A stretch of 34,035 nt of DNA from the NCBI GenBank assembly GCA_012799095.1, contig JAAZLX010000091.1, forward strand, positions 1 to 34,035. Direction: 5' to 3'. Position numbers and translations under genes: made by a program. This document shows positions 1-34,035 of the stretch, piece by piece. Positions within the stretch are counted from its first letter, which is position 1. Each line of letters begins with the position of its first letter. The stretch is from Tissierellia bacterium. Lineage in GTDB: Bacteria; Bacillota; Clostridia; Peptostreptococcales; Acidaminobacteraceae. The notes beneath the pieces are model-generated. The model did not search any database. It was not told the origin of the DNA and saw only the letters and a program-made list of their open reading frames with translations.

Positions 1-1
1 A

Positions 2-274
2 AGTCCTGAGATATTTCCCGACAATGTCTCTCCACATGTTTTGCGACACAGCAAAGCAATGCATCTTCTCCAATCTGGCGTAAATCTGATCTATATCCGT
101 GATTGGCTTGGCCATGTCAGCATAAAGACGACTGAAATTTATGCTCGTGCCAATCCCGAAATGAAACGCTCCGCACTGGAAAAGGCTGCAGTTGCTGTTA
201 TTCCGCAGAATTCACTCCCACCTTGGGCTGCTGACACATCACTCATGAATTTTTTGGAGGAACTTGGACGATGA
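2..274 (+). CDS. Tyrosine recombinase (integrase), C-terminal fragment, 5' end outside the window
   Basis: The reading frame is open from base 2, upstream of the TTG at 41 given by the ORF track, so the gene enters from outside the window. The visible 90 residues carry the end of the tyrosine recombinase catalytic domain: the box II core HVLRHS (H-x-x-R), then a GH in WLGHVS and TTEIYAR, where the Tyr is the expected nucleophile. Such enzymes cut and rejoin DNA at specific sites through a 3'-phosphotyrosine link. The C-terminal tail EMKRSALEKA is typical of recombinases carried by mobile elements in Firmicutes. No partner gene is visible downstream. It lies at the left edge of the B12 cluster, which fits an integrated element, but whether it is intact upstream cannot be seen. 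Confidence 0.85.
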   Translation, partial: SPEIFPDNVSPHVLRHSKAMHLLQSGVNLIYIRDWLGHVSIKTTEIYARANPEMKRSALEKAAVAVIPQNSLPPWAADTSLMNFLEELGR

Positions 275-736
275 TTTACAGTGTTTTTATGCGAAGTGAT
301 TTTAGTGTTTTTGCACCAATAGCAATATTTTTACCCGTACTCTTCACATATTGGCTTTCGTTGCATAATGGGAGCGCCTTTATACTTTACCGTGCACTCT
401 GTAATCTCCGCGATTGCTGTAACCAGTCTCTTGTGTTCGCTACCCGTCACACAGTAATTCAATGTAAATGTGCTCATCTATTATTATCCTTTCTGCGTTT
501 CTGGCGTTTTTCATACCCTACGCACTACACATATAGCCATAGGAACTGTGATATAGCAAGCGAATTCAAGTACCTTTTCCGCTCTGCCCGTTGAAATAAT
601 AACGGACTATTTTTCACATAAATTGTGTATAGTACACCGCGTTCCTGTATCTCCAAAATGCATAATCCGCTTTCTCAAAATATAAATGTTGCCGACAACC
701 ACACGCAAACTTTATTTTGCAATTAGTCCAGAACTG
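275..736. other. Gene-free stretch after the recombinase
   Basis: I see no credible gene here. The 107-residue ORF at 271-594 has no ribosome binding site, no recognisable domain and a low-complexity amino acid mix, so I treat it as chance. Two imperfect inverted 9-mers (TATGCGAAG at 288-296 and CTTCACATA at 342-350) lie just behind the recombinase stop and could be remains of an element end or recombination site. Confidence 0.4.
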
Positions 737-765
737 TTGCAATAAACTATCTAGTGTGGTAATCT
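737..765 (+). promoter_or_regulatory. Probable sigma-A promoter of the B12 operon
   Basis: TTGCAA (737-742) and TAATCT (760-765) are separated by exactly 17 bases, and the -10 box is preceded by TGG, an extended -10 signature. Transcription would start near 772, just ahead of the cobalamin riboswitch. This is a pattern match only. Confidence 0.5.
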
Positions 766-771
766 TGAAAA

Positions 772-1015
772 ATAATTGAATACATCAAAGTGTTCCGGCG
801 GCTTACACTTTTTCATCGGGGAATAAGCTGAAAGGAGGTTGCCGCTGGATTTACTAGGGAACGCGGAGGCGCATTGCGCTTAACCGCACGGTACCGCCAC
901 TGTATGCGTGCATCCATTGCTCGTTGACGAAAGTCAGTCACTGTGTCTATTCATGGTAAGGCAGAGGAATGGATTGTGGATTTGACCACAAGCACGAGAG
1001 TCAGGAGACCGGCTT
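772..1015 (+). promoter_or_regulatory. Cobalamin (AdoCbl-type) riboswitch aptamer
   Basis: The leader contains the conserved B12 box AGTCAGGAGACCGGC at 999-1013, the core segment ACTAGGGAA near 853, and CCGCCACTGTATG near 894, in the order expected of the Rfam Cobalamin family. A 7-base-pair hairpin (AAAGTGT at 787-793 with ACACTTT at 805-811) precedes the core. The element binds a cobalamin and controls the downstream genes, here the whole B12 synthesis and uptake operon. The exact 5' border is uncertain. The terminator behind it points to control by premature transcription termination. Confidence 0.93.
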
Positions 1016-1071
1016 TGATACATAGCCAAACCTGCGGATTACGGGTTTTGCTAGACTTTGCGAGGAATCGG

Positions 1072-1110
1072 TCGCGGAGATGCTTTTAAAGCATCTCCGC
1101 GATTTTTGTT
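1072..1110 (+). terminator. Riboswitch expression-platform terminator
   Basis: TCGCGGAGATGC and GCATCTCCGCGA form a perfect 12-base-pair stem around a short TTTTAAA loop, followed by ATTTTTGTTGTTT. It sits between the B12 box and cbiK, so it most likely forms when cobalamin is bound and stops transcription of the operon. Confidence 0.85.
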
Positions 1111-1195
1111 GTTTGTTCCCGATGAGCAGCAAAACAGGACCTACAGAAAAGGTAACTCCCTGGGAATATAAAAACAATGAAATGGGGTGTCACAC

Positions 1196-2842
1196 ATGAA
1201 GAACACAAAACTTCTTACACTTTTGGTGGCGATCGCTTTGATGATTGCAGTATTTGCCGGATGCACAGCCAGCAACCCATCCGCTGATACAAGCGCGCCG
1301 CCCGCCGCCGAGTCAGACGATTACGAGGAAGGTACTTCTGAAACGGATACGATCGTCAACACCACCGCAGCCGATAAGGTCATCCTTGTGGCCAGTTTTG
1401 GTACAAGCTTTAATCAGAGCCGTAACCTTGCTATTGGCGGCATCGAAACCGCGATTAAAAACGCCTACCCTGATTATCAAGTGCGCCGGGCGTTCACCAG
1501 CAAGATCATTATTGATAAGCTGGACGAACGCGAGGGCCTAAAGATTGACAACATCGCCCAGGCCATGGACAGGCTGGTGTTGGACGGGGTTAAAGAGGTG
1601 GTTGTTCAGCCAACCACAGTTATGAACGGTTTTGAATATGACGATGTCATCGCAGAAATCGCACCGTACGCTGACAAGTTTGAAAGTCTCAAAGTCGGCA
1701 AGTGGTTGCTGGCCGATGAGAAGGATTATGACGAGGTTGCGGATCTGCTGGTACAGGAGACCTCCGGATTCAGATCAGAGGGAACAGCCATCGTATATAT
1801 GGGTCACGGCACCGAGCATGAGTCTGGCTCTATATACACGAAGCTCCAAGAGACCATGAATACAAAGGGATATAACGATTACATCATCGGAAAGGTGGAG
1901 CATGGAATTGAAATTGACCAGATTCAGGAGATTTTGTCCGGCATGGATGTCAGCAAGGTTGTGCTACGTCCGTTTATGATCGTGGCAGGAGATCACGCCA
2001 ACAATGATATGGCTAGCGATGAGGATGACTCATGGAAAATAATCCTTAAAGAAGATGGGTATACCGTAGAAACTGTCCTTGAGGGTCTGGGACAAATCAA
2101 GGGTATACAGGAGCTTTTCATTCGCCACATCAAAGAGGCGCTCGAAGGAGATTCTCTGAGCGTAACACCGACGGCATCAGCCGTCGGTGTTACCGCGAAC
2201 CGTATCCAAAACGGCACATATTCCGTTGAGGTTGATTCTGATACATCCATGTTCAAAATCGTGGATTGCAAATTGACTGTAGAGGACAATTCTATGACGG
2301 CAGTTATGACGCTGAGCGGGCAAGGCTACTCACCCCTCTACATGGGCAAGATAGAGGATGCTCAAACCGACGAGCAGAATCAAATCAGCCATGTTCTTGC
2401 AGACGAAAAATACAGCTTTACTGTTCCCGTCTCTGCGCTTGACATCAATATTGATTGTGCGGGGCGTGGTGTAAAAAGCGGAAATTGGTATGACCATGTT
2501 GTTGTGCTTAAGTCGGGAGGTCTCCCTGCCGAAGCCTTTGTTCCCTGCCAAGTAGACGCAACTATGGTCGGCGGCACGGGAAGAGCAAGCATCGAATCTA
2601 CCGCAACTTTGCTTTATCAAAACGGAACCGATATAGCGCGTATAGTCTGGAGTAGCTCGAACTATACATACATGCTGGTGGATGGCGTGGAATATCTGCC
2701 TGTTAACACAGAAGGCAACTCCACTTTTGAAATCCCAGTCAAATTCGATATTGATATGAAAGTAATTGCTTGCACTGTTGCCATGGGTAGCCCCAAAGAG
2801 ATCGAATACAGCCTTTATTTCGACTCTTCCTCAATTAAGTAA
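1196..2842 (+). CDS. cbiK: Lipoprotein sirohydrochlorin cobaltochelatase (CbiK) with C-terminal extension
   Basis: CbiK inserts Co2+ into sirohydrochlorin to give cobalt-sirohydrochlorin, the entry step of the anaerobic B12 pathway. The core (about residues 60-320 of 548) shows ILVASFGTSF, MGHGTEH (His about 204) and AGDHANNDM (His about 267). These are the two metal-binding His motifs, spaced like those of enterobacterial CbiK. Unusually, the N-terminus is a lipoprotein signal peptide with lipobox FAGC (Cys 23), so the enzyme should sit on the outside of the membrane. Residues about 330-548 form an extra beta-rich part with two similar halves, for example GTYSVEV and GGTGRASIES; I do not know its family. 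I chose ATG 1196 over GTG 1187 because GGGG lies 8 bases upstream of it. It is the first gene behind the riboswitch and one base before the ABC binding protein. Confidence 0.88.
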   Translation: MKNTKLLTLLVAIALMIAVFAGCTASNPSADTSAPPAAESDDYEEGTSETDTIVNTTAADKVILVASFGTSFNQSRNLAIGGIETAIKNAYPDYQVRRAFTSKIIIDKLDEREGLKIDNIAQAMDRLVLDGVKEVVVQPTTVMNGFEYDDVIAEIAPYADKFESLKVGKWLLADEKDYDEVADLLVQETSGFRSEGTAIVYMGHGTEHESGSIYTKLQETMNTKGYNDYIIGKVEHGIEIDQIQEILSGMDVSKVVLRPFMIVAGDHANNDMASDEDDSWKIILKEDGYTVETVLEGLGQIKGIQELFIRHIKEALEGDSLSVTPTASAVGVTANRIQNGTYSVEVDSDTSMFKIVDCKLTVEDNSMTAVMTLSGQGYSPLYMGKIEDAQTDEQNQISHVLADEKYSFTVPVSALDINIDCAGRGVKSGNWYDHVVVLKSGGLPAEAFVPCQVDATMVGGTGRASIESTATLLYQNGTDIARIVWSSSNYTYMLVDGVEYLPVNTEGNSTFEIPVKFDIDMKVIACTVAMGSPKEIEYSLYFDSSSIK

Positions 2843-2843
2843 G

Positions 2844-3965
2844 ATGTGTAAAAAAATAATTGTAACTTTCATGCTGCTGATAACGCTTGCGGGATGTGCA
2901 TCGAAACCGGTTGCGGTCAATTTCGGTGATCTCGAAGTCGTGGGTAGCATGGAACTGGACTATGCGCAACAGTTTGGCGTGGATTATCTTGCCGATGGAT
3001 GCTCTCTGGTAACGATCAATGAAAGCGGCCGTTTTCTTATTGTTCCAGAGGGACAGGAACCTCCGCATGGTATTGATAGCGACATCACAGTCCTGCGGCA
3101 GCCGATAGAAAACATATATCTCGCGGCGACTTCAGCCATGTGCTTATTTGACGCCTTGGATGGCTTGGGGCATATCTCCATGTCAGGCACAAGAGCAGAT
3201 GGATGGTATATTGAAAACGCACGGGATGCCATGGAGCGCGGCGATATTGCATACGCCGGCAAGTATAGCGCCCCGGACTATGAGATGCTGATCGCACAAA
3301 ACTGCGGCTTGGCGATTCAATCAACCATGATTTATCATAAGCCGGAGGTTCAGGAAAAGCTGGAGACATTAGGCATCTCGGTATTGGTGGAGCGTTCTAG
3401 TTATGAGCCGCATCCGTTGGGGAGAACTGAGTGGATTAAGCTGTACGGCTTGCTCTGCGAAAAAGAAAAGTTAGCCGAATCCTTGTTTCATGAACAAACA
3501 GCTTATCTCGCCGGACTCTCATCGCAGAGCACAGGCAAGACTGTTGCGTTCTTTTACATCAGCTCATCCGGCGGTGTCGTTGCGCGTAAAAGTGGTGATT
3601 ATGCTGTAAAGATGATTGAACTTGCTGGCGGCGAGTATGTGTTTGCCGATATCGGAAATCAGAGCAGCGCTACAGGGTCAGTCAATTTTGAGATGGAGCG
3701 CTTCTATTTAGAGGCTAAGGACGCTGACATCATAATATACAACAGTTCCATCGACGGTGAAGTGCACACACTGGATGAGTTGTTGGCAAAAAGCCATTTG
3801 CTTGCCGATTTCAAGGCGGTGCAAAGCGGAGATGTCTGGTGTACAAGCAAGAATCTTTTTCAAGAAACAACGGAGTTCGGGCTTATGATTTCGGACATGA
3901 ACCGGATGTTTTCAGACGATCTTGGGGGCTTAACAGAGCTTAACTATTATTATAAATTGCGGTGA
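2844..3965 (+). CDS. ABC transporter substrate-binding lipoprotein (BtuF/FecB type)
   Basis: The true start is ATG 2844, one base after the cbiK stop; the ORF track start at 2766 lies inside cbiK. The 373-residue protein begins with MCKKIIVTF and a lipobox LAGC, so it is a membrane-anchored solute receptor. Its layout (two lobes, segments such as DGLGHISMSG, a long helix, and a late DIIIYNSS region) fits the helical-backbone TroA/FecB/BtuF class that binds iron chelates, haem or corrinoids. With the following permease and ATPase it makes a complete importer. Its place behind a B12 riboswitch and next to a surface CbiK argues for a corrinoid, cobalt chelate or tetrapyrrole ligand; the ligand itself cannot be read from the sequence. 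Confidence 0.82.
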   Translation: MCKKIIVTFMLLITLAGCASKPVAVNFGDLEVVGSMELDYAQQFGVDYLADGCSLVTINESGRFLIVPEGQEPPHGIDSDITVLRQPIENIYLAATSAMCLFDALDGLGHISMSGTRADGWYIENARDAMERGDIAYAGKYSAPDYEMLIAQNCGLAIQSTMIYHKPEVQEKLETLGISVLVERSSYEPHPLGRTEWIKLYGLLCEKEKLAESLFHEQTAYLAGLSSQSTGKTVAFFYISSSGGVVARKSGDYAVKMIELAGGEYVFADIGNQSSATGSVNFEMERFYLEAKDADIIIYNSSIDGEVHTLDELLAKSHLLADFKAVQSGDVWCTSKNLFQETTEFGLMISDMNRMFSDDLGGLTELNYYYKLR

Positions 3966-3969
3966 TGGG

Positions 3970-4986
3970 ATGAAAAAAGGTACAGCGAAAAGAGATATTC
4001 GGTACGTGCGTTACTTGATTGTAACGCTTGTGCTTCTGCTTCTTTTTGCCGCACTGATAGCACTGAATATTGGAATCGGCAGTATTAAGATTTCGCTTGG
4101 GGATGTATTGAAAGCTGGCACTATTGAATACGATATTCTCTGGAAAGTGCGGCTGCCGCGTATGGTTGCTGGCATCATCCTGGGCGGTGCGCTGGCGCTG
4201 TCGGGTTTTTTACTCCAGACCTTCTTTAATAACCCTATTGCCAGTCCGTTTGTGCTGGGTATATCCTCCGGAGCGAAGTTGGTTGTTGCACTCGTCATGG
4301 TGTTTGTACTCAGCAAGGGTTCTACCGTAAACTCCGCAACGATGGTTTTATCAGCGTTTGTCGGGGCGATGCTTTCCATGGGATTCGTTCTTTTGATTGC
4401 CAGACGGGTGAAACGTGCGTCAGTGCTCATTATCAGTGGCGTAATGATCGGCTATATATGCTCGGCCATTACCGATTTTATTATTACATTTGCAAGCGAT
4501 GAAAGCATTGTCAATCTGCACCATTGGTCGCAGGGTAGCTTTTCGGGAACATCATGGGGCGACGTCCGGGTGATGGCGATAGTTGTGCTTATTGCGTCTG
4601 TTTTTACATTTACTCTGTCGAAACCCATCGGTGCGTACCAGCTTGGGGAACAATACGCGCAGAGTGTTGGAGTGAATATCAAGACTTTTCGGATTATCCT
4701 TGTATTGCTATCCAGTATTTTATGCGCAAGTGTAACAGCTTTTGCGGGGCCGATTTCGTTCGTTGGGGTTGCCGTTCCTCACCTTATCAAGGCATTTACA
4801 AGGACGTCCAAGCCGCACATTGTAATCCCATTGTGTTTTCTTGGCGGCGCTGTGTTCTGCTTGGGATGTGATTTAATTGCCCGTACTGTTTATGCGCCAG
4901 TAGAAATGAGCATCAGCTCCGTCAGCTCACTGTTCGGTGCGCCTATTGTCATTTGGATTATGGCGAGAAGGGTGGCGCGTGATTGA
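3970..4986 (+). CDS. ABC transporter permease, FecCD/BtuC family
   Basis: This 338-residue, very hydrophobic protein has about ten membrane segments and the family signatures KVRLPRMVAGIILGGALALSG near residue 57, NNPIASPFVLGISSGA near residue 88, and GPISFVGVAVPHL near residue 259 (the region contacting the ATPase). FecCD permeases form a homodimeric channel for siderophores, haem or vitamin B12. It begins 4 bases after the binding protein gene and overlaps the ATPase gene by one base (TGATG), so the three are translated together as one importer. Confidence 0.93.
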   Translation: MKKGTAKRDIRYVRYLIVTLVLLLLFAALIALNIGIGSIKISLGDVLKAGTIEYDILWKVRLPRMVAGIILGGALALSGFLLQTFFNNPIASPFVLGISSGAKLVVALVMVFVLSKGSTVNSATMVLSAFVGAMLSMGFVLLIARRVKRASVLIISGVMIGYICSAITDFIITFASDESIVNLHHWSQGSFSGTSWGDVRVMAIVVLIASVFTFTLSKPIGAYQLGEQYAQSVGVNIKTFRIILVLLSSILCASVTAFAGPISFVGVAVPHLIKAFTRTSKPHIVIPLCFLGGAVFCLGCDLIARTVYAPVEMSISSVSSLFGAPIVIWIMARRVARD

Positions 4987-5744
4987 TGGAATATTTCTTT
5001 AAGACAGAAAACCTTACTGTTGGCTACGACGGCAAGCCTATTGTAAATAATATTGATGTGTCTATCAAAAAAGGTCAGATACTTAGCCTTATCGGCCCAA
5101 ACGGTTCAGGGAAATCGACTATATTAAAAAGCATTACAAAGCAGCTAAAAGTCATCGATGGAGTGGTATTTCTCAGCGGCAGTCCCATTAACGATATCAA
5201 CTCACGGGATATGGCTCGTCGTGCAGCTGTGGTGCTAACTGAACGCCCCAAGCCGGAGCTTATGACTTGTGGGGATGTGGTAGCGATTGGCCGATATCCG
5301 TACACAGGTATGCTTGGAATCCTGTCCGCTTCAGATAAGGAAAAGATCAATGAGGCATTGTGTTTAGTCAACGCTCTTGATCTGAAAGACCGATGTTTTT
5401 CGGAAGTTAGTGATGGACAACTTCAAAGAATTATGTTAGCGAGGGCAATATGTCAAGAGCCGGAAATTATTATTTTGGATGAACCAGTATCGTTTTTGGA
5501 CATACGTTATGCTGTTGAAATATTAGATATTTTACGCCGTATGGCCAGTGAGCGGGGCGTGACCGTCATTATGTCGCTGCATGAACTTAACTATGCTAAG
5601 CGCGTGTCAGACCGTGTAATGTGCGTCAAGGATGGCTATATGTTGCACCTTGACACGCCGGAGGCTGTTTTTACAAAAGAAATCATCAGCCGGCTGTATG
5701 ATCTATCGGACGGTGTCTATGCCGAGCTTTTCGGAGGATTATGA
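4986..5744 (+). CDS. ABC transporter ATP-binding protein (FecE/BtuD type)
   Basis: This ATPase powers the importer of the two preceding genes. It has Walker A GPNGSGKST (about residue 38), Walker B IIILDEP followed by VSFLDI, and the switch His in MSLHELN. The signature motif reads VSDGQ rather than LSGGQ, a mild deviation seen in some importers. At 252 residues it has the usual length. ATG 4986 is preferred over TTG 4983 and shares its A with the permease stop. It ends one base before cbiD, so uptake genes and ring synthesis genes are one transcription unit. Confidence 0.92.
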   Translation: MEYFFKTENLTVGYDGKPIVNNIDVSIKKGQILSLIGPNGSGKSTILKSITKQLKVIDGVVFLSGSPINDINSRDMARRAAVVLTERPKPELMTCGDVVAIGRYPYTGMLGILSASDKEKINEALCLVNALDLKDRCFSEVSDGQLQRIMLARAICQEPEIIILDEPVSFLDIRYAVEILDILRRMASERGVTVIMSLHELNYAKRVSDRVMCVKDGYMLHLDTPEAVFTKEIISRLYDLSDGVYAELFGGL

Positions 5745-5745
5745 G

Positions 5746-6843
5746 ATGAACACTCGTTTTGTTGGAGGTAAATTGCTGCGCCGTGGCTACACAACCGGTA
5801 GCTGTGCAGCGGCTGCGGCAAAAGCTGCGGCTACCATGCTACTGACTGGAACTCTATACAATGAGGTGACGCTCACGACACCTGCTGGAATCGTTCTGGC
5901 ATTGGATGTGTTGGATGCCAATTTTACACCGAGCAGTGTTTGCTGCGCTATTCAAAAAGATAGCGGCGACGACCCGGACATCACAAATGGATGTCTTGTA
6001 TACGCCCATGTATCGCTTGCGCCCGCGGGGATCGCTATCAGCGGCGGCGAAGGGATCGGGCAAGTGACCAAGCCCGGACTCGATCAGCCCGTTGGTGCTC
6101 ACGCAATTAACACGGTACCACGACGGATGATCGATGACGAGTGCAAAGCTGTATGTGCGAAGTATGGCTATGACGGCGGCCTGTGTGTCATCATCTCCAT
6201 ACCTGGAGGCGAGGAATTGGCACGGCGTACATTCAATCCGCGCATGGGCATCGTGGGTGGATTATCCGTACTCGGCACTACGGGTATCGTGGAGCCTATG
6301 AGTGAAAAAGCCGTTGTCGATACCTTTCGGGCGGAACTCAGCGTACTGTACGAAGCCGGACATCGAAACATAACCCTTACCATAGGCAATTATGGCGAGG
6401 AATTCGCACGAACCAGAATGCATCTGCCGCTTGAATCACATGTAAAATGCTCGAACTTCATTGGAGAGACTTTGGCGGCAGCAGCGGAGAAGGGGTTCAA
6501 GAAAGCCCTTCTAATCGGGCATATCGGAAAGCTCTGCAAGCTGGGAATAGGCATCACCAACACCCACTCAAGTTATGGCGATGGGCGGATGGAAACGCTG
6601 ATTGCCTGTGCGTTGGAAGCGGGCGCAAGCCTTGATACACTTCTTAAAATACAGGAGTGTGTAAGTACCGATGCTGCATTGGAGTGCTTGCAAGACGCTG
6701 GCCTTCTGCAAGAGAGTATGCGGTTGCTTTCCGACAGGATTAAGTACACCCTTGAGCGGCATATTGCCGCACACCTAGATATTAGCTTAGTATGTTTTAA
6801 GGGAATGGGAGAGAAAATGGAGGAGTTGTTTCGGTATGATTAA
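5746..6843 (+). CDS. cbiD: Cobalt-precorrin-5B C1-methyltransferase (CbiD)
   Basis: CbiD methylates C1 of cobalt-precorrin-5B using S-adenosylmethionine, giving cobalt-precorrin-6A. The N-terminal hallmark RRGYTTGSCAAAAAKAA is present from residue 9, followed by the family segments FNPRMGIVGGLSVLGTTGIV and LLIGHIGKLCKLGIG. The ORF track start at 5632 lies inside the ATPase gene. ATG 5746 has CGGAGG upstream and gives 365 residues, the normal length. It overlaps cbiF by 8 bases. Confidence 0.95.
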   Translation: MNTRFVGGKLLRRGYTTGSCAAAAAKAAATMLLTGTLYNEVTLTTPAGIVLALDVLDANFTPSSVCCAIQKDSGDDPDITNGCLVYAHVSLAPAGIAISGGEGIGQVTKPGLDQPVGAHAINTVPRRMIDDECKAVCAKYGYDGGLCVIISIPGGEELARRTFNPRMGIVGGLSVLGTTGIVEPMSEKAVVDTFRAELSVLYEAGHRNITLTIGNYGEEFARTRMHLPLESHVKCSNFIGETLAAAAEKGFKKALLIGHIGKLCKLGIGITNTHSSYGDGRMETLIACALEAGASLDTLLKIQECVSTDAALECLQDAGLLQESMRLLSDRIKYTLERHIAAHLDISLVCFKGMGEKMEELFRYD

Positions 6844-7597
6844 AGTGCATTTTGTAGGGGCGGGTCCTGGCGCGTCCGATTTAATTACTCTGCGGGGTAA
6901 GTCACTTCTTGAAAGAGCAGATGTCATTATCTATGCGGGGTCGCTTGTCAATCCTGAACTGCTTGCTTATGCAAAGCAAGCATGTGAGATATACAACAGC
7001 GCCGAAATGACACTCGATGAGGTGATCGACATCATACAAGCCGCAGTGGAAGTCGGCAAAGCTGTCGTGCGGCTGCACACGGGCGATCCGAGCCTTTACG
7101 GCGCTATACGGGAGCAGATGGACAAACTGAGCATTCTAGGTATCAGCTATGAGATATGTCCCGGCGTGTCCAGCTTTAATGCCGCCGCCGCATCCTTGCA
7201 GGCGGAATACACCCTGCCCGGCATAACACAAACCGTAATTATTACAAGAGCGGCGGGTAAAACACCAGTGCCGGAATGCGAAGGTATTCGCGCGTTGGCC
7301 TCTCATGGGGCGACCATGGTGCTGTTTCTGAGCGTGGGATTGCTAGAAACGGTATCGAAAGACCTGATCGCCGGAGGATACGCTCCCGATACACCGGCTG
7401 TCATCGTTTACAAAGCGAGCTGGCCGGAGGAAAGAATCGTGCGATGTAGTGTTCAGACACTTTCTAAAAGTGCAATCGAAAATAAAATTACAAAAACAGC
7501 ATTGATCTGCGTAGGTAATTTCTTGGGGGATACTTACGAATTATCCCGGTTGTACGCCCCGGATTTTTCCACAGAGTATCGGAGGGCGAAGGAATGA
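6836..7597 (+). CDS. cbiF: Cobalt-precorrin-4 C11-methyltransferase (CbiF)
   Basis: CbiF adds the C11 methyl group to cobalt-precorrin-4. It belongs to the tetrapyrrole methylase family: the N-terminal GAGPGASDLITLRG loop binds S-adenosylmethionine, and YAGSLVNPELL is a CbiF/CobM signature. Further motifs are RLHTGDPSLYGA (about residue 80) and CPGVSSFNAAAA (about residue 110). The length of 253 residues is typical. The gene overlaps both neighbours by 8 and 4 bases, as expected for translational coupling. Confidence 0.95.
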   Translation: MIKVHFVGAGPGASDLITLRGKSLLERADVIIYAGSLVNPELLAYAKQACEIYNSAEMTLDEVIDIIQAAVEVGKAVVRLHTGDPSLYGAIREQMDKLSILGISYEICPGVSSFNAAAASLQAEYTLPGITQTVIITRAAGKTPVPECEGIRALASHGATMVLFLSVGLLETVSKDLIAGGYAPDTPAVIVYKASWPEERIVRCSVQTLSKSAIENKITKTALICVGNFLGDTYELSRLYAPDFSTEYRRAKE

Positions 7598-8409
7598 GGA
7601 TAGCGGCCATCGCTTTTTCGGCTTGCGGTGCGGTTCTTATGGATCGGCTTATGGCTCTGACTACGCAAGGGCATGAGGTCGATGGCTATATAACGGTACG
7701 TCATGCCGAGGGAACGGCGTTTGAGCCATTCGATTCCGTATATGAAATCACATCACGGCTGTTTCACCGCACAGACGCTCTTTTGTTTATCGGCGCTTGC
7801 GGCATCGCAGTTCGCTCTATTGCTCCGCTGATTAAAAGCAAGCTGTCTGATCCCGCCGTGGTTGTATGCGACGAAACAGGGCGTTTTGCCATCAGTTTGC
7901 TCTCGGGACATGCGGGAGGGGCTAACGGGCTAACAGAACAAGTCGCCGGACTTATCGGAGCGGTCCCCGTTATCACGACGGCCAGCGATTCCCATGCTAT
8001 TCTTGGAGACGCGCAGCAGCCGCGAAACCTAGTCCTGGGGATTGGATGTCGTCGAGGAACTCCGGCGGAAACCATCGAGCGTGCGGCGACAATCCTGCTG
8101 TGGGATCAACAAATTCCCCTTGCCCGCGTCTGCGAGGTTGCCACGATTGATGTGAAGCGAAACGAGGAGGGCTTGCTCGGTTTCACAAAGGCACATAAGC
8201 TTCCGTTGCGGTTCTATTCGGCGGAGGAGCTGAAAAAGGTTGATGGCGAGTTTATGTCATCAGAAATGGTCTTGAAGACTGTCGGCGTTGACAATGTTTG
8301 CGAACGTGCCGCTACACTATGCGGCGGTACAGGCAAGCTGATACTGAGAAAAACCGCTAAAGACGGCGTAACAGTAGCGGTATTTGAGAGGGAGATCAAC
8401 CATGAATAA
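7594..8409 (+). CDS. cbiG: Cobalt-precorrin-5A hydrolase (CbiG), lacking the central domain
   Basis: CbiG opens the delta-lactone of cobalt-precorrin-5A and releases acetaldehyde. The N-terminal domain (about residues 1-130) has LLFIGACGIAVRSIAP and LLSGHAGGANGLTE. The C-terminal domain (about 145-270) has RNLVLGIGCRRGT, EEGLLGF, SSEMV and GVDNVCERAA. Between them only about 15 residues (SHAILGDAQQ...) join ITTASD to PRNLVLGIGC, where most CbiG proteins carry a central domain of roughly 70-90 residues. The total of 271 residues is correspondingly short against a usual 330-360. Frame and start are intact, so this is an in-frame absence, not a frameshift. Activity is uncertain. Confidence 0.88.
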   Translation: MRIAAIAFSACGAVLMDRLMALTTQGHEVDGYITVRHAEGTAFEPFDSVYEITSRLFHRTDALLFIGACGIAVRSIAPLIKSKLSDPAVVVCDETGRFAISLLSGHAGGANGLTEQVAGLIGAVPVITTASDSHAILGDAQQPRNLVLGIGCRRGTPAETIERAATILLWDQQIPLARVCEVATIDVKRNEEGLLGFTKAHKLPLRFYSAEELKKVDGEFMSSEMVLKTVGVDNVCERAATLCGGTGKLILRKTAKDGVTVAVFEREINHE

Positions 8410-9133
8410 ACTATATGTAATCGGCTTCGGTCCGGGCGACGAGGGCAACATGACGGGATCATGCATGAAATATCTGAGTAAATCCGATGTGATTGTAGGC
8501 TATTCGGGTTATACAAAGCTGCTGCGCACTATATTCCCGGATAAGAGCTATCATGAAACCGGTATGACGCAGGAGACAGAGCGCTGCCGTTATGCAATTA
8601 AGTTAGCCGAAGAGGGCAAAACCGTGAGCGTTGTTTCAAGCGGCGACAGCGGCGTTTATGGTATGGCAAGCCTGATTTTTGAACTTGCAGAGAATGTACG
8701 GGATGTTGTGATTGAGGTTATACCCGGCGTGACGGCAGCGGTCAGTGGAGCTGCGCTGCTTGGTGCGCCGCTCGGTCATGATTTTGCTGTAATCAGCTTA
8801 AGCGACCTGCTGACCCCGTGGGAAGTCATTGAAAGGCGTTTGCGCGCCGCAGCGAATGGCGATTTTGCAATATGCCTGTACAATCCGGGGAGTAAAAAAA
8901 GGGCGGGACATCTGTCAAGCGCGTGCGACATATTGCTGGAGAGCCTGCCGACCGACCGCTTGTGCGGTATCGCACGCGATATCGGCCGCGATGGGCAGTC
9001 CATATCCCTGATGACGCTGGAACAGCTTCGAGGAGTAAAGGCTGATATGACTGAAACGGTTTTCATTGGCAACTCAGGGACGCGCCAGATTCGTGACCGC
9101 ATGATTACGCCAAGAGGATATCGGGGTGATTAA
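8402..9133 (+). CDS. cbiH: Cobalt-precorrin-3 / precorrin-3B C17-methyltransferase (CbiH)
   Basis: CbiH methylates C17 of cobalt-factor III and drives ring contraction. The tetrapyrrole methylase fold shows in IGFGPGDEGNMTG at the N-terminus, VGYSGYTKLL (a CbiH/CobJ signature), VSSGDSGVYGMA and EVIPGVTAAVSGAALLGAPLGHDF. I place the start at ATG 8402, six codons inside the ORF track entry, because GGGAG lies upstream and the protein then begins MNKLYVIGFG like its relatives. This gives 243 residues and an 8-base overlap with cbiG. Confidence 0.94.
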   Translation: MNKLYVIGFGPGDEGNMTGSCMKYLSKSDVIVGYSGYTKLLRTIFPDKSYHETGMTQETERCRYAIKLAEEGKTVSVVSSGDSGVYGMASLIFELAENVRDVVIEVIPGVTAAVSGAALLGAPLGHDFAVISLSDLLTPWEVIERRLRAAANGDFAICLYNPGSKKRAGHLSSACDILLESLPTDRLCGIARDIGRDGQSISLMTLEQLRGVKADMTETVFIGNSGTRQIRDRMITPRGYRGD

Positions 9134-9878
9134 GGTGGTTGTATTCGGTGGCACGACCGAGGGGCGCAGATTATGTGAATTCTGCGCGGAGCATGCAGTG
9201 CCGATTCTATATTGTGTTGCGACTGAGGACGGCGCACGTGTGGTCAGCCATTTGCCCAACATAAGTGTACATATTGGCAGGCTTGGGGTAGGCGAAATGG
9301 CAGAACTGCTTTCACAGAATGCTCCCGCTCATGTCTATGACGCAACGCACCCCTATGCCGAGGAAGCCAGTCGAAATATTGAGGCGGCTTGTCATCAAAC
9401 GGGCATGCCTTTGCTTCGAGTCGTGAGAGAAAATGCTGATCCGCAGGGATGCATTGCTTTTGATAGCATGGATAATCTGTTGACGTGGCTCGAAAGCGAG
9501 CCGGGTTACATCTTTGTGACAACCGGCTCATCCCATGCGAGAGCTTTCGCATGTTTGCGTGATTTTCAAAACCGCGTGTGGCTACGCATATTACCGAGCA
9601 TAGAGAGCCTGAAAACTTGCCTTGAACTTGGATACCGTCCTGATAGGCTTATCTGCATGCAGGGACCGTTCTCGGAGGATTTGAACTATGCAATGTTCAA
9701 GGCCGTAAATGCCAACATCTTGGTAACAAAAAACTCAGGGAGCACGGGCGGTTTTTCAGAAAAGGTTCGGGCGGCCAGAAGCCTTGAGATGCGCACGGCG
9801 GTGCTGTCTAAACCAGCTGAATCAATGGGTATATCTTTAGAAGAGGCGTGTAAGCGGTTAATGGAGTTGACGATATGA
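9126..9878 (+). CDS. cbiJ: Cobalt-precorrin-6A reductase (CbiJ)
   Basis: CbiJ reduces cobalt-precorrin-6A to 6B with a nicotinamide cofactor. The N-terminal VVVFGGTTEGRRL is the dinucleotide-binding loop, and YDATHPYAEEAS (about residue 75) and TKNSGSTGGFSEK (about residue 195) are family motifs. Translation starts at GTG 9126, overlapping the cbiH stop by 8 bases. The length of 250 residues is normal. It is followed by an ATGA overlap with the CbiET gene that encodes the next reaction. Confidence 0.93.
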   Translation: MIKVVVFGGTTEGRRLCEFCAEHAVPILYCVATEDGARVVSHLPNISVHIGRLGVGEMAELLSQNAPAHVYDATHPYAEEASRNIEAACHQTGMPLLRVVRENADPQGCIAFDSMDNLLTWLESEPGYIFVTTGSSHARAFACLRDFQNRVWLRILPSIESLKTCLELGYRPDRLICMQGPFSEDLNYAMFKAVNANILVTKNSGSTGGFSEKVRAARSLEMRTAVLSKPAESMGISLEEACKRLMELTI

Positions 9879-11065
9879 AGAAGGTTTCCATAGTCGGCGT
9901 TGGCTTGGGAGAAAGCACCATAACGGATCATGCGCGGCAGGCGATTGCACAAGCCGAGGTTCTGCTGGGCGCACCGAGAATGCTGGAGTTATTCAAAGAC
10001 TTAAACAAAGCATCTTACCCTCATTATCTCCCGGGGGACGTGGCAGCTTTCGTCGCAGACGAGGATGCACAGCAGTTTGCCGTGCTTGTGTCGGGCGATG
10101 TGGGGTTTTACAGTGCGGCGGCGGGACTGACCGAAGCGCTTGCCGCGCATGATGTTCAATTTGTACCGGGCATATCCACAGTCTCCGCTTTTTTTGCAAA
10201 GCTGAAGCTTCCATGGCAGGACGCTGCGTTTGTCAGCGCGCATGGCCGCGACATAAACATCGCAGATACGGTTCGGCGTAATCGCCTGACATTTTGCCTT
10301 ACCGGGAACAACACAAGCGAAATCGGAGCAGTGATGTGCAAGGCCGGTTTTGGTGATATAAAAGTTTGCATTGGTGAAAATCTTGGCATGGAAAACGAGC
10401 GCGTCCGTAAAGTGAATGCAGGAGCTTTGACGCAGGAGTGTCACCCTTCCCTGACGGTGTTGCTGTTTATGAATGGAGCCTATGATGACAGGTCGCCATG
10501 CGGTCTGCCGGACGAAAGCTTTGTTCGCCTTGCGGGAATTCCTATGACTAAGAGTGAAACACGGGCGCTTGTATTGTCTAAACTGAAACTGCGCCCGGAT
10601 TTCGTGTGCTGGGACATTGGGGCGGGAACCGGCTCAGTTACAGTGGAAATGGCGCTTTCGGCCTATCGCGGCCATGTATATGCCGTCGAGCGCCGCGTGG
10701 ACGGTATCCCTTTGATAGAGCAAAACTGTATAGCCTTTCATGTTGGCAATGTAACGGCGATTTGTGCGGAAGCCCCGGAAGCCCTCGGCCCTCTGCCTGT
10801 GCCTGACGCGGTATTCATCGGTGGAAGCGGAGGTGAACTCGGCAGGGTCATATCCGCTGTTTTGGATAAAAACCGGGGGGCGCGAATTGTTGTTACGGCT
10901 GTGACGCTTGAAACCGTGTCGGCTGCTTTGACCATGTTTGAAGATGCCGGACTAGAGCCGGAAATTGTTCAGGTAAATATCGCACGTGGTAAACATGCGG
11001 GTAAATCGCATCTGATGGAAGCGCAAAACCCCATCACAATTTTGAGTGCAGGAGGGAAAGCTTGA
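9875..11065 (+). CDS. cbiET: Fused cobalt-precorrin-6B C5,C15-methyltransferase/decarboxylase (CbiE-CbiT)
   Basis: This 396-residue protein joins two enzymes that are separate in many anaerobes, in the order used by aerobic CobL. Residues 1-190 are CbiE (tetrapyrrole methylase type: VGVGLGESTITDHA, LVSGDVGFYSAAAGL, PGISTVSAFFAKL), which methylates C5. Residues about 200-396 are CbiT (Rossmann methyltransferase type: MTKSETRALVLSKL, WDIGAGTGSVTVEMA, FIGGSGGEL), which methylates C15 and decarboxylates the C12 acetate. Both S-adenosylmethionine sites look intact. The stop overlaps the TTG start of cbiA by 4 bases. Confidence 0.94.
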   Translation: MKKVSIVGVGLGESTITDHARQAIAQAEVLLGAPRMLELFKDLNKASYPHYLPGDVAAFVADEDAQQFAVLVSGDVGFYSAAAGLTEALAAHDVQFVPGISTVSAFFAKLKLPWQDAAFVSAHGRDINIADTVRRNRLTFCLTGNNTSEIGAVMCKAGFGDIKVCIGENLGMENERVRKVNAGALTQECHPSLTVLLFMNGAYDDRSPCGLPDESFVRLAGIPMTKSETRALVLSKLKLRPDFVCWDIGAGTGSVTVEMALSAYRGHVYAVERRVDGIPLIEQNCIAFHVGNVTAICAEAPEALGPLPVPDAVFIGGSGGELGRVISAVLDKNRGARIVVTAVTLETVSAALTMFEDAGLEPEIVQVNIARGKHAGKSHLMEAQNPITILSAGGKA

Positions 11066-12387
11066 AAAGATTTCTAATAGCGGGAACGAATAGCGGGTGC
11101 GGGAAAACCACTGTGGTCTGCGCCGTACTATCTGCGTTGAAAGCGCGTGGTATCACGCCGACAGCATTTAAATGCGGCCCGGATTACATAGACCCCATGT
11201 TCCATCGAGCGGTTTCAGACATCCGGGCATATAATCTTGACCCGTTCTTTTTCGATGCCTATGGTCTTCGCGCCCATTTAGCGTCTCACGCCGGAGAAAT
11301 ATCGGTAATAGAGGGCGCGATGGGCTACTACGACGGCATTGTGGCGAGTGACGAAGCGTCGGCCTATACCGTCGCACGGGAGACGAACACGCCGGTCATA
11401 CTGATCGTCAGCGCTAAAGCCGCTGGCAATTCGCTTTGTGCCGTGATAGAGGGTTTTTTACGGCATCGGAAAGACAGTCATATAGCCGGGGTCATCTTCA
11501 ACGACGCAGGCGCGTCCCGTTATTACGACTTGCAGATCATTGCGGAAAAAGCGGGGCTTCGCGCCTATGGATATATGCCGCGTAAGGACGAATGGTCAAT
11601 GCCAAGCCGCCATCTCGGTCTGCTGAAAACAGATGAGATAGCGGGACTCTCGGCTACCCTATCAGCGCTTGGAACCCAAGCGGAGCAGTCTTTAGATATA
11701 GACGGCTTGATAGCTTTGTCAAAGACCGCTCCTAAATTACCTGTTACTAGCAAAACCGAACGCATCCATACAAAGCAAATTCGTCTTGCCGTAGCGCGAG
11801 ACGAAGCGTTTTGCTTTTTGTACGAGGAAAACCTGGAACTATTACGGGAGCTGGGCTGCGAGCTTGTTTTTTTCAGCCCATTGCACGATAATGCCATCCC
11901 CGCCAATATCAATGGATTATATCTCTGCGGCGGTTACCCTGAACTTTATAAACAAGTATTGTCAAAAAATACATCCATGCGTGAGAGTATCCGGGCAATG
12001 TTGGAGAGCGGCCTGCCGACAATAGCAGAGGGCGGCGGGTTTATGTACCTCCACGATCATTTAGACGGAGTGAATATGTGTGGTGTAATCCACGGTGCGG
12101 CATTTGAAACGCCAAGGTTGCAGCGTTTTGGATATATCGAGCTGACCGCCGAGCGGGATAATATGCTCTGCAAAGCGGGCGGTTCAATACGCTCCCAGGA
12201 GTTCCATTATTGGGACAGCGACGCGCCGGGTGAAGCGTTTACCGCGCGAAAGGCGGGGCGTGATGTCTTATACTCTTGCATCCATGCCACGGACACGCTG
12301 CATGCCGGATTTCCACATCTATACTTCCCTGCGAATCCCAACGTCGCGGAACGCTTTGTAGAGAGGATGGCTCGATATGAAGGGTAA
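11062..12387 (+). CDS. cbiA: Cobyrinate a,c-diamide synthase (CbiA) with the glutaminase Cys replaced by Gly
   Basis: CbiA amidates the a and c acetate side chains of cobyrinate using ATP and a nitrogen donor. The N-terminal synthetase domain has the P-loop-like GTNSGCGKTT, FKCGPDYIDPMFH and VIEGAMGYYDG. The C-terminal class-I glutaminase-like domain (about residues 250-430) has GLYLCGGYPELY and the catalytic-type His in EFHYWD. However, the nucleophile elbow, normally AECGG, reads AEGGG (Gly 324, codon GGC at 12031-12033), so glutamine hydrolysis should be lost while ammonia-dependent amidation may remain. The start is TTG 11062 with GGAGGG upstream. At 441 residues it is near full length. 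Confidence 0.93.
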   Translation: MKRFLIAGTNSGCGKTTVVCAVLSALKARGITPTAFKCGPDYIDPMFHRAVSDIRAYNLDPFFFDAYGLRAHLASHAGEISVIEGAMGYYDGIVASDEASAYTVARETNTPVILIVSAKAAGNSLCAVIEGFLRHRKDSHIAGVIFNDAGASRYYDLQIIAEKAGLRAYGYMPRKDEWSMPSRHLGLLKTDEIAGLSATLSALGTQAEQSLDIDGLIALSKTAPKLPVTSKTERIHTKQIRLAVARDEAFCFLYEENLELLRELGCELVFFSPLHDNAIPANINGLYLCGGYPELYKQVLSKNTSMRESIRAMLESGLPTIAEGGGFMYLHDHLDGVNMCGVIHGAAFETPRLQRFGYIELTAERDNMLCKAGGSIRSQEFHYWDSDAPGEAFTARKAGRDVLYSCIHATDTLHAGFPHLYFPANPNVAERFVERMARYEG

Positions 12388-13090
12388 ATTATTCGGTATT
12401 GGTGTAGGACCCGGCGACCCGGACTTGCTGACGCTCAAGGCAATCCGCGCGATACAGAGTTGTGATGTGATTGCTATTCCTAACTCCGGGGCGGGTGATC
12501 GGACCGCTTTTCGCATTGCCGAATCTTATCTAAATGGAAAAGAGATACTCGAATGTCGTTTTGCAATGGAGAAGGATATGGCAAAGCGGCGTGAAGCTCG
12601 GCAAACAGCGGCAAACCAAATCATGGAGCGCCTTGAAGCAGGCAAAAGCGTAGGTTTTGCTACATTGGGCGATCCGACCACTTATTCCACTTATATGTAT
12701 GTGCATCGGATTATCGCCTGTAAAGGATTTGAGACAGAGATCATACCGGGTATTGCGTCATATTCTGCGGCAGCAGCTGCGTTGGGCATTGCGCTTTGCG
12801 AGGGGGACGAGGTGCTCACGATCATTCCCGCGAGACATAGCGAAAGCATTGATGAACTACTGGACTATCCGGGCAATAAGATTATCATGAAATCCCGGGA
12901 TAACCTAAAGTATGTCCTTGTCAAGTTAAAGGAGCGTGGATATGGAGCCCAAACGCATATTGTGTCCCGCGTTACCATGGATGGAGAACAGATTTATGCA
13001 GACATTGAGGAGTTTGAAAAAGCGTATGACTCAGGCTATTTTACGATAGCAATTGTGAAAGAGGAGGTAAAAGCGGATGCACCTAAGTGA
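12377..13090 (+). CDS. cbiL: Cobalt-factor II / precorrin-2 C20-methyltransferase (CbiL)
   Basis: CbiL adds the C20 methyl group to cobalt-factor II, the second methylated intermediate after CbiK action. IGVGPGDPDLLTLKA at the N-terminus, FATLGDPTTYSTYMY (about residue 93) and EIIPGIASYSAAAAALG (about residue 122) identify the tetrapyrrole methylase and the CbiL/CobI branch. The length of 237 residues is normal. It acts early in the pathway but sits late in the operon. It overlaps cbiA by 11 and cobT by 14 bases. Confidence 0.94.
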   Translation: MKGKLFGIGVGPGDPDLLTLKAIRAIQSCDVIAIPNSGAGDRTAFRIAESYLNGKEILECRFAMEKDMAKRREARQTAANQIMERLEAGKSVGFATLGDPTTYSTYMYVHRIIACKGFETEIIPGIASYSAAAAALGIALCEGDEVLTIIPARHSESIDELLDYPGNKIIMKSRDNLKYVLVKLKERGYGAQTHIVSRVTMDGEQIYADIEEFEKAYDSGYFTIAIVKEEVKADAPK

Positions 13091-14129
13091 AGTATTATCC
13101 TGTATTAAACCTGTTGACATGTCAGCCGCAGATGCTTGCATCGCCAAATTCGATGAGGTGGCGAAACCATTGGGCAGCCTTGGCAAGCTGGAGAAACTGC
13201 TCGCACGCATCGCGGCGGTCTCGAGAACGACCGACATCGACATTGGCCGCAAGGCTGTCGCTGTTTTTTGCGCCGACAATGGCGTGGTACGGCGCGGTGT
13301 CGCACAGGGAGGGCAAGAGATTACAACCGCTGTAGCAGGAATGTTGGGTATCGGAAAGGCCAGCGTATGCGTGATGGCCAAATCCTGCGGTGCGGAGGTG
13401 TTCAATATAGACATTGGTATGGCTGATACCGTGAACGGCTTGCGCGACTGCAAACTGATGCATGGCACCGATGATATGACCGAAGGCCCTGCCATGAACC
13501 GGGAGACCGCCGAAAAAGCTGTAATAATCGGCATTGAAATGGTAAAGGAACTGATGGACAAGGGCTATGGCCTGATTGCCACAGGCGAGGCCGGTACCGG
13601 AAATACCACAACTTCCAGTGCAGTCTGCGCTGTGTTGCTAGGCCGTTCGGTGCGAGAAGTAACAGGGCGTGGGGCGGGCCTCAGTTACGAGGGACTTAAC
13701 CGGAAACTTGCGGCCATTGAACAGGCGATATCCGTCAATCAACCCAATCCCTCCGACCCGATGGAAGTGCTGTATAAGCTGGGAGGTTTGGATATCGCTG
13801 CCATGACCGGTGTATTCCTTGGCGGTGCGTTATACAAAATTCCGATAGTGATGGACGGCTTTATTTCCGGGGCGGCAGCCCTTATCGCAGTGCGCCTTTG
13901 CCCTGATGTAAAGGGCTATATTCTACCCTCGCACGGCAGTGATGAACCGGGCGCGCGCTTCGTGTTGGATGAGCTTGGCTTTTTCCCCATTATCCAGGCG
14001 GGTATGCGGTTAGGGGAAGGCACGGGAGCAGTCGCATTGTTTCCACTGTTGGATATGGCCTTATCCGTTTATCGCGATGCGGCGACCTTTGCGGATATTC
14101 AGGTCGAGCAATACAAGCGAATGACATGA
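13077..14129 (+). CDS. cobT: Nicotinate-nucleotide:dimethylbenzimidazole phosphoribosyltransferase (CobT)
   Basis: CobT makes alpha-ribazole phosphate from a lower-ligand base and nicotinate mononucleotide, activating the nucleotide-loop base. Visible motifs are KPLGSLGKLEKLLA (about residue 31), FCADNGVVRRGVAQGGQEIT (about residue 63), ATGEAGTGNTTTSSA (about residue 166), DGFISGAAALIA and, near the C-terminus, GMRLGEGTGA, which holds the catalytic Glu. It is 350 residues long, as usual. No gene for making dimethylbenzimidazole is in the window, so the base may come from elsewhere or be another benzimidazole or purine. Confidence 0.95.
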   Translation: MHLSEVLSCIKPVDMSAADACIAKFDEVAKPLGSLGKLEKLLARIAAVSRTTDIDIGRKAVAVFCADNGVVRRGVAQGGQEITTAVAGMLGIGKASVCVMAKSCGAEVFNIDIGMADTVNGLRDCKLMHGTDDMTEGPAMNRETAEKAVIIGIEMVKELMDKGYGLIATGEAGTGNTTTSSAVCAVLLGRSVREVTGRGAGLSYEGLNRKLAAIEQAISVNQPNPSDPMEVLYKLGGLDIAAMTGVFLGGALYKIPIVMDGFISGAAALIAVRLCPDVKGYILPSHGSDEPGARFVLDELGFFPIIQAGMRLGEGTGAVALFPLLDMALSVYRDAATFADIQVEQYKRMT

Positions 14130-14653
14130 TAATACTTGTTTTAGGCCCAAACGGGAGTGGCAAAAGCATGTATGCGGAAAAAATAGCCGCCGGATTCTCT
14201 ACGCCCTCGCTTTACTATATCGCTACAATGATCCCCTTTGGTGATGAAGGGAAAGCACGAGTGGATAAGCACAAGAAGCAGCGTATGGTCTATGACTTTG
14301 TAACGGTTGAGCGGCCTTTCGGTGTATCAGAGATACCGATACCTTCCGACTCCGTTGTTTTACTGGAGGATGTATCCAATATGTTGGGCAACGTTCTGTT
14401 TAGCGGCGAGCAGGATGGAAATGAGGATAGTGTGTTTGACGATATCAGGGCTTTGTGCGCTAAGTGCCGCGCTTGTGTATTTGTGTCCATAGATGGCTTG
14501 ACCGTTCAACTGGAATACAACGAGGAAACACGCGGCTATATCGACGCACTGAGTCGGTTGAACCGCAGGCTTTCTGATTTCGCGGATGTTGTTATACAAA
14601 TGCAAAACGGAAATCCGGTTTTTTTGAAGGGAGAGTTTCATGCAATGGATTAG
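14126..14653 (+). CDS. cobU: Adenosylcobinamide kinase / adenosylcobinamide-phosphate guanylyltransferase (CobU)
   Basis: CobU phosphorylates adenosylcobinamide and then attaches GMP to give AdoCbi-GDP. The P-loop GPNGSGKSMYAEKIA is at the N-terminus (most CobU have GGARSGKS here), and the guanylyl-accepting His lies in DKHKKQR (about residue 51). LLEDVSNMLGN provides the Walker B region. At 175 residues it matches the family. It overlaps cobT by 4 bases and cobS by 14, which fits their consecutive roles. Confidence 0.9.
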   Translation: MIILVLGPNGSGKSMYAEKIAAGFSTPSLYYIATMIPFGDEGKARVDKHKKQRMVYDFVTVERPFGVSEIPIPSDSVVLLEDVSNMLGNVLFSGEQDGNEDSVFDDIRALCAKCRACVFVSIDGLTVQLEYNEETRGYIDALSRLNRRLSDFADVVIQMQNGNPVFLKGEFHAMD

Positions 14654-15401
14654 AGCGGTGGTTCTTATGTTTTCCACCTATACGCGCATAAAAGTGCCGC
14701 AGATAAAGTGGGATGACAAGGCCATGCGGCTCGCCATCGCCTTTTTACCTTTTGTCGGCATTGTTTTAGGCTGTTTAATGTGGGGCTGGTATTGGGTTTG
14801 TACGGTGTTTGAATTCAACGCAGTGCTATTTGCCGCCGTCGCACTGGCTCTGCCGATTTTTGTCACAGGTGGTATCCATATGGATGGTTACTGCGATACC
14901 TCGGATGCACTTGCATCGTGGCAGACTTCGGAACGCCGTTTGGAAATCATGAAGGACCCTAATGTCGGAGCATTTGCGCTGATTCGTGTGTGTGTATACC
15001 TCCTGCTCAGCTTCGCCTTGCTCCATGAGCTTTTTTTGCGCGGGGAGATCCTTGGACTTTGCTTTATCTATACGCTGTCGCGTTGCTTCGCTGTATGGAG
15101 CGCTATTACGTTGCCGAACGCTCGAAAGGGCGGTATGTTGGCTGCGTTCACCGACAACGCCGACCGCCGCGCGGCGGGTATTGTACTAGCCTTATTGTTC
15201 GCCGTGTCGGTAGCGGGGTTGCTATGGGTAGCACCTCCAAACGGTATAATGGCGCTCATTTTGTGCCTGCCTGTCACGCTTTGGTATAGGGGCATGGCAA
15301 GGAAGCATTTTGGTGGAGTGACGGGCGATACGACAGGCTTTTATTTGCAAACAATAGAATTGTTCATGCTTGTCGGGTTGTTGGCCGGGGGCATCTTATG
15401 A
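14640..15401 (+). CDS. cobS: Adenosylcobinamide-GDP ribazoletransferase / cobalamin synthase (CobS)
   Basis: CobS joins AdoCbi-GDP to alpha-ribazole (phosphate) in the membrane. The 253-residue protein has about six hydrophobic segments, the conserved metal-binding region GGIHMDGYCDTSDALAS (about residue 78) and MKDPNVGAFA just after it. The C-terminus GGVTGDTTGF is also typical. The CDTSDALAS form is common in clostridial CobS. It starts at ATG 14640 behind AAGGGAG. Confidence 0.94.
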   Translation: MQWIRAVVLMFSTYTRIKVPQIKWDDKAMRLAIAFLPFVGIVLGCLMWGWYWVCTVFEFNAVLFAAVALALPIFVTGGIHMDGYCDTSDALASWQTSERRLEIMKDPNVGAFALIRVCVYLLLSFALLHELFLRGEILGLCFIYTLSRCFAVWSAITLPNARKGGMLAAFTDNADRRAAGIVLALLFAVSVAGLLWVAPPNGIMALILCLPVTLWYRGMARKHFGGVTGDTTGFYLQTIELFMLVGLLAGGIL

Positions 15402-15976
15402 GTATGAAGAAATTTATGTTAATAAGGCACGGAAAAACACGGGGCAACTTGGAACGCCGCTATATAGGGGACTTAGAGGAACAACTTTGCGAAGAGGGAA
15501 TACATGATTTGTATTCTTTGGCATCGTCAGGTGATTTACCACATATTGACGCTCTAATAAGTAGTCCTGCTGTGCGATGCCGTCAAACGGCCGAGATTCT
15601 GTTTCCCAACATTTTCTATAGGATATGTCCTATTTACGAGATTGACTTTGGCGTTTTCAAGGGAAAAAATGCAAATGATTTGCTGGGTAACAAAGAATAC
15701 GAAGCATGGCTGGAAACAAATTGCACGGGTGATATACCGGGTGGCGACAGCGTTCATGAGTTCAAGAATCGGTGCTGTGATACATTTCAGAGCATTTTGG
15801 AGGCAAGCCAAGAAGGAACGACAGCTCTCGTAATTCACGGGGGAAATATTATGGCGATACTCGAACGGTATGCGTTGCCGAAACGGAACTTCTACGATTA
15901 TCACGTACCTAATTGCGGATTTTTTCTTTGCCGCTATGAATACGGTAATCTAAAGATTGAGAGGAATGGCTCATGA
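15398..15976 (+). CDS. cobC: Histidine phosphatase, probable alpha-ribazole phosphatase (CobC)
   Basis: This is a phosphoglycerate-mutase-like histidine phosphatase: LIRHGKTRGN carries the phosphorylated His, SPAVRCRQTAEI the second Arg, and VIHGGNIMAI the second His. The context between CobS and CbiB makes removal of the 5' phosphate from alpha-ribazole phosphate or cobalamin phosphate the likely job. The family includes many look-alikes, so the assignment rests partly on position. ATG 15398 gives an ATGA overlap with cobS; ATG 15404 is a possible alternative start. The length is 192 residues. Confidence 0.85.
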   Translation: MSMKKFMLIRHGKTRGNLERRYIGDLEEQLCEEGIHDLYSLASSGDLPHIDALISSPAVRCRQTAEILFPNIFYRICPIYEIDFGVFKGKNANDLLGNKEYEAWLETNCTGDIPGGDSVHEFKNRCCDTFQSILEASQEGTTALVIHGGNIMAILERYALPKRNFYDYHVPNCGFFLCRYEYGNLKIERNGS

Positions 15977-16941
15977 CAGTGATGATTTGGTCAATGGGCG
16001 CATTGCTCACAGGCTTTGTATTAGATGCAGCATTCGGTGATCCTTATAATTTCCCTCACATCGTTCGTTGGATGGGAACCCTGATCAACACGCTGGACAA
16101 GCGGTTACGCCATACAATTTCAGGTGGCATTTTACTGGTTTGCTTCACGATTATTCTTTGCGCGGGCATTCCGTTTGCCGTATTGTTTCTGTGCTATCGG
16201 TTTGTTCCGCCGATAGGTTATGTTATTGAGAGTTTTTTGTGCTGGCAGTTTTTGGCGGCCAAGTCGCTCAAGATCGAGAGTATGAAAGTTTACCATAGCT
16301 TGATGAAAAACGACACCGAGGGTGCTAGAAAAGATGTGTCCATGATTGTCGGGCGGGATACTTCGGTGCTGGACAAAGACGGCATCGTCCGTGCGGCAGT
16401 GGAAACCATAGCGGAAAACACCTCGGACGGTGTGGCGGCTCCCCTCTTTTATATCATGCTGGGCGGTGCTCCGCTGGGGTGTTTGTATAAGGCTGTCAAC
16501 ACAATGGATTCGATGGTCGGGTACAAGAATGATAAGTATCTCCTTTTTGGACGCGCTGCTGCGAAAATAGACGATGCTCTAAACTATATACCATCCCGCC
16601 TTTGTGCGCAGTTGATGATTGCCGCTGCATTCCTGATGCAATACGACGGTAAAAACGCCTTCCGCATTTGGCGGAGAGATAGACGTAAGCACGCCAGCCC
16701 CAATTCTGCGCAAACAGAGGCGGCGTGCGCGGGTGCGCTGGGTGTTCGCTTGGCGGGGCCGATCTCATATTTCGGACAAATACGCGAGAAGCCCTATATC
16801 GGGGATGATACTCGGTCAATTTTAGCTGACGATATCATATGCGCCAACCGGCTGATGTACATGTCATCCGTTCTGACGTTGGTTCTGGCTTTGTTATTTC
16901 GATTAATGGCGATGGGAGTGATACTATTTGCAAGCTTATGA
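15973..16941 (+). CDS. cbiB: Adenosylcobinamide-phosphate synthase (CbiB)
   Basis: CbiB attaches the aminopropanol (phosphate) arm to adenosylcobyric acid in the membrane. Hallmarks are LDAAFGDPYNFPHIVRWMG at the N-terminus, IVGRDTSVLD and the strongly conserved ETIAENTSDGVAAPLFY (about residue 140). A long set of membrane helices is present and the length of 322 residues is normal. It overlaps cobC by 4 bases and cobD by 14, and the CobD product is its co-substrate. Confidence 0.94.
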   Translation: MTVMIWSMGALLTGFVLDAAFGDPYNFPHIVRWMGTLINTLDKRLRHTISGGILLVCFTIILCAGIPFAVLFLCYRFVPPIGYVIESFLCWQFLAAKSLKIESMKVYHSLMKNDTEGARKDVSMIVGRDTSVLDKDGIVRAAVETIAENTSDGVAAPLFYIMLGGAPLGCLYKAVNTMDSMVGYKNDKYLLFGRAAAKIDDALNYIPSRLCAQLMIAAAFLMQYDGKNAFRIWRRDRRKHASPNSAQTEAACAGALGVRLAGPISYFGQIREKPYIGDDTRSILADDIICANRLMYMSSVLTLVLALLFRLMAMGVILFASL

Positions 16942-17965
16942 TCATGGCGGCGATATATATGGAAACCCCGGCGTAACGCTGGATTTTTCGGTGAACACAA
17001 ACCCGCTGGGTTTGCCGGAGGAGGTTCGCTGTGCCCTCCAATCCCGCGTAGAGGAGTTTGCACGTTATCCTGACCCGCATTGCCGCGAGTTAAGGGGTGC
17101 CATCGCCGCTTTCGAGAGTGTGCCGGCAGATTGGATTCTCTGCGGCAACGGCGCGGCGGATTTAATTTATCGTCTGTGTTACGCGATGAAACCCCAAAAG
17201 GCGCTCGTCTGCGCCCCAACATTCTCGGAGTACGAGCGGGCGCTTCAGCAAGTGGGTTGTCAGGTAGAGTATCATATTTTGGCTGAAGCAAACCAGTTTG
17301 CACTGACCGAGAAAATCTTAATGCAGCTTACCCCTGGCATTGATATGATCTTTCTTTGTCACCCAAACAACCCCACAGGCAGCTTAATTCCATTGGATTT
17401 GATGGAGCGAATCCTAAACCGGGCGCAGGAAAATAAAACGCTGACCGTTATTGACGAATGTTTTTTGGACTTTACGGATGGTGAATCCGCAAAACGGAAT
17501 CTTCGCGATATGCCGGGACTGGTTGTGCTGAAAGCCTTCACCAAAATGTACTCCATGGCAGGGCTGCGGCTAGGGTACCTTCTTTGCTCCGATGCGAATG
17601 TGATAAACAAGACCAACGCCGCCGCCCAATGCTGGAGTGTTTCTGTCCCTGCGCAGATCGCCGGTGTCGCGGCACTGTCACTTTCAGATTGGCAAGATCG
17701 TACACGACGCCATATCACGGAAGAAAGGCGCTTGTTATCTGAAAAACTAAGCAGCTTGGGAATAACGGTATTCCCAAGCGACGCAAATTTTCTTCTCTTA
17801 CGGTATGCCAAGCCGCTGTATGAGTCGCTTCTGCAAAAAGGGATTCTGATCCGGAAATGTGAGAACTTCAAGGGGTTAGACAAATTTTATTACCGCATCG
17901 GCGTGAAGACTCGGCTTGATAATATCCGTTTGGTCGAGGCAGTAAAGGAGATTATAAATGGCTAA
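16928..17965 (+). CDS. cobD: L-threonine-O-3-phosphate decarboxylase (CobD)
   Basis: CobD is a pyridoxal-phosphate enzyme that decarboxylates threonine phosphate to aminopropanol phosphate, the linker used by CbiB. It looks like a class II aminotransferase: [10 protein letters not shown] near the N-terminus, [31 protein letters not shown], and the Schiff-base Lys in [19 protein letters not shown] histidinol-phosphate aminotransferase would look similar, but position between CbiB and CbiP settles it. It begins at TTG 16928 with GGGAG upstream and has 345 residues. Confidence 0.9.
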
Positions 17966-18815
17966 AACAATTATGATTCAAGGCACCATGTCCTCCGCTG
18001 GAAAGAGTCTGCTCACGACAGGGTTATGCCGCGTGTTTAAACAGGATGGCTACAGTGTTGCACCATTTAAATCGCAGAATATGTCACGCAACTTTTTTGT
18101 CACGGACGAAGGGTTTGAGATGAGCAATGCTCAAGTCGTCCAAGCGGAGGCGGCAGGTATCGCTCCAACTGTGCAGATGAATCCTGTTTTGCTAAAGCCT
18201 GTGACCGATATGGGTTCGGAGGTCATTGTGAACGGCGAATCCCGCGGTCATATGCGCGCCGCAGAATATTTTCAGTATAAAAAAACACTGATTCCATATG
18301 TTATGGCGGCTTTTGAATCCCTATCATCCAGGCATGACATCATCGTAATCGAGGGTGCAGGAAGTCCGGCAGAGATTAACTTAAAAGGGGACGACTTCGT
18401 CAATATGGGACTTGCAAAGATGGTTGATGCGCCGGTGTTGTTGGTCGGTGATATCGACTGTGGAGGGGTATTCGCCCAGCTCGTCGGAACACTTATACTG
18501 CTAGATGATGATGAACGTGATCGAGTTCGCGGAACCATTGTAAACAAGTTTCGTGGCGATATAGAAATCTTCCGCCCCGGCATTGCCATGTTGGAGGAGC
18601 GAAGCGGCAAGCCTGTCGTGGGGGTGTTGCCATATCTGTCGGTTAACATTGACGAGGAGGATAGCCTAATTCGCGGCACCATGAAAAAACCCGTAAACAA
18701 CGGAGAGATGGACAGTGTGTCCTATCGGGAAGCGCAATATGATATCTTAGCTGCTGCTATAAGAACGCATTTGAATCTTCCGTTCATTTACAATGTATTG
18801 GAGGGTAAGGTATGA
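17958..18815 (+). CDS. cbiP: Cobyric acid synthase (CbiP) lacking its glutamine amidotransferase domain
   Basis: CbiP normally amidates the b, d, e and g side chains of adenosylcobyrinate diamide. The synthetase domain is complete: [17 protein letters not shown]-loop, [47 protein letters not shown] and [15 protein letters not shown] up to about residue 236. Then the normal glutaminase domain (about 200 residues with a Cys-His-Glu triad) is absent, and the sequence resumes with [17 protein letters not shown], which matches the extreme C-terminus of ordinary CbiP. The protein is 285 residues against about 490-510. The frame is preserved, so this looks like a clean internal deletion. It may use ammonia, need a separate glutaminase, or be inactive. 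Confidence 0.9.
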
Positions 18816-19339
18816 AGCAGGGATTGATTCACCTTTACACCGGAGAAGGTAAAGGAAAAACGACGGCGGCGCTCGGATTGCTTCTTCGTGCGCACGGGCG
18901 GGGTATGCGCGTCGTTCTTGTCCAGTTTCTCAAAGGTCGCGAAACCGGGGAAATAAACTCGTTGAACCACTTGCCTGGTGTTACCGTCATGCGTAATACG
19001 AGAGATTTTGGATTTTATAAATATGAAAATAAGCAAGAAAGAGCGGAAATAAACCAACAAAACAATAAAAACCTGATAGAAGCGTCCCGCTTGGCTAATG
19101 AGGGGCTTTGTGATTTGCTGGTTCTGGATGAAATCTGCTCAGCATATAACTGCGGCGCGCTGGATGTCGAATTTGCCGATACACTGATTATAAACAAGCC
19201 ATCCGGCTTGGAACTGGTATTGACCGGCAGGAACGCTCCTAATAGCTTTATAGAGTCTGCGGATTACATCACTGAATTTGTTAAGCGCAAGCATCCGTAT
19301 GATAGGGGCATTGCCGCACGGGAAGGAGTCGAATTCTAA
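18812..19339 (+). CDS. cobO: Corrinoid adenosyltransferase (CobO/BtuR type)
   Basis: This enzyme transfers the adenosyl group from ATP to cob(I)alamin or cob(I)yrinate diamide, producing the adenosylated forms used by CbiP, CbiB and Cob[17 protein letters not shown] is the P-loop, [10 protein letters not shown] and [13 protein letters not shown] (Walker B) follow, and [10 protein letters not shown] lies near the C-terminus. The length of 175 residues is normal. It overlaps cbiP by 4 bases and cbiC by one base. Confidence 0.93.
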
Positions 19340-19971
19340 TGATGGAGTATATTAAGCCGGATGAAATCGAAAAGCGCAGCTTTGAGATTATTCGAAGCGA
19401 GCTGCTACACCCTCTTGATCCGGTTCTCGCGCCTGTAATTCTACGAGTCATCCATACTACCGCTGACTTTGAATACCTAGACACGCTTGCTTTCTCTGAG
19501 AGCGTTATCGAGCTCGCAACAGCGGCTCTGCGCAAGGGTGTCTCAATTATTAGCGACACAAATATGGTTAAAGCCGGGGTTGACAAGACGCGGCTTTCCG
19601 CTTTCGGGGGTGATGCTTTATGCTTTATGCAAGACGAGGATGTTGCGGAAATGGCAAAGCAGGCCGGCACGACCCGAGCTAAAGCGGCTGTAGATAAAGC
19701 GGCAATGCAGGACAAGCCACTTATCTTCGCCATTGGAAATGCGCCGACAGCTCTAATGCGAATATGCGAGTTGAAAGAAGCCGGAAAGCTTTCACCTGAA
19801 CTTGTTATTGGAGTCCCGGTAGGGTTTGTCAATGTGGTTGAATCAAAAGAGGCCCTTACTCGTTCAGGCATACCCTATATTACTGCGCGTGGGCGCAAAG
19901 GTGGCAGCAATGTTGCCGCCGCAATTTGTAATGCGCTGCTACGAATTGCCGGGGCCAATAAAAATGTCTAA
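19339..19971 (+). CDS. cbiC: Cobalt-precorrin-8 methylmutase (CbiC)
   Basis: CbiC moves the C11 methyl group to C12, forming cobyrinate. RVIHTTADFEY (about residue 33) contains the catalytic His. ISDTNMVKAGVDK, FAIGNAPTAL and PELVIGVPVGFVNVVESKE are further family motifs. At 210 residues it has normal length. It starts at ATG 19339 (or ATG 19342 right behind it), sharing a base with the cobO stop, and overlaps the next gene by 8 bases. Confidence 0.95.
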   Translation: MMEYIKPDEIEKRSFEIIRSELLHPLDPVLAPVILRVIHTTADFEYLDTLAFSESVIELATAALRKGVSIISDTNMVKAGVDKTRLSAFGGDALCFMQDEDVAEMAKQAGTTRAKAAVDKAAMQDKPLIFAIGNAPTALMRICELKEAGKLSPELVIGVPVGFVNVVESKEALTRSGIPYITARGRKGGSNVAAAICNALLRIAGANKNV

Positions 19972-20898
19972 GATACTTTGCATAATTGATGGCATGAATG
20001 ATCCGGCGTTCGATGTAGGAAAATATCCGGCTTTGTCATCTTTTCCTATACGCGAATATGCTAAGACGGTCCCGAATGGATTTGAAGCCGAGACACTGCC
20101 ATGTGTTTTAACACTTCTCGGCATAACCTCACTACCGAAAAATATACGCGGATGGATCGAAGCACTTGGCGCAGGGATACAAACTAACCCGGAAGACTTA
20201 ATTTTTCGGGGAAGCTTGGTAGAGCTAAACAGAGATGGAATATGCGTCGGCTTCTGTAATGCTCCGATAATATTCCTGTGTTGAGTCAACTACGATACTT
20301 TTCACTGGGGGGATATAAAAGCCTATTGATAATTCCGGGGTACGCATCATATGTCGATTCTATAATGACACCTATGCCGTTTGACATGATCGGTAAAAAC
20401 ATACATGAGCTACCATGTCCTAACATTCCTGAGTTACTCGATGCTCTTGATATTCTTGGCAATATCGATTCCTCACGTGCAATTATTCCTTGGATGGCTT
20501 CTGTGAAGAAGCCCTTGCCGCACTTTCATGAAAAGGCGGCAGTTGTCAGCGGTACAAACGTAATTCAAGGCATTGCAATTGCCTTGAATATGCATCATGT
20601 ATCGCTTGAGGGAATGACAGGAGATACGAATACAAACCTTAACGCAAAAGCTCAAACGGCATTGAAACTTACAAAGGAATACCATCTTGTCATATTGCAC
20701 ATTGGTGGTTGCGATGAAGCGGCACATAGGATGAATCGGGTTGAAAAAGAATCATTTCTTTCGAGGGTTGATGAAATTGTATTAACGGAGTTGCTGGCAT
20801 CAGATCACGACATAGAGGTAGTATCAGACCATGGGGTCGATCCGGCAACAGGTAGACATATTGGTGGATTACAGCCAGCTTTCCGTTTGTATAAATAA
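19964..20898 (+). pseudogene. Phosphoglycerate-mutase-like (alkaline phosphatase superfamily) protein, frame-shifted
   Basis: The first frame (19964-20284, 106 residues) starts MSKILCIIDGMNDP, with an N-terminal metal-binding Asp, and contains FRGSLVELNRDG. The second frame (20278-20898) continues with YFSLGGYKSLLIIPG, HIGGCDEAAHRMN and VVSDHGVDPATGRHIGG, the C-terminal metal site. Together they make one protein of about 310 residues of the cofactor-independent phosphoglycerate mutase / AlkP superfamily. The frames overlap by 7 bases near 20,280 with a -1 relation, which fits a one-base deletion or a sequencing error. I see no slippery heptamer. Such genes occur in B12 clusters and could act as a phosphatase in nucleotide-loop assembly; that role is inference. 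Confidence 0.7.
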
Positions 20899-20954
20899 GA
20901 GTGCGGTCTGCACGGCGAAGTGGGTGAGAAGTCAACGATTTTTCGGAGAATAAG
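20899..20954. other. End of the B12 operon, before the IS remnant
   Basis: A small GTGC-GGTCT-GCAC hairpin follows the last stop but has no T-run, so no convincing operon terminator is visible. This may be the outer end of the IS3-type remnant; I could not recognise its terminal repeat. Confidence 0.3.
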
Positions 20955-21245
20955 TTAAGCACCACATGGTAAATTCCGTTTGTTCCAGGTATTCAGGAAC
21001 TGAATGGGGCTAAGATAGCCCCGTCGTTTTTGAAGCCGGCGTCTGTTGTAAAAGACCTCAATATATTCAAATATGGCTTGTCGCGCAGCCTCCCGGGTCG
21101 GATAGAAATGCCAGTGGATGATCTCTTTTTAAAGAATAGAAAAGAAGCTCTCGCTCCACGCGTTGTCGCCCGGTTTTCCGACTGCGGAGAAGCTCTGCAG
21201 CCAGCCGTAAGCGGCTATCTGCTCTTGCACCTCGGCCGCTGTATA
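20955..21245 (-). pseudogene. IS3-family transposase (orfB, rve/DDE domain) C-terminal remnant
   Basis: Read on the - strand from 21245, the frame gives YTAAEVQEQIAAYGWLQSFS, then GKPGDNAWSESFF containing the third acidic residue of the DDE triad, then an in-frame TAA at 21131-21129. It continues in the same frame with EIIHWHFYPTREAARQAI, NRRRLQKRRGYLSPIQFLN and a final stop at 20957-20955. This is the usual C-terminus of IS3 orfB; LKxE is expected where LTAAKE is read, so one base change (AAA to TAA) created the stop. The N-terminal part is missing because a group II intron end joins exactly before YTAAEV. It is a dead insertion sequence. Confidence 0.8.
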
Positions 21246-21321
21246 ATCGACTAAGGAAAAGGGATTGCTCCCTTCCCCTCGTCTAAGAACCGTACATGAG
21301 AGTTTCCCACTCATACGGCTC
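21246..21321 (-). mobile_element. Group II intron 3' end (domains V and VI)
   Basis: On the - strand, GAGCCGTATGAG...CATGTACGGTTC (21321-21287) is a textbook group II intron domain V, with the lower stem, the two-base bulge and a GAAA-containing tip. It is followed by a domain VI hairpin (GGGGAAGGGA-GCAA-TCCCTTTTCC) with an unpaired A shortly before the end GTCGAT, which matches the -AY 3' border. The next base starts the transposase codon TAT, so the intron sits inside the IS3 gene. I see no reverse transcriptase frame upstream, so only the 3' end of a dead intron seems to be left. Confidence 0.8.
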
Positions 21322-21756
21322 AAGCATTTCTTCACTTTTTCAAGCGGCGATTGGCGAATGGAGTTTCAGTTTTCTCAGGAGAAAGTACTCTTTATCTAAG
21401 AATGGATTTTTCGAGATTTGCAATTTTGGATGCCTCACTATGGGAATTCTCCTGAGGTTGATCTACTGGAATAAAGTGTAAGTTTGAATATCATTTACTC
21501 ACTATTTCGTTATTTTTTGAAAATACCAATAACCTCAAATCACATACAACAGCTTAAGAGTTTGAGTCCGTTAGTTTCCACTTACGCAAATCTTATCTTC
21601 TCTTTTCAACCGGAAACTTTGGTTTTTTATTCTCGTTACCTTTAAAATCAAGTGATTTGTATTAATGGTCTAAAAAGAGTTATAATCTTTCTTAGGGTGA
21701 CTTTCAAACGAAGCATCGTTTGTCCTTAATCTTAGATAAACAAAGTTTGTGAATCA
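21322..21756. other. Gene-free junction region
   Basis: This stretch is AT-rich and has stops in all frames; small ORFs such as 21296-21481 look accidental. It holds one perfect 10-base inverted repeat (CTCAGGAGAA at 21374-21383 and TTCTCCTGAG at 21447-21456). It probably consists of decayed intron or insertion sequence DNA joined to the backbone upstream of rnfC. I find no RNA gene. Confidence 0.45.
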
Positions 21757-21765
21757 TGATATAAT
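21757..21765 (+). promoter_or_regulatory. rnfC: Probable extended -10 promoter of the rnf operon
   Basis: TGATATAAT matches an extended -10 element (TGN followed by a perfect TATAAT) 65 bases ahead of the rnfC start. No good -35 box is present at the normal distance, which extended -10 promoters can tolerate. Confidence 0.5.
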
Positions 21766-21830
21766 TGACGGGATGCTATTATAGATATCTTGTACATATA
21801 GTCGACCAGTCGGCTAGAGGAGGAAATCAC

Positions 21831-23150
21831 ATGGAAGTAAAGTCCTTCAAGGGCGGGGTTCATGTACCGCATTCAAAGGGCTTGACCGAGGCGAAAGAAA
21901 CGGTAGTCTGCAGTCCCCCGGCGTCCGTTTTTATCTCAATGCGACAGCATATCGGTGCACCGGCCAAACCGGTAGTTGCACCAAAAGATTCGGTCAAGAA
22001 GGGACAACTTATCGGAGAGGCCGGTGGCTTTGTTTCGGCCAATATTCACAGCAGTGTTTCTGGTACTGTCAAAAAGATACATACCATGAAAATCATGGGT
22101 CTTGATACCACAGTCATTCAAATAGATAATGACTTTGAAGAAACCTGGCATGAATCGGTCAAACCTCGTTCAGGCATCGACCAACTCAGCGGCAGTGATA
22201 TCAAAAATCTGATCATGGAAGCCGGAATCGTCGGAATGGGCGGTGCGGGCTTTCCTTTGCATGTTAAATTATCCCCGCCGGAGAACAAACCGATCGACAC
22301 ATTCATAGTCAATGGAACAGAGTGTGAACCCTATTTGACCTGTGACCACCGTCTCATGTTGGAAGAATCTGATCAGATCATACAAGGTCTGCTCTTTATG
22401 ATGAAGACGGTATCAGTCAAAAAAGCCTACATCGGGATCGAAGTCAACAAGCCGGATGCAATCGAAGTCATGAAAAATGCAGCCGCACCTTATGATTCGA
22501 TCGAAGTTGTTCCACTGGCGGCAAAATATCCCCAAGGTGGAGAAAAACAATTGATATATGCCTGCACCAAGCGTGAAGTACCTTCCGGAGGCCTCCCGGC
22601 TGACATTGGAGTCGTGGTGGCAAATGTTGCAACCACAAAAGCAGTAGCTGATTATGTCGTAATGGGTCAACCAGTCACAGAACGAGTCTGCACGGTGACC
22701 GGCTCCGGAATAACTACACCGAAAAACCTGCTGATCAAGGTCGGGACACCACTGCAACATCTGATCGATGAGTGTGATGGATTGACAGCAGACAGTGCTA
22801 AATTGATCATGGGCGGTCCAATGATGGGCAATGCCGTGGCATCGGCATCATTCCCGTCTACTAAGACCACTGGTGGACTGTTGATATTGAATCTGGCAGA
22901 CGCCAAAATCGGTGAAACAACGGCCTGCATCAAATGTGGTCGGTGCGTTACTGCTTGTCCAATGGGACTCCAACCGGTTTATATCAGTCAATACAGTCTG
23001 AGAGACCGGATGGATCTAGCTGAAAAATATCATCCGGTCGATTGTATCGAATGCGGTTCATGTTCCTTCATCTGTCCCGCCAACCGACCGCTGGTTCACT
23101 CAATTCGCGTGGCCAAACGCCATGTCATGGAAAACAGGCGAAAGGTCTAG
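21831..23150 (+). CDS. rnfC: Rnf complex subunit C (NADH-binding iron-sulfur subunit)
   Basis: RnfC is the cytoplasmic NADH/NAD+ and FMN site of the Rnf complex, which couples ferredoxin oxidation by NAD+ to ion export. The N-terminus FKGGVHVPHSKG is typical. GMGGAGFPLHVKL (about residue 138) and NGTECEPYLTCDHRLM belong to the nucleotide/flavin-binding fold shared with NuoF. Two 4Fe-4S motifs lie at the C-terminus, CIKCGRCVTACP and CIECGSCSFICP. I take ATG 21831 with AGGAGG just upstream, 22 codons inside the ORF track entry, giving 439 residues. It leads the operon rnfCDGEAB. Confidence 0.95.
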   Translation: MEVKSFKGGVHVPHSKGLTEAKETVVCSPPASVFISMRQHIGAPAKPVVAPKDSVKKGQLIGEAGGFVSANIHSSVSGTVKKIHTMKIMGLDTTVIQIDNDFEETWHESVKPRSGIDQLSGSDIKNLIMEAGIVGMGGAGFPLHVKLSPPENKPIDTFIVNGTECEPYLTCDHRLMLEESDQIIQGLLFMMKTVSVKKAYIGIEVNKPDAIEVMKNAAAPYDSIEVVPLAAKYPQGGEKQLIYACTKREVPSGGLPADIGVVVANVATTKAVADYVVMGQPVTERVCTVTGSGITTPKNLLIKVGTPLQHLIDECDGLTADSAKLIMGGPMMGNAVASASFPSTKTTGGLLILNLADAKIGETTACIKCGRCVTACPMGLQPVYISQYSLRDRMDLAEKYHPVDCIECGSCSFICPANRPLVHSIRVAKRHVMENRRKV

Positions 23151-23158
23151 GTGTAGCA

Positions 23159-24103
23159 ATGGAAAGAACAATGGAACGATTCAAAGTAACTTCATCACCG
23201 CACATCAGAGATGTTGATTCGGTGACCCGTCTGATGGGCGATGTCCTTTTGGCGTTACTGCCGGCAACCGCCCTGGCGGTCTATTTATATGGTCTAAGAG
23301 CACTGCTGTTGATCGTTGTCACTGTCCTAGCGGCAGTAGCGACCGAGGCAGTATGTCAGAAGCTACGAAAACAAACGATCACAATCAATGATCTGTCAGC
23401 CGTTGTGACAGGGCTATTATTAGCACTCAACCTGCCGGCCGGTGCCCCTCTCTGGATGGGTGCGCTTGGATCGATTTTCGCCATTTTTATAGTAAAACAG
23501 GTATTTGGGGGACTGGGTGAGAACTTCATGAACCCGGCATTGGCTGCCCGGGTATTTCTGGCCGTCAGTTACCCGAAATTAATGGGTCAATACTTTGACC
23601 CGGCAACCGATGCTCTCAGTAGTGCCACACCGCTGGCCCTGCTCAAAGAAGGTCAGATGTCTGAAATGCCTTCGATGTTTGACAGTTTTCTGGGGACCGT
23701 CAGTGGTTCGATCGGTGAGAGCAGTGCTGCCGCTCTACTGATCGGCGGACTTTACCTGTTGTTTCGTAAAGTCATCACTTGGGAGATCCCAGTATTATTT
23801 ATTGGGACAGTCTTTGTTGGAACATTCTTGCTTTATGGCTTTGATGCCCAGGTGGCTCTGTTGGCTATTTTATCGGGTGGTGTATTTCTCGGTGGATTCT
23901 TTATGGCGACTGACTATGCTACCAGTCCGATCCATTTCAATGGACGGATCGTATTCGCTCTAGGGGCAGGCTTGCTGACGGTATTGATCAGACGGTTTGG
24001 AGCCTATCCTGAAGGTGTCATGTTTGCCATATTGTTGATGAACGCCTTTACACCGGCGATTGAAAAATTCACCGCGCCCAAAATCTTTGGAGGTGCCAAG
24101 TGA
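23159..24103 (+). CDS. rnfD: Rnf complex subunit D (membrane, covalent FMN)
   Basis: RnfD is a membrane subunit related to NqrB that carries covalently bound FMN. The start is ATG 23159 (protein MERTMERFKVTSSPHIRD); the longer ORF track start lies within rnfC. About nine to ten hydrophobic helices are visible. LGENFMNPALAARVFL (about residue 120) is a family motif, and SSATPLALL near residue 158 provides the Thr expected to carry FMN. The length of 314 residues is normal. It overlaps rnfG by 4 bases. Confidence 0.94.
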   Translation: MERTMERFKVTSSPHIRDVDSVTRLMGDVLLALLPATALAVYLYGLRALLLIVVTVLAAVATEAVCQKLRKQTITINDLSAVVTGLLLALNLPAGAPLWMGALGSIFAIFIVKQVFGGLGENFMNPALAARVFLAVSYPKLMGQYFDPATDALSSATPLALLKEGQMSEMPSMFDSFLGTVSGSIGESSAAALLIGGLYLLFRKVITWEIPVLFIGTVFVGTFLLYGFDAQVALLAILSGGVFLGGFFMATDYATSPIHFNGRIVFALGAGLLTVLIRRFGAYPEGVMFAILLMNAFTPAIEKFTAPKIFGGAK

Positions 24104-24672
24104 AAGATATTATAAGGCTGGGTTCGATATTACTCGGATTTGGTATTGTAAGTGCACTCCTATTGGGATTGACCTACCAGGTGACACTTGAACCGATCAC
24201 ACAATCACGTGCTCTGGCCGATCAGCAAAATCAGCAGATGGTCGCACCGGAAGCTGAACAATTCATCGCAGTAGATGAATCCATTTTGGAAAAGATCCAA
24301 GCCAAAAACCCCGGTATCATTGATATCGTCCAGGCTGAAAAAGCCGGACAAGTCTTGGGATATGTTGTCAAAAGCAATACCAATGGCTTTGGTGGTCCGA
24401 TGGAAGTGATGGTCGGGATAGATGGATCCGGAACATTGACCGGTATCCGTTTGGGCAATCATGCCGAAACACCCGGTCTGGGCGATAACGCCAACAAACC
24501 GGAATTCTATGACCAGTTTCCCGGAAAAGACATTGTAAGTGGCATTGGCGTCAACAAAGGAGAGCCAGGAAACAACGAAATCCAGGCGATCACCGGAGCC
24601 ACCGTTACATCACGGGCTGTGGTTGATGCAGTCAATGCAGTGAAAGTCGTAATTGAGGAGGTGGGCCAATGA
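24100..24672 (+). CDS. rnfG: Rnf complex subunit G (covalent FMN)
   Basis: RnfG has one N-terminal membrane anchor and an extracytoplasmic FMN domain. GVNKGEPGNNEIQAITGATVTSRAV near the C-terminus holds the S/T-G-A-T flavinylation site. GNHAETPGLGDNA (about residue 125) is also conserved. It begins with GTG 24100 behind GGAGGT, overlapping the rnfD stop, and is 190 residues long as usual. The separate flavin transferase (ApbE) that would be needed is not in this window. Confidence 0.93.
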   Translation: MKDIIRLGSILLGFGIVSALLLGLTYQVTLEPITQSRALADQQNQQMVAPEAEQFIAVDESILEKIQAKNPGIIDIVQAEKAGQVLGYVVKSNTNGFGGPMEVMVGIDGSGTLTGIRLGNHAETPGLGDNANKPEFYDQFPGKDIVSGIGVNKGEPGNNEIQAITGATVTSRAVVDAVNAVKVVIEEVGQ

Positions 24673-25271
24673 GACTCAGTATATTGACAAGAGGTCTGAT
24701 CAAAGACAACCCGACACTGGTTCAATTGGTCGGGATGTGCCCCGTTCTGGCTATCACGACTACACTGGAAAATGGAATTGGGATGGGACTGGCAGTAGTT
24801 GTCGTTTTGGCATTATCCAATCTCCTGGTATCCTTATCGCGAAGTTTTACACCGGAGCGGATCCGTATCCCGATCTTTGTCGTAATTATAGCAACTTTCG
24901 TAACGATCGTTGGGCTGGTCATTGAAGCATATGTGCCATCACTACATAAATCACTCGGTATCTTTATCCCGCTGATCGTGGTCAACTGTCTGATCCTGGC
25001 CCGGGCGGAAGCATTTGCCTTCAGCCACGGTCCGATCGATTCATTACTTGACGGGATCGGCATGGGACTCGGATTTACCATAGCATTGATGATCATCAGT
25101 GCTATTCGTGAGATCCTGGGAACTGGTGCAATTGCTTTTGGCGGAACCGTTTTGTTTCAATTGCCGATACCCCAGACTATCTCTATGATTTTACCGCCGG
25201 GGGCGTTTCTGGTCTTGGCTTTGGTTCTGGCAGTCAAAAATGCCATCAGCAATCGGAAAGAGGAGGCCTAA
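24669..25271 (+). CDS. rnfE: Rnf complex subunit E (membrane)
   Basis: RnfE is a six-helix membrane subunit that pairs with RnfA across the membrane in opposite orientation. ILTRGLIKDNPTLVQLVGMCPVLA at the start and IPLIVVNCLILARAEAFA (about residue 100) are the family signatures; the conserved Cys residues in GMCP and NCLI likely hold an iron-sulfur centre shared with RnfA. It has 200 residues. It follows rnfG with a 4-base overlap and is directly joined to rnfA. Confidence 0.95.
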   Translation: MRLSILTRGLIKDNPTLVQLVGMCPVLAITTTLENGIGMGLAVVVVLALSNLLVSLSRSFTPERIRIPIFVVIIATFVTIVGLVIEAYVPSLHKSLGIFIPLIVVNCLILARAEAFAFSHGPIDSLLDGIGMGLGFTIALMIISAIREILGTGAIAFGGTVLFQLPIPQTISMILPPGAFLVLALVLAVKNAISNRKEEA

Positions 25272-25853
25272 ATGGAAAACGCTGGTCTGCTAACGATCAT
25301 TGTCAGCGCCATTTTGGTAAATAACTTTGTTCTGTCACGTTTTCTTGGAATTTGTCCCTTCCTGGGGATGAGCAAAAAGGTCGAGACAGCCGCCGGAATG
25401 GGAATGGCAGTCGTCTTTGTCATGACGATGGCCGGGATATTCACCTGGTTTGCCAACAAATATCTACTTGTCCGTTTCCATATGGAATACTTACAGATTG
25501 TTATGTACATTCTGATCATTGCCGCTTTGGTCCAGTTTGTCGAGGTGGTTCTTAAGAAAATGTTGCCATCACTTTACAGTGCACTAGGAATTTTTCTACC
25601 GCTGATCACAACCAACTGTGCTGTCCTAGGGGTAGCATTGTTGAATGATCAATACAACTTTGGACTGTTAAAAACGATCGTCCACTCGGCGGCGGTTGCG
25701 GTTGGCTTCACCCTGGCTATCGTATTATTTGCCTCCATCCGCGAAAAGCTGGAAGCAAATGATGTACCGAAAGCATTTCAGGGATTCCCGATCGCTCTGA
25801 TTATCGCCAGTCTGCTGTCATTTGCCTTTTTAGGCTTCACCGGCATGGTATAG
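25272..25853 (+). CDS. rnfA: Rnf complex subunit A (membrane)
   Basis: RnfA is the second of the paired six-helix subunits. ILVNNFVLSRFLGICPFLGMS near the N-terminus and LPLITTNCAVLGVAL (about residue 108) mirror the RnfE motifs, with Cys in GICP and NCAV. The length is 193 residues. The start ATG 25272 follows the rnfE stop without a gap, with AAAGAGGAGG upstream. Confidence 0.95.
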   Translation: MENAGLLTIIVSAILVNNFVLSRFLGICPFLGMSKKVETAAGMGMAVVFVMTMAGIFTWFANKYLLVRFHMEYLQIVMYILIIAALVQFVEVVLKKMLPSLYSALGIFLPLITTNCAVLGVALLNDQYNFGLLKTIVHSAAVAVGFTLAIVLFASIREKLEANDVPKAFQGFPIALIIASLLSFAFLGFTGMV

Positions 25854-25861
25854 GAGGAAGT

Positions 25862-26878
25862 ATGATTGAATTCAAAGAGCTCTTGATGCCGATTGTCAGC
25901 ATGGGTGGTTTAGGCGTCGCTTTTGGTGGTTTGCTGGCCTTTGCTTCGCAAAAGTTTGAAGTAAAAAGTGACCCCCGGGCAGATGAAATCAACGCTGTGT
26001 TACCGGCGGCCAACTGCGGGGGCTGTGGTTATCCTGGCTGTATGAACTATGCCATCGCTGTCGCCAAAGGCGAAGCTGTCAATAAATGCACCGTCGGAGG
26101 ACCTGCGGTGGCAGAAAAGGTAGCTGCTATCATGGGAGTCGATGCCGTCGATGCCGGAGAGCGGATGGTGGCACGGGTCCATTGTAATGGTGGGATCCAT
26201 GCGGTCGATGAGTTTGACTATCAAGGCATCTTAAGTTGCCGGGCCATGAATCTCGTCAGTGGTGGCCCGAAAGCCTGTAAAAACGGCTGTCTGGGCTGCG
26301 GAGATTGTATGGACGTCTGTCGGTTCGGTGCCATCGAGCTGGTCGACGGAGTAGCCAAAATAATTCCGGAAAAATGCACCGGCTGTCAGGCTTGTGTCAA
26401 AGCCTGTCCCAAACAGATCATCAAGATGATCCCTGCCATTCAAAACACGGTAGTCGATTGCATGAACAATGAAATCGGTGCTCATGTCAAACGTAACTGT
26501 TCAGTCGCCTGTATTGCCTGCAGGATGTGCGAAAAAGCCTGTCGCTTTGATGCCATCCATGTCGTCAATAATATTGCATCGATCGACTATGATAAATGTA
26601 CGGACTGCATGGAGTGTTTTGAAGTCTGTCCGACCAATGCGATCACTGCCAATCCCGAGATGAAGGTGGTGGCAGAAGTGATTGATGAAAAGTGCATCGG
26701 CTGCACCATCTGTGCTAAAAATTGTCCGACCGAATGTATTTCAGGTGAACTGAAACAGGTGCATAAGGTCAATCAAGCTGAGTGTATCGGCTGTAAAATC
26801 TGTTATGAAAAATGTCCAAAAGATGCGATCGCTCTCATCCCTGTGGACTCAAAGAAAAAAATGAAGGAAACCGCTTAG
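25862..26878 (+). CDS. rnfB: Rnf complex subunit B (multi-cluster ferredoxin-type)
   Basis: RnfB accepts electrons from reduced ferredoxin and passes them into the membrane part. After one N-terminal helix, AANCGGCGYPGC begins an N-terminal 4Fe-4S site, and six ferredoxin motifs C-x2-C-x2-C-x3-C follow (CLGCGDCMDVC, CTGCQACVKAC, CIACRMCEKAC, CTDCMECFEVC, CIGCTICAKNC, CIGCKICYEKC). At 338 residues this fits the long, cluster-rich clostridial RnfB rather than the short proteobacterial one. It is the last gene of the operon and its stop lies inside a hairpin terminator. Confidence 0.95.
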   Translation: MIEFKELLMPIVSMGGLGVAFGGLLAFASQKFEVKSDPRADEINAVLPAANCGGCGYPGCMNYAIAVAKGEAVNKCTVGGPAVAEKVAAIMGVDAVDAGERMVARVHCNGGIHAVDEFDYQGILSCRAMNLVSGGPKACKNGCLGCGDCMDVCRFGAIELVDGVAKIIPEKCTGCQACVKACPKQIIKMIPAIQNTVVDCMNNEIGAHVKRNCSVACIACRMCEKACRFDAIHVVNNIASIDYDKCTDCMECFEVCPTNAITANPEMKVVAEVIDEKCIGCTICAKNCPTECISGELKQVHKVNQAECIGCKICYEKCPKDAIALIPVDSKKKMKETA

Positions 26879-26886
26879 GTTTCCTT
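26864..26886. terminator. Bidirectional terminator between rnfB and the DUF4364-like gene
   Basis: AAGGAAACC and GGTTTCCTT form a perfect 9-base-pair stem with loop GCTTA. On the - strand it is followed by CATTTTTTTCTTT, a good T-run; on the + strand the T-run is poor. It overlaps the 3' ends of both converging genes. Confidence 0.7.
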
Positions 26887-27378
26887 CTGTGTTTGAATCA
26901 AGGTTTTTAAAGCATCAATGAAATCTTCATTGTTGGAGAAAGACAGCTCGTCGAAATCAGGATACTCTTCCGGTGACAGATAGAGCTGGATCCCCAAAAT
27001 TCGCTGATGATCCTTTAACTGCATTATCTGCAGCATATGGTGACGGGCATCGTACCATGATTGCCACTCATAATTAGTCAAGACATCATTTTGAGCGGTG
27101 ATCGAATCCAATTTACTGATAGTCTCCGGATCGATCCGGTCCTGAAAGAAACTTAAGACGACCATCCCGTTATCGCTCAATATCAGCTCATCGTTTAGTC
27201 GTTTGACCAGATCCGAATCGACAATATCATCTAACATGGTTTGCCACTTACTGTCATCGAAGTCCAGCCCGGTCTGAAACAAGTGCTTGAGCCGGCTGAT
27301 GGCAGCTGATTGACCAAATAAACTGATGGCATATAAAAGGCTGAGACGGCCTTCAACCTGGTTTTCATCAACACTCAT
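26875..27378 (-). CDS. DUF4364-like winged-helix protein
   Basis: This 167-residue protein begins with a helical region (LSLLYAISLFGQSAAISRLKHLF...), followed by LVKRLNDELILSDNGMVVLSFFQDRI, which looks like the wing and end of a small winged-helix DNA-binding domain. The rest is alpha/beta with YEWQSWYDARHHMLQIMQL. Length and layout fit the clostridial DUF4364 family of probable regulators, but no single residue motif proves it. It has GGAGGTGCC upstream and its own promoter-like sequence. It converges on rnfB with a 4-base overlap and has no evident link to it. Confidence 0.55.
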   Translation of the reverse strand: MSVDENQVEGRLSLLYAISLFGQSAAISRLKHLFQTGLDFDDSKWQTMLDDIVDSDLVKRLNDELILSDNGMVVLSFFQDRIDPETISKLDSITAQNDVLTNYEWQSWYDARHHMLQIMQLKDHQRILGIQLYLSPEEYPDFDELSFSNNEDFIDALKTLIQTQKET

Positions 27379-27400
27379 AAGGCACCTCCTTCACCTTAAT

Positions 27401-27409
27401 ATCATACCA
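27401..27409 (-). promoter_or_regulatory. Possible extended -10 promoter of the DUF4364-like gene
   Basis: On the - strand TGGTATGAT reads as an extended -10 element about 20-25 bases before the start codon. No clear -35 box is seen. Confidence 0.35.
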
Positions 27410-27475
27410 TATTTTTTCAGAAATCGATTGAAAGCAAATGGCTAGTGATTCTCCAATGGCTTCGATCGACAAGAA

Positions 27476-27498
27476 AAAAGCCGGTGTAACCGGCTTTT
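27476..27498 (-). terminator. Terminator of the codBA operon
   Basis: AAAAGCCGGT and ACCGGCTTTT form a perfect stem around GTA just behind the codA stop. On the - strand the right arm runs into CTTTTTTCTTG, a good T-run. It may also work in the + direction. Confidence 0.85.
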
Positions 27499-27502
27499 CG
27501 AC

Positions 27503-28735
27503 TTAGAAGAAAACTTCTTTTACCGCTGGCTTGGTCTGAGCGATCAGATTGCCACGGGTGAAGTTATACAACACTTCTGATTTTAAATTGAGCGCATCAT
27601 AGAAGTTCTTGGCATTCAGAACGATAAAGCTGGCATCGTTTCCTTCTTTAATACCATAGCTTTCTCCCAAATGAAGGGTCTTGGCGGCATTGTAAGTCAC
27701 AAAATGATAGGAGTTGAGGATCTCTTCATATCCCATCATCTGGCCGACGTGAAGTCCCATGTGGACTGCATCTCGCATATTGCCATCACCCAGTGGATAC
27801 CAGGGATCGAAGATATCATCATGACCAAAGCTGACATTCATGCCGGCGGCCACCAGTTCTTTGACCCGGGTCATCCCACGTCTTTTCGGATAGCTGTCGA
27901 ACCGACCCTGAAGATGAATATTGATCAGCGGATTGGCAACAAAATTAATCTTGCTCATCCGAAGCAAACGGAACAGCTTTGATACATAGGCGTTGTTATA
28001 TGAATGCATCGCGGTGGTATGTGAGGCGGTGACCCGGTCTTTCAGCCCGCTTTCCAATGCTCGGGCTGCCAATACTTCGAGACCGCGGGATTGCTCATCG
28101 TCGATCTCATCACAGTGGACATCGACCAGCAGATCATACTTTTCCGCCAGAGCGACAGCAAAGTTCAGACTCTCGACGGCGTACTCACGGGTGAATTCAA
28201 AGTGGGGGATAGCACCGATGGCATCAACGCCCATTTTAGCGGCATTTTCCATCAACTGCTTGCCGTTGGGAAAACTGAGTATTCCTTCCTGAGGAAACGC
28301 AACGATTTGGAGATCGATCCAGTCTTTGACTTCCTCACGAACTTCAAGCAGACCTTCGGTGGCAATCAATGTCGGATCAGTCACATCAACATGTGTCCGG
28401 ACATGGCCGATACCATTTTTAGCCATCCTTCGGAGTGTTTCAACCACTCGTTCCTTGAGGTTTTCTTTGGTCAGCGTCGGTTTATACTCCGACCAGCACT
28501 GAATCCCCTCAAACAAGGTTCCTGTCAGATTCCAGCGTGGTTGGCCGGCGGTCAGGGCACTGTCCAGATGGACGTGTGAATCGATGAATTGAGGAAGAGC
28601 CAGGCAGTCAGTCCCGTCAATCACCTCGCTATCTTCGACGACAAGATTGGGTCCGATCTTTTCAAACTTTCCGTTGTTGATATAAATATCAACCGGATCC
28701 GGACTATTCTCCAGCGTTATATTTTTTATCAGCAT
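27503..28735 (-). CDS. codA: Cytosine deaminase (CodA family amidohydrolase)
   Basis: CodA hydrolyses cytosine to uracil and ammonia in the cytosol. The metal-site motifs of the amidohydrolase fold are all present: DSHVHLDSA (about residue 52), VDVHCDEIDDEQS (about 205), ASHTTAM (about 236) and FGHDDIFDPWYPLG (about 305, catalytic Asp). EGIQCWSEYKP matches the CodA substrate region. At 410 residues it has normal length. Related enzymes act on isoguanine or other rings, so the exact substrate is inferred mainly from the neighbouring permease. It follows codB by 19 bases, which hold GGGAGGA. Confidence 0.88.
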   Translation of the reverse strand: MLIKNITLENSPDPVDIYINNGKFEKIGPNLVVEDSEVIDGTDCLALPQFIDSHVHLDSALTAGQPRWNLTGTLFEGIQCWSEYKPTLTKENLKERVVETLRRMAKNGIGHVRTHVDVTDPTLIATEGLLEVREEVKDWIDLQIVAFPQEGILSFPNGKQLMENAAKMGVDAIGAIPHFEFTREYAVESLNFAVALAEKYDLLVDVHCDEIDDEQSRGLEVLAARALESGLKDRVTASHTTAMHSYNNAYVSKLFRLLRMSKINFVANPLINIHLQGRFDSYPKRRGMTRVKELVAAGMNVSFGHDDIFDPWYPLGDGNMRDAVHMGLHVGQMMGYEEILNSYHFVTYNAAKTLHLGESYGIKEGNDASFIVLNAKNFYDALNLKSEVLYNFTRGNLIAQTKPAVKEVFF

Positions 28736-28754
28736 TGTTTCCTCCCGGATTGAC

Positions 28755-29999
28755 TCATTTAGCTAAACGATTTCCTACATAATATACGATGACAGATGCA
28801 ATCATAGCATTGATAGCTGCGACACCCCAGTTGAGGTAATTACCGACTAAAGCACCGGCAATGACACCCAGGATGGCAAACCAATTGACATGGCGATCGA
28901 CACCTTCCTCGTTGTCATATTTTGATCGATTCAAGAAAAAGTCGAGAGTGATGATCGCTCCGATCGGCGGCAATGTGGCATTGAGGAATGACAGCCAACC
29001 GACGAAGTTATTGTAAAGCCAAAGGGCTGTAATAGTCCCAATAAAACCGGCAATTATAACAACAGGCCGGTGGGGAAGCTTGGTGATATTGGAAATCCCC
29101 AGACTCGAAGTATACAGTGCATTGTCATTTGTGGTCCAGATATTAGCACCTAAGACTAATAGTGCGAACAGAGTCAAACCTTGAGCGATCATGACATAGA
29201 AGATGTCTTCCTGGCCGGTGAAAGCTCCACCGACAGCACCAAACATGAACATCAGGGTATTACCCAGGAAAAAAGCAATAACAGTTGTAACGACAGCACT
29301 CCAGCTGCTTTTAGCAAACCTGACAAAGTTAGGAGTTGCTGTACCACCCGAAACGAATGATCCAATGACCATACCGACCCCTGTAGCCACGGTCATACCA
29401 CCGACTGATTGATCAAAAATGGCCATCAGACCGCCGCCTTGAGAGGTCGCTGTCACCATCGAGTAAATTCCTAGAACAGCAATCAGCGGGACTGATATAT
29501 ATGATACGATTTGAAGCCCTTTGATGCCGAAATAGGCAGAAGATGTCATCAATGCACCAGCAATGATAATAAGAATCCATGGATTAATGTTTAATAAGTC
29601 TGCCGCCGGAACAGCAAACATGGCAACTCCGACACCAAACCAACCTACCTGAGTAAAACTGATCAAAGCAGATGGCAGATAGGAACCGGTCTTTCCAAAG
29701 GAACGCTGGGCCAACAAGTCAAGACTGAGGCCGGTCTGCGATCCGATATAGCCCAGCACGCCGGTATAAGCACCTAAAATAATACCACCAATTACGATCG
29801 CGGTAAGAAACTGGGGAAAATTGAGACCATTGGCCATCTTGGCCCCAACGCTCATACTGGCTGAGAAGAAGGTGAAGCCCAACATAATAAAGAACATGGG
29901 CCAGAAACCTTTTCGGGCAGAATGAGGAACTGCGGTGAACGTATAGTCGTGGTCGATTTCGGTTGTGTGTGTAGTTGTCGGTTTAACTTTTGGATCCAT
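28755..29999 (-). CDS. codB: Cytosine permease (CodB, NCS1 family)
   Basis: This 414-residue protein has about twelve membrane helices and NCS1 features: VPHSARKGFWPMFFIMLGFTFFSASM at the first helix, LAQRSFGKTGSYLPSALISFTQVGWFGVG, and NDNALYTSSLGISN later. It imports cytosine (or a related base) with a cation. The ORF track start at 30146 is too far upstream; ATG 29999 has AAGGAGG just before it and yields the usual hydrophilic N-terminus MDPKVKPTTT. It forms a two-gene operon with codA. Confidence 0.88.
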   Translation of the reverse strand: MDPKVKPTTTHTTEIDHDYTFTAVPHSARKGFWPMFFIMLGFTFFSASMSVGAKMANGLNFPQFLTAIVIGGIILGAYTGVLGYIGSQTGLSLDLLAQRSFGKTGSYLPSALISFTQVGWFGVGVAMFAVPAADLLNINPWILIIIAGALMTSSAYFGIKGLQIVSYISVPLIAVLGIYSMVTATSQGGGLMAIFDQSVGGMTVATGVGMVIGSFVSGGTATPNFVRFAKSSWSAVVTTVIAFFLGNTLMFMFGAVGGAFTGQEDIFYVMIAQGLTLFALLVLGANIWTTNDNALYTSSLGISNITKLPHRPVVIIAGFIGTITALWLYNNFVGWLSFLNATLPPIGAIITLDFFLNRSKYDNEEGVDRHVNWFAILGVIAGALVGNYLNWGVAAINAMIASVIVYYVGNRLAK

Positions 30000-30316
30000 T
30001 GAGTCCTCCTTAAAACTATTTGTTTTCAGGCTACCATAAATTGGTAATTGAAACCACAAATATGTCACAAATGGACAGAATCTATAAAAAAGTGCTAAAA
30101 AGACATCAAAAAAGTTCTGGTTGAATAAGTAAATTAACCAAGCCATGTTAACTGATATTATGTCAATTTTAACGATTTGAGCGTTAATTTTGCTGTTTTG
30201 ACTATTTTACCAATATTTTTCGGTACACTGGTATTCCCGGATTCCAAGCTGGAATTTGAACCGGGAATGGTCACCTGAATTCACAACTGAGATAAAGTGG
30301 AAACCAAGGAGGAAAC
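30000..30316. other. Divergent intergenic region between codB and the RAYT-like gene
   Basis: Besides the codB ribosome binding site at the left end, this region holds an inverted repeat TTAACG-N7-CGTTAA (30169-30187), a possible operator, and a large nested hairpin at 30233-30268 listed separately. TTGACT near 30197 with TACACT near 30223 could be a + strand promoter, but the 20-base spacing is long. I find no purine-type riboswitch. AGGAGG precedes the next gene. Confidence 0.4.
30233..30268 (+). repeat. Nested palindrome / hairpin, possible REP-like element
   Basis: ATTCCCGG (30233-30240) pairs with CCGGGAAT (30261-30268), and directly inside it ATTCCA-AGC-TGGAAT (30241-30255) forms a second stem with a five-base gap TTGAA. 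The structure lies 48 bases upstream of a RAYT-like gene, and RAYT proteins are known for acting on such imperfect palindromes. It could equally be a leader-RNA structure or terminator-like element, although no T-run follows. Confidence 0.5.
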
Positions 30317-31066
30317 ATGGCAAAAATCTATCATATCGTTATTGGATGTATTCAACCGATCGGACTGTTTCGCAAGACTGAAGATGAAAGTCGAATGAAG
30401 GATTATATCAGAATATACAAACAACGGACCGGAACAAAAAATTATGGTTATAGTTTTACGGATGATCGACTCCATTTGGCTCTGAGAGACCACAATAATA
30501 AAGCCCGGGATTTTTTGAGCGGCGTATGTGATGCCTATACTTATTATTATCAGAATAGGCGATCATCAGAAGTCCGGATAAAATATAAAATGATCGAAAT
30601 AAATCCCCGTCAGGAATTATTCGATCTACTCCGGTTTATTCACAACAGAGGGCGAAACTCAGCTGTGGAATATCGCGATTATTCGCGCTATATAAAAAGT
30701 GAACTGGTCGATATCGGACCGGTGTTAGCAACGTTACATACGGATCAAATGAAAAGCAAAGAATTATTTTTTGAAGAAATGGTCTATGAACCACAATCGG
30801 ATTATTACATCGAATTTGCCCGCAGGGAAATCTTCGAACTCGACAAAATGACCAAACGGAGACAACGGGCGTATGAATTCATGGAAGATTTTCTTGATGA
30901 GATCGGACTGAGTCGAATGGAGTTTCTTAATGGTGATCATCATACAGAGCGAGTAGAACTGATCGAGAAGTTTCGAAAGGAAACAGATTTAAGTTATCGA
31001 GATATCGGCTATGTCTTTGAGTTATCTCATACCAGCATAATCCGATTGTATCAACAAAAGAACTGA
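30317..31066 (+). CDS. RAYT-like (IS200/Y1-related) protein with degenerate active site
   Basis: The 249-residue protein follows the layout of REP-associated tyrosine transposases: IYHIVIGCIQPIGLFRKTED at the N-terminus, then NYGYSFTDDRLHLAL where the family has NHVHLL, then YTYYYQNRR, then LLRFIHNRGRNS...YRDYSRYIKS where the family has YIHLNPVRAG...DYxWSSY. The first His of the HUH motif is Arg and the usual Tyr of the YIHLNP segment is Phe, so DNA cleavage is unlikely. The C-terminus (LSYRDIGYVFELSHTSIIRLY) is a helix-turn-helix. I infer a domesticated DNA-binding protein, perhaps a regulator. AGGAGG precedes ATG 30317. Confidence 0.55.
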   Translation: MAKIYHIVIGCIQPIGLFRKTEDESRMKDYIRIYKQRTGTKNYGYSFTDDRLHLALRDHNNKARDFLSGVCDAYTYYYQNRRSSEVRIKYKMIEINPRQELFDLLRFIHNRGRNSAVEYRDYSRYIKSELVDIGPVLATLHTDQMKSKELFFEEMVYEPQSDYYIEFARREIFELDKMTKRRQRAYEFMEDFLDEIGLSRMEFLNGDHHTERVELIEKFRKETDLSYRDIGYVFELSHTSIIRLYQQKN

Positions 31067-31096
31067 ACGTCGGAGGTAGAAAGTGACGTCCCGGTA

Positions 31097-31105
31097 TGTT
31101 AGAAT
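31097..31105 (+). promoter_or_regulatory. hpt: Possible extended -10 promoter of hpt
   Basis: TGTTAGAAT resembles an extended -10 element 24 bases ahead of the hpt start; no clear -35 box accompanies it. Confidence 0.3.
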
Positions 31106-31129
31106 AAGCCAATAGAGTAGGAGGGATGT

Positions 31130-31660
31130 ATGCGGGAACGTCAAATTCTTTTTTCGAGTAATCAAATTGCAACCAAAGTTTCTGAGCTCGGAAAACAGAT
31201 AGCTCAGGACTATGAAAATAAAAACTTACTTGTTATCGGTTTGTTAAAGGGAAGTTTTGTCTTTGTGGCCGATTTGATGAGAGCAATAGATAAAAAAATA
31301 GTCATTGAATTTATGACTACTTCAAGTTACCATGATGCGGAGCATTCCACCGGACGAGTGGAGATCGTGCAGGATCTGGAACGGGATCTGACAAATTTTG
31401 ATGTGTTGATCGTCGATGATATAATTGATTCCGGTTTGACTATGAAATCAGTCTATGAATTGATCAAATCCAGAAATCCGAACAGCCTTAAGACGTGTGC
31501 TTTGTTAGACAAACCTTCGCGGCGCAAAGTCGAATTCGAATGTGATTATGTAGGCTTTACCATTGACGACCTGTTTATTGTCGGGTACGGTTTAAACTAC
31601 GGTGATTACTATCGCAATGTGGATCATATCTTTATCTTTTTGCAGGAAGACGAAGAATAA
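31130..31660 (+). CDS. hpt: Hypoxanthine(-guanine) phosphoribosyltransferase
   Basis: This enzyme salvages hypoxanthine and guanine by joining them to PRPP, giving IMP and GMP. VIGLLKGSFVFVADL (about residue 36), MTTSSYHD (about residue 64) and the PRPP-binding VLIVDDIIDSGLTM (about residue 101) are the classic motifs. ALLDKPSRRKVEFECDYVGFTI follows with the base-contacting Lys. The length of 176 residues is normal. It has a strong ribosome binding site (AGGAGGG) and its own terminator, so it is probably a single-gene unit. Its closeness to codBA suggests a base salvage neighbourhood. Confidence 0.95.
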   Translation: MRERQILFSSNQIATKVSELGKQIAQDYENKNLLVIGLLKGSFVFVADLMRAIDKKIVIEFMTTSSYHDAEHSTGRVEIVQDLERDLTNFDVLIVDDIIDSGLTMKSVYELIKSRNPNSLKTCALLDKPSRRKVEFECDYVGFTIDDLFIVGYGLNYGDYYRNVDHIFIFLQEDEE

Positions 31661-31691
31661 CCCATTGTCCTTTCAGACAATGGGCTTTTTT
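31661..31691 (+). terminator. Terminator of hpt
   Basis: CCCATTGTC and GACAATGGG form a perfect 9-base-pair stem with loop CTTTCA, followed by CTTTTTT. It begins right after the hpt stop and its T-run touches the stop of the converging gene. Confidence 0.9.
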
Positions 31692-32535
31692 ATTGAGTGA
31701 ATTCTTCAATTAATTGTCGAATGTTTTCAAAAACCCGTTGTTCGGGTTTTTCTGCGCTTAGGTAGAGATGAACCGCACTGTCAGCACTGAAATCCCGACG
31801 TACCCGGTTGACAATGATCGAATTTTCAATATCTGTCTCCCGGCTAAATGAATCCTTCAGGACGACAGTTGGGACCACGTTTAATACATCGCGAACACTG
31901 TCCATATTGAACGGTTTGATAAATTCGATGTTGAGATGATATTTTGTCTGGGTTTGCTTGATCAATGGACGAATGGAAGCAGTATAGTGAACCTGATTAT
32001 TGTCGATCAATCGAATCGTTTCATTGATCAGACTCATTTCATCCTCAGTCATCTTATCAGGCAGGAAGCGTGGTTCATCATCACATGGTGGGAATATCGT
32101 GATTGCCACACGGCGTAAAGCAAACCGCTGATGAAGTTTGCGCAGTATTGGTCCGAATACATGTAAATGAAGTGATGGTGCAGCCAAGAGCAATTGACTC
32201 GCGGTATGAGCATGATCAAACAACACCAGAGGAACAGTCGGTTCATTAATGAACGAGCCTGTCAGATCGATCGTGCGGATCCCTTTATCTTCCAGCTTCA
32301 GCACAATCTCCTTCCGCTCCGGTGTACCAAAGCAAATTGCCAAGTCGATATCATTATCAAGCAATTCATGGGTATAATGGACCACAGGGAATTCCACACC
32401 ACCCAATTCAATCAGTGGTGCCGGCTGAACAAAATCGATCAAGACAAAATCATGCTCGGTTGTAGCCTGCTCTTCATAACTGTGTAAAAACTTTTGTGCG
32501 AGGTCATCGAGCACCCCAATAATCGCAATCTTCAT
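31690..32535 (-). CDS. Aspartate-semialdehyde-dehydrogenase-like protein without the catalytic Cys
   Basis: The 281-residue protein starts MKIAIIGVLDDLAQKFLHSYEE, a dinucleotide-binding start like Asd. It goes on with VEFPVVHYTHELLDNDIDLAICFGTPERKE and IRTIDLTGSFINEPTVPLVLF, which align with the Asd segments for the cofactor domain and the 'D-S-S-A-F-R' region. Where Asd has NPNCST with the nucleophile Cys, this protein reads AAPSLHLHVFGPILRKL. The only nearby Cys is in FPPCDDE. It is also shorter than Asd (about 330-370). It thus resembles the Usg-1 class of Asd paralogues of unknown role. The start has AAGGAG upstream. Confidence 0.6.
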   Translation of the reverse strand: MKIAIIGVLDDLAQKFLHSYEEQATTEHDFVLIDFVQPAPLIELGGVEFPVVHYTHELLDNDIDLAICFGTPERKEIVLKLEDKGIRTIDLTGSFINEPTVPLVLFDHAHTASQLLLAAPSLHLHVFGPILRKLHQRFALRRVAITIFPPCDDEPRFLPDKMTEDEMSLINETIRLIDNNQVHYTASIRPLIKQTQTKYHLNIEFIKPFNMDSVRDVLNVVPTVVLKDSFSRETDIENSIIVNRVRRDFSADSAVHLYLSAEKPEQRVFENIRQLIEEFTQ

Positions 32536-32552
32536 AGACTCTCCTTGTGTCT

Positions 32553-32581
32553 ATTATATAACAATTAATCCAACCTAACAA
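32553..32581 (-). promoter_or_regulatory. Promoter of the Asd-like gene
   Basis: On the - strand TTGTTA (32581-32576) and a perfect TATAAT (32558-32553) are 17 bases apart. Transcription would begin almost at the ribosome binding site, so the leader is very short. Confidence 0.55.
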
Positions 32582-32598
32582 ACAATACCGGAGGATAC

Positions 32599-33471
32599 AT
32601 GCAATTTCGAAGAATACAGTGGTTTGTACTCGTAACGATGTTCGTTCATCTACTTAACTCGATGATCCAGGGCTTTTTTGTCGAATCGATCTTTGTTCAG
32701 GTCTATTTGAGTCAAGCCATCTTTCTTGTTTTCGGTTTGCTCATTTTAGTCCGACAGCGAAAAAACATCGTCGAGTATGCCAAATTGAAGCTACCCCCAT
32801 GGTGGAGCTTTTTGGTTGTCATTCCAATCGTCATGGCCACCATACTGCTTTCCAGTTTTGTAACAGCCTTTTCTATGCTGTTTACCCGGGCTATCGGACT
32901 GATCGATATACCACAACATGAACTTGCCGGTCTGACCAGCAGCAACCTGCTATTGGTATTGACATTCTCTCTGCTTCCCGGAATAGTTGAAGAGTTCTAT
33001 TGTCGAGGTGTGTTACTGCCATCGTATGAACAATCCATGTCGACCAAAAGCGCCATATTGCTCAGTTCGCTTATGTTTGGTCTGATGCACTTCAACTTAT
33101 GGAATATCCTGTCACCGATGGTCTTGGGGATCGTGTTTTCTCTATTGACGATCCGCTTTCAATCGATCATACCGGCCATGTTCGGTCATGCCTTATATAA
33201 TCTGTTAGTGCTGGGGGCCCAAAAGATCCAAATGACAAGTGAGATCGTGGTAAACGAGTCGGATATCACCTGGGGGGAGTTAGTCTCGACGATTCCTTCT
33301 ACCGCTGTTGCAGCAGCCTTCATCGGTTGGTTATTTTGGCGTTTAGGGATCAAACAATACTTCAAACCAGCTGATCAAAAAAAACAACTGATCGATCATA
33401 TTCCAACGCTGGCAATCCTGCTTTTGTTTGTTGGTATAACCTATCTGATCCAAAAAGGACTCGGCTTATGA
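32599..33471 (+). CDS. CPBP-family intramembrane metalloprotease (CAAX protease-like)
   Basis: The 290-residue membrane protein has about eight hydrophobic segments and the CPBP/ABI motifs: PGIVEEFYCRGVLLPSY (EExxxR, about residue 130), SSLMFGLMHFN (about residue 152) and IIPAMFGHALYN (about residue 195). The Glu and two His are the expected zinc and catalytic residues. Family members process prenylated or other membrane peptides or give bacteriocin immunity; the target here is unknown. CGGAGG lies before ATG 32599. It overlaps the next gene by 4 bases. Confidence 0.88.
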   Translation: MQFRRIQWFVLVTMFVHLLNSMIQGFFVESIFVQVYLSQAIFLVFGLLILVRQRKNIVEYAKLKLPPWWSFLVVIPIVMATILLSSFVTAFSMLFTRAIGLIDIPQHELAGLTSSNLLLVLTFSLLPGIVEEFYCRGVLLPSYEQSMSTKSAILLSSLMFGLMHFNLWNILSPMVLGIVFSLLTIRFQSIIPAMFGHALYNLLVLGAQKIQMTSEIVVNESDITWGELVSTIPSTAVAAAFIGWLFWRLGIKQYFKPADQKKQLIDHIPTLAILLLFVGITYLIQKGLGL

Positions 33472-34035
33472 TCTATTCTCAATTGGCCAATTATTATGAT
33501 GTCTTGATGACGCTTGATTACACCGAATACATGATGAAATGGCAGCAACTGGTTGATTTTACCGGGCAAGATGTGTTTGAATTTGGGTGCGGTACAGGCA
33601 ACGTTACCGAAAAATTACTGCCACTTGTCAATTCAATCGATGCAGCCGACGCTTCGTCTGATATGTTGATGTTGGCCAGACAAAAACTATCGTCACCTAA
33701 ACTACGTTTTTTTCTGATCGATCAGGATTTTTCGATTGAACGAAATTATGATAAGATCGGACTGTTTATTGATGTAGTGAACTATTTGCCCAAAAATGAT
33801 TTCAAACGATTCCTGTCGCAATGGAAAAACAAGTTAAAGCCGGGCGGGGAAATCCTGTTCGATGTTTCGAACGAATACAAACTGTCCCAGGTCCTGGGCG
33901 ATCAAATCTTTCACTTTGAAACCGATCGGGATGAAATCTATTGGATCAATGACTACGATGCTTCAAGCAAACAGTTGGACTTCAGTCTGGTGATCTATCA
34001 TCAGATCGGCGACGGACTTTACGAACGTCATGAAG
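33468..34035 (+). CDS. SAM-dependent methyltransferase, partial (runs off the window)
   Basis: This frame is missing from the ORF track because no stop is reached before the window ends. It starts at ATG 33468, overlapping the protease stop (ATGA), with MIYSQLANYYDVLM, a start typical of class I methyltransferases of the YodH/UbiE-like kind. VFEFGCGTGNVTEKLLPLV (about residue 36) is the SAM-binding motif I, SSDMLMLA follows, and LKPGGEILFDVSNEYKL (about residue 122) is the motif III region. The substrate is unknown. 189 codons are visible. Confidence 0.85.
   Translation, partial: MIYSQLANYYDVLMTLDYTEYMMKWQQLVDFTGQDVFEFGCGTGNVTEKLLPLVNSIDAADASSDMLMLARQKLSSPKLRFFLIDQDFSIERNYDKIGLFIDVVNYLPKNDFKRFLSQWKNKLKPGGEILFDVSNEYKLSQVLGDQIFHFETDRDEIYWINDYDASSKQLDFSLVIYHQIGDGLYERHE

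Follow-up and report, generated by a model that had tools for sequence, protein, structure and literature searches.

A predicted surface-anchored CbiK chelatase with divergent NEAT domains as a candidate device for the salvage of B12 precursor rings in Clostridia

Why should a cobaltochelatase carry a lipoprotein leader and a long C-terminal extension, and stand at the head of an operon for an ABC importer? This question is raised by the open reading frame 1196-2842 (+ strand; 548 residues, starting with MKNTKLLTLLVAIALMIAVFAGC) in the window, a stretch of 34,035 nucleotides of contig JAAZLX010000091.1 from the draft genome of a Tissierellia bacterium (GCA_012799095.1, here G000). A preliminary description had proposed that the protein is a surface CbiK with a novel two-repeat extension, which captures its ligand outside the cell and hands it to the importer rather than feeding the cytosolic pathway. 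We favor the view, at a probability only somewhat above even (about 0.55), that the fusion is a membrane-anchored extracytoplasmic chelatase-haemophore for B12 precursor salvage, which would take an external sirohydrochlorin-type ring, insert cobalt outside the cell and provide the product for import and use by CbiL or CbiH.

The leader (1196-1264, +) comprises a hydrophobic stretch followed by the lipobox that the preliminary description had noted, VFAG-C (MKNTKLLTLLVAIALMIAVFAG before the cysteine at residue 23). Most CbiK proteins in related clusters have comparable motifs, and with processing as predicted the mature fusion protein is best read as a surface-anchored lipoprotein. The CbiK domain (1376-2146, +; residues 61-317) matches PF06180 over the full length of the profile (positions 1-262) with 259.9 bits against a cut-off of 26.2, and its solved relatives are PDB 1qgo from Salmonella (1.5e-43), 9b86, or FetB (5e-40), and 2xvx (7e-33). 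Alignment columns place its predicted active site at E147, H204, E235 and H267, equivalent to E89, H145, E175 and H207 of the Salmonella enterica enzyme, and these catalytic residues are intact in essentially all related CbiK members. On the other hand, the score of 227 bits with NF047852, the equivalog model for the CbiK sirohydrochlorin cobaltochelatase, lies under the cut-off of 400, and judged by these profiles the domain is a homologue rather than an equivalog of the S. enterica type. CbiK had been taken to be normally cytosolic, but extracytoplasmic CbiK homologues have precedents in IhtB and FetB (9b86, 'Heme-binding protein FetB'), which we take to be one protein. Another extracytoplasmic member of the family is 2xvx, the periplasmic CbiK of Desulfovibrio vulgaris, an organism for which two CbiKs with distinct roles have reportedly been described (Lobo 2008); it has neither NEAT domains nor a lipobox fusion, and D. 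vulgaris has the full pathway.

The C-terminal part of about 220 residues falls into two halves (residues ~331-447 and ~447-548) that are homologous to each other in profile-profile comparison (probability 97.8%, E 6.5e-13), and the first, r1, is encoded by 2186-2536 (+) and the second, r2, by 2534-2839 (+). We identified them through family alignments and structure models rather than by single-sequence family search, in which the window protein has no PF05031 match above the cut-off and by itself matches no family in the extension; the two repeats were modeled separately, because single-domain rows were misplaced when r1 and r2 were aligned together. AlphaFold2 models of both are beta sandwiches (mean pLDDT 93.0 for r1 and 93.7 for r2), which agrees with the two similar beta-rich halves proposed earlier. 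In Foldseek, every structure at ranks 1-45 for the r1 model is a NEAT protein or Shp, a haem protein related to these (TM up to 0.65), and for r2 ranks 1-21 consist exclusively of NEAT proteins, among them IsdX1 (3sik; probability 1.00, TM 0.78). Moreover, the r1 family profile matches the structure of IsdX2 NEAT5 (E 2e-5), and weak PF05031 matches were obtained for 11 of 22 relatives with r1 (best E 8e-5) and 7 of 18 with r2 (best E 4e-4). Structure prediction and family search, which had been suggested as a check on the extension, therefore agree on NEAT for each repeat, and by modeled fold both are divergent NEAT domains, so that the extension is not novel as had been claimed.

Canonical NEAT domains bind haem through an SXXXXY helix and a YXXXY strand (PMC4143258), and a motif comparison found neither kept in r1 or r2. 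In r1 only the first tyrosine is retained (YDHVV in the window protein), within an invariant WY of the family that is usually followed by D[HR], and an aliphatic residue stands where the second motif tyrosine is expected. Both haem motifs are absent from r2, whose family has an invariant GG[ST]G[RK] along with Met530 and Tyr538. Because the fold is that of NEAT but the haem motifs are not kept, the ligand of these domains may differ from haem. As a side observation, r1/r2 domains are also repeated in multi-domain proteins of ~800-1200 residues (loci L045, L089, L091 and L092), some of them within a CbiK/ABC cluster.

The NEAT fold of both repeats brings to mind haem or iron acquisition of the Iht/Isd kind, in which NEAT would take haem, CbiK would remove the iron, and the ABC importer would take up haem or iron, the more so as the CbiK homologues IhtB and FetB have been proposed to remove or bind haem iron. 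IhtB of Porphyromonas gingivalis is a CbiK-like lipoprotein beside an ABC importer (PMC10913741), and FetB of P. gingivalis has been described in a review as a chelatase making Mn-porphyrin (PMC13402209). This system resembles ours in combining a CbiK-family lipoprotein with a periplasmic binding protein, a permease and an ATPase, but it has no NEAT domain, has a TonB receptor as partner, and work on it has concerned haem/iron or Mn-porphyrin; the accessible text of the sources describes no membership in a cbi operon. Likewise, the NEAT haemophores (IsdX1, IsdX2, Isd and clostridial NEAT proteins) share the beta-sandwich fold, the surface location and an ABC importer as partner, whereas r1 and r2 lie below the Pfam cut-off, do not keep the haem motifs, are fused to a chelatase and are under B12-riboswitch control. 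We consider a haem or iron system improbable, given the loss of the haem-binding motifs, the B12 riboswitch and cbi genes that flank the system, and the absence of the r1 family from 217 genomes without CbiD (see below).

The operon is headed by a cobalamin riboswitch aptamer (RF00174; 819-1031, +; 36.8 bits, gathering threshold 31.5), of the kind that also heads 15 related clusters. The fusion gene comes first, directly before an ABC importer, as had been stated, and is followed by genes for a lipoprotein substrate-binding protein of the Peripla_BP_2 family (2844-3965, +; PF01497, 2.7e-25; lipobox LAGC), a FecCD/BtuC-family permease (3970-4986, +; PF01032, 1.2e-79; among NCBIfam models closest to BtuC, though short of that model's cut-off) and, by family searches, a FecE/BtuD-type ATPase (4983-5744, +). 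The operon then runs directly into cbiD (5746-6843, +; PF01888, 5.7e-98), cbiF (6836-7597, +; TP_methylase), cbiG (7594-8409, +; assigned from sequence) and cbiH (8402-9133, +; TP_methylase), the last three collinear with related clusters, and on through cbiJ and cbiET (9126-11065, +; TIGR00715, TIGR02467 and TIGR02469) to cbiA and cbiL (11062-13090, +; NF002204 and TIGR01467, above cut-off), CbiL being the enzyme whose substrate is cobalt-sirohydrochlorin. Downstream lie cobT, cobU, cobS, cobC, cbiB, cobD, a truncated cbiP, btuR/cobA and cbiC (13077-19971, +).

Because of the riboswitch and the fit of the transporter family, the most serious rival is a corrinoid importer. In this reading B12, cobinamide or another finished corrinoid would be bound by the NEAT-like domains and by CbiK, the latter as a mere binder, and passed to a BtuFCD-like transporter. 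The permease is indeed closest to the BtuC model, and CbiK-ABC clusters without NEAT domains are also under B12 riboswitches. However, a pure binder would not need the catalytic residues that essentially all members keep, and such an importer would not account for the retention of cbiF-G-H-D-J-ET by genomes in which the searches found nothing to supply the substrate of these enzymes; BtuFCD itself, of the same ABC transporter family and also under riboswitch control, includes neither chelatase nor NEAT lipoproteins. We therefore hold the corrinoid importer to be unlikely. Far less plausible is cobalt scavenging, in which Co(II) or a cobalt-porphyrin would be collected at the surface to supply B12 enzymes with cobalt. 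The usual cargo of FecCD-type importers is a large chelate and not the free metal, the same protein has two ring-binding NEAT folds, and the missing ring biosynthesis described next would be left unexplained, although control by a B12 riboswitch is typical of cobalt importers (PMC7689651).

To ask where the substrate of the cbi enzymes might come from, we turn to the genes for ring synthesis in G000, a draft that is 95% complete and in which absences rest on family searches covering HemB, HemC, SUMT, Met8/SirC, CbiX and CobN, with HemA, HemL, HemD and ferrochelatase outside their scope. HemB, HemC and CobN were not found in these searches, and no CbiX and no Met8/SirC-type precorrin-2 dehydrogenase domain reached the cut-off. 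The TP methylases of the genome are CbiF, CbiH, CbiE and CbiL together with the rRNA methylase RsmI and YabN, and there is no SUMT among them. The fusion protein is the single CbiK of the draft and the sole chelatase detected in the searches for CbiX, CobN and Met8/SirC, in line with the preliminary description, and the search elsewhere in the genome for cbiX or a cytosolic cbiK that it had proposed found neither. From its gene content the bacterium seems unable to build the B12 precursor ring, and as the ring-making enzymes were not found, CbiL would be without substrate unless there is an outside source. With corrin genes present and, of the upstream genes, HemB, HemC, SUMT and SirC searched for in a draft and not found, G000 is a candidate member of the precorrin-2 salvagers of Shelton et al. 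2018, part of a published, predicted genomic class of 'tetrapyrrole precursor salvagers' (accessible text of PMC6461909 and PMC8123684). Precorrin-2 salvagers have the corrin ring and loop genes and are without any of the upstream genes; the class is a prediction from gene absence, and the accessible text names no uptake machinery.

Among 291 genomes sampled from the class, 74 have CbiD and 217 do not. The r1 family is present in 13 of the 74 CbiD+ genomes and in none of the 217 CbiD- genomes, and HemB is missing in 10 of the 13 r1+ versus 14 of the 61 r1- CbiD+ genomes (Fisher p 4e-4, uncorrected for kinship). HemC is also missing in nine of these ten, and the nine belong to several families and are 93-100% complete. 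This argues against an ordinary cobaltochelatase of the de novo pathway whose upstream genes are missing only from an incomplete draft and whose signal sequence is incidental, as do the lipoboxes throughout the family and the fusion to an extracytoplasmic fold; we regard this explanation as very improbable, even though CbiK activity would be required, no other chelatase was found and the draft is 95% complete. Conversely, HemB is present in three r1+ genomes of the sample and in G012, and 14 CbiD+ HemB- genomes, most of them also without HemC, have no r1, so that the surface system is not the sole answer to a missing ring and other routes are needed there. Among individual carriers, CbiK was not found in G049, which has r1, and CbiF, CbiH and CbiE were not found in G037, which has the surface system and CbiL. 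Neither CbiL nor SUMT was found among all TP_methylases of G242 (L083) and G220 (L086), in which corrin synthesis would consequently have to start at factor III, and CbiL is probably missing from G170, G284 and G312 as well. A 295-residue methylase of G094 that had been taken for RsmI was rejected as such and is CbiL.

With the operon running directly into cbi genes and the enzymes for the starting ring apparently missing, the likeliest role of the system is to feed the cbi pathway from outside. The first proposal is supported in so far as it concerns surface anchoring (lipobox), an extension of a tetrapyrrole-binding type (NEAT fold) and coupling to the importer (gene order, fusions and riboswitch), and its predicted capture outside the cell is part of our reading as well, but the idea that the protein does so rather than feed the cytosolic pathway is not supported. 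In the salvage reading, which draws on the lipoprotein signal, the CbiK active site, the NEAT folds, the operon order, the riboswitch, the undetected upstream genes and conservation across Clostridia, ligand, extracellular catalysis and transport are predicted steps. The two NEAT-like domains would first bind a tetrapyrrole that other organisms have made, the likeliest being sirohydrochlorin (factor II) or something close to it, for instance factor III or siroheme. The CbiK domain would then insert Co(II) on the outside of the membrane, with displacement of Fe in the case of siroheme. The cobalt tetrapyrrole would be handed to the lipoprotein binding protein and on to the BtuCD-like ABC transporter, whereupon cytosolic CbiL (or CbiH) would accept the ring and the cbi enzymes of the operon would finish the corrin; with B12 in ample supply, the riboswitch would turn the system off. 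Whether this extends to a lifestyle is an even call: some Clostridia may no longer make the tetrapyrrole ring and instead take sirohydrochlorin-type rings from neighbors, with cobalt insertion by NEAT-coupled CbiK at the surface, dedicated ABC import and, without CbiL, entry at factor III.

The same six parts (CbiK, r1, r2, binding protein, permease and ATPase) recur across dozens of Clostridia, mostly beside cbi genes; named genomes contributed 19 loci, the majority of which have them, and other genomes of the class have them too, with CbiK in one or two copies. Their order is conserved, whether they are all separate genes (L039-L041, L083-L087) or joined as CbiK+r1 (L033-L038), r1+r2 (L049), r1+r2+binding protein (L042) or r2+binding protein (L094-L097). 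Neighboring genes that are variously fused are good evidence for one device, and functional coupling of chelatase, NEAT domains and importer is supported by this conserved order, the alternative fusions and control by the B12 riboswitch, which was detected at the head of 16 of the 23 NEAT-linked loci scanned, the window included. In a tree, the NEAT-linked CbiKs (38 rows and one from Treponema) cluster together and apart from leaderless CbiK. The Treponema sp. locus (L043) has its spirochaete CbiK near ABC and cbi genes and is without NEAT domains. Contrary to the expectation that NEAT-free CbiK-ABC clusters lack B12 riboswitches, one was present in 9 of the 11 such control loci scanned, and riboswitch control is hence not specific to the NEAT type, which belongs as a single branch to a larger B12-linked CbiK-ABC group. 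The CbiK-type chelatases of L103-L113, lipoproteins for the most part, are accompanied by a separate permease and ATPase and have no NEAT domains, and several of these loci show a tandem duplication of CbiK.

Four SUMT-retaining genomes with a surface CbiK (G198, G078, G207 and G012) have a second, leaderless CbiK, which shares a cluster with SUMT and CbiL in the first three (L099, L102 and L116, respectively) and lies on another contig in G012 (L119). This looks like a division of labor, in which the foreign ring would go to the surface chelatase and the home-made ring to its cytosolic counterpart.

The salvage reading would answer how 'half-pathway' bacteria make B12. Comparative genomics predicts cobamide makers that need precorrin-2 or an earlier ring, the accessible text naming no route of entry, and the operon is a concrete and widespread candidate for this route with a defined gene set. 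If true, B12-synthesis intermediates would be shared between cells, biosynthetic metal insertion would occur outside the cytoplasm, and NEAT domains would serve ligands other than haem; a new reading is also suggested for the CbiK lipoprotein of Porphyromonas, as P. gingivalis is reported to be without the steps to precorrin-2 (accessible text of PMC6461909 and PMC8123684). Relatives of each part are known, and the open-licence literature yielded no paper on 'NEAT domain' and 'CbiK' jointly, nor any that describes their combination or the uptake route.

Several minor features of the window were also recorded. The cbiP gene (17958-18815) encodes 285 residues instead of the usual ~490, the C-terminal glutaminase domain having gone by a clean internal deletion that spares the N-terminal portion and ~35 residues at the very end; the assembly may be in error here, or this CbiP needs another source of ammonia. 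Genes for an Rnf-type complex (21765-25853) lie directly 3' of the cobalamin cluster, and a group II intron domain match (54 bits) occurs at 21246-21323 on the - strand.

Follow-up and report, generated by a model that had tools for sequence, protein, structure and literature searches.

The gene at nt 30317–31066 (forward strand) of the window, that is, the whole 34,035-nt stretch of Tissierellia bacterium DNA analysed here (contig JAAZLX010000091.1), raises the question of what a transposase-like protein is kept for once its catalytic residues are gone. RAYTs are textbook domesticated bacterial transposases and are described as active HUH enzymes. The gene, here designated type A, is single-copy and encodes a catalytically degenerate, TIRYT/RAYT-derived Y1 protein of 249 aa; it begins with ATG, has an intact frame and is preceded by the Shine-Dalgarno sequence AGGAGG (nt 30307–30312), in keeping with the first-pass annotation, which had described a good ribosome binding site and an intact frame. 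Column alignment with 30 canonical relatives, 28 of which carried the HH, Y and NP residues in the joint alignment, placed R51-L52-H53 (nt 30467–30475) at the HUH motif and F107 (nt 30635–30637) at the catalytic Tyr, where FIHNRG replaces YIHxNP. Against HUH-intact relatives the protein thus reads DDRLHLALRD and LRFIHNRG, and both placements made from the sequence beforehand, HUH to RLH and YIHLNP to FIHNRG, agreed with this alignment. Searched alone, the window protein had nothing above the cut-off in Pfam or NCBIfam and no match to Pfam Y1_Tnp.

The fold was nevertheless recognisable. An AlphaFold2 model, for which the input was an alignment of the 12 orthologues only (see below), had a pLDDT of 89 and a pTM of 0.71, with the predicted order β-α-β-β-α-β-α followed by a helical tail; the Y1, ferredoxin-like domain would cover residues 1 to about 110 (nt 30317–30646, forward strand). 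In a Foldseek comparison with the PDB, the first 26 places were taken by IS200/IS605-type transposases (ISDra2, IS608 and S. tokodaii; E 3e-5 to 5e-4), and the RAYT 4er8 was found at E 1.6e-3. The profile of the type A family matched HUH-intact TIRYT/RAYT transposases with E values down to 1e-27. Predicted structure and sequence profile therefore both indicate a Y1, IS200/IS605-like fold in the window protein, as the earlier reading of its fold layout had proposed, and the ferredoxin-like element on which that reading depended is contained in the predicted model.

In 99 related genomes, 11 clear orthologues were detected, with identities from 68% down to 32% and E values of 1e-116 to 1e-33, besides many weaker matches (E 1e-11 to 1e-3); those of the latter that were aligned were mostly canonical Y1 transposases with NHVHLLIKE and LRYIHQNPLKAG. 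The resulting 12 orthologues, all with intact reading frames in 12 genomes of six genera, formed a discrete clade confined to one bacterial family: among 395 genomes of the order they scored 336–355 bits versus at most 92 for everything else, in 391 genomes of the class the profile gave at most 96 bits outside the orthologues, and in the tree they were monophyletic with an SH-aLRT of 100. The nearest outside relatives (L150 and L151) are HUH-intact and possess inverted GGGACGGTTCTTTG-like ends on both sides. Within the clade, the first HUH His was kept in none of the 12 members, the position being R, V, L, C, S or A, and the NP motif was lost from all of them in the joint alignment; the second His was kept in ten, two members being without both, and the catalytic Tyr was kept in five and lost from seven. 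Since this Tyr persists, within LRYIHSK, in L003, which at 68% identity is the closest orthologue, loss of the first His is regarded as the defining one. The claim that both the HUH and Tyr residues were lost thus stands for the window protein, with R51 and F107, but does not extend to the clade as a whole with respect to Tyr.

Eight of the 12 orthologues share a locus with the order rnf genes, a DUF4364-like gene on the opposite strand, the type A gene and hpt, and the four more distant ones adjoin genes for a 1400-aa protein and an S41 peptidase. In the window, the hypoxanthine phosphoribosyltransferase gene hpt was located at nt 31130–31660 (forward strand; TIGR01203 and synteny), and the divergent DUF4364-like neighbour of the rnf-hpt subclade at nt 26875–27378 (reverse strand; synteny and a PF14277 match at E 0.003, under the curated cut-off). 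Between the latter and the type A gene lies codBA (nt 27503–29999, reverse strand), comprising genes for cytosine permease (nt 28755–29999) and cytosine deaminase (nt 27503–28735), an arrangement observed only in the window's own genome (G000) and a same-genus relative (G001). Conservation beside hpt and codBA had been suggested; it was borne out for hpt, together with rnf and DUF4364, but not for codBA, which at two of 12 genomes was rejected as a conserved partner. Between the two closest orthologues, synonymous sites were saturated (pS 0.87) versus a pN of 0.19, values comparable to those of neighbouring genes; the type A gene is under purifying selection and maintained. In L004–L009, a conserved small ORF of about 40 aa with a membrane-like sequence (FVILxSIQYTLLQILxExRxIR) is situated between the DUF4364 and type A genes, about 90–210 bp upstream of the type A start; it is missing from the window, where codBA is found instead. 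On the other side of hpt, nt 31690–32535 (reverse strand) of the window encode a 281-aa protein without a Pfam match, conserved at about 30% identity beside hpt in relatives.

The part of the protein that is best conserved is the tail, in which conservation, Bac_DnaA_C matches and a PDB match indicate a DnaA-domain-IV-like helix-turn-helix (TDLSYRDIGYVFELSHTSIIRL; nt 30941–31060, forward strand). Among the 12 orthologues this segment bears most of the invariant residues (TDLSxRDIG...SHTxxIR), and the Y1 half drifts far more. Bac_DnaA_C was matched by ten of the 12 members at E<=1 (best 9e-4), and the best PDB sequence match of the family profile was DnaA domain IV in 3pvp (FREETDLSFRDIGYVLGMSHTSV), a weak match (E 0.06) that does, however, span the residues with which DnaA contacts its box. 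The likeness to DnaA lies in the HTH sequence TDLS...IG...HT; type A proteins, unlike DnaA, are without an AAA+ domain and have this tail fused to a dead Y1 domain. The tail noticed in the first-pass annotation is thus retained, and the domestication proposed there is supported by the Y1 fold, the lost catalytic residues, the vertical, single-copy and syntenic inheritance, the purifying selection and the conserved HTH.

Upstream of the gene, in the stretch separating it from the divergent codB, nt 30242–30254 carry a candidate operator, TTCCA-AGC-TGGAA, which lies 75 bp ahead of the ATG; Rfam gave no riboswitch for this intergenic region. TTCCA-N3-TGGAA occurs 75–78 bp ahead of the start codon in four genomes (those of the window and, at -76 to -78, L003, L004 and L006). 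When 5-bp inverted repeats with spacers of 0–10 were sought in the 12 type A upstream regions and in 500 Markov shuffles, one common to four of the 12 regions was obtained in 0/500 shuffles. The exact sequence was present in 4/12 orthologues, representing two genera and thus not fully independent, and the half-site in 8/12; its left half, TTCC[AT], was found between -75 and -80 in each of the eight members of the rnf-hpt subclade, with no second occurrence of such a word in the final 100 bp. The palindrome was absent upstream of the genes of the second subclade (L010–L013), where the upstream regions differ. In G000 there are four copies, of which the other three lie inside ORFs, named by eye as Ser/Thr-kinase-like, ABC-permease-like and a long ORF near ribosomal protein genes; no other intergenic copy was found, the copy in G001 is also within a kinase-like ORF, and a regulon of this site was rejected. 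The core TCCA occurs also in the DnaA box TTATCCACA, an overlap that would fit a DnaA-like recognition helix and is mentioned as a lead only. The site is embedded in a longer imperfect palindrome (nt 30233–30268) with outer arms ATTCCCGG and CCGGGAAT, previously taken as an upstream hairpin for binding. These outer arms were not conserved in L004 or L006, and in L003 only the left arm was, in part; the long hairpin is thus not conserved, and the inner TTCCA-N3-TGGAA is shared. Because conservation is restricted to the inner palindrome, a duplex operator is favoured, with hairpin binding as the lesser possibility.

Transposon ends were lacking. No terminal inverted repeats of the GGGGACGG type flanked the gene in the 12 type A loci; behind the window gene, a lone end-like match with three mismatches at a distance of 15 bp (p about 0.01) was not shared by L003, and TIR ends around type A were therefore rejected. 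REP-type association was rejected as well, given the four copies of the palindrome in G000, three of them inside ORFs. No other Y1_Tnp-family transposase was detected elsewhere in this genome as a possible partner. Thus, of the earlier label "REP-associated Y1", the Y1 descent is retained, and the relatives are TIR-flanked proteins of the TIRYT type (subclass 2.1) rather than REP-associated ones.

TIRYTs were defined with GGGGWSAS ends, and HUH and Tyr were conserved in all those aligned (PMC3733652); TnpA-REP subclass 2.1 was described as having Bac_DnaA_C or HTH tails (PMC6006769). Type A proteins resemble these in Y1 fold, length and the HTH, DnaA-IV-like C-terminal tail, and their nearest outside relatives are HUH-intact TIRYT-type members in the order and class with inverted GGGACGG or GGGACAG ends; they differ in being without the HUH pair, the NP motif and flanking ends, in being single-copy at a fixed locus and in possessing a new upstream palindrome. 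With the E. coli TnpA-REP/RAYT (4er8), treated as domesticated yet active (PMC8266576), they have in common domestication, a single copy, vertical inheritance and the Y1 fold. However, REP hairpins are cleaved by the E. coli protein, in which HUH and Tyr115 are retained; both are lost from the window protein, and the type A site does not form a REP-like family in the window's genome.

The reading that we favour, with a probability of roughly 0.6, is that the type A protein is a domesticated, non-catalytic descendant of TIRYTs (TnpA-REP subclass 2.1) that acts as an autoregulating transcription factor. Its ancestor would have been a TIR-flanked Y1 tyrosine transposase that lost the HUH pair and its transposon ends and was inherited vertically at one chromosomal locus, with strong selection on the DnaA-IV-like HTH. 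Dimerisation or scaffolding may now be the role of the Y1 domain, and duplex DNA would be bound by the HTH, the likely target being TTCCA-N3-TGGAA upstream of the gene's own -35 region, where binding would lead to autoregulation; in the window's genome codBA, which shares the intergenic region, may be regulated too.

Part of this evidence can be read differently. If the Y1 domain had kept its ancestral affinity for hairpins in DNA or mRNA, for example in the 5′ leader of its own mRNA, the retained predicted fold would be accounted for, and TTCCA-N3-TGGAA could itself fold into a hairpin of 5 bp around a 3-nt loop; such a single-strand binder, at which the first-pass annotation had hinted, is unlikely, given a Y1 half that drifts much more than the HTH, an outer stem that is not conserved and a site upstream of the probable promoter elements, which would leave it out of the leader transcript. 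The tail might instead bind DnaA boxes and tune replication initiation or DnaA-controlled genes. Its resemblance to DnaA domain IV, which extends to the SHT/DHT residues of the recognition helix, is consistent with this, as is the report of Bac_DnaA_C tails in subclass 2.1, for which fork targeting was suggested (PMC6006769). However, the same work found TIRYT ends to be unlike DnaA boxes, the motif shared upstream of type A genes is TTCCA-N3-TGGAA and not TTATNCACA, and the profile's sequence match in the PDB, at E 0.06, is weak, which makes competition for DnaA boxes quite unlikely.

Some residual chemistry is possible in certain orthologues, because Tyr is present in five and the second His in ten. 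That the family still cleaves DNA through an altered active site, using one His and another nucleophile, is nevertheless improbable, as the first HUH position is patternless (R, V, L, C, S, A), both His are missing from two members, NP is lost from all 12 and no transposon ends are left. A recently inactivated transposase drifting to loss would also show degenerate catalytic residues, but the intact frames in 12 genomes of six genera, the saturated synonymous versus few nonsynonymous changes and the conserved locus already contradict it, and it has next to no likelihood. The reading as a regulator gains from a precedent in the same genomes, namely a second dead Y1 family (type B), in which an old transposon end lies in the promoter.

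The bacterial family to which type A is confined has type B genes (loci L043–L046, L088–L108 and L152–L178, these also covering other families) in 25 genomes, among them the window's own (L104, G000:C1:1171-1818). Ten more genomes with type B belong to three other families of the order, and types A and B co-occur in five genomes. In type B proteins, the HUH motif is lost entirely (NPQKYHLIIHANGSDLSK), the Tyr segment is often missing and most members have gained a cysteine cluster (CDTSSPFEETCDDCI); their model matched Y1 transposases, the RAYT 4er8 ranking third. The gene directly precedes those for a thioredoxin-reductase/AhpF-like protein and a protein disulfide oxidoreductase (TIGR02187) in nearly all genomes examined. 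GGGACGGTACTTGA was present in 24/24 type B upstream regions with 0–2 mismatches. The type B -35 box starts with the TTGA of this sequence, and a plausible -10 box usually follows 16–17 bp further on; an inverted copy (at most two mismatches) was located within 105 bp after the stop codon in 12 of the 24. This 14-mer occurs once per genome with few exceptions. In G034 and G025, extra copies lie about 57 bp before a gene for an ACR3/SBF-like transporter, and in G034 the motif is also near a gene for a small 4Fe-4S protein (L139, around 2714; L141, around 3172; L140, around 2936); the genes behind these extra copies constitute a candidate regulon.

Ends of this kind, at equal distances, are also carried by the HUH-intact sister group of type B (L073/L078); type B thus resembles an immobilised TIRtron in which the left end has turned into a promoter. 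With the -35 box overlapping GGGACGGTACTTGA and an inverted copy behind the gene in half of the cases, both ends could be bridged by the dead protein, giving repression through a loop. The cysteine cluster of most members and the thioredoxin-reductase/PDO cassette would fit a role in sensing redox state or thiol stress. As type B is a second dead clade, domestication of Y1 transposases as regulators would be a repeated event here. From comparison of the two families, we put at about even odds that, on no fewer than two occasions in this order, TIRYT-type Y1 transposases became catalytically dead transcription factors, the end having become the operator in type B, with bridging or looping repression and redox sensing possible, and the ends having been lost and a new palindromic operator gained in type A.

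A comparable course, in a different protein family and implying no RNA guide here, is that of TldR, in which a transposon protein loses catalysis and becomes a regulator: TldRs are TnpB-derived dead nucleases that act as RNA-guided repressors. No report of a conserved dead RAYT/TIRYT clade used as a regulator was found in the open-access literature, and in the subclass 2.1 survey sequences without the motifs were put aside as probably non-functional (PMC6006769); sequences filtered in this manner may deserve re-examination. Two vertically inherited families no longer have the chemistry, and what selection retains in them is the DNA-binding tail; the transposon end still inside the type B promoter offers a testable path from HUH transposase to transcription factor.

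Elsewhere in the window, Rfam identified a cobalamin riboswitch at nt 819–1031 and a group II intron domain at nt 21246–21323 (reverse strand).
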